Shown here piece by piece: positions 1 to 64,000 of a stretch of 64,000 nt of DNA; the first letter of the stretch is position 1, and every line of letters starts with the position of its first letter. The notes beneath the pieces were generated by a model, which was given only the letters and a program-made list of their open reading frames with translations, was not told where the DNA came from and did no database searches. Origin of the DNA: Ectocarpus siliculosus. Its lineage: Eukaryota > Sar > Phaeophyceae > Ectocarpales > Ectocarpaceae. The position numbers and the translations under genes were made by a program. The stretch spans positions 3,954,943-4,018,942 of the forward strand of contig FN649743.1 of assembly GCA_000310025.1 (NCBI GenBank). The letters run 5' to 3'.

Positions 1-3000
1 TAGGCATGGGGGGGGGGGGGGGGGGGTTCCCGCCCTGAGGCAGACGGTGCGATACGTTCCGGTTGAACGCTTGATTTTCGATCAAGTCTTGTCTGCGGCC
101 TACGTAGTAAAAGGACGATTTCTTGTAGATACTCAATGTCTCAACTGCTTTCGCTAAGAGGGGCCGGCGCATCCAAACAACTTCTTGCGGGTACAGGTTG
201 TGCCCATGCGAATGTCTGTGTGAAAATCCAACTGCCCTCTCTAGCCTAGATCGTTCAAGCAGCGAGTGGCGGATTATGCGAGTCTTTCTCTCGGTTCCCG
301 CGAATGAATGTCGTTTTCTACCAGCCCGTGCGCCGCCGGCGTCGTCGTCGTCCTGTTTACACGTCTCCTTTAGCTCTTGCGGTCAAGGGGGTGTCGTCGA
401 CCTTTGCTTTATCCTAGGGCCGAGGGAAGGTTTACGGCAACGGCATCAGCCATGTTCACGACAGATGCTTCGTCTCGGTGGTTTTTGGTTGTCGGGAGGG
501 ATTCGGTACATCCGAAAAAAGCCCCCGGCTCCTACATTTCTGTGTTGTCAATCTTGGGCGGTGGAATGGACTATGAAAGGTCGGGGGTCGGGGGGTAAAT
601 TTATTCGTGGGGGGGGGAGTATAATGTATTGTCTTTGTTCTGGGCAGTGGTCCAACCTAGATCGGGGAGTTCAATATTACATGTGCACAGAGGGTGTCTC
701 CATTGTTGGATGGGACATAGCAGGAAGGTGTCGTTGCCCAGTGCATCAATTGGCGAGAGGAAAAGCGATAGGGCACCTCCAAACACGGCAGCAGTGCGAC
801 GAGGTTCAAGAATGGGAAGCCCTATAATAGGTAGGAAGAGTGGTTCCTGTCACGTTGCTGTGGCGAAGCTCGAGTCTTCCACAAGCATGCTCCGGTTTGA
901 AAGAAACGGGGGTGTCTTTTTACACGCGCTCCTCTACCACAGTGCGCGCCGTTCCATGCACGTAGGTTGGCACCCCTTCTTCTTGTCCGGCTTGGCCTTG
1001 TTGAAGGTGTTGCACGCAACGCACGTTTCACACACTTGAGTTTCAGAAAACAGGTCTTGGTGGGGCGGGGGGTCGAGCAAACAGCTTGGTCGGATCTGCT
1101 GCTGCGATTTTGCCCTCTCGTGCTTGCCGTGAGAAGTGAGAGCTGTCCTTTTGGTTTTACCGTACTATATGTGTGTGGTTAGTTACTTACTTACTAGTAA
1201 TATTTTCCATGATCTGTCCACACGTTTTGGCCCGCTGTTGGTTAAACACTCCCTGTGTCCACCAGGATTTATTGCGATTTCGATGGGTGTCCGTGTGTAC
1301 AATATCGTCGTGCAATGCCATTGAATGTTTGCCGTGTCGAACCGAGATGCATTTGCCTTTTCTTTTGCGGGGGACTCGGATGTTGCGCTCAAGAGGATTC
1401 ATAGTTGAGCGTGCGCAGGATTTTGCTGTAACCTGCGCGTGAGTACGTGGGCCCTTCCGGGCTTCAGCAAGGAGAACTCATGCGTAATCTTCTGTTTCGA
1501 CCTTGACGAGACCCGCTTTGGTGGTGTTGTATTCGTTGATGGAGTGAAATGAGAAGGAGTTTGGAGTCGGTTGCATGCATGTTACCGAGTGAAATGTTGC
1601 TTGGTGTGTCTTCGATCAACGTTAAATCATACGTGGAAGAGTGTGAATGCCCAGAAACACCCCTCTCTTACGGCGTACCAGGTAGGAGCGTACCTCGTTG
1701 AGAAGGAAACCCCCTTACGGTACGCGGATACCGCGCTGTGACTAAATAGGGCCGGTGACCAATAGCAACGAAACATCCTCAAGAAGCAACCTGCTGTCGA
1801 CGTGGCATCGGCTGTGCTTGCGTTTACCTGTTCACGATTGACGGGAAAAGTAGGTGTCATCCCGATCGCACCCGACGGAAAAGAACGGTTATTACTTATG
1901 TGGCCGCCCGGTTTGGCCGAAGAGCTGTGTCATCGTCGCGCGTCACACATTAATTCGTGATGCCACCAGTGCGCTAACTGCATCCAGCAACGTGATGTTC
2001 AACTAAAGTATGATGCGTCTCCAGTGTGCTGCGTGGGCTTTACCGCACAAATTGTACCTGCGTCAAGTCTGAACCTTTCTCGCGTCAAGGACGATAGATC
2101 ACCAACCCCGTCCACCAGCAAGTAAGCTCCAGTGTCCTCCTTCTCCTCCTGTGTTACCACGGCTGGTATGCGCTACACATGTACCGAAAGGTGTAGGCTG
2201 ATGCCTACTTGAGACCTTCCCCCTTTCTGCCGCTGTGGGCCGAGAGGGGCCGAGAGGAAAAGCGTGTTTCACACCTCATCGCGTGGCCTCTTACCCCTGG
2301 CAGCTCAAGGAATTATGTGTGGTAGGTTGTAGACTACGGCAAGTTAGTTTCTTGTCTCTCTTTCAGGAGACCATCGATTTCCTACATCGACGGGGACGCT
2401 GAGACCACGCATGCTCGCGGCATTTCGTTTCTGAGAGAACCCGTTCCCCGCGTACCCCACCCTGCCACACCCTGCTGTGTCACACAAATTGTAACAACGA
2501 AAACCCTTGGTGCGGTGTTGAAGAAGAACATGAAAGAGAGCAGGCTGACGATTAAAAAGCCATGTCAAACATTTAAAACTAAATAACGAATATCTTCATG
2601 TACCGTATGTAGGCTTGATGGTGGTGGAAGGAGCATTTCGGCAGAATAAGCTACTGAAGGAGGAAGACGTCCTCCACCGTCACAACGAAATCGCATGGAT
2701 ATATTCACTGCCATGTACAAAAGGTCTGTCTGATTCCGTCGGGACGAACACGTGCGTGCCTTCAGCGATCCAATTCGAGGCCTCCCTTCCACGTGGTGCC
2801 AGGGTAAAATTCACCCACATCATGGACACCGCATGACCTTTGGGTATGTACCGAAGGGAACCGAACTATGAGCCATCGCATTCACGATATTTTTCAATAC
2901 CACGAGCATGCTTTCACAGATCTTCGCCGTGCATTCACTCTCGGGTCAATACGGTCAACTGTCGAAGATGGTTCTTCGTAGCAGCATTGCCAACAGGACA

Positions 3001-3073
3001 CGGGCGGTCCTTCATATTCGCGTCGCGCACATTCTTCTCCCTCTCGTACATGGACAAAAACCTGACCAATCGA
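1..3073. other. Non-genic stretch downstream of RSP9
   Basis: A poly-G run occupies positions 10-26. The part next to 3074 is presumably the 3' UTR of the minus-strand RSP9 gene. Open frames of up to 209 codons occur, but none has a recognisable motif or plausible exon boundaries. The only stretch that reads like protein is the short Cys-rich segment on the minus strand near 934-1045, listed separately. Confidence 0.5.
934..1045 (-). CDS. Possible terminal exon with four Cys, unidentified
   Basis: On the minus strand a frame reads CETCVACNTFNKAKPDKKKG followed by CQPTCMERRALW and a stop, with Cys pairs spaced like a small metal-binding knuckle. An acceptor-like CTCAAG lies just before the first Cys codon after a C-rich tract. 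I found no upstream exons and do not recognise a family. It lies downstream of RSP9 on the same strand, but RSP9 has its own complete C-terminus, so this would be a different gene or a decayed element. Chance is a real alternative. Confidence 0.2.
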
Positions 3074-6000
3074 TCACAGCATAAACTGCAGATCTGTGTT
3101 CGGCAACCCGTCCCCGAAGTATGCCCCGCCGTAGTCCCCCGTTTCCGCCTGCGCTCGTCGGTGGAGGAAGCAGATGACAAGATATCGAGTACGGGGGTTT
3201 TATGCTCCCTGGTCAACAGCGATATCTTCCCTGCATGTCATACGACATACTGAGAGGGTTCGTTCGTATCTTCTTGTTCCGCACTCGAATGACCTCCTGC
3301 CCCAACAGAATGAATCTTGCGGGCGAAGAATGAATGAATGCCGACTTCCCTCGTCGGAGAGGGTGCAAAATCTAAGCTCCTTATCACTTCTACATAGATT
3401 GATGTTGGCTCTGCTCCGAAGTTGAAGTGCGTGGTGCGCCTGGCGTCTTCGTTGTATTGCAGCAAGTCTGTCGACAGTAACGTTTGTGGTTTCCAATGGA
3501 ATGGTTCTACTTTCTAGTGTCTTTGCCCAAGTTAGGCAGACTACATACTGCCTACGCGTGGGTGTATTGGGCGCGCACCTCGTGAAAGAAAAAGTACCCT
3601 GGCCACGCTAGACTGCGCAGTACTGAGCACGACGCCGAGGGGTTCATGGAAAGCGTCCAGCACCCCGGCGGTTTGTCGGCGGCGATGGGGTCGAGGAAGT
3701 CTGCATCTCTCACCAAACCCTTCTTCGTGAGCGCCGCGATGGCCTGTTGGGAAGAGGAGGATGGAAGGGAGGTACGGGGCCATTCGCAGTCACGCCACGA
3801 GACAGAAGGGAAGGGGCGAGTTTAACAGAGAAGAGGTGGATCCCGATTTCCGATTCGGTTGGGAAGAGGAATTCGGGTGGGGAAAGCAGGGCCGGGAGAG
3901 CTCCACGCAGTAGAATTGTATATTTGTATTTTCCGCACCCACCTCGATGCTCTCGGGGTTCCTGAAGTGGAAGTAGCTTCTCAGATCTTTTGCCGCCTCT
4001 ACGGACAGGCCCTCGAAGTTGCGGTAAGGCCGGATCTTGCGGGACGCCTGAATGAATCAAGAATGTCCGAACACAGGCACGAAAATGATGGCCTCAGGGC
4101 GCAGATGGAGTCCTTTTTGCGGTGTTTCAGCATCTCCCGCGAGGATGTGATAGAAACAGCACCACGGTTTTCACTCTCGTGCGGGCGCCGACAGCCATTG
4201 CGGGTACTAGATAACTTCTCTTTTCCCGCTCACTCTTTCAGTGCTCCATGGGGAACCCAAGAAAGACTCACGTGTCGAAACATTCGAGTTTCTGATGCGT
4301 GGGTTCGTGTATCATACCTCAACAAGGAGGGCCCCCTTGGGCACCACGGCCACAGCCCGGTCGATGGTTTTCACGATGTGAGCGAGGCGGTGCATCTCCA
4401 AGAATCGCTCCGGGGGGCGGGGCTCCTTGGCGGATCACGCGGTATCATGGTAGGCATATCGACGAAACATGCATAAGGAGGAAAGGATGCTGAGGGGGCT
4501 ACTCGCGTATTGCATGCCTTAGCGGTTCGGCCATTGACCACACGTCCTCGAGAGGACGGACCATAGGACGCAGGGGGGGGGGATAAGAGGCTACTTAGAT
4601 ACTTGCCCTCGTTTCGTTTCGTTTCCGTTTGGCCGAATTTCGAGAAGGACGATATCTGTCACGGTTGTGGTAGGTTGTGGTAAAGCGGCAGCCACACAAC
4701 CTACTGCCTGTTTCGCCCCCTAAAGTTCTCGCCATTCATAGCGGTGGACGCTACAAACGTGACCATCGCGAGGAACATACATTTGGCCGCAACCCAGGGA
4801 ATGAACTTGAAACCGAGCAACGGATTTCGTGTATGCCGTATGTATTTCTAACAACGCATCGAAGAGAGATAAAAAAAAAAAATGACGCCCGTGCTTACGG
4901 ACCTCTAGTGTTGACCGAGGCTGGGGTTCTTGATTCCTCTTGTAGGCTACCAACGCCCTCCATGTAGGTGTTAGCTTTGTGACTATTCCAGGCTAACAAA
5001 AAGTGCTCAGGTTTGATGTAGTGCTAAGCACAAAGTTCTCAACTACCACTTTCTCGAGCGCTACTGTTTCATGTAACGCTGAGCACGAATTCTTGCTGCC
5101 AAGCTCTCGAGTGCAATACTGTAGTGTTTGATGCAATGCCAAGCGTGAAACTCTTCGCTAACTGCCAAGTTCTCAAGCGCTACTGTTTGATGTAATGCCA
5201 AGAACGAAGGCCGTTTACCGCCAAGCCCTCGAGCGCTACTGTGTAATGTAACGCAAAGCACAAAGGTGTTATCTGCCAAGTTCTCAAGCTCGGGCACTGT
5301 CCACATGAAAGAACCCGGGCTGGAAAATGGAACACAGGTTATGATGTTTGATGTAGTTTTAAGTGCGAAGTTCTTAACTGCCAAGTGCGGGCGCTACCTG
5401 TATCTACGTAGAAAACACACCTCTTCTTCGTCTTCCCCGGCGGGGGGCTCCTCCTCCTCCGGCTCCTCGTCGAGGGGAAGTGAAGGGTCCCCTCTTAGCC
5501 TCCCCGTCACAGCCGCCGCCAGGACCTCGTACTCGGGCTTCACGGCCGGCATCAGGCGCAGGGACGTGTCGCTGCTCACGCAGAAGTAAAACTGAGGCAG
5601 GTGGCGGCGGGTGGGCGCGGGGGGGTATACTCATAGTAGTGTATGCCGTAGTCATTAGACCATTGACCTCGCATCCCAGCCGGGACGGAGCACGCCGGGT
5701 TCTCACCGGAACAGGGTCTCACATCACCAAGCGCGAAGCGCCGTGAGATATTCGGCGAGTCGCATGAAGGGTGCGCTGCCTCCTGCTAAGGGTGTTCGGC
5801 ATCTTTGTGCTTATTTCCTTGCGTACGGATGACAGCTGCGTATGACTTAATCAATATTCTGGTGCTTTCACTTCCAGAGACAGTTGTAAGCACTGTGTAA
5901 CTGCCTCGAGGATGCTTGATCATCTTAACACAACGTGGTGCGATCATCCCCCTTGCGCGGAGTAAAGGTTCTCGACCCCGCACAACATGATGTACTCGAC

Positions 6001-8730
6001 CACCAGTATGGTTACCGCAACAAAAAAAACAGAGGTAAAAAAACAAAACGGTAACCTGGTTGCCGAGTTCACGAAATGAATTGGCTTGTTTTACAACGTC
6101 GTTGCCAAGCGACGAAAACCCAATCCCGATGGCAAACACCGAGGGGGGGGGCTTGTTTTACAACGTCGCTGCCAAGCGGTGAAAACCCAACCCCGATGGC
6201 AAACACCGCGGGCGGCGGGGGTGGCTTATATTTTTGCGAACGCACGGGAACATGTTCCAGGCATACGATTTTGGTGAGTTCGGTTTAGGTATAGTATTCC
6301 GGAGAGGTTGGTGTATAATAAAACAGCAGCTCAACAACAGCAGGCAGCAGCAGCAGTCGCAGCGGCAGCAAGAATGTGGTCGACAAGCACAGAGCAAGGT
6401 TTTCTCGCCTTCTTGAGGGGGAAGTCCCCTTCTTCTAGCGTTGGTGTCGCCAATGCATAGCAAACGAGGTAATCGTTTTCGTTGCCTTCAACCTTGCCCC
6501 AGAAGACCATCTTCCCTTCCAGACGCTCCTCCCGCTTCCGCTGCATCATTGACACCTGCCCGACAGCGATATTAATAGTTAGGGTCTCTGTTCGTCGTGC
6601 CACACTCTCTCTTTGTTGACCCCGTCATCATTCTGTCGGAGCCGAGGTCAGTCTCGCTGAAATCCCTCCGCCCCCCCATAATGGTGGTTGGGTAGATTAT
6701 GTTGTGCGGGGTCGACAAACCTTACCCCGTGCAAGGCGGATGGTCGCACCACGTTGCGTTCAATTCATCAAGCACCCTCGAGGCAGTTACACAGTGCTTA
6801 CAACTGTCTCTGGAAGTGAAAGCACCAGAAAATTGACTACGTCATACGCAGCTGTCATCCGCACGCAAGGAAATAAACACAAGATGCCGACCCTTCGCAG
6901 GATGCAGCGCACCCTTCATGCGACTTGCCGAATACCTCACGGTGCTTCCAGCTTGGTGATGTGAGAGCCTGGTCCGGTGAGGAACCCGGCGTGCTCCGTC
7001 CCGGCGTTGTAGGTATGCGAGGTCAATGTATGGCATGCACGACTATGAGTAACCCCCTCCCCCCCCCCCCTTCTCCCCCATACGCGGGGCAGGCGTTTGG
7101 TTGTATGGTGGCTAGGTTAGGAGGTTCGTATTCACTATAACAGTTGGGAGGGACTGTCCCCAATCGTCTCAATCGGGGGCAATGCCGGAGGACGTTCTGT
7201 AAGCACGCGTCGACATCGAGAAGGTTTGGATTTGTTTCTGCTTCAATGTGGGGAACATCATCGACAGGCCGAAATACCGCAACAGCAGCTCACTTGACGA
7301 GCATCCCACGAACAAAATCGCTTCAAAACTGTCCATCGCACTGTCACCAAACGGTGCGCGAAATATGAGCGACCAAATACGTTGGGGCCGTGCCATGCGA
7401 TTGAAGGTGTATGTCTTGCAATGATACCTGATGACCTTTACAACCCAGGCCATTCGACATTGGCATCGCAGCTTGCTTCGGGCAAACCGTGCGGGTCCTC
7501 TAAGAGATTTTCGTTTCTATTGAGGTGAGCAGTGAAGAGATGATCTGTTGCACAAAAGGGAGTGTGATAAATATGTTTGCATCCTTACGACGACAGTTAG
7601 GTCAAGAAGAAAGCGGCAAGGATAGTATAGATGGACAACGCCTAATACTCAGTCTGATTTAAAGGAAACAAACAGACTAGGATTAGATTTTGTGTGCTGC
7701 GTGCAAAACTACGCGAATTGGGTTGCTACGAAAATGGAGAACAACAGCTTCTTCGATATCCCCCACATGCCTTGGACTGAGGGATCGCGTGTATATACCA
7801 TGTGTTCGCACGTGTCCAGAATGCAAGACTGTTCTGGAAGAGAGACACACGAGCACGCCTGGACAAATCGCTACTTCCATCCCTCTATGCGCCCGCGTAT
7901 GTACAAGAAAAAAAAATGTTTCCCTCGAAACGCGGCGAATAGTCTATCGCAGGGCACACGTGTCGTGATCAGGGTAAACTACAATGGATTGGGGACGTAT
8001 TTGTTGCGCGACGTTTTGCGCGAGCGGTTAAAATAATTTGAAACCGTCGTTTTGCGGGGAACATACTTCTTCGTCGGGAGGTTGCAGCGGTGTGGCCCGA
8101 ACCTCTCGTTGGCAAGCGAAATTGGTAGGCACACAGCTATTCCAGCGTCGAAGGACTTGTCCAACAACCTGTAGGTTGGACGGGGCTCCAATTTGGTGGG
8201 GGATAGGTAACCTTTAGGCACAAATTCATCGAGATCGGAGCAATGTGGTGTCGGCAGCACCTGCTGCATGCTCGCTTTTCGTACTTGAGAGTGCCGGTCA
8301 CCGATACAGCCAACCGTCAACCCAGAAGGCACCAATCAAGCTAAAACGTGCGGGGGGCTTCTAACGTAGTGCACGAGGGCCGATGGGGCGATTTCTCGCG
8401 TCTCGGGCGTTCGGCTCTAAAATGTTCGTGGTTCAGGCGTTCGGACTGAAAGTGATCATTCCTTCACATTTTTTATTACCGTTCTGTGAGACCTCAACTA
8501 GAGGCACAAGAATCCAGGCCATTCGACTCAAGAACCTGCTAGTTTTTCTACCACGTTTCGATCGAATGTTTTGGCGCGACCCCCACACAAGACTAACGGC
8601 GGCTTTGCGCTCGGGATACCCGCAGCCCGCGGCTACATCAACGTCTCACCTGCAATCCTGACCTCTCGGAGACGCTGAGTGTCTTTCCACAAGGTCCGAG
8701 GAAGTCCACGTGCCGAGAAATGTCCACCAT
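3074..8730 (-). CDS. RSPH9: Radial spoke head protein 9 homologue, 7 exons
   Basis: RSP9 is a component of the radial spoke head in the 9+2 axoneme and is needed for signalling between the central pair and the dynein arms. Seven minus-strand exons join in frame, all at phase 0: 8730-8650, 6555-6409, 5591-5421, 4425-4318, 4047-3943, 3743-3579 and 3148-3074. The product is 283 aa; human RSPH9 is about 276. The start reads MVDISRHVDFLGPCGKTLS. Family hallmarks follow in order: KMVFWGKVEG in exon 2, a Glu-rich acidic stretch in exon 3, IDRAVAVVPKGAL in exon 4, RNFEGLSVEA and SYFHFRNPESIE in exon 5, and DADFLDPIAADKPPGCW with LRSLAWPGYFFFHE in exon 6. The C-terminus is AYFGDGLPNTDLQFML then TGA. 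Intron 2 uses a GC donor (AAG|gcgaga); the other donors are GT. Introns 1 and 2 each carry a copy of the SINE-like repeat. The gene is divergent to the Sfi1-like gene. Confidence 0.93.
4508..4565 (+). repeat. Short dispersed repeat related to the SINE-like head
   Basis: The segment starts tgcatgccttagcggttcgg and ends with a cctcgagaggacgga motif. It matches 35795-35862 and, in reverse complement, about 43370-43412. It shares the 'gttagaccattgacc'-type box with the SINE-like family and is probably a related short element. Confidence 0.45.
4889..4950 (+). repeat. Fragment of dispersed repeat family 2
   Basis: The stretch around cctctagtgttgaccgaggc resembles the start of the copy at 33268-33415. 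A third copy lies at 43935-44060. It falls within RSP9 intron 3. Confidence 0.4.
4985..5392 (+). repeat. Degenerate ~60-bp tandem repeat in RSP9 intron 3
   Basis: Six to seven diverged copies of a unit of about 60 bp. Each carries a 'gccaagttctcgagcgctac' core followed by 'tgtttgatgtaatgc' and 'aagcacaaag'. The last copy ends about 30 bp from exon 3 of RSP9. A fragment of the same core (taactgccaagttgttcagc) appears at 44086-44106 in a phosphatase intron. Confidence 0.7.
5592..6408 (-). other. GC-AG intron 2 of RSP9, mostly filled by a repeat
   Basis: The coding frame runs ...GDFPLKK and resumes FYFCVSSD. The only donor that keeps phase and the family alignment is AAG|gcgaga, a GC donor. The acceptor is cctcag|TTTTAC. 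About 590 of the 817 bp are a copy of the tRNA-headed repeat, and a (CAG)-rich tract lies near the donor. Confidence 0.7.
5621..6214 (+). mobile_element. SINE-like repeat copy A (full length)
   Basis: Head-first on the plus strand, antisense to RSP9. A poly-G run is followed by the tRNA-like head with boxes gtagtcattagaccattgac and ccgggttctcaccgg. A common body follows, containing tcacttccagagacagttgt. The tail has two copies of a ~60-bp unit containing gttttacaacgtcg and cgatggcaaacaccg. The head lies only 29 bp from the acceptor of RSP9 exon 3. Confidence 0.75.
6693..7068 (-). mobile_element. SINE-like repeat copy B (tail missing)
   Basis: Lies in RSP9 intron 1. It has the body and head of the repeat family but no tail units. 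It ends with gcacgactatgagtaacccc at the poly-C run near 7060-7073. It has diverged more from copies A, C, D and F than they have from one another. Confidence 0.65.
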
Positions 8731-10294
8731 TGTACTGCTGTCACTCAACGCAAGCGAGTTGGCGTGGTGCACCCCTCAGGTCTTTCGCAGAGGAAAGCGT
8801 ATAAACGGCCCGCTTCACTCTCCGTTGCGGTGTCGCTTGCCACTATCTCTCTGGCGGGGCTTAGCAGCGTGCAGATATTGTTCCTGTGCAGCAAGGTTTT
8901 GATCGGTAGGACAGTGAAGAGTTCAGCGGTGGGAGGTCCTTGGGAGTGAGTATGTCGTGTCCCGTGTATTATGAGTTTCATGGGTTTTATTTGAGACTGT
9001 TGCTGGTTATGATGTTTCGATGACGACTTGAAATATAGAATATACAGTATCTTATATATTGTCTACTCTGTGCTATTGTGTAGATCACTGGCTCTAAAAC
9101 CACGGGATACTGTAGTGAGTAGTTGAAAAATGCTTCGTCTACATTCGGTGCACAGATTTGTCGTTACAGAGGGGAAATGCTGCATCTGACATTTTTGAAA
9201 CACAGTAATTGAAGCATGACATATCTGGCAAGTGTTCACTCGCAGGAGAGGCCTGGAGGTCCATTGCCTCAGTACAGGTTATCGTCGGCGACTCTGCAAC
9301 TGAAGATGTACAAGCGTGCTGGAGTTGACAAGTGAATTAACGCCACGGTGAAAGCGGGCGTTTTGGCAATGCAGTAGCTTCAGCACGTACTATAGAACGT
9401 AAGGGCAGCTTTGTGGGTTGGCATAGCGACACGAGGCAGAGGTGAGTGCCGTTGGCGGCGGCCGACGAATCAGCAACGTCAACAGAAATATATACAAGCA
9501 TACATTTGTAAGAGTATTGGGGTTAAGTCCCGACCGACCGCCCATTGTTCGCGTCAAGATGACTGAATTTTGAGTCAGCCCAGAGACATGAAAGACCAAA
9601 CAACTGCCGCGTCCGAGCCCGAACCATTGCCACTGGGTCTACTTTTCTATGTGTGGTACGGTTTGGGGGAATCTATTGCCAGTGCATTTCCCTGGGGGGG
9701 GCGCGAACAGTCTTTCGTTTAATACAAGTGTCCCGATTTATCTTGGCTTCTCCTCTGGCTTTACAACAACAGAGTGTTGATAAGACACCCTGCCCGCAGT
9801 TTTCCCTGCGCCCGATGTACCAAGATTGTAGACTACAAGCATCGGTGGGCGAAAACTTCCATTTGCGTTTGCTCTACAACGGTGTAGGTAAGGTAACAGC
9901 ACCGCAACAATATAGAAGATACTGCAACACGAAAGAAGAATACTTACGAATTATTTGAATATCTGTATTGTATGATATCTATGAACAAAGAGATCACCCC
10001 ATTTTCGTGTTACGTACCAACTCCCTCGAAGACCTCTATTGTACGGATATTTTGCCGTTCGGCCGGTCGTCGTTCCTCGCCACCGACCCCACTCTTACAC
10101 AAGTTTGCACTTTGACAACTAACCCTCACGACACCTCATCCTTCACCTAAGTGCAAACGTCACCCACCTGCGAGTGTTGGTTCTTGAGTGCTGTTCACGA
10201 GGGCAGGCAACCTTGGCGCGGCGGTGGTTGAAAGCTTTGACTTTTCGTCCTCGTGGTTGTTTCAGCAGGCGTTACATGCGAGCAGGCAAGGAAA
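8731..10294. promoter_or_regulatory. Divergent intergenic region between RSP9 and the Sfi1-like gene
   Basis: The region lies between the RSP9 start codon (8730, minus) and the first plausible plus-strand exon of the Sfi1-like gene (10295). It must hold the RSP9 promoter and probably that of the Sfi1-like gene. I see no convincing TATA box or repeated operator-like motif. The arrangement suits a shared bidirectional promoter for two flagellum/basal-body genes, but that is inference. Confidence 0.35.
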
Positions 10295-10461
10295 ATGCCG
10301 TGCCAGATTGTGGAAACACCGTCAGAAACCTTTTCAAGCCCATCTGCCGTCCCCCTCTCAGGCAAGTACAGCAGTAGGAAGATGAGCCCGTCTTCCTCTC
10401 TTGTCGTAGAGACGAGTGAGGAACTCCATGCATGCCGCGGGCCACTAGAAAACCTGTTCAG
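10295..10461 (+). CDS. Possible first exon of the Sfi1-like gene
   Basis: An ATG in the context gaaaATGCC opens a frame MPCQIVETPSETFSSPSAVP that continues, Ser/Pro-rich, for about 55 codons to a donor CTGTTCAG|gtggag (phase 2). A tiny phase-compatible exon may follow near 10812-10849 (ANTRRQKNRGGH), ending at phase 0 as the 11887 exon requires. Nothing but phase and composition supports it, so the N-terminus of the Sfi1-like protein stays open. Confidence 0.3.
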
Positions 10462-11886
10462 GTGGAGGGGGTTGGGTTGGCACGTCGACAGCAACAGGGA
10501 GAGTCGGCTTCAGCTGCGCTTGATGTAAGATGACGATACGAACTGTTTATGAACTGTTTTTCAAACTTGCTGTGCGTTGGCAGTTGGCCCCGGGTTAGTC
10601 TACGGCAAGGGAGGGAAGCAAGCCAAGAGGTATTAGAGTTGGGCAGCGTGCTCTATTCATGCCGCATGAGTGTGCGTAGAGGTGCTGGCCATGTACATGC
10701 CGATGAAAGAACGATTCGAAGGTGTAGTGTCGTGGTGATGCGATGCTTCGGTTTTCAACAAACAGCATGTGATGAGAAAAGATGTAAAGATCTCTGCCAT
10801 ACTTGCAGCCAGGGCGAACACACGGAGACAGAAGAACAGAGGCGGGCACGTAGCTTCTGCTGCCGTCCCGCCGAGCAATGATGGCAGGCTACCAAAGTCC
10901 TCCACTCTTTGCGCATGGTTTCCTGCGTTTGTCCTTGATATTCTACACATTTTTTCTAGTCTTGAATTCAAATTACTTTTCGAGTGCGTGTCGAAACTCC
11001 GCAGCGCACAGCAGTACATCCGCCTGCAGATGTGTGCAAACCAGGAGTACAGGCCCGCTCTGTTCTACAGCAGTACTTCATATTTATCGCACAGAAGCAT
11101 GTTTTTTGGAAGTGTGCTCGGATGCAGTTCACCCTGTACGGTCCTGTTGACACGAGGGGCACAAGTGCCCACGGCAAGCAGAAAACCCTTGGAATAGATA
11201 GCCCGTCAGGCAGATCACAGAATATTGCGGGCGTGCACAGCTCCGATGTACAGCAGTGGTAGGTTGAACGCTATTTGATGAATACGGTGTCATGTTTCCA
11301 ACCCGTGTTCAGGGCGCCCAGGAGTTGAAGCGTTGGTGTGTTAGTCAAGCGAACGAGCCAGAGTTATTCACAGAAAAACTCTGGGAGCGCTTGTGCTTTC
11401 TTCTCGAAAGGGGACCTTGCGTCTTGCTCTTCTGCGCTTCGGAAGTCCGATTGGAGAAGAATGTGCAGCAGTGATGTGCGCACAATCGTTGTTGCAAACC
11501 CTTTTTGCACGAAGGTCCCGAACACCTCAGCATTCTTCCACACTCCCTCGATACTCGAGTCGAGCGCCGTCATTTTACGTCCGCCCTCAACGGTCGGAAA
11601 ACTGCTACAAACACACGACTTTGTGCTGCTATACTTTCCACAGGGTCTATCCCTTCGACATATTTGTTCACCAACAAATAGACTTGACCTTTGACGTGCA
11701 TGTTGGAACTGCAAGTTTTCCAGCTTCTTTCAAAACGTGCGTAACAATCAACCTGAAGGCCAGCATGAAATGATAGCTCCATAACTCCCAGTTGAGGTCA
11801 AATTTGAGGCAGTAAAGCAGGACCCAACTTTCCGTCGCTGAGACTATAAATACCTCCCCGCCGCCACCACACGACACGCCCCCCAG

Positions 11887-14800
11887 GATGCTGCCGCTCA
11901 GCAACGCCTGCGGCGGCTCCGACGCAAGCGCCTCGCCGAGAAAGTGGTCGCCCACTGGAAAGACTTCGCCCGGGAAGGCATCGCCGAGGCTCGCGCCCGG
12001 GCCCACGCCTCCGCCGCCCCCCGGCGCCGCGGCCTGACTAGGTGGCGGGCTGGCGCGACGGCCCTCCGCTCCACCCGGCACCGCCGCACGGCGGACGCGG
12101 GACGGTGGCGGTTCCTCGCTGAGTCGCGCGGCTTTGCCACGTGGCTGGCCGCCACGCGAGCCACGCGAGATCGCCGTCGCCGCGAAGAGACGGCGGCGGC
12201 GGCGGCGGCGGCGGCGAAAGCGGCAGCGGCGGAGCGGGTGCTGACGAAGATCGCGAGATCGAGCCTGCAGCGGTGGGCGGCGTGGGCGGCGGGGCGGCGG
12301 GCGCGACGGGACGCCGGAAACGAGGTAAAGTATTGGACTGCAATCTTTCCGGACAATCCTCGTACCAGCCGATGCTTGGATATTTTCACATGGAGCATTT
12401 CGATGCGTGTATCCAACTTCACGTCTTGTCCTGTAAGATGGAAAGGAGGTGATAATTCAGAGTGTTTACTGAGGACGGAAAATTCTCATTGCCCATAGCA
12501 AGAACCTTGGGTCTTTCTTCCTCCGAATGTGGGTTAAACGCATCGTGCCCTTATGAACAATAATGCGTTGCGCCTCGTTTTTCCCTTATGACAAGTAATG
12601 CATTGCATTGTGCCCTTTTGAATAGCAATGCATTGTGCCCTTATGAGTTGTAATCCATTTTTCCCCTGCCATTGCCCCTTATGAACAGTACTGCATTGTG
12701 CCCTTATGACTAGTAATTCATTGTGCCCGTATCGTTGTGCCCTTATGAATAGTAAGGCACACACACACCCTGATCGTTGTATCCCTTAGAAGTGAGTAAT
12801 ACCCCCCCCCCCCAATCCGCCCCCCCCGGTGTTTGCCATCGGGGTTTGGGTTTTCGTCGCTTGGCAGCGACGTTGTAAAACAAGCCCCCCACTCGGTGTT
12901 TGCCATCGGGATTGGGTTTTCGTCGCTTGGCAACGACGTTGTAAAACAAGCCAATTCACTTCGTGAACTCGGCAACCAGGTTACCGGTTTTTTTTTTACG
13001 TCGGTTTTTTTTTTTTGGCGGTAACCATAATGGTGGTCGAGTAGATCATGTTGTGCGGGGTGGAGAAACCTCACTCCGCGCAACGGGGGATGATCGCACC
13101 ACGTTGTGTTAAAATGGTCAAGCTTCCTCGAGGCAGTTACACAGTGCTTACAACTGTCTCTGGAAGTGAAAGCACCAGAAAATAAATTAAGTCATACGTA
13201 GCTGTCATCCGTACGCAAGGAAGTAAGCACAAGATGCCGAACACCCTTAGCAGGATGGCAGCTCACCCTTCATGCGACTCGCCAAATACCTCACGGCGCT
13301 TCGCGCTTGGTGATGTGAGAGCCTGGTCCGGTGAGAACCCGGCGTGCTCCGTCCCGGCTTTGTAGGGATGCGAGGTCAATGGTCAAACGACTACGGCATG
13401 CACGACTATGAGTACACCCCCCCCCCCCCCCCCCCCCANNNNNNNNNNNNNNNNNNNNNNNNNNNNNNNNNNNNNNNNNNNNNNNNNNNNNNNNNNNNNN
13501 NNNNNNNNNNNNNNNNNNNNNNNNNNNNNNNNNNNNNNNNNNNNNNNNNNNNNNNNNNNNNNNNNNNNNNNNNNNNNNNNNNNNNNNNNNNNNNNNNNNN
13601 NNNNNNNNNNNNNNNNNNNNNNNNNNNNNNNNNNNNNNNNNNNNNNNNNNNNNNNNNNNNNNNNNNNNNNNNNNNNNNNNNNNNNNNNNNNNNNNNNNNN
13701 NNNNNNNNNNNNNNNNNNNNNNNNNNNNNNNNNNNNNNNNNNNNNNNNNNNNNNNNNNNNNNNNNNNNNNNNNNNNNNNNNNNNNNNNNNNNNNNNCTGG
13801 GAGCGCTGGAGGCGGCCGTGCTGCATGCCGCCTGGCGCGGGGACGTGGCGGCCGAAGCCCTCACCGGTCGGGCGCGGGCGGCGCTGGGGCGGTGGGGTCG
13901 GCGGGCGTCGGTGCTGCGGGCGCGGAGGACTGTCCGCGAAGAGCAGGCGAGATGTTTTTTTCTTCACTTCCTTTTTTGTGTGTATGTTGTTCTTCCGAAG
14001 GAAAGAAGGAAGAAGCTATTTTGGTCTTCCTTTTTGTGTGTCTGTTGTTCTTCCGCGGGAAATGAAGAAGAAGCTATGCACTCGTTTTTCGTCCTTCCTT
14101 TTTCTTGTGTATGTTGTTCTTCCACAAGAGATAAATAATCTATTTACTCGTTGTTTTATGTGCCTTTTTCAGTGCGCTGTTCTTCAGGAAACGAAGAAGT
14201 GAAATGGTTTGTATCCGCCGCAGCCTTCCTCCGGGTGTGTCGTGGTGGAGAGGGCTGATGTTTTGTGTCACGTAGATGTTGGACGGTTTTCCCGGTACGG
14301 TAGGGCAGTCAGAAGATTTAATGCCGCTTTGTCTCGCGGTTCGGCTTCTTGAAGCGTTTGTGGTGTTGGCGATCCCATGTGTAGACCCGACCTCCGATCA
14401 TACGATCATGACAGTTTCGATGCCGGGGCAAGAAGGCTGCTGAGCCCTTCTCAACATGGCCTTTGCGACAGAAACAGATGGGATGGTTGTAAACAACACG
14501 GGATATAGAACGTCACAAAACGATCGTTGTATTCGTTTGCACTTCTCTTTTGCCAGGCCTGTGTCCACGCGTCCAGCTTGCTTCCCGGCAAGCTCCGGCG
14601 TGCGATCCGCCGCTGGCGGCAGCATTGCGCGAACCGGCAGCAGTTCCGCCGCATCTTGACCGACGTCGCGACGGTCCCGCGACCACCGCCCGCGTTTCCG
14701 CGGCGAGGAGCCCCACCGACTTTTCCATGTCGAGCACCACCACCAACGCCGCCGCCGCCACCCCCGGCACCGACAACGGCGGAGGCGTTTGCTACGGCGG

Positions 14801-17800
14801 GACGCGCCCGGGCAGCCTCGTTCCTGCGGCGGTGGCGCCGGGCGGCCACGCGCCGGAGGCGCACCCGCGCCTCCGCGGGCCTCGCGCGACGGTTTCGAGA
14901 CCACGTGCTCCTCTTGCGGCATCACGAGCACTGGAAGGCGTTCGTCGCGGGGAAGAGGGCGGCGGCGGAGCTGGAGGCGGCGGCTGCGCGGCTCGGCCGG
15001 CGGGCGCGGACGCGACGGGCGCTGCTGGGTTTGTCGAGAGCGGCGGAGGCGTCGGCGGAGGAGAGGGACAGGGTGAGGCCGGTTCTGCGGGAGGCGTTTT
15101 CGAAGTGGGACAAGGCTTGCGCGGATGGCCTGAGGAAGAGGGAATGCCGGGAAGAGGAGGCCAGGGAGAGAGACAGGCAAGCGTGCTCTTGGGTTTAGGT
15201 CGAGGTAGTGTGGACTTGTCCGATAACTCCAGTGTACAAGAGCGGTTGGCCTTTGACCACAACAGACAACATTCGCTTTGATCGAGACCCCTCTGTCGCC
15301 CTTCCCAACCCTTCAACAGCCCCGAAAAATGAACAAGAAAATAGTTGTAGCAGAAAACGAACGGTCGGCGGCATTGAACGATGGCATCCGCGTAGTGAGA
15401 GCGTACCTACAGTCCTTCCACGGACGTCTTCCGTGGTCACCCCAATAAACCGGTAAACACCACGAAGCAGCTCAGACAAGACCCGAAGGGAACGCTTTTG
15501 TGGATGACATATTCTCTACATGCGAGGTTGCCCCGTCCGGGGGGGGGGGTGCTGTGAACGACCGGTGCTGGCATGGGCGTCCAGTGTTCCTGAAATGAGT
15601 TCCCCCTATTCCCACCTCACGCCGTAACACTCCCAATATCATGTCGACGAACACAAAACAAATTCTACACAGGAGAACCAGGCGTCGGGTGCTCAGAGCC
15701 TGGTTGTGTCGCACACGAAACTCCGTGGACGCAAGGGGTCAGGTAGTCGAGGGTGAGCGGCACCGCCGGGAGCGGTGTCTGCGAAGAGCGGTGCGGGGCT
15801 GGGCGAGAGCGGGGCTCGAGTCGAGACGACGGAGGGGGCAGGCTACGGCTTCGCGCAAGCACGCGGACAGGTGCATTCCGCGTGATGCTTTTTGTGTGTA
15901 AGGTTGACTTCAGTTCAGAACTGTTTAATTTCGAAGTGTAACGGTTAATCATGGTGCCCCATGTAGTCCCTCATGTCCGCATAGCCTGTTCACCCAAGTG
16001 TTGGGTTTGGGGTAGGCTGTAGCTGCTGCAAGCAGATAGTCATTCGAATCACCTCCTCTTCGTCCCATCGAACGCCCCTATGCGACGCAAGATATGAGGC
16101 AGACGCAACTGTTAACGCACGGATCGGACAGGTCAGAGCGACTGTTCCGCTGCGCGTCATCTCCAGCAAAGCCTCTAGTGTTGGCCCAAACAACAACCCG
16201 ACGTGCGTGAAAACCTGGAAAAATCTCGATGAACTACAATCGATCCACGTGTGATATTTTCCGAGCTGTCTGTCTGATCCGTATGGGACTCGAAATTGTG
16301 CGTGCACTCTTTCAGGAGGCGTTTGGCAAGCGGGGTTCGGGTGTGGAGAGTGGCGGCGGCCGGCATGGCATCGCGGCGATCCGCCAAGAGGGTTGCCATG
16401 GACAAGGTGAAACACTACAAGAATACCTCGCAGGCTAAAAGAGAACGCTCCGAAGAACTTCTTTTTTTTTTTTGGCGGCGGCGGTTATTTTTGCTTCTGC
16501 AGGTTGGTCAGCAGCCTCAGTGTGGGGATGATTATAGCGCAGAGCCTCGCCGTTTTTGGTCGAAGTTCTTATGTCTTTTGCAGGTCATCAACAGCCGCGA
16601 CATAGGCATTTGTGTAGACGTTAGTGTCCAGCTCCACCGAGCGAGCACCCGTTCATTTGAAAATTGCAGCACCATAGGAACGGCGGGGATGAGCAAGATA
16701 GTAAGCATCGCTCCCTGTTGGCCCTTGTGCTGTATGACCCCCGGCCGGAGCAGCAAACACATTTTCCGGTAGGTGACGTACAACAGACTGGCACCCAGAA
16801 GAGACGGGACCAACAAACAAAACTTAAACGATGGGACAAGAAAATAATGAGTGACAGAGGAAAGAGAACACCGCTCCCCCGAATCATCGTTCAGGCGGCG
16901 AGTTCCCTCGCTAGTAGGACCCTGAGGGCATGGAGAGAGCGGGCGGATCTGCAGGCAGCCCGAAAAGCTGTGTTTCGAGCCAGGTATTGCCGATAAGCTG
17001 TGCTTTTTCCGTGGTACCCTGTGTGTTGGGTTGTTTCGAGCTTGGTGTTTCCGATATGCCATGTTGTGTCGTGGTATAATGCTTGTTGGTAGACGGTTGT
17101 TTCTTGCCGTTTTGTCACTCTTGGCCCTGCTGATCGACACGGTAGGGGAATAAGCACGGGGATCGCTCGATGGTGACTTTGTTCGGGCTGTTGCGTATTG
17201 GATTTCCACACAATGCAGCAACGGCCTCACCTGCGTGGTTGGGTGGAAGAGAACTTTGTAGAGAAAATGTGAGCACTGCACAGCAGGGTTTGGTGTCACA
17301 TTGCCTGAGCGCACGATCATTGTTCGATCACTTTTTGTTCTCGCGCAACATACGCAGCATCAGTCATGTGTGGCAGAGAGCAGCGAGACAGACATACCAC
17401 CTTGTACGCTTCGGTAGTGTGTTCCGACACAAAGCTTCTCGATTTCATTTTTTTTGTCAAAACTGAATGAAACAATGCCGGCGTGAACTAGTTTTGAGCA
17501 TGTGCCTACGTCGTGAGAAGTATAATAGACCAGAAAATAGGTATGCAATGGCATGAATCCTATCGTGTGCACAACACCTGCCGCGAAACTTTTCCCGCTT
17601 CATGAACTGGTGGTGTCAGCCTTGTCGTGGGCTCTCTCTACCCCGCGCCTGTTAACGCTCACTGACACACCCCGCCGCGCTGAGACTGACGTGTTTTCAT
17701 TGGTCAGCCGGCTGGCGCGGTCGATGCTAGTATTGAAGACACCCACCAACCCAAACCTCTGTGCCAACGCGGCAGGATCACATCCGCTACGACAATCGTC

Positions 17801-20800
17801 GCCGCGGGAAGGTTGCGGCGCTCTTTCGCCCGCTGGCAAGAGTTTCACGGGTCGTCCCAGGTCGCCACGGTTACCCGTCTCCGCGCGGAAGGGCACGCCC
17901 GCCGGAAAGTTCTGGGAAAGTTCTGGGCGGCCTGGGTGGCGGTTCGAGAGTTGCAGGTGCGGCCTGGCGTAGCAGTGGTTTCGTGTACAGGTGAACGAAG
18001 TAAGCGGTGTCACGCAAGAAGCGAAGCAGGGAGCCGGTATGGTGATCAACAGAGCATGTTGTCAAATGTGTTGAGAGAATGTGGTCGTTTTTGGTCCTAA
18101 AAAAAATGAATATTGACATGACTGTTGCGTGTACGAACAAATTATTCTTTTTACCGATGGTCCAATTCTTGTTGGCGTGATTTTGTTTTCCTAGTCTTTC
18201 CCGCGACCTTTTCGAACTACATACATATCCATACGGTAGGGTTGATGTCCAACATGATGCACGGTCCATGTGTATTGATGCACGTGGTTTTCCTCCATGC
18301 TGACGCCACCAGCTTCCGCATTGCCACCATCGCGCTGATCGTCGGCAATGTTCATCCGCTCATTTTTTTCCCCTCACATACCCAGGGTCAGATTGTTTGT
18401 GAATGTGTGTCTTTGTTTGTATCGTGCTCCGGTTTCTCCCTTTTCCCGGATCCTGTCTGCTGTACAACCCAACTCGAGCTGCTACTGCCGTAAACGGTTT
18501 TTCAGAAGCGACGAACGGCGTTTCGGGCCAAGGTTATGGCCCGGCGACAGCATTCACTGCAACGGAAGGCGTTTTTTTCCCTTGTGTCAGGTGCTGTAAC
18601 ACTTCCACCTACACAGCGGTAGCATCTCTCTGCCTCTTTTATTTTTCATGCTCAGGAGAACACGTTGGCGTGCATCTCTCAGGTAGCTGACGTACGGTAG
18701 TTGACGTAGCGCCAGCGAACGGTTTCTGTTTCGGGGACACAATTGTTCGCGGTCGGTTGTGTGGTGAAGCGTAGGAGGTACAACTCCAAGTGGTCACCTT
18801 GCTGTTGCCCAGGATTGACGGTTTCCCGGCGAAACTTGACATGCCCCGCCTAGTGTGATGGGCAGGGCTTCATTGTCTGTGGTGTCCAACATCAAATGGA
18901 TGGGTCTCTACTGTGCGTGGTGTTCCAACATGAAGCATATATCCGTTGGGCGCGCGGGAAGGTTTCCATTTTCGCTTGATGCCCTGTTTGCTTTGAGATA
19001 TTGGCGTCGTCGCCCAAGAACCCCGGAAGCTTCGCATGGAGCAACAGCTTACGTACATATAGTGCATGGCATGGAAGAGTGCCTCGCTTGCACAGAAACT
19101 CAATGTTGCGCACACCGGCCAGCATCCCCGAAAGCATCGATAGACCTGCTTATTTCACTCTCGGCGGCGCTTGCGTTTTTTTTTTCCCACAGTCGCCGAA
19201 GCGGGGCGCAGGGAAAGGGAGAAAGTGAGCGCCGCGCTGCTGCTGTGGAAGTTACACACCCAGGGGAAGGCGTTCGCAGCGCTCGCTGCTCACCGGCTGA
19301 GAAGGTCTGGTCTCGTGTTCTATCTGGGGCTTTTTCGGTGGGACATGTGGGTTCGAGTTCCCCCGCCTTTTTCGTTGAGGCGTCGTGAGACCCGGTCGTG
19401 ATGTTCCCGGGGTGGTTGGGATCCCTATAGCAGAAGAGTTCTCGGGCTGACGTATGTTTAATCTGTTTCTCGCCTACCTCATTCCGCCTGCCGAACGGCC
19501 CGTCGCTGTGTCAATGAGAGGACGATCTCGCGCGGGACCCCGGTTCCGCGCCTACTTGACGACCGGTGTGTGTGTCTCATCGTCTTCGCCGGTGCCTCTG
19601 GCGCTTTGATGCTTTGTGGACGTCGAAGAACTTCCCCTGAGCCCCCTTCCTTGGCCTTGGTGATTGGTCACTCTTTCGATATCCCCTCTGGTGTTGCTGA
19701 ACAAATGCGTATAATGGTAGCGGTATGTCGCCTCGAACAGGCAAGCGCCTAACCCAAGTCAAAATTGTCAGCCTCTCATGCCCTTGCTGCTTCATGAGCT
19801 GAACCGTATGGTCTGTATTTTTGCAATCCCTCCGATCCCTCCACCCTCGCCCTCCCTCCCTGCCGCTTCCGATTGCACTGTTCAGGCGCTGGAAGCAAGA
19901 CAGGGCTCGACGCGCGGTGGGGTGGAGACGAGAGCGCCTAATCAAAGACGGGGCTCTCAGGTATTCGTGCTTTGCCGTGTCGCCGTTGCTTTGATCGTTC
20001 TTCGTATTCGGGGTGCCATGTGACGCTAGTGTTGTCAACCAAAATGCGGGATGCCAGCGGTGAGCGATTCGCATATCGTCGATAGTGCGACCCCGCACCA
20101 GAGTTCTTCGGCTTTGGGCCGTGGGACCGTGGGGGCGTGCGGAAAATCGCGAGGCGATGTCATAGGTACTAGCAAAGAGGGTGGACAAGAGTATCGAAAT
20201 TGCCGTCGGGCCATCGATGGTGTTGCACAAGCAGCGACGGTGCTGTTGGCATGTCCGTGGCCCCCTCGAGCCGTCCCACCGGAGGGCAGCATTGCATTAC
20301 TCCCCGTCAAAACGTTCAGTGATCGCCCTTTGCCAGCTGTCAATGCTGTACCATTCAACACCACTACCCTCGCGGAGCTGGATGTACCGGCTGTCTACGC
20401 GGTTCTACCATCTGTGCAACGGTATTTTCTTGTCGGATGGATCAGGACCGTCGTAGGCACGCTTCGGCGCTCAGAATAGTTCCTGCCAGCAGACATCGTG
20501 CTCGGTTCTCGACGGTGGACTCGTGGTTATCATCGACAACAAACACACATTTCGAGCAAAATATGCACGCAGTCGACCCACGCTAATAGCGTCGTGTGAC
20601 GCCTTGTTTCCCTCGCGAGAGTGACCTCAACACCTTTGACAGTAGTATTGCAAAACACCCCATCGCCACCACGACCGCGTTTTCACACACGCAAGACACA
20701 CACATGCAACACGTTTATGTCCTCTAATCCGAACAGCAGCTTAGTCTCCCCATGCGGGGTCCCAGCTCATGGTCTTTCGACGCATTTTCTGTGATCAGTC

Positions 20801-23417
20801 GCAGTGAGACTGGCGTCTCTTCATTGGCCAACCGATTGACGAGGTCGGTGTTAATATTCAAACACACATATATAAACACATATACACACACATGTACCTT
20901 TTTCCTTTTTTCTCTTTCCACTCGTCGATGCTATCATAGTATTAAGGGACCCGTTTACATGTGTATCTTTTCCCGTCTTTCCGCTTGTCGATGCGTAGTT
21001 AGCAATAATGGCACAAATGTGTAACCATAGCGTATGTTAAAGGCAATAGTCGACGTAATCCTCCCATTTTACTTATATCTTGCTCGTCACCAACAGCATG
21101 TGTAACAGAACCAGCCCCAAGAAAATGAACAGCCTTAAAAAAAGCATGATTTGCTAAATGAAACACAGCTACTGAGTAATTTGATAAACCACAAGCGAAT
21201 ATCATATAGCCTAACCGACTACAAGTAGAATAAGCGAGTACCTTTTTCCCGCCTTTCCTCTCGTCGATGCTATGAAAGTATCAAGAGACGTGTGAACCTT
21301 TTCCCTGTCTTTCCGCTCGTCGATTCTATCACAGTATTAAAGACACGTTCACATGTGTGCCTGTTCCCCGTCTCTATCGCCCTTCTTCTAGGTGGGCCGC
21401 TACCGCCGATGCCCTCTCCGCGAGCCGGATATCCTCGACCGCCTTTCGGGAAGGGAACAGGGCCGCTCGCCGCTGGGAAGCGGCCGGCCGGTGCGCGCGG
21501 CACTGGCGGCGCGTCGCCGCCGCCCGTGGGATGCAGCGGCGAGCCCGGGATCAGTTTCCTCGAACGAGCGTTGCTCCGATGCCCGGGTTTCCTGGAGATG
21601 TTCCAGGCGATGTCGCTAGGGGGTGCGTCGCGGTTAGGGATGGTGAAATTATCGCCGAGTCGGGGGGAGTTCGGTTCCCGCGTGGGGGAGGCGGTAGCCG
21701 AGCGCGTCGGCCGGACGTAGCCACTGCCACAGGTGAGATGAGCGGCAGCGGCAGCACGGCAGGAGGTTCCGGGAAGGAAAACGTTGGCGAGGACGGTAGC
21801 TCACGCGGCACCGCGGCCGCCGCCCCTGCCCCGGCCAGGGGGGCGTTTCCCTTCTCCACGAACCGGAGAAATGGGGGCGTCGCCCAGCCGGCCGGAACCG
21901 TCAATAGTATCGCCGCAGAAAATCAGCCCGGACCAGGGTACAGGAGCGGCAACGGTGGCTCCCCGGCGACCAAGGCGTTCTCGGCCGGCGCCGCCCCGTG
22001 GCGGTCCGCGCGTGCTGGCTCCTCGTACGGACGGTGGGCGTCGGCGTCCGCTCCGGCCCGTCGACATGCAGGTAGGACAAGCAGTCTACGCATGGCGGCG
22101 GGAGTCGGGGTCGACGAGGAGAACGTGCGTCTTAGCAGCGGAGGGCCGGTGGAAGAGGGAGGAGCGGCGGCGCCGGGGGAAGAGTTTACTCCCGTGTCTG
22201 GCGGGCCAGCGCGAGAGGAGAAAGGGAGGTTGTCGCCCTTGTCTGTTCGGGGATTGTCCGGACAGGGCGAAGAGGAGGAAGAGGAAAACGAGCACCGCAC
22301 GTCGCCGCCACCCATGACCGTCGGGAACCTCACTCAGGCGGCGTGTCCTCTCCCCGCCGCCGCCTCAGAACCCCCATGGGGTAGAACACAGCCGGGTAGT
22401 GGTGTCGACGCCGGCGTTGATGGAGGCAGTCCAGGTGGCGGTGGGGATTTTGGTGGGGGGGGGGGTGCTGGACGACGGCGGCCTGCTCCGCGACGCCCCC
22501 TGGAGCTCCTGCTTGATGAGACCTCCCGCTTCGCCGCAACCGCCAGCGAAAACCGGGGTCAGCGCGGCGGGGGAGTAGCCCCACCGCTGTCGACATGGGT
22601 AGTGGACGAGATGAACCGCCTGTTTGGCGCGGGCGGTAGCGTCAACAACGGCCTCGCGGTTGCTGGAGGAGGTTCCAGTGCCGTCGTCGATGGCGACCGA
22701 GGCCGTCGAGAACGGGCGGCGATGTTCCGGAGCGCAGGGCATGTAGACTGCGGGCAATCCGGACAAGTCGCGTGTCTCCCAGGCAGGGATGGAGGCGGTC
22801 GGTCCAAAGACAGTGACGGTCAGCTATTCGCCCCTATAAAGTCGACGTTTTGGGGATCAGGCAGGGGAGAGATGGCGTCTGCGTCTGGACCAGGGTCGGC
22901 GCCCTTTAGAAGGGCGGCTTCTCCGTCTGTTGGGCAGTGGGAGAGGCGTGCAGGTACCAGAGGCAACCAGCAACAAGGAGGCTTGCTCCAGCATCCGACG
23001 GAGGTATCGTCCCTTCCAGCAACCGCACGACCACCGCAACCACCCCCGTCCCAAGAGGACACGACCTCTACGTCGGGAGGAGGGGTCAGAGGCGTCTATG
23101 GCGCACCCACCGCCGCCAGCTGTACATGCCAGTGCAACAGTCCTGCGCCTCCCTCATGTGCACGACCCACTACACCGCAGTTCGATGGCGAGATGATGCC
23201 TCTACCCGTGGATGTTGGGTCGCCACTTGCAGCAGCTCCTGCCCTGCCAGCCGGGGAAGCAGGAGCCGGTGGTGCCTTCGAAGGTGATTCTTCTCCTTCT
23301 TTTTCTGAGGAAGCGGCGAGAACGGCGGCGGCGGCTGGAGCAGCGCGGACTGGCGGTTCGGGTGTCCGGAACGGGCGAGAGGTGGAAAACACCCGGATCG
23401 TTGTGGACGATTCTAAT

Positions 23418-23460
<43 letters not shown>

Positions 23461-24792
23461 TCTCCGCCCCCCAAGCGACCGAGGCCTCTCCTTCTTCACC
23501 TGAGTCGATCGCAGATTCCACGGTGGCCAGTAGCTCGGCTGCTCAACAGCAATGGCCGACTTCGGTCCTTAGTTTTGACGGGGCAGCAACCGCCTACGAG
23601 ACAGAGGAGGCAGACCTTGAGGTGAAGCGCACGGTTTTCGCCCTGCAGAGGGTGCATCGGTGTGGCTGCTCGGCTTGCGCACTGCATGTGCATGATGTCG
23701 TTTCGAAAGTTGGGGTTGGATGCCGTTTTAGGCGATCGCGCGGTGTTGCAAAAATATTTTACGTTGCGCGTGCAACTTGATTTTTCGGCTGTTGCGTCCA
23801 GTCTCGTTCTGGCAGTTGAGGGCCTTCTGTCGGGAAGGGGTTTACGATAGGTCAGGATTTTTCGCATTGTGAACGGATCCGCCGGAACCGCTAAGGGTGC
23901 GAGGAAATTGTTGGATACAATGCGAAAAGGAGCCGTGTATTGTACGTTCCGTGCAAAATGAGTTGTACACCCTCAACAACGTTTTCCGTGTCTCGGCAGG
24001 TTGGACTGACCCATTCTTCCTAAGGCGAATGGTGTTCGAAGAACACGCGTGAGATATTTCGCCAAATCTTGTCTTCCATCATCGGGCAAGCTTCTGCAGG
24101 ATGGGAACAATGTGTACCTCTAACCCTTCCCCCCGTCCTTCGAACTCTTTTTTTCGCAGGCAAGAGTAGCCAAGGCCGAGCGGCGCTTGCGAGCCTTGCA
24201 GGAACGCGCGCGCCAGCGGCATAGAGACAAGCGCGAGCTGGCGGCGCTGCACCAAGCACTCGCCGAGCAAGAAGCAAGAACCACTCACGATGGGGTTGGC
24301 AGCCGCGGCAATGATGGTGGTGAAATGGGGGGTGGTATCGACTGTCCTGTCGATGGAAATCGAAAGCCATCGAAAGCCTTGCTTTCCTCAGCGGCCGATA
24401 ACCGCGGCAACAACAACGCCGTCGGACAAGGCGACTTCCCGTCGACGATATCGAACAGTAGTCATTCTGCGGTGGAACCTGGCAACGAGGAAGGGCCAAC
24501 ACCGGCCTCAATCGGCGCACCACATAGTTTGGATGTCACCACCCCTGCTCAAACCGCGCTGCTGTCGCTGGACGGTAATAGTAGCGAGCACGAAACCGCC
24601 ACGGATACCTCGTCGCGCCGAGCGCTGCTGGTGAGGATGGGCATGATAAGAGCTCGGTTGGATTCTGGGGGAAAGGTACGCGCGGAGGGCGGTTGGCTGC
24701 GGCCGGTGGCGGAGAGCTTGCGGCGCGAGGTGGAGGAATTGGCCAAAAGCGGAGCGGCGGGAAGGAGCAGGAGTGGGAGTGGCGGGCCGTGA
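11887..24792 (+). CDS. Sfi1-like centrin-binding Trp-repeat protein, multi-exon
   Basis: Exons: 11887-12324, [N gap]13797-13946, 14557-15176, 15673-15870, 16316-16406, 16895-16983, 17776-17956, 18506-18590, 19193-19304, 19886-19960, 21392-23621 and 24160-24792 (TGA). Phases close at every junction, giving at least 1633 aa without the gap and N-terminus. About 18 motifs of the type (F/L)xxW, each followed by a basic helix, are spread one or two per exon. Examples are [81 protein letters not shown] and [10 protein letters not shown]. Such repeats in Sfi1 bind centrin at basal bodies and centrosomes. The 2.2-kb exon starts with the last repeats and continues as about 650 aa of Gly/Ser/Ala/Pro-rich, presumably disordered protein with a poly-Ala tract near 23419-23461. 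A charged coiled-coil (ADLE joined to [18 protein letters not shown]) and a Leu/Arg-rich C-terminus follow. Donors after 13946 and probably 15176 are GC. Confidence 0.75.
12541..12752 (+). repeat. Minisatellite of ~25-33-bp units
   Basis: About eight diverged copies of 'cattgtgcccttatgaatag' with an AT-rich spacer. They lie in the Sfi1-like intron after exon 11887-12324, just upstream of SINE-like copy C. Confidence 0.8.
12824..13438 (-). mobile_element. SINE-like repeat copy C
   Basis: Complete copy with two tail units at the left (tgtttgccatcggggtttgg...) and the head at the right ending in a poly-C run that runs into an assembly gap. It is antisense to the Sfi1-like gene. Confidence 0.75.
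13439..13796. other. Assembly gap (Ns) inside the Sfi1-like gene
   Basis: A run of 358 Ns begins directly after the poly-C end of SINE-like copy C. Sequence resumes inside an Sfi1-like exon ([13 protein letters not shown]). The acceptor and the first part of that exon, and perhaps another exon, are missing. Confidence 0.95.
13962..14205 (+). repeat. ~70-bp tandem repeat in an Sfi1-like intron
   Basis: Four diverged copies of a unit built around 'tgtgtatgttgttcttccg' followed by a purine-rich 'gaagaagaagctat'. They lie directly after the GC donor at 13947. Confidence 0.75.
17680..17742 (+). repeat. Intronic repeat shared with 20800-20862
   Basis: About 62 bp starting tgagactgacgtgttttcat. 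It matches 20800-20862 (tgagactggcgtctcttcat) at roughly 70% by eye. The two copies lie in different introns of the Sfi1-like gene. Confidence 0.55.
20884..21391 (+). repeat. Interspersed tandem repeat ending in the acceptor of exon 21392
   Basis: Five copies of a ~58-72-bp unit of the type tttcccgtctttccgctcgt + cgatgctatcatagtattaa, at about 20884, 20956, 21237, 21294 and 21352. The last copy (cccgtctctatcgcccttct, then tctag|G) is the pyrimidine tract and 3' splice site of the 2.2-kb exon. Confidence 0.65.
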
Positions 24793-25496
24793 GGCACGCG
24801 TTGTGCAACAAAAGACTCATTATTACCTCAATGTCGTACCCTGTTTACACCCTTGCTCATGTGGGCGCGATTCGCGTGATGGTTAGCCGATGTGCTTGGA
24901 CATTTCTTGCCAAGCTGAGGATCGCCAAGGCCAGACACGGCAGGAAGTTACACATTGCAACGTGTCTACCACAGTGGCATAGTGCTTGCTTTGGACTACG
25001 AGTATGTAGAAAGGAAGAGACGAACCGACGCATTCAAGAGTTCGACATGAAGAAGTGGCACGGTTGTTGCTCGTGGGAGCACCGTCGACCGTTGCGGTCA
25101 CACCACAGATCTGCGATGATCAACGCGGTAATTCTTGCTAGCCAAAAGAGAGTGTTACCTTTATTTGTGCCTTAGTCTATCTGTTGTTCCTGCCGCGTGA
25201 GACATTCACATCAGCAGCACCTGATGGGGCATCACAACGTCGGTTCCAACGTGCCGCTCTCCGAAACTAACTTCCGAATATCTTGCGTCAGTCTCTCGAA
25301 ACAACACAAGCCCTCTAAACTTCAGTGTTGGACACTCTTCAACCGACAGCGTCGGACCCACGAAGTGTGCGTCCGGTACAGTACTTGCCATGGCGGATGT
25401 GTCAGCTTTTTGTATTCAACCACCGGTTTCTCGAGCGTTTCAAAATCGCTTGAGACGGAAAAATCACGAGATGAAACCAACCGGAGAACATGGGCG
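24793..25496. other. Downstream flank of the Sfi1-like gene
   Basis: Presumably the 3' UTR and intergenic DNA. Frames of up to 160 codons are open but show no domain or motif. I see no further gene here. Confidence 0.45.
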
Positions 25497-26207
25497 CGGT
25501 GGGGATCGCAGTACTTCCTCTTCAAAAAAACAGGAAACGCCTGGAAACGCCTGCATATCTCGGTTTTCCAAAGTCTAACTCCAGTACGAAACTACCATCG
25601 TAAATTAACCGCCCGCAGCGGTCGCTTGCGTGCAATGTTAGTAGCTGAGGTTGTACCCCTTGCGATACACTACAGACTAGCGGTCCGCGATTTTCCAAAC
25701 GATCCTTCTATCATCGAGTTCGGTGAGCTACAAGCTAGATTTTTGAAGCTGCTGTGCGGTCCAATTTTGAAACGCTTCAAGCACACAGTGAACACCAATC
25801 ACCGCCTATGTGAGTGTATGGGGCCGCGAACTTCAGCGCAGCTCTTCCCTCACATATCCAGCTGGTCACCATTGTCGATTTGAATGCCGAGGGTCATGCA
25901 TATGCATGTCCAGCCTTTAGGCAAAGGTGCTTGAAGCGTTTCAAGATTGGACCGCACAGCAGCTTCAAAAATCTAGCTTGTAGCTCACCGAACTCGATGA
26001 TAGAAGGATCGTTTGGAAAATCGCGGACCACTAGTCTGTAGTGTATCGCAAGGGGTACAACCTCAGCTACTAACATTGTACACAAGCGACCGCTGCGGGC
26101 GGTTAATTTACGATGGTAGTTTCGTACTGGAGTTAGACTTTGGAAAACCGAGATATGCAGGCGTTTCCTGGATTTTTCAGAGGAGGTAATTAATGCGATC
26201 CCCACCG
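25497..26207. mobile_element. 711-bp fold-back inverted repeat (MITE or foldback element)
   Basis: The arms are about 287 bp (25497-25783) and 280 bp (25928-26207), reverse complements of each other with few mismatches, and flank a 144-bp loop. The outer ends are cggtggggatcgc and gcgatccccaccg. The inner ends are gcttcaagca and tgcttgaagc. Both arms are open in the same protein frame, but that is a by-product of the symmetry. I see no transposase, so this is a non-autonomous fold-back element or a recent inverted duplication. Confidence 0.85.
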
Positions 26208-26803
26208 GGCACACGCGTAACAACAGCGGTATTTCTGATCCGAACGTGAGACAAAGCCGCGGTGGCGTCTTAGGTATAACTAGCAGAGTGTAGTGAAAAG
26301 GCTGACTAAAATTGACATGAAACGACGTCCATTGTTTTTCGAACCCCCCATTTTTTTTACTTGTCTTCGCTGCATATATATACCCCAACCAAGTACAATA
26401 ATAAGTACAACAAACAAGTAAGTACGTATTCGCTTCCTTTGCTCGAAGGAGCGTTTTCTTCGATTTCACTGTCGTGGTCGTTCGTGATTGTTAGTCGATT
26501 CGATTATAAACGTCGGAGCAGTCAGTCTCGTAGTCCGACCCTGAATGTGTGTTCGAAAACAGACGTGCAATATGCCGACAGCGTGACATCGGCCGAGGGC
26601 TCCGGGCATAAGATTGGACACATTGATTGATCCAAGACTATACTACTAGTCGTCTGTGTAGCTAACCATCAACGGAGAAATACGATTTGCCTTCGGCCGC
26701 CAAACAGCTCCGAACAATCGCGCGCCCACCCGCCGAGAAGTAAACACAACGGGTCGATCGCTGATTGAAGGCTCGACAACCATACACCACGAGACAGACC
26801 CCA

Positions 26804-26846
26804 CCAAAGGCTATGACTCTTTATATATAAAGAGTAGAGCCTTTGG
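26804..26846. repeat. 43-bp near-perfect palindrome
   Basis: The arms ccaaaggctatgactcttta and the matching tataaagagtagagcctttg differ at two pairs and meet at a TATATA centre. This could be a cruciform-forming site or joined element ends. Confidence 0.8.
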
Positions 26847-27887
26847 ACCCCACGGCACAATCAAAGGGACCACACGGACCACGCACCCTTCATACCCTGC
26901 TTTTACTAACACGAAGTACCACGAATCCACGTACCCCCCAATCCCGAACTAGGACAAGTGACACTGCACTGCTGTGACTGCCACCGCCAAGCCTCTGGTC
27001 TTTGGTGTGACAAGTTTCAGCGAAGACCTACAGGAGAAAAGGACGAGCTAGCTTATTCTTGAGTCGGGACGTGTGCCCACGCCCTCAGTGCCTGCTCCTT
27101 CAGCAGAACATCTTGCTATCACCAGAAAAGGCGGATAGCGGATACACTCTTCTCATCCTCGGGAAACAGCGGAAGAGGAACAGCTTTGCTCGAGGTGTGT
27201 GGTAATGGTAGACTCATCTCTGATAGAGGACGCTTGAGGGGGTATCGATCCATGTTGGCGCGCTAGGTGTGGGAACGGGTACGTATGTCGGCACACCAAG
27301 AGGTAGACAACAGGGGCGTTTCAGGCGGCGTGGATGCTTTGCTCGATGTGTTCGGGTTTTTTTGCTGTCAGGAGTGGCCGCTATTGTACGTTTTAAGAAC
27401 CTCTCATATCCGTTGGATACCCGCTCTCACCATATTGCTGCTGGAGAATGTCTACAGCAACGGTATGCCCACACGGCGGTCGCTTCTGTCGACCTCCACC
27501 CCTCCCCGTGGCGGCTGCTGTTGTTGCTGCTTCGGCACCCCCTTGACCGATCGAACGTGGAACATGACGGAGGTATTTTTTTGGCGCACGTATGTCTCGG
27601 GTCGTCTTTTTTTTTTTTGCTTCAGACGGAAATACTGTAGTTGTAGCCGAATGCTCGGCGGAGAGAGCGCATCAGAACGAGTCTCATATTGCAACCTAGC
27701 CACGGCATATCCTAGTCAAGGCATATCCAGTGAGAGGAGGTTCTCTTCTCCCCGTAGGTTCAGAGGCTGCTGCTAATTATCAGCCTCTTCGTTCCCATGT
27801 AGACACAACACCTATAAATCTGCCGGTGTGTTCGACTTCGCGCTGTTTTTGTTGGAGACATCTTGGTCCGCACACCTGCTGCCTCTC

Positions 27888-27890
<3 letters not shown>

Positions 27891-27923
<33 letters not shown>
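27891..27923 (+). repeat. (CTG)11 microsatellite
   Basis: Eleven CTG units in a row, outside any gene model. Confidence 0.95.
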
Positions 27924-27924
<1 letters not shown>

Positions 27925-29172
27925 GATGAGGCAAAGAAGCAAGGGGCTTCCTTCAAAGTTGGTTCGATACCCAAGGCAGTGCGTGAGCATACTGCTTGGG
28001 CTTGTCTAGCGATCAAGCACACGGTCGCAAGCCGGCCAGCCAGTACGTACGTAACGCAATGGACGATGGTGGTGATCGAAAAGCGAAAAGGGCCGGAAAT
28101 CAAAATGGCGGCACAGCAGCATCCATGCTTATGAACCCCGTATTTACACCCATTCTCATCAGCCACTCAACATGCCCGTGGACATGTAACAATAGCCCAA
28201 GGGTTTTGTCACGGACAGAAGCTTGACGATGAAGCTTCGTGGCTCATTTGTGCTTGGCAGCGGACCGCGTGGCGCACTACGGTGCATTGTACGCCAGGTC
28301 CTGCCGGCCTGTGAGTGAAAATTGCGGGAAGCGAGCGGTCCACACAGCAGACAGGGGCACTTTTCGGTGGAACGGGCAAGATACTGCTGTAGTTTGCGTG
28401 CCGCAGCAGCCGCAGCAGCCGATCGTCTGATGGCGGCGTGTGTACTTTTTTTTCCTGCCGCAAGTTTTTTGGTAGTAGATTGCACACCTTCCTTGTCCTA
28501 AGAGGTGCTTGGAAGTAGATACGAACGCGAAGGTTTTTTGTACAACACTGCTGTTGCATACCTGCCTCTCTTGCTTCCTTCCACATGGAAACGTTTGTGG
28601 ATGGATATATCATCTTCCCCAAGACAAGAATCGGAATCAATTTTGTACTTGATTCCAATGGTTGGCTTCCCCTTGGTGCGTACAGTATTGGACGAGTTGG
28701 CTCCCACATCCTACACCCCACCAGCGACAAGTACCCGCGCGGAACTTTGCTGGCCCGCAGCACCCGGCCGCTTGCTCTTGCTTCTGATTGCCGGTTCTCT
28801 CCTTAGTACAGGGGAAGTCGGTAGACACAGGTATGCATACCAAGTGTACAACGTACCTCTACTTGACCGACAATAACCAACCGCCGTGCTATGGATACGT
28901 ACGTAACACAACCTACCGTTTTTTCTGTGCAGGCAGACCACTCCACGTCCAAACGCATTGTATCATAGGTGGCACATCATTTTTTTTTGTCCGGCGGGCA
29001 GTGTAACACGGGGTTCAACACTACGTGTAGAACGCATGAAAACAGCAACGTAGAGACGCGAAACTAACTGAAACAGCCCTACAGCACTAGAAAAATCAAA
29101 CACCCCCACCCCGGCGCATCAATCCAACCACCACGATGCTCTGCAACTGTAGGCGTCAGCCGATTGATTGCA

Positions 29173-29805
29173 CTACGAGTCGGCAAACACTCTAATGTCT
29201 AACTGCCGTGCCGGTCTAGCGAATGTAGCTGCCAAGAATGCCATTTTCGCCTTGCGGAGAAAGTGCCCGGCGTCACCAATGCCACACGACTCTGCGTATT
29301 GTTCTAGAGGACCAAAAAATTCAGTCAGCTCCGCGAACGACGGCGGCGCCTTCTTCCCACCACCCCCCGCACTCTCAGAATCTTCGGTGCTGTCTAGCTC
29401 GTCGTCGTCGTCAGAAATGTATTCGTCCTCCTTGAAAGTGTTGTTAACCTTTTCCATGAAAATCTCCTTTGCGTCTTCAGACAGAGTTTCAGCAAACTCG
29501 GGTTGCTCCTCCAACCCGGCCCATGCCTCCACGGCCTTGATGGCCTTTTTCGCCGCGGCGCCATCTCCGGCAAGTTCGGATTCGGGCGAGGCACGCTTAG
29601 GCTGTTTCGAGGAGCCGTGTGTCTTCTGCTTCTTGGCGATGCACGGGTTGCAGACGCGGTGTATTTCGTGGCCGCCCTCCTCCTCTGGTTCACCACATAT
29701 CCCATGAAGCCTGCCACCGCAGCCAAGGCGACACTCGTGCCCATCTTTCTCTCCCAGTGGTCGGTTTGGGAGTTTACACAGTTCTTGGTCCGCGCAGACT
29801 AGCAT
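29173..29805 (-). CDS. Zinc-cluster protein with acidic middle and PIP-box-like end
   Basis: Single-exon frame of 210 aa starting at the ATG at 29805 (MLVCADQELCKLPN); the codons further upstream in frame are not ATG. Residues 4-60 hold a Cys/His-rich cluster with CADQELC, HECRLGCGGRLHGIC and HRVCNPC, a probable zinc-binding fold whose family I cannot name. A basic linker (KKQKTHGSSKQPKR) follows, then an Ala/Glu-rich helical part, an acidic stretch (EYISDDDDELDSTEDSESAG), and a C-terminal helix region ending AKMAFLAATFARPARQLDIR VFADS. The end contains QLDIRVF, close to a PCNA-interacting motif (QxxIxxF). Composition and lack of stops point to real coding. It may belong to a mobile-element-associated family; a row of small repeats lies just upstream of its start. 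Confidence 0.6.
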   Translation of the reverse strand: MLVCADQELCKLPNRPLGEKDGHECRLGCGGRLHGICGEPEEEGGHEIHRVCNPCIAKKQKTHGSSKQPKRASPESELAGDGAAAKKAIKAVEAWAGLEEQPEFAETLSEDAKEIFMEKVNNTFKEDEYISDDDDELDSTEDSESAGGGGKKAPPSFAELTEFFGPLEQYAESCGIGDAGHFLRKAKMAFLAATFARPARQLDIRVFADS

Positions 29806-29887
29806 GATACGTGTGGCGCCCACTGCTGAGAGTGTGTGTGGGCAGGTGTGGGGTGGCACAGCAGTAGTGGGGGCCCACTAGTTGGAA

Positions 29888-30055
29888 CTGCCACTGTTGG
29901 GTGTGTGTGATGCCCGAAATGCCACTATTGAGGGCCCCGTCCTCAATAGTGGCAAAGTGCCACTATATCGGGTTGAGTTTTTGCCAGGAGATTTTCATGC
30001 CACTATATCGGGCACTTTACTATTCAGGTTGCCACTATATCGGGCCACCTACTGT
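29888..30055. repeat. Cluster of 'gccactatatcggg' repeats with a hairpin
   Basis: Four or five copies of gccacta(t/t)atcggg-type words. They include a near-perfect hairpin gccactattgagg / cctcaatagtggc with a 6-7-nt loop near 29927-29960. They sit just upstream of the zinc-cluster gene start and may be ends of a terminal-inverted-repeat element. A related word (ccggcactattcaggg) occurs at 41762. Confidence 0.6.
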
Positions 30056-30399
30056 ACTGATATCTATGGTACGGAAGACGAGCGTTCGTGATTGCTTCGG
30101 TCCCGAACCGCAGTACAGTATGATGGTGGTGGGTTTCGGCCACGGGTAGCATATGAACTAATGGTAGTACAAGCGGAAGTATTCCAACAAAACAAGTTAT
30201 TGTCCCCGACGTGATGTTTCGGGTGCGGAGCAGATAGAAGTGCTCTGCTTCTTGTCGTCAATCACATTGGCAGCACGCTCCCGATACATAGTAATTGTAT
30301 TTTGGGCTGTATGTAGCATGAGGAGCGAGGAGAAGTTATCTGCCCTTCCATCTAGAGACTTGCCTGTTTCACAGAGGAGTCGTGCAAAACCACCGCCAT

Positions 30400-30485
30400 T
30401 TTTTGTTCTTCACTTCAAATCAGCGCTCACAGCACTAGTGCCGTTTACTCCAACCCGTGGTCACACAGAGGGCTCCTCTCTACTT
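30400..30485 (+). repeat. Dispersed repeat family 3, copy 1
   Basis: The stretch cttcacttcaaatcagcgct and the following ~60 bp match about 41893-41970 in a phosphatase intron (cttcacttcaaatccgcgct). A weaker partial match (cggtcacacggaagggttgc) lies at 39298. Confidence 0.6.
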
Positions 30486-31086
30486 TGGAAGGCCCTATTA
30501 CACAGTTTCGGGCTGGAGCCTACATTTTCAGGTTTCCAAGTGCAGCTTTCAGAATTGAAGCGGCGTTCCTTGGACCAGTCCTGGATGCCTAAGGTTTCAG
30601 ATGAGACGGGCTTGAAATGAAGTCACTGCTGTTTGTTGGGGGCTTCGAAGACATCGCCCTAGGTATCTCAATGAAGGCAAACTCTGCGACCGTAATACTA
30701 TAATACTGTGTGCACCACAACAGTAAGCGTTCGGGTGCCGTATGGACAGCGGCGCGCGTTCGTTCGTCTTTCTTTCCTGATCGTGAGGCGAAGCCGGATG
30801 GAGGGGCAAGAGAGACAGCTTGCAACCTGTTGCCTCCGACAAAGCATCCGAACCAGGACCACGAAAGAAGACCCCTCGTCACTTACAGCAGCAGCGTGAA
30901 GTTCTGCAAACTCGCGCCACAATCCCTGCGTTCGATCGCGTACGTAATTCATTTGGTGGCGCTCGTGTTGCTCCATGCAGGACAGTGCGTAGCCTTGTGC
31001 GCGTTATGGCTGTTTTCCGGACCACAGCAGGATGTGGTGGATCCTCCCCCCTATTACACATTCACATGTGAAGACAACAACAACAA

Positions 31087-31114
31087 CACACACACACACA
31101 CACACACACACACA
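31087..31114 (+). repeat. (AC)14 microsatellite
   Basis: A run of AC dinucleotides following a short CAA run. Confidence 0.95.
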
Positions 31115-31918
31115 TCACCCGGCGGGAGTGCTGTGAGCGCTGACTCCAAGTGGTGATTTCAAGTGGTGAAAACAAAGAAACCCGATGGGGTCACAACCCG
31201 AACAGGTGCCTTACGTGATGAATTCCGGGTCATTCATGTCGATCCCTCGCAGTACGTACGACAGAGGCGGTTAGTAGTGTTGTCCTGTACAGTACCTCTC
31301 AAGTAATACACCACCCGATTGGGCGATTTTACGTGCAGGCTGGGCATGACGTTCTGTTGGTGTGCTTCCAGGCCTTGATTTTCCGAGTGCTTTCGGAGGT
31401 AGGCTCGTGGCCATTTCTGAAGGTGTTCCACGGGCCTCGTTGCAATGCCGCTGACTGCTGGACATGTTTGAGGAGTTGGTTTGGGTCGTGTTTTGTCGGC
31501 TTTTGCAGCCGATTGTACCATCGCATTATTTGTTTGGGATGTTTCCTACCGTTGCACCCTGCAACACGTTCGATGTTCGTTGCAGCAATGAGTTAGCGGT
31601 CTCACGGTGGGCTCGTGTCCTCTCATGAAATAAACTGCGCGTTCCTTTTGCTTTTGAGAGGGGGGGGGGGGACACTAAGCCCTTCTCCGTGCCATGTGAC
31701 CCTTACCGCGGACCCCTTCACCGCTATCCCTGACGGCGTCGATGATCGCTTTCCCAGCAGCAGCCTGCAAATCTTGCCAAACCCCGATGTTTGCACGAGC
31801 GATGGTGGAGAGCGGCGGAGGAGACACGGCGCGTAGGCAGCCGCGGAAGCAGCAGCAGCAGCAGCAGCGACGGCAACAGCAAGGGCAACAACCGGGCCGA
31901 CCGAGCAGCAACGCCAGG

Positions 31919-34900
31919 ATGAGCAATCCCGCCGCGTGTTCTTCGTCGCTGTCGTCGCGCTCGGTGCTAGCGGCGGTGGCGGCGTTGGTGGTGGCGATGC
32001 TCGCGGGCGAGGCCGGCGCGGCGGACGCGGGCCTCCCGAGCGACTATAAGGTGGTGCACACGCATGTGGTGATGCGGCATGGGGAGCGCACGAGGCTGAG
32101 AAAGGACACGGAGACGGAGTTCGGCGACAGCGACGGCGTGGCGGTGAGTTTCTTTGAGACCGTTTTTGGAAATGTACCCCACACAGAGTGTAGAGGGGGG
32201 AGCGGAGGGCTCCAGACTATCTTCCGTTGTTTTCAATTGGCCTGCGGACTCGTGTCCATTTTATTTGAGAATACCTTTTTAGAGTAAGTTTGCATGTGAC
32301 CACGGGAATCGACAGATGTTAGCTCAGGTACTGGGTAGAGAGGTTGGAACGGTTTTTGATGTGAAGACAGCAACAAATCAACAACAACAACAACAACAAC
32401 AACAAGATGCCATCTCAGAAAGACTACCCTTTCGAGATATAACCACCGTCAAGTCTTTACGGCAGTGAGTAGGAGGGAAACCGGCTGGAACTGGGCAATC
32501 TTTGTCCCTACTGCTCTTTGAAGAGGAAGAAGGTCGGCACGCTTGTCGTGCCTCTTGTTGTTAGGGCTGTCTTCGTTTACGCTGCTGCATTCCGTTCCCG
32601 ATGTACGTTTTCGATTGATGTCCTGGTGAGCGACAACATCCACAGTCGTGAGTGATTCCAGGCCGTTTGCTGACATCAGATTTTCTGCTACACTTCTTGA
32701 AGTAAGCAGTACCTGGTATGTATGAAGCACCACCACCATTTTTCGTCTCCTACCGTTTGCCGTATTTTGTCAGTTTTTTTTTGCACCTTTCGGTCATTGG
32801 AGTGTTTTCAAGAATGTGTGCAAGGTGATGGAAAGTTGTTTTGGTAACAAGCGTGTTGTGCGGCCAGGTGTGGTCGTGTGGTTGTCGTGCAAGAATTCGC
32901 CTCCGGTGAAGGAGACTAGGATACGCCTCAAAGAATGATAAACACAAGCATTGTATTCCTGGATGTGGACTCGAGCGAAGAATAGGCTCGTTGTGGACGA
33001 AGGTCTCGGCTGCTGCTATGTTGTGCAGCAGCCATGGCGTGGGATATCCTTGTTTTTTATAACCTGGGTGATGAAGTGAAGCTTGGGCGTTTGTGTTCGG
33101 ACGGGTGCGACACCGATTCGATTCGATCCGATTCACAAACAAACACAACACACCATTGCTTTTGGTGTCGCGGTGGGGTAACGGGTTACCACGATAGATA
33201 GCCCGAGACGGCGATGACATCTTACGACCGGTCTTGCGGTCCTCAAACCGCCAATATCAGTACAGCTGGCGCCCGCACTTTTGACCCTCTAGTGTTGGCT
33301 GAGGCTGAGGCGGAGGTTCTTACCGTATTCCTGGGGTCATGCTACGAATGGCCGCTATATAGGTTTGAGTGTAAGGGTTCTGAACCGGGCTCACAATGGT
33401 GCTAAAGTTCTTAGGCTTCGACGCCCAAATGCTTCTTCAGTGGGGGCGCTAGCGGTAAGTGGTCAGTTGGCGTGAACTTGTTTGTTGCGTTGGGCGTGAA
33501 ACTGTGTCGTCCTTGGTGCGCCAAGGGCGCCGCGGCACGTTGCGATGTCATGGTAGGAATCCGTGTGTCGTGGTGTCTGACCGATGAATGCCTGGACCTT
33601 CCCTTTTTCGCTCGTTCCGCGATCTGATCTGCAGCTCACCAACGTGGGTGAGGAGCAGTGTTACGACCTTGGGAAGCAGCTCCGGGAGAGGTATCTCCCG
33701 GCCAGCAACTCTGCGGAGTACACGACGACTATCGAAGGGCTGACGTTGTGGTATGATGCGGACCGAGTGCAGGTGATTCACGATAGATACCACCCCGCTC
33801 GGCGTTTGCCATCGGGATTGGGTTTTCGTCGCTTGGCAACGACGTTGTAAAACAAGCCAATTCACTTCGTGAACTCGGCATCCAGGTTACCGTTTTTTTG
33901 GTTTTTTCTACCTCGTTTTTTTTTTTTGGGCGGCAACCATAATGGTGGTCGAGTAGATCATGTTGTGCGGGGTGGAGGACCCTCACTCCGCGCAACGGGG
34001 GATGATCGCACCACGTTGTGTTAAAATGGTCAAGCACCCTCGAGGCAGTTACACAGTGCTTACAACTGTCTCTGGAAGTGAAAGCACCAGAAAATAAATT
34101 AAGTCATACGTAGCTGTCATCCGTACGCAAGGAAGTAAGCACAAGATGCCGAACACCCTTAGCAGGATGCAGCTCACCCTCCATGCGACTCGCCAAATAC
34201 CTCACGGTGCTTCGCGCTTGGTGATGTGAGAGCCTGGTCCGGTGAGAACCCGGCATGCTCCGTCCCGGCTTTGTAGGGATGCGAGGTCAATGGTCAAACG
34301 ACTACTGCATGCACGACTATGAGTACACCCCCCCCCCCCCCCTAACCCCCAAAGGGGAATGGTCCCCAAGAAAATCAAACGGGTTTCCTTGGCCATTTTC
34401 TCCAGGAGAACGCTATGATCGCAACCATCTGTATTCGGAAAGTGGTCCAGCGTACATGGTACGATCTCAGGAAAAACCAGGGTCGCTGTCGGCGCCCATC
34501 CCCGCTAATCGAAATTTGGTCCGGAAATCAGTTGGGGTTCGCGCCTCCTTCAAATCATGGATACAGGGAGCAAAGGGGGCAACCCGTACCGCCAGAAAAA
34601 AATCGCTCAACAGCGACCCCCCCCCCCCCAAAAAAAAAAAATCCACTCCCAATGGAACAATGGAGGGCGAAAGGGGATTGGTGCCGCCCCATGGGGAAAA
34701 CCCCCTTTCACTTTTCGCACACCGCGGTCTCCCCGGGTAACTTGGGCTCCCCCCGTCCGTCGGGGGCCAAGAATGGCATCCCGTCCACCGCCCTCCCCCC
34801 CACCTGGGAGAAGAAAAATCAAACCCCTTTGNNNNNNNNNNNNNNNNNNNNNNNNNNNNNNNNNNNNNNNNNNNNNNNNNNNNNNNNNNNNNNNNNNNNN

Positions 34901-37900
34901 NNNNNNNNNNNNNNNNNNNNNNNNNNNNNNNCTTTAGGTCCCCCCCCCCCCCCCCCCCCCTCAATTCGGAGGGGGGTAGCCCCCACATATTTGGGGAGTT
35001 TGACCTGTACAGAAAGAAAAGAGAGGTTCCCGGGGAGAAAATGAAAAAGAGGGGGTGTGACAGGGCAAATTTTGTAAAATTAAAAAACAGGAAAAAAACG
35101 TTCCCAATAATTGGGGAAAGAGGGGGGCCCCAAGGGCCCCTAGGGGCGGGGGATAAAATGGCCAAAAATTTTTTTTGGGTTTTGGGGCAAAAACTAAAAG
35201 AGCTCCCAAATTTGGGGGGTTTTTTTATTAGGGGTAGAAACGGTGTTCCTTCTCAAAAGGGACGGGGGTTCAAGGGTAAAAGGATTCCGCCAACCAAAAA
35301 AGGGGTCCCCCCCCCCCCCCCCCTCGGCCGACTTGCCTTTTTTTCCTACTGCCTCCAACGCAAGAAAGCTTATTAGGTTATTACGACAAAAGGCTAGGCA
35401 CGGAGCACGCAGACCCAACTTGACCGAATCTATTGTTTATCTAATATGTTTTGCTGGCCGAGAAGAACCTGCGTAGACCACTTTTTTTTCAAGCCCTCCC
35501 AATTTGTCTCCATAGCAGACGAGGGAGGGCAGTCGCGAACTTCCGGAGTGCTGAACCCCTTTCTTTGTTTTTGCGCGGCGGCTGCTACATATGCGGGTGC
35601 GGCTCAGATCGAGTCGAGCGGTTACGACAGGACTCTGGAGTCGGCGGCGGCGATGGCGTTGGGGCTGTACCCGATGGGCCAGAACGACACCGACGTGGAG
35701 CAGAACTCGCTCCTCTGGATGGAACAGATCGTCGTCCCCATCCACTCTTCGAAGCCTCAAAACGATCGTGAGTGTGATGTGGGGGTACTCATGTTGTGCA
35801 TGCCTTGGCGGTTAGACCAGTGACCTCGAGAGGACGGAGCAATTGTTCCCACAGGGGACGGTGTGCTCATAGCCGTGCATGCCGTAGTCGTTAGACCATT
35901 AACCTGGCATCCATACAACGCCGGGACGGAGCACGCCGGGTTCTCACCGGACCAGGCTCTCACATCACCAAGCGCGAAACGCAGTGAGATATGCTGTGGG
36001 GGGGTCGTGATTCTCACGTTCGGGGTATCATCCCTGAGGGGATAGAACGGCACACGGGTGGAGCAGAAGCTGTGGAACTATATATTATAGCAGATTTAAT
36101 TCCCGATCACCTCTTCAAGGTCTCGAAACGATCGTAAGCGTCGCTGCCGTTTCGTGTTTGGTTGAAGACAGCGCGGGGGGGTAGGGGGAGGGGGGGGCAT
36201 CGTCGTGATTTCACAAAGAGTAGTAGTAGTGGTGTGGGCCACCCCTCGAGACCATGTCTGTGATTCTGGGCTGCTGGAGGCCCGTGTCTCTTGGTGATTG
36301 TTCGGTGTGCGGGATGTGGAGACAGACGGCGGTGATGCATGCCACGGGCTTCACAAATGAAAGATCCAGGAAAAATCCTGGAACAATCTAGTGACGGTGT
36401 TGGTTGCCTGCCCCCCAAAAAGAATGAAATACTTGGGAGATCCTCGCTGTCGAATTTCGTTCTGTAGTACGTGTTTGCAAAATCTGTGCCCTGATGTTCT
36501 GCGTCCGTATGGCCCTTGCCGGTGATCACCCTCCCCCCCATCGCCTACCCAGAATTTCCGACTCTTTTTGCTCCGCCTGCTCCTGCGTGATGACTTTGCT
36601 ATTATTGTTGTTGTTGTTGTTGTTGTGATCACTGCTGCTGCTCCTGCTTGTTGTCTCTATGCCGTCAAAATGGTTCCGGTGTTGATGCTGATGTGATCGG
36701 CGCCCTGTTGCTGCTGTTGGTGATGATCCTTGCTCTTGTTGTCCGTAGCATACATCACGGCTCACGACAAGTGTCCCGTGTACAACGCTAACTGGATACA
36801 GTCCTACGAGAAGGACGAGTTCCAAGAACTGCAGGTCTGGTCCAAAGAACGTTCTTTGAAAACGTGCATGTGCATGCATGTAACGGAAAGCAATACCAGG
36901 TCGAAGGGGTGCGTTGCATTCTTTCATACCGGTAGTTTTTTTGTTGGTCTGGTTCAGTTGAAGCATAGCGGAAGAGGCGTTTGTTCCATGCTTGTTTGTT
37001 TTACCTCGTCGAGCGGGGCGCTCGGAGTTCCACGAGTGGCATATTCACGTAGCAGACTAATATTTCCCAGAACGCGAGGTATAGGGTCGTTTCTGATTTA
37101 TTCTCCCGTCGGACACAAGTTATTTTTGTGTGTGCCAAGAATGCCGACAACTCCATACTTGGCCTGAAAACGCCGACAATGAATGGCACCCCCGACCCTT
37201 CGCTTCTGTTCCAACCTATTTTTTGCGGGCCCTTGGCTTCTGCTCCAACTCATCTTTCTGTGTGAATGTGTGTCCAGCGCGTGGCGAGCGCGGAGCAGGA
37301 GGATGGGGCGGACGGGTTCATCACCCAGGTATACAACATCTTCGACGAGTATCGCGGTGCTAACGACGACCCGGACTGCTGGGACGAGGTCATCGCGTTC
37401 AAGCTGGTGAGGGACTCAAGTGATAGCGCTACTCGTAGGTAGATGAGGGGGGGAGGCGTTGGGAAGATTTCCCGGGCTCCGTTGTAGTTGCACTTGATAA
37501 CGTAGCGCGGAAGCTGCGAGAAGTAGGGGAGAGGCAAGACGGAGTGACGATGTTCCCGCTTCAATTGAGGTGGTACTTGCGGGAGGTGTGATCATGCGGA
37601 GAAGAGAGTAGGCCGGCACACTATGGATTGTTGTTTGGATTTAGAAGACATGTTTTTTTTTCATGTCTCGAGCACGTCGGGCATGCTGCTGTGGTTGCTG
37701 GATTTGGGCGTGCTTATTGTGCATCTGTGGCCGCTGGCCGTCAAGTTAGCTGTTGAGCTCGAATACCGTACAACATGGTTGTTGACGGGTTTCCGTGGGT
37801 TTCCTCCTCGTGCTCTACCCACGGGACAGTTGACCGTACAATTCACAGGGTTGATGGAACGCCAACACCACAAACTTTGAAATGGGCGTGGTTGCGTAGT

Positions 37901-40900
37901 TTTGTCGCACGATAGCGATTTGACACTTGTTTCCGCGATTGGAGGTGTCTGTGCACCGGTACAGCGACACGCAACGATAACACACATTCCATGTTGGGCC
38001 CAGCATCAAAAAAATCACGTTCTACACCGATGGTCAATTTCGGCTGTCTCTTTGCCCCTTGGAGGTGTTGGCCATGTTTCCTAGAAATCTGAATGTTGGT
38101 GTTCGAATTTATCATGTGGCAACCCTTTCTGTGGCAATATTGAGCCACACCCACCCAACCATGGTCCCCCTGGGACCACCAACCTTTCATGTGGAGACTA
38201 AGAATTTAACATGTTTGAAATTAGAGATGTCCGAAAGTTCTGCCGAGCAGTGAGTGGTACAGAATGTGGGATGGATGTCCATTCCATTTTGACCGAAAAA
38301 GAAGGGCACAGATCGTCCAGTCGGGGCACAAGTTGCATGGTATCCGATTTCCTTTCTATTTGTTTCTAGAACGGAAGGCAACTCTCTTCCAGTCCTAAAG
38401 ACGTACATGTCTGACACGCACCAAACCAGCTGTTTTATCTGAACAAGGTGCGGCTGCATTGTGTGCTTTGGTGTAATAAAGAAACACACACGTTCCTTTC
38501 CACCATGTGCTTTGGTGAATTGTAGAAACACACACGTTTCTTTCGGAGTTTGCAAGCCCTGAGGTGCTAAAGTACCCGAATGTAGTATGTCGATGCCGAT
38601 GGTCATTTGCTTTTTTACTTATTTTTTTTTGTCTTGGAACCTGCAGGACCAACTGGAGCTGCACGCCCCTTACAACCTGTGGGATTGCGCGAGGACTCTG
38701 TTGGCGGCAGGACAGGACCAGACCGTGAACTTCATCAATGCTGCGACGATACCCACCGACTTCTCGGAGCAGTACCCGGATATCATCGATGGGTGAGTGG
38801 AAGCGGCAAGAGGGGCGTGGTGGCGGCAGAGACACAGACAACAGCAATGGACGGACAGAGAGCTATTTTAACATAGTGGGGAAGATGGCGTCTTTGGGTG
38901 TCTTTGCATGTTTATTGGAATCGTACATACACCTTTACTTTTTTGTTTCCTGGGCAGCCGGTCAGACGAAAAAAGACAAGAAAGTTGGTCAGCACTGCCT
39001 TCCACCTCTGCTTCATCTGACGGAAAATATACAGTAGCCGCTGAAACAGGGGTGTGTGTGTGTGCTCATAGTCGTGCTTGCCGTAGTCGTTAAACAAGGG
39101 GGGGGGCGGCGCATAGGAACCGCAGAACACCCTTGCCAGTTGTTTACTTGCACCTATGCTCAGCACTTACAGCAGTACGGTGATGTTAGGGCACAGAGCA
39201 AGAATATCGACGGAGTTTTTTTTTTCACGAATTACTTTTATGTCAGCGATTCCATTTTCATAGAAGTTCTGGCGGGTGGGAGCTCCGATCCGATCCGCGG
39301 TCACACGGAAGGGTTGCTCTCCCTGAGTCTACACCGTTTTTTGAAGTAGAAAATGATAGATAACGATGGTGTGGCCCCGTCTTTGACTTTGATAGTGCTT
39401 CGAGGCGTTGATAGGCACGCGTGCGCAGTTATTTTTTTGCTCGCTTGTTCACAATTCGATGAAGATGGGAGGCTCTTGGTGCATCTTTTTTGTGCCTGCC
39501 GCGGGCCCTGTACCTTCCGATGTCCTCATGGACGTTGTAGCCGTCAATGCGCTCGTGGATGTTGTACCTTCCATCGTTCTCATGGACCCTGTACCTTCCA
39601 TTGCCCTCCTGGATGAAGTACCTTCCATCGTCCTCATGGGCGCTGTACCTTCCATTGTCCTCATGGGCGCTGTACCTTCCATTATCCTCATGGACGCTGT
39701 ACCTTCCATTATCCTCATGGACGCCATACCTTCCATTGTCCTCATGGGCGCTGTACCTTCCATTATCCTCATGGACGCTGTACCTTCCATCATCCTCATG
39801 GACGCTGTACCTTCCATTGTCCTCATGGACGCCATACCTTCCATTGTCCTCATGGCCGCCAGGCGCTGTACCTTACAATGTCTTCGCGGACGCTGTACCC
39901 TCCGATGTCCTCAGGTGGCTGTACCTTGGGTGGCTTGTGGACGAGGTGGAAGACATGAAGTACGAGCAAGACGTCGTCGGCCGCTACGCTGCAGGCCCCT
40001 ACCTCACTGAGTGAGTGCCGTCGTGTTGCAGTCAGTTCCTGTTGATGTTGCTGTTGCTGTTGGTGGTGCTGTTGCTGTGCCGACGCTGCTGTTGATGTTT
40101 CGTGATGGTGATACTGTCGCTGTTGCCTGCGTTGCTGCGGGTGTTGTTGTAATGTTTTAGTGGAAGGTGCTGTGAGGCGAAGTCGTCGTTATCGTAATTT
40201 CAAGGAGCCGCTATTAATAGTAGCTATTGTTGTTGGTGGTGTTGGTGGTGGTGGTGGGGATTTTGCGTTATTGTGCAGGTGAACCGTCTGTGGCGCCTTG
40301 AACGTGCATGCATGCATGCTTCCAGCAATCAAAGGGTGCTGGAAATCACGCAGTTTTGCGTGGTACCCGTATCTCACCCTGTCCGGTGATTCCAGCACTA
40401 GATACATATCTACGGAGATCTAGGGTGTTTCGTGTATGCATCATGTTGGAATGTTGTGTTGGGTGAGGGCTGCTTATCGTCAGAGACTGCAGATAAAGGT
40501 TTGGCTCAGGACCTCGGTTACTAGCGAGTGTGCAGGGCATGCCCTAGATCACGGTAGATCCTTATGTAGTGCTGAATACACCAAACACGCCCGATCTAGA
40601 TACAATACAACCCCTCCCTTGGGTCTTCGAGAATACACTGCCTGAACAACCCCCCACGGTGTTTGCCATCGGGGTTGGGTTTTCGTCGCTTGACAACGAC
40701 GTTGTAAAACAAGCCGCCCCCCCCGGTGTTTGCCATCGGGATTGGGTTTCGTCACTTGGCAATGACGTTGTAAAACCAGCCCCCCCCCTCGGTGTTTGCC
40801 ATCGGGGTTGGGTTTTCGTCGCTTGGCAACGACGTTGTAAAACAAGCCGATTCACTTCGTGAACTCGGCAACCAGGTTACCGTTTTTTTTTTTTTACCTC

Positions 40901-43900
40901 TGTTTTTTTTTTGCGGTAACCATGAATGGTGGTCGAGTAGATCATGTTGTGCGGGGTGGAGAACCCTCACTCCGCGCAAGGGGGATGATCGCACCACGTT
41001 GTGTTAAAATGGTCAAGCATCCTCGAGGCAGCTACACAGTGCTTACAAACTGTCTCTGGAAGTGAAAGGACCAAAAATAAATTAAGTCATACGCAGCTGT
41101 CATCCGTACGCAAGGAAGTGAGCACAAGATGCCGAACACCCTTAGCAGGATGCAGCTCACCCTTCATGCGACTCGCCAAATACCTCACGGCGCTTCGCGC
41201 TTGGTGATGTGAGAGCCTGGTCCGGTGAGAACCCGGCGTGCTCCGTCCCGGCTTTGTAGGGATGCGAGGTCAATGGTCTAACGACTACGGCATGCACGAC
41301 TATGAGTACCCCCCCCCCCCCCCGGTCTGTTGCTCCAGAATGAACCTCCGCATGTCACAGGTGATCGAGCACGTGCGCAGCGGCTACATGAGCAACGTGG
41401 GCCGCTTCCCCGGGATGCACATCACGTCCGGTCACTACGGAACTCTCAAGGGCATCGCCGGGGCTCTCGACATCGACGCTATCGATGGCATTCCTGAGTG
41501 AGTTTGTTGTCGCAAGAGGCTTTGGTGTTTTTTTACGGTGTTCATGTGTGTATTGGCGACAGTTTTTGCGCCAATCCTTGTTCTTGCTTTGGACGTTACA
41601 ACCTCACAACATCACTTCTGTTTTTTTGTTTAACGCCAAACATTTTTCTTGCTGCGGACGCCTCAATACGGTGGGGGGGTCGATGTTTAGTGCCGGTTGA
41701 ATAGCGTCAATGCCCGGTATAGTGCCGTTGAATTTTCCGGGCACAATTTTCCGGGTACATACCGGCACTATTCAGGGAACACCACTGTAGCACTTATTTT
41801 TCTTCGCGAATCCTTGTCCTGGCTGTGAACATTACAACGTCTTTTGTTTTTGTGAATCCTTGCCCTTGCTGTGGACGATACATTTTTTTGTTTTGTTTTG
41901 TCTTCACTTCAAATCCGCGCTCACGGCACCTGTGCTGTTTACTCTTGACCTGTGGTACCACAGAAGGGCTCAATAGCACTTGTTTTTTGGTGAATCCTTG
42001 TTGTTGGCGTGGGCACAGGTACGCTTCCCACTTTGCGTTCGAGCTCCTGTACAACGGATCTGCCAACCATCTGGCGGAGGAGGAAGACTTCGCGATCCGA
42101 ATCATGTACCAGGATGGGTGAGCTGTTCTTGTCTTACCCTTGCTCCTTGTATAAGCAGCAGCTCTGTGTGTGGGTGCTGATCATGCTGATGTAGCGATCG
42201 GAATCATGTTGAAAGACGGGCGAGCTGCTGTTGTGTTGCCCTTCCTCCTTGTCGGACGTGTGGTGTGTGGTGCTCATCGTGCTGACGCAGCGATCAGAAT
42301 CATGTTCCAAGATGGGTGAGCTGTTGCTGTCTTTGTTGATAGTTGTAGCTCTCGCGTTGTGGAAGCTTGTCGTTCTGTCTTCGAATCGTTTTCCAAGACG
42401 GCCGAGCTGATGTCTCAAGATTGGTCCGTGCGTGGCAGCTAGTGTGTGAGGATGCTCGTCGTCCTTGTTGTGGCGTTCCCACTCTGTGTATCACACGGCA
42501 GGGAGAAGGGGTAGTGATATGCACGAGGTATTCATGGTGTGGCGTTTTTTTTTTCACTGTAGCTGTTGTTGTCGGTGTGGATTTTTGGAGCTGGTGTTGC
42601 TGTGGTCGGGGTTGTATTTTTGGACAAGAGGACCGGGCTCCCTAGCCCCCCCCAGTCTTCCGTATGCCCCCCCTCCATCCTTACTGTCCTATTCTGCGGT
42701 ACCCCCTGTCCCTCACCCTCCTGCTACATGCACAACCCTCCACCCCCAAACCTTGTCGTCAACTTCGGAAAAAGTTCGAGCACCAGCGACCTGAACTTCG
42801 CCGTCATGGGCCAAGTGTACGATGGGTCTGGGTCCATCTCCGACTTCGACGAAGAGCTGTCGACGATGAGAGACTACAACACGGGCATCATGGGGTGGAC
42901 CCAGTGGGACTACCTCATGGACTACCAAAACGCGGGGAAACCTGTTGTGTACGAATCCGTCGAGGAGTGGTGAGCACAAGAAATATTTTTAGAAAATATA
43001 CGTTCAACACACAGAGACTATCCGTTCGGGATGCATCCACAGCAGTCGAAGGGGATGTGTTGGAATCTTTATAGTGAATGGGACGAGAAAACCGGCTGGA
43101 TACCTTTTGTTTGTTCTGACGGTATCATTCTGCGTTTGAAGGAGGCGTCATGTACGACTAAACAGTTAACAAGATTTTTTTTGTTGCTTTGTCGTTACAA
43201 CTTTCTCTTGTTTGGGAGGACAAGAGGGAAATCCGGGTTCCCAGCAAGGGGTCCCGCCGAAATCGCAAATTTGTTCACACCCCCCCCCCCCCGCTCCTGC
43301 GAATTTCGCACACACGCCCGCCCCACGCTCTGGCAAAGTAGGAAGACACGATTGGCCATCGGTGATCGGTCCTGTGGGAACCTTGCTCCGTCCTCTCGAG
43401 GCCGCTAAGGCATGTAAAGAAAAGAGTACCTCCCCCCCCGCCCCGCCCCCCCCGCCCCGCCCGCCCTGCAGGTGCCTGGACTGTCTTGCCACCGCTCCCG
43501 ACACTTGCATTTCCCAGGAGCTAGAGCTGATGACACAGCAGTGGGAGGAGGCTAGCGTTCAGGCTGAACAGGCGACGGCGGATTTCGAGGAGGCGGACGA
43601 CGGTATCGGAGGCAAGTACATGTAGGACACGTCAAGATACTACCCCCCTACAGGTATCGGAAGCAAGCAACTGCTGTAGCATACGTGAGGTACAACACGC
43701 ACACACAGGCATCGGGCGCAAGAAACTACTGTGGGACACGTAAGATTCACATCCCCCGGGTATCAGAATTAAGAAACAACAGCAGTAGGACGCGACATAC
43801 AACACGCACACACAGGTATCGGACGTAACAATTATGCTATAGGACACGAAGTATACCACATCCCCCCAGGTATCGGAAGTAAGGAATAGATAAGGCGGCC

Positions 43901-46770
43901 GCACTAGCGAACCTCTATTAATATCAATAGTTTTGGCCGGGGGTGGGTTTCTTACCGTATTCCTGGGGTCATGCTACGAATGACCGCTATATAGTTTTTT
44001 GTGTAGGGGTTCTTCGCTGGGCTCAATGGTGCTACAGTTCTTGAAATTTCAGTTTCTTTTAGGCTCTATCAATTTACTCATTAACTGCCAAGTTGTTCAG
44101 CGGGCGCTGTGGTGCTGTAGGACACGTAAGATACCACGCCCTCCTAGGACCGAACTTGAGGCCCTGTTACTCCACGACAACGAGCATGCCAAAATCTCTC
44201 GACCAGACTGTTGTAACGCCGGCATTTTTTTAGTGCAGTTTCTGTTGTTTGCTGCGGAGTTTGGAGTCGGCCTTCGAAAATCGATCTCAAGGCGCGTGGC
44301 GTGTTGTGCGACGTACGCAGTAGCCAGCCAGACCATGCCTGCCGCTGCTGTTGAGAGGTGTTGATGTTCCGCCGACCTGTGCACTGTGGAGCGCTTTCGG
44401 GACGAACCTTTGTTTTTTGCCCCCCATGCCATCAAGGGTGTCTTGTGTATGGTTGTTTCCGTCCAGAGTTCGGGTGCTCGCTTTTCAGGCTGCTAGCCCT
44501 TTCTGGGAGGAGTTTTTCGCGCTGCCCACCCCTCAAACGTGTCCTTAGCTTCCCGCGGAGGAGTTAGAGTGTCCTCTTTACATTGCGGAGCACTTCCGGG
44601 GTACAGTCGTGGCTGCGATATAGCAGGGTGGTGTGGCAAAGGCCCTCGACCCTGTTGTTCGACCCTGTTATGTCGGAGCTCCCTCTTATATCGGAATAAG
44701 AGAATACTCAGCTATATTCTATAGAGGTTCGAGTCCTTGAAAACCGAATTCGACCCTCTTAGATCGGAGCCCCGGCATTAGAGGAGAGTCAACTATACCG
44801 TAGAGGAATCGAGTCCGTGACAATCGATTTCGACCGTTTAATATCGGAGCCCCCTCTTATCCAGTACCCTCTTGCGTTGGAGCCCCTTCTTGTACGGTAC
44901 CTCTTGTATCGGACGCATGACTGTATTAGTGTTTTGCTTCCCCCGGCCTTAAACATGTACTGCCGTACGGCTTCCGTTCCGTTAATATTGATGCAGGCGT
45001 CCACGTTGCCCTCTTGAGCATCTTCGGAGTGGTCCTGGGCATCGGCATCGGCATCTGCATCAAGCCCTGCGTGGACCGGCACAACAACAAGCTCAAGAAG
45101 AATAGCCAAGCGTCCACCATCTCGGGGGACCGCGGGCTGGAGGCGTGGTCTTCTGCCGCCAACAGGTGGGAGGGGAGGGATGCCGTTCGGTGTTTGTTGC
45201 TGGCGGTTTATTGTTGGTCGTTGCTTTTGGAAGCCGAAATCAAACAACTAGACTAGTCAGCTTCTGCGTGCTGCTGGTGCTGGTGTCATTGTTGGCGTTT
45301 TGCTGTTGGTCGTCCCTTCAGGTGCCGAAATAGCACATATATATTTCGGGTTCTACATCACCCTCCTGCACGTATAGTCGTCCATGCATGGCATTGTCAA
45401 GCACCGTTTGTGTATTTTTCAAAAATGAATGTAGATATGTAGATCTTCGCGCCACCCTCTTTGCTTTCTAGTCAAAATACCAAACACGAAGCAGAAACGA
45501 GAATACATAAGTCCCGTCAGACTTGTTGTGCTTCACTCGCTGTTTTACTAGTCAACTAGTATGTGCGGCGAGAATGCGTTTGTTAAGGATGATGTGTCCC
45601 CTTTGCGCGCGAGTGCGTATTATGAAGGCCTTACATTTTCGATGTTTCCCATGTGGTAAGCGCTTGTAGAGGTTAAGTCAAGATGAACGCACGAACCCGT
45701 CTGCAAGAAGCATGACTCTTAACGCCGTTGTAATATCCCGTGTCCCGTGCTCAAAACCGGTACGGTACATTCCCGCAGCCACAACGGAAGCTTCCGGCTC
45801 GGGGCTAAGCACACCCCCACCCGGCAAGTCGGAGGCAACCGCATGATGGCCGTGCCGTCGGCACCAGACGACGACATGGATAACTCGGCACGGATGGGTG
45901 GCGGCGCTAACGGTGCCTACGCCAACGGGAACGGTAGCGGCCAGTACGACGTCGAAGAAGACGTGGCCCCTGGGTGAGGAGAACGCCGAATATATATTGT
46001 TTTTTAATGGGTTGGGTCGATATGGATGGATGTGTGAGAGTCAACGTGCGTTTCTGGTTGAGATCTGTCTTCTCTTCCAGCCACGTTTTTTGCTGTTGTG
46101 CAATCCGAGTAAGCGACAAAAGTGTACGTCATGCAACACTGCTTGACGGAATCGTTGCTATTCATATTGAGTTTTTTCTGGACTCTTTTTCTGTGAAAAG
46201 ACGTCATGCAACACTGCTTGATGGAATCGTTGCTATTCATGTATGTAGTTTTTTCTAGACTCTTTTTCTGTGAAAAGAGATGAGTTGGGTCTTTTGTGAC
46301 TGTAAGAAATGAAGAAAATGCCAAGCGTTTGACAATGACGTTTCACCGCAGAATTACTGTCGGCTGTAGTCGATGTGTTTTGTACCAAGTTTCTGTCTCT
46401 CTTCTCTAGGGGCTCTAGTGTAAGGGTCACGCGTGTATTTCTGACGCCCAAACGGTGGCGGGTAGGGGGTCGAAACGTTCTGATGTGGTGAGGAGGCCGC
46501 CCGCCCTTAACAGACGGTCTTAACAGTGGTTGGTCTGTTGTTGGCGTTGATGATGGTCATGGCGTACTCCTTTAGGGGCCTTTTCATTTTTTGACTGGTC
46601 TCCGTCGTCCTTCGTTCTCCCCTTTTTTTTTTTCTTCAGGATCCCCGAGTTCGCACCGACCTCGGCGCTGGGCGAGCCGGTTCCGTTCCCGCACAAGTAA
46701 GGGCATGTGTTTTTGTGGTGTCGTGCGGTGTGGCGTTGCCGTACGCTTTGCTGGTCCGGGTCTCTGAAGT

Positions 46771-46820
<50 letters not shown>

Positions 46821-49800
46821 TCTCCGCTGGGAGCATGGTAACGTTGTGTCACACGCAAATATACGTGTCGATGATGAAATGAGAGAGCGAGGCCCTCGTC
46901 TCCACTCCGTGGAGGTGTGGACATGAAGGGGGCGCTGTTGAATCTGTGAAGCAGGCGAGCACGCCGACCCAACACCGCTCTCTATCGCTGAAATCCGCGG
47001 TGGGGAAAGGCGGGATAAATTGCACCCTGCCTGTGATAGACGGTGGAGACAAACAATCGACGGAAATAGGCCAGGTGTCGTGGAGTCGGTCTTGGCCTGA
47101 GGCGTAAACGCGTGTTGACAGCAGTGCATAGACGACCACGAAGTTGAATTTTTGTTGGGCCTGTTATTTTCTGGAAAGGGGGTTGTCACCATCTTCTCCG
47201 TCTTTTGTACGAGAGCAAGTAGAAGCACAAGTTACGACACTCGCTCGCTCTCGCTCGCTAGACTGTCCTGGGCTTGATGATTGAATTCATGGTCCGATAA
47301 AGCTCTTTGCTTCCTTGTGGGAGATACCGTTGGTTGCAAAAGGCACCTCCCCCCCCCCCCCCCCCCCCCCGCGGGACCCGATTTTCGGAGCCTTAACTGC
47401 TCCACGGCGCGGAGGAGCAAGAATTCAATGATTCGCATGTTTTGGGCAAGGTCTCAAACCGGCGGCTCCAACCCCCGCCATTCTCGGAGCCGTGGATGTT
47501 TTCGCACTCGGTGCAGGGGGCTGTGGTATATTACGTATGCAACCTGCGGTAAACTTGACGAGGCGTGGCCGAAATACGTCGGCGGTGCGCACGGTTCGGT
47601 ATACACACGCCCTCAGCTTTCTACTGTAGTACGTAGGTATACGCACGCCCTCAGCTTTCTACTGCAGTACTTAGGTATATGCACACCCTCAGACTTCTAC
47701 TGTAGCGGTCATGCATGCTTATGTGCCCCCCTTCCTCCCTCCCCTCCCGTCCTCATGCTTGTGGTGGTTCAAAGGCGGCAAGCATCGGGAATGGTTTCCG
47801 GTGTGGACTCGAGCATGATGTCAGGCATCGACGCCGAGGACGTAGACGACGATGACGTCGCGGGAGGCGGCACTTCGCGTGAGTTGCTCCACTTCCAGTA
47901 ACAAGGCCCGCCCGACACGCTCGCGCGAACAAAAAAAACGAAAAAAAAAAAACGTAACGAAAATGTAGATTACCCTACTCCACCACCACTCCATACCCCC
48001 CGGCACGCGACGAAAGCGACACAGCACGAAATCTCAAAAAGCGGAGATCGTGCGAGAGGACGAAGGCCCTTCGGCATGGGACGATCGTGCGCGCTCTCTC
48101 TCTCTCTCTCCCTCTCTGTCTCTCCGTCTCTCCCCGCTTGAGCTATCCCGCTGCTGCTGGTGGTGCTTCTGCTGCCGCTGCGCTACTCTCGAGCGAGCGA
48201 TAGGGAGCGCACTTCGGGTAGTGGGCGGGCGGCTAGTGCCAATTTTTGGTTTTTTGCTCGCCCGTTCGGTTTCTTTGGTGTCGTTCGAGTAGGCGTTCTG
48301 TTGGAGGGGCTGGGGGCCAGCAGATCGCACCATAGGTAAGGGTGGCATCAATCGTTTGTTATTGTTCCTTGTGGCTTTCGGCATGGGTATGGCGATGTTC
48401 GTCGATCCCCGCCCCCCGACTTTTGAGATCTCCGCTACAGAGAGAGAGAGAGAGAGCGAATAGCGTTCGAAAGATTATAGTAGCGTGGTATGTGTCCGTT
48501 TCTTGCTTTGTCGCGATGGGTTATGGGGGAACTGCAGCGGTAGGCGCGTAGTACGATGCAGGAAGGGGTTGTTGATTGGTGCGGTATTCAGGTTTGACCG
48601 CTGTTGGTTTCGGGGTTGTTTTTTCGTCCCCCAGCCTCCCGTGTTTTTCTGTCCTTCTACGGGTTCTGTCGTAGGTCGTAGGCTTACTGCTGTTGTGTTA
48701 CCATCAACTGGTTTGTCCCTTACACCTGGCAGCCAAGATTTATTCGTGTTTTGGGACACTGGAACTGCTCATTCATCTGTGTCAGAAACCATCTAACTCG
48801 AAGTGTTGTGCTGGAGCGTCAGGGATGATGACAAGGCAGAGATAGAAGCAGCCGATGGCGCGCGCGCGCGGGGGGGGGGGGGGTATGCGGAGTGGAACAT
48901 GTGTGTTTTCTGTAGTGGGTTTTGAAGCGTGTTGCGTTCATGGAATCACTTTCCGTCTGTATCTGAGGTTACCGGCCTGTGGTATCGGCCCGTCAAGTGG
49001 TTCAACCGCAAAATATCTGGAACACAACTGCGGTAGTAATCTAGTAGTTGCGGCCGCATTTTCGGTGGACGACACACGTCAACAGCCTTACCTTTCCTTG
49101 GCTGGGTTCTTCGATTATGTAGACATGTTGGACAAGCGTGCAATCGGGGAGGTTGGGTTAGGGATAGCATTAAGGACTTTGAGGGTCTGCGTACCCCCTT
49201 CCTCTTGTAGTTCCTCATATTATCAAACTTAGTTTTTCGCGAAGGCCATCCACACAGGTGGAGTAATCAAGCTGTCGCGTGCTCTCAATAGTGCCGGGTG
49301 CTTGATACATGGCCGGCCAACTGCCTTGCCATTGTTAGGCCTTGGGTCTTGTTCAGCCTTGTACAATACAGGACCCCTAGGGTATTAGAGGCGATTTGGT
49401 TTTGATATCCGCCGTATCTGCTTGTTGTCTTTTGATATCTCGTGTTGAGGTGCCGAGTCAGCGAGTCTTTTGAGACGGATCGCACGGGATCACGACTTAC
49501 AGGTGGCTGCACCGGTCTCACCACAGCACACACCATGACAAATTTTTCTTGTTGGCAACACTCTCGCGGAAGAGATGTACTTGCATGCATGATTTTGTTT
49601 TTTATGGCCTTCGCGGATTGGGAGACTGTTGATGTTTCTTTCAGGGTGGTTGTCTCGCCCCTTTGGGCGAAATGATTGAAGCGGGGATTGGGGGACTGCG
49701 AGTAACTCCATGGTAAGCAAAGAAATAAGGGTTTGTGACCGTTTCTGCCCCGCATGATGTACACCGTGGTAGAACTGAAGGAATCGCCGTCAAGAGGATG

Positions 49801-52800
49801 GTTGGGACCAAGGACAGCGCGCGTTTGTGATAATCTTGCGAGCGTTTTGTCGCCACCGAGGAAGAAGAAGCGGGAAGTCTTTCTCGACGAGTTTTTAGGT
49901 GCGCGTTTTGCTTGTTGTTGACGTTTTCCCGAGAGGGGATGGCCCCCTTTTGCCCCCCCCCCCCCCCTCCTTAAAGCCCCGTCGGAGATAAGGCGTGTTT
50001 CCGCGTCTAGGGCAGCAGCTGTTGAGACACCTTGAGGCGAGAAGGGATAACTTTGATTTCCTGCGGGAAGCGGGTTTACATTGTAGCTGCGACGTTTCTC
50101 TCCACATCACTGCGGTGATTGTGCGAGGGTGGGGGGGAGACCGGACGCGACGTTCCTTGTCAATGGTCAACGGGCGTCGTGCTCCGAATCAGTTGTGGAC
50201 CGAACAGCGTATCACTGTTCTGGTTGATGTGCCGTTTTGCCAGAACGGTCGGTCATGCGCATCCCCTGCTGCGTCCTGCTTGAGGCGATCTCTGCTGTGG
50301 CTAATCTCGCGAAAGAGCTTTTTTTGGAGTTGAGTTGAGCAGCAGCGGCCGCCGTCGTAGTTTGGCTCTCCGTCACGGCACTTGCTGACGAGAAGAATCG
50401 TCCTTCGTTTCCCCGTCGAGAATAGAACGGCTCCCGCATGACCGACTGGGAGCGGTTGCCCGTGCGTGCAAAGAAGAGTCGCTCTATTTTTTTCTTTTGT
50501 GGTCTTGAGGGTCACCCCCGTTCCTCCTTCGTGAATCGTGTTTCTCGGCATGCCAGCGTTGGGCCCGATTTGTCTCCGTGCTGTCGACTGTTTTTTGTTG
50601 TTGTTGTTGTTGTGATAGGCGCGTCCAAGGCGATGTCGGCGCTCGCCTCGTTGTGCCTTCCTTTCCCGTGAGTTCCCTTTTTGGTCCCTCGAGTGTCTCG
50701 TCGTGAACATGCGGGCGCGGAAGGTGGGGAAAGTTGGGGGAATAGTGTCGGGGGTGGTGAGGTGGTCTATTGGAGCGGCCCAACCAGCAACGGAGAAGAG
50801 CGTGTGTACGTGGATGTAAGTATTAAGTCGGTAGGGGGGGCGGGGGGTCGTCGTCACAGTGTTTCCGGGGTGGTGTGTTGAGTTATTGTTAAAGATGGTG
50901 TCCTTTTTTGTTTCTCGCATTTGGACCTGTCCGCGTTGAGCTTGGGCACTCGCCTCTTACACACGGCGGGATTGCAGTACGTTAGCCGAGGATCGGCTGC
51001 CGTGAGTGACGAAGATGAATGGTAACCGAATAAAGAATATCCGTGTATGGAGAATGACCTTCGAATTGTATCTGCACTGATTTTTGACGAAAAGACACCA
51101 GGCGCCCTCCGGCTTTAGTTTGGCTGGATGAGGCATGCTTGTTGCGCGAGGGCTGCAAGCAATGGGCCACCCCCGTTCCAACGCCGATCCGACAGACATT
51201 TCTTGAAGTCTGCAGTTTTTTTGTTCTCTGCTCCTTCACAATATCCTCGCTGTGTTTTGTTTTAGAAACCGCACGGAAGGCGCGTTCTCTCCATCTTGTT
51301 TTTTCACTTTTGGACAAGGCAAATGGGCTATCCCCTCATCCAGACCACGGGCGGTCGAGAATTGCAAGATCAGTGTTTGAACGGCCACCCTGCTCGAAGT
51401 TGTTGGCCTGAGTGGATGAGAGGCTGTGCTCTTTTTCTCGTAGGCAGCAGGCAAGCAACGGGCCATTCACTGTCCCTTCCAAACGCCGCTCAACAAGAAA
51501 GCGTGGCGGAGTGTTTCCCCTCAAAGAAGTGGCTAGACAGCGCCTTTCTTTCTGTCCCCGCTCCTTGAGGTCGATTCTCTCTTTTCTCTCTCCCACGCTC
51601 GCTCGCGAGATTGCAGTCAGCAATGGGGCCGAGACGTCCCTTCCATCGCCGTTCGTGTTACGATACTACACTTTCTTTGCGGTTTTTGGAGGAACGAACG
51701 CCGAGTAAAAGAGGGGTTGGGTTGTCTCTCTGTTGTTCACCGCCGGTTCTGTGCGAAACGACAAAGTGTTTCGCTTCACGCGTCTGTGTGCTCAGCGCCG
51801 CCGGACGGGAAACCGCCAGCAACGGGCCCAAAGCCCTTCCAAACGCGGTTCGTCCCATACCGTACAGTTTCCGGCTGTGTGCTCTTGTTCTTAGCCGTTC
51901 TTCTGATCATGCCTTCGGTACTAATAGTGACCGGGATGTTTCTGATGTTCCTCCTCGTATTTCCGCCTTTTGGCTTGTGTGTGTCGTTTTTTTGCACCGG
52001 GAGAAGAAGAGAAACGCCTCTTCTTAGTGCGTGTGGTGGCGCACCGTCTCGGAGCTTGGGACTGTTCACTCTTTACTCTTTCGTTCGTTCTAGCGGTTTC
52101 TGTAGGCACACCTGCCGTGCTTGGGGGTGGTGGAGGTTGTTCGCGATCGTGTTTCTGACCAGCAGTCAGTGCGTCCTCTTATAGTGTGTGTGTGTGTGTG
52201 TTTGTGTTTCCGTGGAGTGCGTGCGAGCTTCCCGTGAAGAGGTCGGTAGCTTCGAGCGTCCTCGCCCGCCAGCCGGCCGTTCTCTGTCACGCCTGCAGCA
52301 GCAACAGCAGCTCTGCATCATCCAACCGGATAGAACTCTGTTGTCTGTCTCCCTTTTGGGGCGGGGTTGCACGTTTGTTTCTGGGGACAGGACGATATTC
52401 CGTGGAATCACTTTCACTACTGTACCATGTAGAATATCGTCGACCGCTCTGATTGAGATATTATGGAGGTCGAAAACGTGTGCCCGTACGTGACGAAGCG
52501 CGCACGCCGACGTGGTGTTGTATTCTGAGAGATCTACTTCAACTAGTTACTCTGCCCGAAGAAACATAATCTTTCCATTCCGCCCCCCTTACCCCTACCC
52601 CCGCCGCCCCTCCCGTGCTTGCAACCTTTCCACCCCCTCGTTGTCAACACCGCTGCGTTCCAGGTAAAGGAAAAGCGGGGTCCTCTGACGTCACCACGAC
52701 CAGGACCAAGATCGATACAGGTGAGACAGCGAGCAACGCAGTCAATGTGGTCCGACTCTGTGCGCGGCGCGTAGCTACATCCGGAAGCGGTAGCAGATAT

Positions 52801-53450
52801 AGCGTGTTTCATTACAAGTGCTACACCTATGACAGCGCCTTGCTCCGACAACAGAGTCATTGCAGGTGGTGGCGGGGGTGGTTTGATTATTTCCCGTTGC
52901 TACTACTGATGGCAATCCGCGCCGTATCTACTCCGGTCGAGCTCTTGTAGGATAGGTCCATGATTCCGCTTGGGCCCTTCCGGCGAACCACTGAAGCCCA
53001 AAACGACGACCAAAACACGGAGTGAAAAATTGTTCGACCCTACCTCCGTGGTGATATGATGCTCCAGTACTCGTCGTGATGCTCCGCGCCGATCGATGTG
53101 ATTATGTTCTGGGGGAGAGAGGTTCCCCCTCCCCCCTCCACAACTTTTTTCTAGACCCCTCGCCGGTCTTAGCCGAAAGAGTGCTGCCCTTGTTTGACCT
53201 CCTCGTCCCATTAGTACAATACAGGTAACAGTAGTTCCCCTTTCTTCGCTTGAGTAAAGATGCCCGCCTTCATCACACTCCGACCCTCCCGTGCGATTGG
53301 CACAAAACATGCCGTTCCTCAGTTTGTACGCTTGTCGACCAACGCCCGCCCTCGCACTACCCTACCCTGTCCACCTTCTTCCCCCATCCAGTCGAAGAGG
53401 AGCCTGCTACGGGCGAGGCTCAGCCAGAAGGAACCGCTCCGATTGTGTAG
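31919..53450 (+). CDS. Membrane-anchored histidine acid phosphatase, 17 exons
   Basis: Exons: 31919-32143, 33635-33772, 35608-35767, 36749-36834, 37278-37406, 38647-38792, 39915-40010, 41339-41497, 42019-42117, 42775-42969, 43472-43611, 44997-45165, 45779-45973, 46641-46696, 47783-47878, 52664-52720 and 53392-53450 (TAG). All phases agree, giving 734 aa. Residues about 15-35 are a signal peptide (SVLAAVAALVVAMLAGEAGA). RHGERTR at 53-59 is the phosphohistidine motif of the histidine acid phosphatase family. LTNVGEEQCYDLG, IESSGYDRTLESAAAMALGLYP and HAPYNLWDC fit the same fold. The usual catalytic His-Asp is His-Tyr here (SGHYGTL, 359-360). A Cys-containing segment precedes one TM helix (about 526-546, ALLSIFGVVLGIGIGICI). 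A cytoplasmic tail with Gly/Asn and acidic stretches ends PEGTAPIV. By family it would hydrolyse phosphomonoesters outside the cell or in the vacuole/lysosome. The intron after 43611 has a GC donor. The exon 10 acceptor could be 12 bp later, and the last three exons rest mainly on phase. Confidence 0.85.
32376..32405 (+). repeat. (CAA)n microsatellite
   Basis: A run of CAA trinucleotides in phosphatase intron 1. Confidence 0.9.
33268..33415 (+). repeat. Dispersed repeat family 2, copy in phosphatase intron 1
   Basis: Contains ttcttaccgtattcctgggg and tcatgctacgaatggccgct, both repeated almost exactly at 43935-44060 in another intron of the same gene. Confidence 0.75.
33791..34341 (-). mobile_element. 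SINE-like repeat copy D
   Basis: Lies in phosphatase intron 2, antisense. It has a single tail unit at the left and the body and head at the right, ending in a poly-C run. Low-quality sequence and a gap follow. Confidence 0.75.
34345..35345. other. Probable low-quality sequence with an N gap at 34832-34931
   Basis: The stretch is dominated by homopolymer runs (C, A, T and G blocks of 5-17) with no similarity to its surroundings, and contains exactly 100 Ns. It lies wholly in phosphatase intron 2. It looks like poor read ends placed around a gap rather than real sequence. Confidence 0.65.
35795..35862 (+). repeat. Short dispersed repeat, second copy
   Basis: The segment gtgcatgccttggcggttag followed by a cctcgagaggacggagcaat box matches 4508-4565 and the reverse complement of about 43370-43412. 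Confidence 0.5.
35869..36000 (+). mobile_element. SINE-like repeat copy E (head only)
   Basis: About 130 bp of the tRNA-like head (gtagtcgttagaccattaac, ccgggttctcaccggaccag), truncated after tcaccaagcgcgaaacgcag. It is in the sense orientation in phosphatase intron 3. Confidence 0.7.
36097..36138 (+). repeat. Decayed copy of phosphatase exon 3 end with a donor
   Basis: The segment ending tcgaaacgatc|gtaagc copies the true end of exon 3 (tcaaaacgatc|gtgagt, 35731-35772), about 70% alike over some 42 bp. A usable GT donor is kept. Confidence 0.55.
38457..38550 (+). repeat. ~44-bp direct duplication
   Basis: Two copies of gtgctttggtg + aattgtagaaacacacacgt-type sequence in phosphatase intron 5. 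Confidence 0.7.
39057..39105 (+). mobile_element. SINE-like head fragment
   Basis: The stretch gctcatagtcgtgcttgccg and gtagtcgttaaac matches the first ~45 bp of the repeat head. It ends in a poly-G run. Confidence 0.5.
39506..39914 (+). repeat. 27-bp minisatellite (~15 units) ending in the exon 7 acceptor
   Basis: Units of the type gctgtaccttccattgtcct + catggac run without a break up to the 3' splice site of phosphatase exon 7. The last unit ends gtcctcag|G instead of gtcctcatgg. Because 27 is divisible by three, all plus frames stay open, and one frame (repeating LYLPLSSWT) runs directly into exon 7. Confidence 0.9.
40650..41324 (-). mobile_element. SINE-like repeat copy F (three tail units)
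   Basis: Complete antisense copy in phosphatase intron 7. The three ~60-70-bp tail units at the left each contain cgacgttgtaaaacaagcc or a near match. The head ends in a poly-C run at 41310-41323, 15 bp before the exon 8 acceptor. Confidence 0.8.
41690..41790. repeat. AT/GC mixed short inverted repeats
   Basis: The words tagtgccgttgaa and ccggcactattcagg point in opposite directions around ttttccgggcacaattttcc and ttttccgggtaca. Possibly the remnant of a small inverted-repeat element, related in wording to the cluster at 29888-30055. Confidence 0.35.
41893..41970 (+). repeat. Dispersed repeat family 3, copy 2
   Basis: Matches 30400-30485 (cttcacttcaaatccgcgct...). Confidence 0.6.
42090..42470 (+). 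repeat. Four tandem copies of the phosphatase exon 9 end plus donor
   Basis: Units of about 90-105 bp start at 42090, 42196, 42290 and 42382. The first is the real exon end (AIRIMYQDG|gtgagc). The copies keep the reading AIGIMLKDG, AIRIMFQDG and RIVFQDG. The third copy retains a perfect gatgg|gtgagc donor. Confidence 0.85.
43602..43890 (+). repeat. Tandem array copied from the exon 11 end and its donor
   Basis: Six units of about 50-57 bp. Each begins ggtatcgga followed by a gcaagt/gtaagg-like donor, and most end in a pyrimidine/CA-rich tract with cag. The first unit is the real end of exon 11 (GGTATCGGAG|gcaagt). Confidence 0.85.
43935..44060 (+). repeat. Dispersed repeat family 2, second intronic copy
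   Basis: Shares ttcttaccgtattcctgggg and tcatgctacgaatgaccgct with 33268-33415. It is followed by a fragment of the RSP9-intron tandem unit. Confidence 0.75.
44650..44860 (+). repeat. ~90-bp tandem repeat before the TM exon
   Basis: Two to three copies of cgaccctcttagatcggagc + cccctcttat, ending tagaggttcgagtcc, in phosphatase intron 11. Confidence 0.65.
46126..46279 (+). repeat. 75/77-bp tandem duplication
   Basis: Two nearly identical copies of acgtcatgcaacactgcttg ... ctctttttctgtgaaaag, side by side in phosphatase intron 13. Confidence 0.9.
46772..46825 (+). repeat. (CT)n microsatellite
   Basis: CT dinucleotides grading into TATC units. Shorter CT/GA tracts lie at about 48091-48137 and 48438-48456. 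Confidence 0.95.
47598..47706 (+). repeat. ~44-bp tandem repeat, three copies
   Basis: Copies of acgccctcagctttctactg + tagtacgtaggtatac, in the intron before phosphatase exon 15. Confidence 0.85.
47879..52663 (+). other. 4.8-kb phosphatase intron 15, model-dependent
   Basis: Bounded by ACTTCGC|gtgagt and ttccag|GTAAAGG, both phase 1. Within it I see only microsatellites and degenerate repeats, including four dispersed copies of 'aacgggcc...cccttccaaacgccg' (about 51161, 51458, 51620 and 51813) and a (TG)n tract near 52184-52200. If the donor at 47879 is not used, the frame instead ends at a TAA at 47901. Confidence 0.5.
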
Positions 53451-56100
53451 TGTGCCTGCCGCCTGCCTGTTGTTGTAGCGGAACGCAAACCCAGGTCCCT
53501 TGACGTTCATTTTGTAGTCGACTTGGTCATTCGCGATTGATTATGCTTCTGCTAATTTTGGCGGTGTGAGTCGTCCTAAAGAAGGTGTCATCCTAGGGAA
53601 GTCATTTTTACTCGGCGCGCGTGCCATGCCCGATCGTAGATTTTGATCCCCCCGGCCTCCCTTTTCTGGTGTAGAGTCAGACGCGTGTATGCTGGTGTTC
53701 ACACTAGGGCACTCATGTAAACAAATGCCGTCATCGTTAGACCATTGACCTCCATCCCTACAATGTCGGAACGGAGCGATCTACCGAGTTTTCGCCGCCG
53801 AGGCTACGTTGCACAAGAATGAACCAGAAGAGCTGGTCATCATCCTTGTGGGGGCAACATGTCATGTGACTTTGTAGATCTCCGTCGACGTGCGCGTGTA
53901 TGATGCCGTCATGGCTCGTATGAAAGAAAACAGGCACGGGGTATACAGCTACCATATGGTCGGCTGGATTTTAGATGTTGTCGTTGCGATTGAAGATTGA
54001 TGTGCCTTGGTTCAACCGCCCCAACCTGTTACGGGGAGCACCTGCGTCGTCTCTCGCACCAGGTTATCTATGTAGCAGGGGGAAATGCTGGTGTGTAACT
54101 GAACTATCATAGCTGAGAAGGGATTCTGTTTTGTACACCTACTCTTTTTCGCTTCATTTATCGTTGTCGATGTAGAATCTTGTTGTCGATCACGCGCGTG
54201 GTGTAGCTCTCAGGGGATTTGACGCGTGGAGAATGCCAGGGCCTTCGCTAGACTCTTTGGCTAGGGTGTGGCGTGAGGGAAGTTCACACGGTTCCAGCGA
54301 CCGAAAGAGTACATAGTCCAGCGCTTGCACGTGTTTCAGACATGGGTACAACCACATATATATGCATATGATGGGTGTATGTGTACTATTATCGACTCGC
54401 TTGCTCATCATCTGTACCTCTTGTTGTTTCGGTTCATGGGGGTGCTATTGTTGTGCACTTCCACGATCGATGATTTATCTCTTGTGACTGTTGGCAGTCT
54501 TGCTCATAGGAGACGTTTGAGTGCAGTGTCGTAGCAAACAGACAGGTAACACCCACCCACCACACGGGTATCTCCCCCTTGCTCGAAGAATGTAGCGAGA
54601 ATACCCCAACTTCGTCGCATGTTCGGTCGTATTGTTGCCTGACGGAATGCCTCCACGTATGATCCATGCAGCAGGTGTGAACTTCGCGAACGCCTGTGTA
54701 CGCCCTTGTGTAGGTGTCTGTAGTAGCACACACCGAGAGAACCTGGCGTCGGGTGGTCTCGAAGTTCCTTAAATAATGACAGGTCGGAAAGTGTCGCTTT
54801 CATTTTGTATGATTGAAGCGGCGAGGGAGACAAAAGAGAAGTGGCGGCCGAGGCACCGCACCGAATTTGTGTCCACTTGCAATTTCCAACGAAAATATTG
54901 AGTCTAGCTATGTAGAGGGTTTTCGAATGGGAGGATGGGGAGGGGACGGACTCAAGTAACAGTGTCGTGATTCTGGTCGAAAACGTATCACGGCGACAAC
55001 GAGGGGCGTCGCGTTGTTGTTGCCCGAATGCGGCCCGAATTTCGCTAGGCCTTCTTGGCTCCGCTGTGCATATGGAGCTGCTCTGTACATGATGAGCGGG
55101 CCGCGTCAATCGCCAATGCTTGTCGTCGTAAGGAAAAGAAGAGCACTCGTCCAGCCCACACCACCGCGAGAAAAAGCACGGCGAAATAATACGATGGGGG
55201 GGGAGTCGTCGTTTTTCGGGAAGGAAGGGAAGCGGTAGCAAGCAAGCGTCGTCTCGTTGGGGAGGACGATAATTCTGGGAGGGAAATTGGTTTGTGTGTG
55301 TGTGCTGTGTGTGGGCAAATTCTTGTATGTACAACGTGTCAAGAGACGGATGGGGAGATAACTTCTGGAAGCCCCCCCGCCGCATCGCAATTCTGTTGTC
55401 TTTTTTGTTTTTTGGACGCGTTGTTGCGTGTCCCTTTTATGATACTTGTTTCATTTCGGATGTGAAACGCATTTTTTCCCGAAGAATCGCATGTTTTCGT
55501 GGAGCGAATGGAAGAAGACGTAGAGACGCACAGAGTTATTTCTTGGCGGGTCGGATGGTGTGGTGTGGGAAAGGTCGAGGACCGTGAGTTGTGGGGAGGC
55601 GTGCTGGTTCATGATGCACAGAGAGAGGGGGATGCGCCAAGACGCGATACCTGTCCATGATGCTGCCACCCACGGGCGAGGGGGGGCTGACGAGGGTATT
55701 GGCTCGGAAGTCATCGCCTATCCCGTTTTTAGACGATCAATGTGTAGCAGCTTAGTTTGTTTTTCGTCCAGTCGCACGTTCACTCCCGTCGCTTGTTCTG
55801 GTTCGTTGTTGTGCTATTGTTCGTACTGGTGATGTTTCGAGTGAGGGGCAGCAGTCGCGCTTGGGGTACACGGCAATGATGAAGGATAATAAAACTGTTT
55901 TCAGACAAGACAAGCCGGTTAGGAGGCAATAAATTGTCGCGACATTATTTTGCAGGCACCTTACGGTGATCGAGTTGTCCACAAGTTCTGCGGTTGGGCC
56001 GTCGGCCGGGGCTAATCACGCATCGATCGGTCATGTTGGTATTTCCACGCACATGACCTTTCCCATTACTTCCGTATTCCAGTAGGGTGCCAACAATTCT
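53451..56100. other. Intergenic region right of the phosphatase gene
   Basis: Contains an SINE-like head fragment at 53719-53795 (cgttagaccattgacctcca). A long minus-strand open frame (54504-55385) shows no domain and I do not call it a gene. No other feature is supported. Confidence 0.4.
53719..53795 (+). mobile_element. Diverged SINE-like head fragment
   Basis: The words atgccgtcatcgttagacca, ttgacct and a decayed ggaacggagcgatctaccga match the first ~75 bp of the family head. Confidence 0.5.
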
Positions 56101-56307
56101 GTGGAAAGCCGCAAACGCCCGCACCGTTCGTTCTCTCTTGTTGAGCTGGCGTGGAACATATGGAACACCGTTTCGATCGAGTCGGGGTGGAAGTTCGCGG
56201 GCGCTTGGAAAGGCCAGCCATCACCCGTGTATCCCACGGACGTTGACACAAGTATCGGTGAAGCTAGAAGCGACGACGGTGATCGCTGCTGTTCCTGGAT
56301 AGACTAA
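56101..56307 (+). pseudogene. Possible transposase C-terminal fragment
   Basis: A frame reads SLVELAWNIWNTVSIESGWK followed by FAGAW and an acidic end to a stop. The (V/A)W-x-W-x-(T/S)-x-E-(T/S) pattern and position resemble the C-terminus of DDE-type (pogo/Tigger-like) transposases. There is no ATG and no catalytic part, so this is at best a remnant. It lies just upstream of the Helitron remnant. Confidence 0.25.
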
Positions 56308-56561
56308 CGGGCTTGTCAGATTTACTTGCGCAACACCCGGCGTCGGTCGTGGCGTCAAGGCATGTAGGTGCAGAGGATTATTAACGAAATGCCGTTTATC
56401 ATCCATATGGCGCCACAATGTGTCCTCATGTCGGGTAATACGTGCGCGACCACGTGCGACTTGTTTCTGGCGAGCTCATGAGGTCCGAGCCTCGGAGGTT
56501 TGTCTTCATTGGAAATATTAGTGGGGGCAGAAACTCAATCCCCTAGAGGGCTTGAGAACAC

Positions 56562-59214
56562 GTGCTGGCTGCCTTGTTTGGCGCCCAATTCCCCAATTGC
56601 AAAATTGGGGTTTCAGCCAGCGCAAGGACGAGAAAACCGGTAAGGTTCCTCACCACCACCGTCTCCCAACGGATCTTATTCTTCTGGAGCACAGGCAGCC
56701 TTTGCTGGATCACCATGATGCTAAAGTTGTCCGGGACATTGAATTTCAAAGACGACAAGCCTTCAAGGCCAAGCGCGATAGGAAGAGGGCGGATGACCGC
56801 GCTCTACGAGAAAGAGCGAGGGCCAAAGCAACAACGACGACGGCAGCAGCAGCAGCAGCAGCATCGGCGGCTAGAAAAAGCTCGTTCGAGACGAAACCAA
56901 CAGCAGAATCGACAAGCCGCCGAGGCAAAAGCGCAATCAGCAGCGGCTACAGCTCGTTGGAGACAGAACCAGCAGCTCAATCGAGAAGCGGTGGAAGCAA
57001 AAGAGAAAGCCGAACAGGAGAATAGACAAGCAAAAGCGACATCAGCGGCGGCAACAGCTCGTTCGAGACACATCAAGAAGCAGAACCGACAAGTTGCGGA
57101 GGCAAAAGCGAAGTCGACAGCGGCCTCTGCTCGTTCCACAAAAAAACAGCAGGAAAATACACAAGCAAGGGCGAGTGCCGGGGAGGCAAAAGCGAAGTCA
57201 GCAGCGGCCTCCGGTCGTTCCAAAAAAGCCCAGCAAGAGATCAGACAAGCAAGGGCGAAAATCGCGGACGCAAAAGCGACGTCGGCAGCTGCCTCTGCTC
57301 GTTCAACAAAAGCCCAGCAGGATATCAGACAAGCTAGAGAAAAATCAGCGGCTACTACAGCTCGTTCGCAACACAACCATCAGCAGAATCAACAAGCCGC
57401 GGAAGCAAAAGCGACGTCGGCCGCGGCTAGGGCTCGATCCAGGGAGAAAGCCAGGCAGGAACAGCCCATTTCCAACACGTAAGTCTATCAAGTACTCCGG
57501 AGCAGCTGGAACGTTCATTCACTGCGTTTAGCATTGATGATCTGTCGTACTCTACTTGACGCATCAATGTCTGCGTGCTCCCTGCATCCCAGGCACTCGT
57601 ACGCGCCCACAGTCACCAACCCACCTGTAATAGCTTTCGATCACCCTGAAGGAATCTTGGGCAAGATCACCCCCCGTTGACGGAAAACGTTCTCGGCACT
57701 TCGATGCTATTCAAGTCTATTGCTGACTTCCATAAGCATATGGCCGACAACATACAAAGGTGAAATTTTTTTACTTCGATTTCGACTTATTTAGTCCTCG
57801 ATTGTCCTCTGTTACCCCCACCAGCAGACCATTTCATTCGACACTCGTTTCCCAAACAAATTAATTTACCCTCATTTCAACACTTATTTTCTTACATTTT
57901 TGATGCCGGCCGCATTTGTTTTCCCAGCACTTCGTGACACTTATTTCCTGAATATTTTTGCTGCCGGCTGCGTTTGTTTTCCCGGCACTTCGTGTGCCGT
58001 TTGTGACTGCCTGTGCCGACGTGTCGACATTACCATGGTATCAGCCCAGGGCATTCCTAATCATTCTATTTTGGGCGCGGCAGAATGTCTTTCAGCTCAC
58101 CCGGATATTATGGCCAACTTCAACAACTACCCCGGGGACACGACAAGTTGTCTCAATGGACTTGTCTTGGCAAGAGAAGGATTTCAACTCGATCACCCTC
58201 ACCATCTTCGAATCTGCAACGGTTTCCTTCGAGACTTGAAGCGCAAAACAATGCCACGCGCTGCGTTGGCAAACGGCCTTTGGGTGGGAGATTTGCCTGA
58301 AAATCTTGTTGATTTGACCTGGGTGGAGTTAGCAGCGGCTAGTCCTGTCAGGACGAGTGGGATGGTTTTCGCTTTGGAACAGCTCAAGGTAGGGTCCATA
58401 CCTGGGTCCGCGCAATGAATGGTGAAAGGCACGTTCACTTTCTGCTTTCAAAATGCTTACATCATTGAAGCCGCCCTACCGTCTTGCGACTTGGACATCG
58501 CCGGGTCGATGATTTGTGCGTTGGTCGGAGCCCGACCGTCGACGGCGCAACTGAGGAAGGTTTTCGGAGCGAGACGTCGAAGAATAAGCGATCTCATGAG
58601 CTTTCAGCGAGACTCGTCTAACCGACTGGCAGGCAAACACGTCCTGTTTCACCGTGCGACCATGTCTCAAAATAACCTTGAGACTTTTCCACAAGACGGA
58701 TCTGTTCCACAACAAATTTGGAAATCTCTCATTGCCACGTCTGACCCTGACAAGACACGACAGAAGGCACGGTCAACTTACGTCCCCGACAACCGCGAAA
58801 CCGAAGTACCTGTTACGACTGGCGAGAGTCTTGACGTCGATGACACCGACGCTGCATTCATCATCGACAACATTGGAGTCATACCGTCGGGTGAAGACGT
58901 CTCTGAGGAGGGAAGGCCGGACCGCTTGAGGGCTCTAGGCGCAACCTTGGGTCCTCCGAACATAAGCCTTGCGGAGAGGACCGCGGCGACGGACGCAGCT
59001 GCAGCCGGACGACCTCCTCCACAACCAACTAGGAATAATATGCTTGTCATTCCCCACACCGGAAATAAATATGGTCGAGGACTTCCACGAGCCCGGAACA
59101 ATGATCGCGGCGTACTTCGATCTGTTTCCGCACGCCGTTTTTTTGGCGGGCTTCCCGCAATATGTCCTTACTTACTTCTTGTCCTTTCGACGTGCGTGGT
59201 GGATGAATGAATGA
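56562..59214 (+). pseudogene. Helitron-type ORF remnant with DUF6570-like domain, broken
   Basis: The first part (to 57482) encodes a basic, Gln/Ala/Arg-rich repeat region with seven or so copies of AxSAAAxARSRxxxQQxxRQ, like the N-terminal repeats of Helitron-encoded proteins. From about 57990 the frame has CAVCDCLCRR, LRICNGFLRDLKRKTMPRAA, ALANGLWVGDLPENLVDLTW and, after an in-frame TGA at 58416, MVKGTFTFCFQNAYIIEAAL and VGARPSTAQLRKVFGARRRR. These match the DUF6570 region that precedes the Helitron replication domain. An acidic linker leads to a frameshift near 59070. The next piece (EPGTMIAAYFDLFPHAV) then reads in another frame, in the style of the linker before the Rep domain. No Rep or helicase motifs follow. 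A gtaagt at 57479 could be a real donor, so the first break may be an intron. Confidence 0.6.
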
Positions 59215-59514
59215 TGAATGGTTTCTTTTTCATTATTCCACACTCTACTACTGCTTCTGTGTTGTTACTCCTGTATGCAGTGCCGGCGTTGTTGTTCGAA
59301 TAGACTACGAGAAATTCATTCACCAAAAAATGGGTCAAAATTCAGCAAAAAGACATGGGTAAAAAAAATCAATTGGGGAAGCAGCCGTGGGCACACGGCA
59401 ATCTATTCCAAATAGCAACGACGTTTTGTTGCTTGCGCAAGCTGGCCGTTTGTATTCTTGCCATGTTGGCCGGATGTTCATCGTGTGCCCGATACGTCCC
59501 GACCTCCCGTTGAG

Positions 59515-59922
59515 TTAGAGCCTACTGGCTACGGCGTGGAACCAAAATGTCTCAAAGTACGGCCTGCCGTCGGCGACGAAGGTTGTTTGACGCTTGCGTT
59601 CCAAATCTACCATGTACCCATCGCCTTCGTCGTCTAGTCTACACCACGGCGCGCCCTTCCCTGCCCCATCACCTCCCAATCGCTGCTTGGGTCGCGAGGT
59701 CGCCGGCACGTCTTCGAGCGCAACTAACTGCACTGCTTCCTGCTTCCCGACGGACTTCCAGGGAGCTGGCCGACCGCCACGTGGCTTGCGGAGGAGATCG
59801 CGATAGCCTGCCGACGGACGATGGTACTTTCCGGCGTCGCCTTGATCGTGGGCATGGTAGAATTTCTTTGATCGTCCCGGTATATGTCTGCAGCACGACG
59901 AATGCCGCAAACATAACGGCAA
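59515..59922 (-). CDS. Unidentified minus-strand ORF, possibly element-derived
   Basis: Open frame of about 115-135 codons with no ATG-defined start I trust. It reads KKFYHAHDQGDAGKYHRPSA in its first half and GYMVDLERKRQTTFVADGRP YFETFWFHA near the end. The composition looks protein-like, and it sits between the Helitron remnant and the gag gene, so it could be a piece of another element. I do not recognise a domain. Confidence 0.25.
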   Translation of the reverse strand: MPLCLRHSSCCRHIPGRSKKFYHAHDQGDAGKYHRPSAGYRDLLRKPRGGRPAPWKSVGKQEAVQLVALEDVPATSRPKQRLGGDGAGKGAPWCRLDDEGDGYMVDLERKRQTTFVADGRPYFETFWFHAVASRL

Positions 59923-60375
59923 ACCGCAAAAAAAAAACAGAAACCAGGCAGGGTCAGTTCAGTCATACACGCGCAAGGATAAAAGTGGACTCAGGTCCGC
60001 CGAGTCAAACACACGCGGCAAGAAGAAGTCCGACCAGACAACAAAATGAAGCCTCGTGTAGTCGAGGGGTACGATACGTGTACTGTTTGTGTGTGTACAC
60101 GGCAGGATACAATTCTCCGAGATCTCCGAGGGGGTTACGCAGATGAGATAGATATGGGTATGATAGACAGACTTGGTGCAGTAGGCTTTGCCTCTTCTTG
60201 CTCACGTCTGTCACTCGTTAAACTCTCTAATAAGCAAGGAACTTGAGTCACTCCTTTGTGCAACACGCTCTCGACAAGAGCCCGCGAGCGTGATAACATA
60301 GTACACGCGCCGACACCCCAAACACGATATCGTGGAGTCAGCTGACGTCGGTAGGGAAAGGTTCGGGAGGTAGGC

Positions 60376-60514
60376 ACCGGAATACAAGGACAGCAGCAGC
60401 AGGGCGGTTTTTGCTCGCGCTCGTCAAGGAGATCCAGGGAACAGGGTTTGGAATACAAGGGCAGCAGCTGCAGGGCGGTTATTGCCAGCGCGCGTCAAGG
60501 AGATCCAGCTACAA
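60376..60514 (+). repeat. 70-bp tandem duplication upstream of gag
   Basis: Two copies of ggaatacaaggacagcagc + agcagggcggtt...gtcaaggagatccag, in what would be the element's leader. Confidence 0.85.
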
Positions 60515-60595
60515 AACAATACTGCAGTAGGCAAGAGACACATTGTGCCGCGTTTTATTTTTTTTGCGGCGTAATTTGGCGGAGGAAGAGAAGAG

Positions 60596-62695
60596 ATGGT
60601 GAGGGAGAAGGACATGACGGAGAGGGAATATGGGCATCTATCGGAGAAGAATGATGCACCGGCAAGAGTAATGGCTGCCGGGAGAACGTCTACCTGGGCA
60701 GCTGGTGGAGCTGGTCTCGGTACACAACGGGTGAGCATGATGAATGACGGAAATTGTGCGTTGAGCGGCTACAGCAGCAGTCGCATACCGCCCAAAATCC
60801 CGAAAGATTCGGCGAAGGCCGTGAACTGGCTGCGGAGATTGCGGATTTTCCTGGCTAGCGAGGGTTTGGAGCAGACGCTTGAAGACACCTATCCCACTGG
60901 CTATGTTCCTGTCATCAGCTGTTTGGATTGCGTATATCTGAACCGGGTTCATGGTGCGGCGCTCGTTACGGCACACAAGCGGGCGTGGGGATATCTGTTG
61001 GAAGCAACCTGCGGCACGGACATTGAAGAACGGTTGGCTGCTTGTGACTGCGTCCCTGAGGCGTGGAGGGTGATCCGCGAATGGGTTTTGCCTACTTTCG
61101 ACGCCGAGAAGACATTGCTTGTGCGACGGTTGGAGGCAGTTGAGATGTCCCCTGGCGAGAACCCGAAGCTTTTCTTTGCCAGAGTTGATGGCATCATCAA
61201 CATCATGCGAGCTGTCGGCATTGAAAAATCCGAGCGGGAAATCGTTCACATCATTGTTCGCCAGCTTTCGCCTGAGTACGATGTCGAACGCAAGTCTATC
61301 CTGGCCGACCCCACCATTCCCCGAGCGAAAGTGGAAAAAGTTGTTCGCACGGCATACGCTAACAACGTCGAGATCAAGGAATTGGGCAAATCGAAGGCGA
61401 TCGGTGGTTTGGGGTGCGGTCATGGCGGCGTCGGTCAGAACGGGAAACTACGGCGGCGGCAGCAGCAGCAGCAGCAACAACAGTGGGTTCATCCACAACC
61501 ACCACCTGTACACCACCCACCTCCTAATTTCCCGACGTGGGGATCTGGGGGGCTCTATGACTGTGGGCGCAACGCCGTGTACCCGCAAGAGGAGTCAGCT
61601 CCGCCGCCAGGCGCTCCGATGGGTGCCGTTCATCAGTGCGTGAGGTGCGGGAGGCATGGACACTCACTCGGCGACTGCAATGCGCCACGACGCTTTGAAG
61701 GCCACTGCACTGCCTGCGGTGAGTATGGTCATCGGCGCCGCATGTGTTGCACAACCGGCCGCATGCAACAGCACGTGCATGTCGGTGATGGAGAGGGTCT
61801 CAACGCGAGTGGCAACGACACTATGCCGTACCAGCAGCGGAAGCGACGACGCTGGAGGAGGCACAGGCACAGGCGTCAGCCGGAGTCGCTCCTCCCCTTT
61901 GCAGATGGAGCGGTGGCATGGGGCACAGCAACTGCTGTGGGAGCGGCGACCGGTGGTGGTGGTTTCCCCGCTACGGTGGCGGGGGGAACGGCCGCGGCGC
62001 AGGCACTCGCGGCTGGAGCGGCGGCATCGGAGGCAGCAACGGCGGCGAGAGCGGGGACCCCCGGCAACAGAGTCTTCCCCGCGGCGGCGGCAGGGGGAAC
62101 GGCCGGGGAGCAGGCACTTGCTGTTGAAGCGACGGTATCAGTGGTGCCACCGGCGGCGCCACCGGCGACGGATGAACTCGAAAGCATGAAAGAAGAGCTT
62201 GCTGACATACGGAGGCAATGGGGGGAATTGGCGGCCAAGAAACCGGCACTGCATGTGCAGCCGGGCCCACCACTTGTGTCGTCAGCAGGCGTGGCTTCAG
62301 CAGCGGAAACAACGGTGGGGACGACGACAGGTATTGGTGTTTTCCCCGGCTCGTCGATGGGGGGAACGGCCGGGACGCCGTCAGCTGCAGGAACGGTGGC
62401 ACTGGAGGTTTCGTCGACCTGCGGCCAGATACTCCCCGCCGTATCAACTAGGGGGGCGATCGCAGTGCCCACATCAGCAGCTACACCGGCACCAGCAGCG
62501 CAAGAAGCGGAGGACGCGTGCGATGAGGATGGCTGTTGGTTGGACAATGGCGACGAAGGCGGCAACAGCAACGGCGGCAGCGGCGACGGCAGGTTCGTGG
62601 CGTTGTCTGCGGGTGCGGGTGCGGGCGCGGGGCATCCCGGCGCCGATCCGACCGTGTACAATGGTATCTGCGTGGTGCGGGACGAATGGGGGTAA
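60596..62695 (+). CDS. Ty1/copia-like gag protein with two zinc knuckles
   Basis: Single open frame of 699 aa. Residues about 60-260 have the alpha-helical gag layout of copia-type elements: NWLRRLRIFLASEGLEQTLE, EAWRVIREWVLPTFDAEKTL, KLFFARVDGIINIMRAVGIE and VRQLSPEYDVERKSIL. A poly-Gln and Pro/His-rich linker follows, then two CCHC knuckles: CVRCGRHGHSLGDC and CTACGEYGHRRRMC (C-x2-C-x4-H-x4-C). The remaining 300 aa are Ala/Gly/Thr-rich, with a short helix DELESMKEELADIRRQWGEL. No protease, integrase, reverse transcriptase or RNase H follows in the 1.3 kb before the window ends. It is therefore a gag-only derivative, a non-autonomous element or a domesticated gag. Confidence 0.75.
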   Translation: MVREKDMTEREYGHLSEKNDAPARVMAAGRTSTWAAGGAGLGTQRVSMMNDGNCALSGYSSSRIPPKIPKDSAKAVNWLRRLRIFLASEGLEQTLEDTYPTGYVPVISCLDCVYLNRVHGAALVTAHKRAWGYLLEATCGTDIEERLAACDCVPEAWRVIREWVLPTFDAEKTLLVRRLEAVEMSPGENPKLFFARVDGIINIMRAVGIEKSEREIVHIIVRQLSPEYDVERKSILADPTIPRAKVEKVVRTAYANNVEIKELGKSKAIGGLGCGHGGVGQNGKLRRRQQQQQQQQWVHPQPPPVHHPPPNFPTWGSGGLYDCGRNAVYPQEESAPPPGAPMGAVHQCVRCGRHGHSLGDCNAPRRFEGHCTACGEYGHRRRMCCTTGRMQQHVHVGDGEGLNASGNDTMPYQQRKRRRWRRHRHRRQPESLLPFADGAVAWGTATAVGAATGGGGFPATVAGGTAAAQALAAGAAASEAATAARAGTPGNRVFPAAAAGGTAGEQALAVEATVSVVPPAAPPATDELESMKEELADIRRQWGELAAKKPALHVQPGPPLVSSAGVASAAETTVGTTTGIGVFPGSSMGGTAGTPSAAGTVALEVSSTCGQILPAVSTRGAIAVPTSAATPAPAAQEAEDACDEDGCWLDNGDEGGNSNGGSGDGRFVALSAGAGAGAGHPGADPTVYNGICVVRDEWG

Positions 62696-63169
62696 TGCCA
62701 TGGCTGGACATTCGATCGTGGCTGGAAGGGTGCGGCATGAATTGAGAGGCTACGTGTTCGGGAGCTACCGTGCGAGATGACCGGTGGTTGCACCATGAGT
62801 CTACGCGCGATTCAGGCACGTTCGTGAGAATTATGTTTATTTGGCTTTCTATTTTCTGGGTCGATTTTGTTTGTTGAAAGCCATGAGTTTGAGAACTGCG
62901 TCGACGTAGGCTGTTGTGTTGCGATGCGCACGAACGAACGTGGTGTTTATGGTCTGTGGTACATGTGTTTTTCATTTGTCAAGGATATGGTTTGCATAGT
63001 CTAGGACTTCACCGCGCCGAATGGTGCAGTTGATGTTGTTGGGTCACTGCTAAATTAGCACTGCTGTCGAAAATCATGGGGGGGGATGAATGTGATGCTG
63101 AGATGCCATGATCTTCGCCGCAGTACAAGCAGAGTTCTAGCGGAAGTTCGGGTTTGATTGTTCATTTTG

Positions 63170-63450
63170 TTCACGTTTTCCGCGTTTTACCTGCGGAAAA
63201 TGAGGAGAAGTCCTCCGTTGTTGTTTGTTTGCGATTCCGCTTTTACCTGCGGAGTTTGAGGCAACTTCGTCCTCAATTCTTGTTTGTTTGCGATTTCGCG
63301 TTTACCTGCGGAGTTTGAGGCAACTTCATGATACTTGTCTGATTCCTCGTTGCTAGGATAAGAAATACATTTCTTGTTTATTCGCGATTCCGCGTTTTTC
63401 CCGCGGAGTTCGGAGGTAACTTCATGATATTCGTTTGATTTCTCGTTGTT
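63170..63450 (+). repeat. Four-copy tandem repeat with hairpin, 3' of gag
   Basis: Copies contain cgcgtttacctgcggagttt + gaggcaacttc, with ccgc/gcgg able to pair. Confidence 0.8.
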
Positions 63451-63467
63451 TGGATCCGAGAGTTGTT

Positions 63468-63565
63468 GCAGCAGGGGGGCTGTTAGCGTTTGTGTTTTGG
63501 GAGATGATGCAGCAGGGGGGCTGTTAAACTTTTTTGTTTTGGGCGATGATGCAGCAGGGGGGCTG
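63468..63565 (+). repeat. Triplicated polypurine-tract-like unit
   Basis: Three copies of atgcagcaggggggctgtta in about 95 bp. Each has the layout of a polypurine tract (gcagcagggggg) followed by a TG-starting end, as before a 3' LTR. The 5' LTR was not found. Confidence 0.5.
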
Positions 63566-63768
63566 TCAAGAAGTCCATGTCTGGATGTTTGAGAAACGGC
63601 ATAATAATTGGCGAAAGTTTCCTCTGGCGTCTTTGAACGCCGGATTTTTAACGTTTGTCTATTTGTGCCGCATGTATTAGGTATTGATGACTGTTCTGAA
63701 CGATGTATTGGAGGAAGGATTTGACATATTTTGGTAAGACATGGTTGAGGCCTATGTGCTTCCGAAGC

Positions 63769-63963
63769 TTAGTTCAAATTGGTCAATGAGTTGAAACACA
63801 GTTTTGTGCGAGGGTTTTGTTCGAGGTATTTGTTGACGCGTTTTGCCAGAGTTGTCCGTCCAGAGTCTTTATGACGTGGCTCTGATGTAATGTTGATCTT
63901 TGCTGAGTAATCTTCCAAGGATAAATCTTTGTGTTTGACTACTTGAGAATGTGGTGACGACAT
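63769..63963 (-). CDS. Short hypothetical ORF at the window edge
   Basis: 64-aa frame from ATG at 63963 (MSSPHSQVVKHKDLSLEDYS) to a stop, rich in Lys, Ser and Thr. Upstream sequence beyond the window would decide whether it is an exon. It may be the tail of a neighbouring gene, part of the LTR region, or chance. Confidence 0.2.
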   Translation of the reverse strand: MSSPHSQVVKHKDLSLEDYSAKINITSEPRHKDSGRTTLAKRVNKYLEQNPRTKLCFNSLTNLN

Positions 63964-64000
63964 TTTCTCGAGAGGGGTGCTTGTTAAGACTCTTAGTGAA

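Follow-up and report, generated by a model that had tools for sequence, protein, structure and literature searches.

What happens to a 5' splice site when the segment that carries it is copied several times in tandem is the question raised by a phosphatase gene of the brown alga Ectocarpus siliculosus, in a stretch of 64,000 nucleotides of contig FN649743.1 (below, the window). The end of one exon of this gene, together with its donor, is followed in the intron by further copies of the same words, and an initial annotation of this DNA proposed both that most copies form a tiny intron plus a very short exon, and that the array may show how introns lengthen by copying their own 5' splice sites. 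The reading that best accounts for the locus, to which we give a probability of roughly 85%, is that the array is a degenerate minisatellite, of the type termed mirage, lying over an exon-intron boundary, with the first donor most likely being the one used and the copies being passive ballast.

The host gene and the array at one of its donors

Thirteen exons of the gene were placed on the + strand by reading frame and splice words, i.e. at the level of sequence. The first of them encodes VVMRHGERTRL, the RHGxR part of which we take to be the motif of branch 2 histidine phosphatases; Pfam His_Phos_2 gives weak matches in two of the eight stretches scanned (E 0.00075 and 0.036), both of them under the curated cut-off. 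The gene appears to encode a branch 2 histidine phosphatase. The exon that leads into the array is entered in phase 2 after ccctgcag and left in phase 1, the frame being open when it is joined to 44997; its end and donor were placed as in the initial annotation, its number in the gene was not (Table 1). The last 10 nt of this exon, GGTATCGGAG, are at the same time the start of unit 1 of the array, and the boundary reads GGAG/gcaagt, with the slash marking the splice position. The GC donor of the intron, GAGGCAAGT, has a matrix score of 6.3 (training donors, 4.2 to 11.9), and GC donors also make up 2 of 27 CCT chaperonin and 4 of 39 kinesin donors; the GC donor at 43611 is unremarkable for this genome. 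No second locus matching the exon pair was found in the genome at E <= 0.001.

Table 1. Positions in the window of the exon pair, the array units and the inserted element
Feature	Position	Strand	Basis
Phosphatase exon, 10th of 13 placed (exon 11 of the initial annotation)	43472..43611	+	frame and phase, inferred
GC-AG intron, 1385 nt, containing the array	43612..44996	+	frame/phase and donor score
Unit 1, 51 bp, covering exon end and donor	43602..43652	+	
Unit 2, 55 bp, preceded by AG, donor-like gcaagc (score 1.7)	43653..43707	+	
Unit 3, 51 bp, preceded by AG, donor-like gcaaga (score -0.9)	43708..43758	+	
Unit 4, 56 bp, neither splice word kept, ttaaga (score -0.3)	43759..43814	+	
Unit 5, 54 bp, preceded by AG, donor-like gtaaca (score 0.4)	43815..43868	+	
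Unit 6, first part, donor-like gtaagg (score 6.1)	43869..43888	+	
Dispersed inverted-repeat (MITE-like) element in unit 6, ~230 bp	43889..44117	+	dispersed matches and alignment with 13 copies
Unit 6, second part; first 7 bases may be the element end	44113..44147	+	local score against shuffles
Next exon, opening with a hydrophobic, membrane-span-like stretch	44997..45165	+	phase match, open joined frame; span judged by eye

Five extra copies follow the exon donor, as had been claimed, at unit-to-unit spacings of 51, 55, 51, 56 and 54. Relaxed Tandem Repeats Finder (TRF) scores the array at 344 for a period of 107 bp, the best, and at 214 for 54 bp, the second, against a maximum of 92 in 500 dinucleotide shuffles (periods of at least 15), which rules out a chance origin; with default weights, the array is absent from the TRF output. 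Pairwise likeness between units ranges over 61-81% in the first of two alignments and over 58-78% in the second, and the tails of units 1-5 alternate, with C-runs after units 1, 3 and 5 and CA-repeats after units 2 and 4. It is because of this alternation that the best period spans two units, and the two-unit period in turn implies that the array probably grew, in part, by two-unit blocks. The left edge of the array lies inside the exon, and the exon sequence upstream of it differs from the unit tail.

The donor-like words gcaagt, gcaagc, gcaaga, gtaaca and gtaagg are as they were first reported. The accompanying description of a unit, as such a word combined with a tract ending in AG, holds for four of the five extra copies, in which an AG ahead and a GC or GT 9 nt later are kept (giving a would-be exon of 9 nt), and fails for copy 4, where the donor word is ttaaga and cccccgg stands in place of the AG ahead.

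The last unit is split. Its apparent stop is at about 43888, near the end first proposed for the array (~43890), and its second half resumes at 44113, the stretch 44113-44140 aligning to the latter half of the unit consensus at a local score of 49 (maximum of 33 in 1000 dinucleotide shuffles), which predicts an insertion within unit 6. Among 115 candidate matches to 43884-44115, 40 were scored, of which one is the self-match and the other 39 are at 71-88% identity. In an alignment with 13 other copies, the element ends, judged by eye, are inverted repeats of ~26 bp, the left end lying near TACAGAACGCGCCCGCACTTAAGAAC; TA flanks the element on both sides in the window (43887-43888 and 44118-44119), where its ends, the right one included, are uncertain by a few bases. 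The inserted sequence is judged to be a MITE-like DNA element. A match to it, 88% identical, is also present at 33317-33412, in the first intron of the phosphatase gene. Since unit 6 is complete but interrupted, the array extends to about 44147, beyond the end given in the initial annotation, and since it is a dispersed element that splits the unit, the array is older than the insertion.

The array was looked for in 189,456,909 bases of the genome, in 492 contigs. A blastn search returned the self-match only; the word GTATCGGA, taken twice at a pitch of 48-60, has two places in the genome, both in the array (reversed control, 1 + 1); and TATCGGANGYAAGNAA with at most one mismatch occurs 70 times (3 in the array) against 84 for its reversed control, with no other place among the 70 occurrences where two such words lie within 300 bases. 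No second array was found by these blastn and word searches, which can miss diverged or masked copies, and a dispersed repeat family is rejected as the source of the array. Introner-type sequences are characterized by near-identical copies at many genome places, and this array was found at one. One part of the refuting condition named in the initial annotation, an occurrence of this array elsewhere in the genome and remote from exons, was likewise looked for genome-wide and not found in the same searches. With the left edge in the exon and no second array found, the proposal that the intron grew as a segment with its own 5' splice site was copied in tandem is supported.

The copies as splice sites

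The stronger proposal, that the units are micro-introns and micro-exons, would make the copies a chain in which 9-nt micro-exons alternate with micro-introns, so that GIG-type triplets are inserted in frame ahead of the membrane-span-like stretch of the next exon. The arrangement of splice words in the four copies described above is as such a chain would have it, the 9-nt pieces are in frame, and the joined frame of the exon, copies 2, 3, 5 and 6 and the next exon is open. The pieces are in frame, however, because the last 9 nt of the exon were copied, and their frame is no evidence of use. The would-be micro-introns measure 42 nt (43612-43653), 46 nt (43663-43708) and 45 nt (43825-43869), with one of 98 nt between copies 3 and 5 because copy 4 lost both splice words, whereas the shortest of the 55 CCT and kinesin introns with both ends inferred is 143 nt (median 415); the median for Ectocarpus autosomal introns is given as 524 in the part of the published source used here (PMC12477816). 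The donor scores of copies 2-5, including copies 2, 3 and 5 on which the chain would depend, are all under those of the 38 training donors, on a matrix that leans on its seeding words, since the CCT and kinesin junctions were themselves inferred from profile continuity plus splice words. Copy 6 scores inside the training range; used as the lone donor, it would lengthen the mRNA by 267 nt and bring in an in-frame stop (TAG at 43623) just past the exon end, a stop that any later donor used alone would meet. That the units work as a series of micro-introns and micro-exons appears unlikely, and as an explanation of the array we would give it hardly any weight; this part of the initial annotation was not upheld.

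A recursive (ratchet) splice site consists of a pyrimidine tract and CAG followed directly by a strong donor. It may be that the juxtaposed CAG/GTATCGG words of the array are decoy or stepping-stone (recursive-type) sites of this kind, tuning removal of the intron. CAG/GTATCG stands at units 2, 5 and 6, i.e. in three of the five extra copies, and has a U1 pairing of -7.2 kcal/mol against -5.5 for the actual GC donor (the gene's other donors, -5.2 to -10.3); units 2 and 6 have acceptor tracts that match real ones in pyrimidine richness. Donor-like sites are in excess in the intron, which has six extra sites scoring at least 6.0 over its 1385 nt, whereas other introns have 38 such sites over 26,558 nt (1.43 per kb); three of the six lie in units 3 and 6 (43740, 43879 and 44126) and a fourth, at 43943, in the inserted element. 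In addition, the best-kept block of the unit is GGTATCGGA, with a mean column identity of 0.889 against 0.648-0.677 and a column permutation p of 0.004-0.01, but its conservation is non-significant once all blocks are scanned (p 0.11-0.20). The species matrix, by contrast with the pairing energy, puts CAG/GTATCG at 3.9, slightly less than the training minimum of 4.2, and a site spacing of ~50 nt right at the 5' end of an intron 1385 nt long would bring no obvious stepping advantage. A decoy or stepping-stone role for these words is very doubtful. That the copied donor and acceptor words see some minor use in any of these ways, whether as decoy or stepping-stone sites or as rare micro-exons, tuning intron removal and occasionally lengthening the linker ahead of the membrane-span-like stretch, is quite improbable, and splicing use of the array copies in general seems unlikely.

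The donor scores also bear on a different order of events, in which the repeat arose within the intron and only later came to overlap the exon, when a shift of the donor 9 nt downstream extended the exon into unit 1. An alternative in-frame GT donor, GACG/gtatcg, is indeed present 9 nt upstream of the GC donor, where it coincides with the left boundary of unit 1; its score of -1.5, however, is under those of all 38 training donors, and an exon extended in this manner is improbable.

Local duplication at donors and elsewhere

If donors in general seeded duplications, copies of exon end plus donor would be expected to lie downstream of donors in other genes more often than downstream of other intron positions. 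A copy within 400 nt is present for 1 of 27 CCT donors against 14 of 273 interior points of the same introns, and for 1 of 39 kinesin donors, that one near simple sequence, against 6 of 224 interior points; pooled, this is 2 of 66 donors against 20 of 497 intron-interior points, a sample small enough that a modest excess would be missed. The donors of these other genes are at the background rate, and duplication seeded by donors is rejected as a general rule; the wider idea of donor-seeded intron growth finds no support in this sample. In the phosphatase gene itself, 3 of 12 donors (43611, 42117 and 35767) have a downstream copy of exon end plus donor within 500 nt; within 400 nt the count is 2 of 12, against 36 of 261 intron-interior points. 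A separate count of interior points with a copy gives 60 of 418, both controls including points inside the donor arrays themselves, and 22 of 440 control points having been excluded from the phosphatase-gene count as low in complexity. Acceptor copies number 0 of 12 in the phosphatase gene, where coordinates are off by up to 7 nt and two acceptors are uncertain, and 0 of 27 in the CCT genes. The counts suggest that donors are no special sites of duplication, and that the phosphatase gene is itself rich in local duplications.

The CCT set derives from 59 exon matches, giving 49 neighbouring pairs, of which 18 were skipped (profile gap outside limits or matches too close); 31 introns were called, of which 4 were dropped for disagreement of more than one codon and 27 kept. 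For the kinesins, 138 matches were reported, 46 pairs taken and 45 donors called; 39 donors were kept for score and position, with both intron ends known for 28. The donor-copy and acceptor-copy shuffles keep base composition only, those for TRF and unit 6 keep dinucleotides.

The phosphatase gene has a second donor-crossing array, at 42071-42333, in which the exon end and donor at 42117 (GGATGG/GTGAGC) recur at 42219 (GGCGAG) and 42315 (GGTGAG), at spacings of 102 and 96. These copies of exon end and donor are located near 42194-42252 and 42290-42333, and that at 42315 retains TGGGTGAGC, the nine-base donor word of 42117. For the exon end and donor at 35767 (35735-35775) there is one copy, at 36101-36141, +366 nt in the intron, with 32 of 41 bases alike. 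At a CCT chaperonin locus (L025), an exon end and donor at 3689-3713 are copied once, 98 nt downstream, at 3787-3811 (23 of 25 bases); this duplication is judged to be an event of the same type, in a gene with no relation to the phosphatase gene.

Repeats of other types are also found in the window. A 27-bp tandem repeat of ~15 copies (39508-39927) lies in another intron of the phosphatase gene, and a 67-bp tandem unit (GGTGTTTGCCATCGGGG...) occurs at 6083-6212, 12819-12952 and 40650-40849, in both orientations. The stretch 40860-41323 is a high-copy, young-looking repeat, with 2845 candidate matches, 39 of the first 40 scored being other places at 96-98% identity; its terminal C-run, at ~41323, leaves some 15 nt to the AG that probably serves as acceptor for the next exon, and a recent insertion may here supply the pyrimidine tract of that exon. 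Shortly before the last placed exon there is a 38-bp array of 2.8 copies (GGTATACGCACGCCCTCAG...) at 47598-47705, the units of which likewise link a GTATAC word to a CTCAG word; compared with the six-unit array, it gives a local score of 27, a value reached by 8 of 1000 dinucleotide shuffles (maximum 32).

Growth of the intron and comparison with known systems

On the preferred reading, that of a minisatellite grown over the exon-intron boundary, two steps can be read from the units themselves. A segment of ~54 bp, made up of the last 10 nt of the exon and the first ~44 nt of the intron, was copied in head-to-tail fashion, in part probably by blocks of two units, to give six units, and a MITE-like element later inserted in unit 6; the gain in intron length is ~270 nt from the extra copies and ~230 nt from the element. 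The spliceosome would most likely keep the first, exon-joined donor, the copies then being intron ballast with decaying splice words. The array can be regarded as a readable fossil of intron growth, in which an intron's own 5' edge was copied repeatedly and a mobile element then came to lie among the copies.

The name 'mirages' was given in amphioxus Adh3 to tandem repeats that lie over exon-intron boundaries, and such repeats were described again in globin genes; in the portions of the amphioxus report drawn on here, the units are of 10-72 and 150-160 bp, many have AG/GT signals, and cited data suggest no interference with regular splicing (PMC3087553). In common with the mirages of Adh3, BflGb6 and BflGb9, as these portions describe them, the Ectocarpus array has tandem units of tens of bp over an exon-intron boundary and AG/GT signals in many, not all, copies (PMC3087553). 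The first of its six units contains the exon end and donor, over a boundary inferred by frame, its units of 51-56 bp lie within the ~10-160 bp range taken from the same portions of that report (PMC3087553), and splice signals are present in four of the five extra copies. A mirage is further expected to differ in copy number among haplotypes and to leave regular splicing unaffected. By its sequence, the array fits the mirage minisatellites, and ordinary minisatellite turnover, by which the growth of the amphioxus mirages is explained there, would likewise account for its growth (PMC3087553). Unlike the amphioxus mirages as there described, the array is older, is broken by a transposable element and has a GC donor, and the likeness of its units is 58-81%, as compared with 81-100% in BflGb6 (PMC3087553).

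No brown-algal report of such minisatellites was found in the open-licence literature searched by title and start of abstract. In human factor VII intron 7, the first unit of a repeat is said to span the donor. The repeats of this intron are of 37 bp, and their copy number is said, in the part of the source available to us, to correlate with mRNA level (PMC3492156). The array resembles this repeat in being an intronic minisatellite of similar unit length; the factor VII repeat is, according to the same part, polymorphic in people, whereas the array is known from one assembly (PMC3492156). Variable internal tandem repeats at exon-intron boundaries in human segmental-duplication genes may, according to the section of the report used here, cause novel introns (PMC2812944). 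These share with the array units of minisatellite scale at exon-intron boundaries, but are described in that section as recent, variable and linked to novel introns or alternative transcripts, whereas the array is old and lies inside an existing intron (PMC2812944).

In the potato RdRp gene, intron gain by tandem duplication across a boundary, following the Rogers model, is described in the part of the report consulted (PMC4974935). There, as in Ectocarpus, a boundary between exon and intron lies within the duplicated segment, and splice signals are copied with it; in contrast to the potato case as that part presents it, the array copies sit inside an existing intron, and a new intron is not evidenced (PMC4974935). 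Boundary-spanning minisatellites, reported in amphioxus and human genes, are here present in an unrelated, intron-rich genome in which the sampled donors have such copies at no higher rate than intron interiors, and this suggests that such arrays are ordinary local duplication that happens to cross a splice site.
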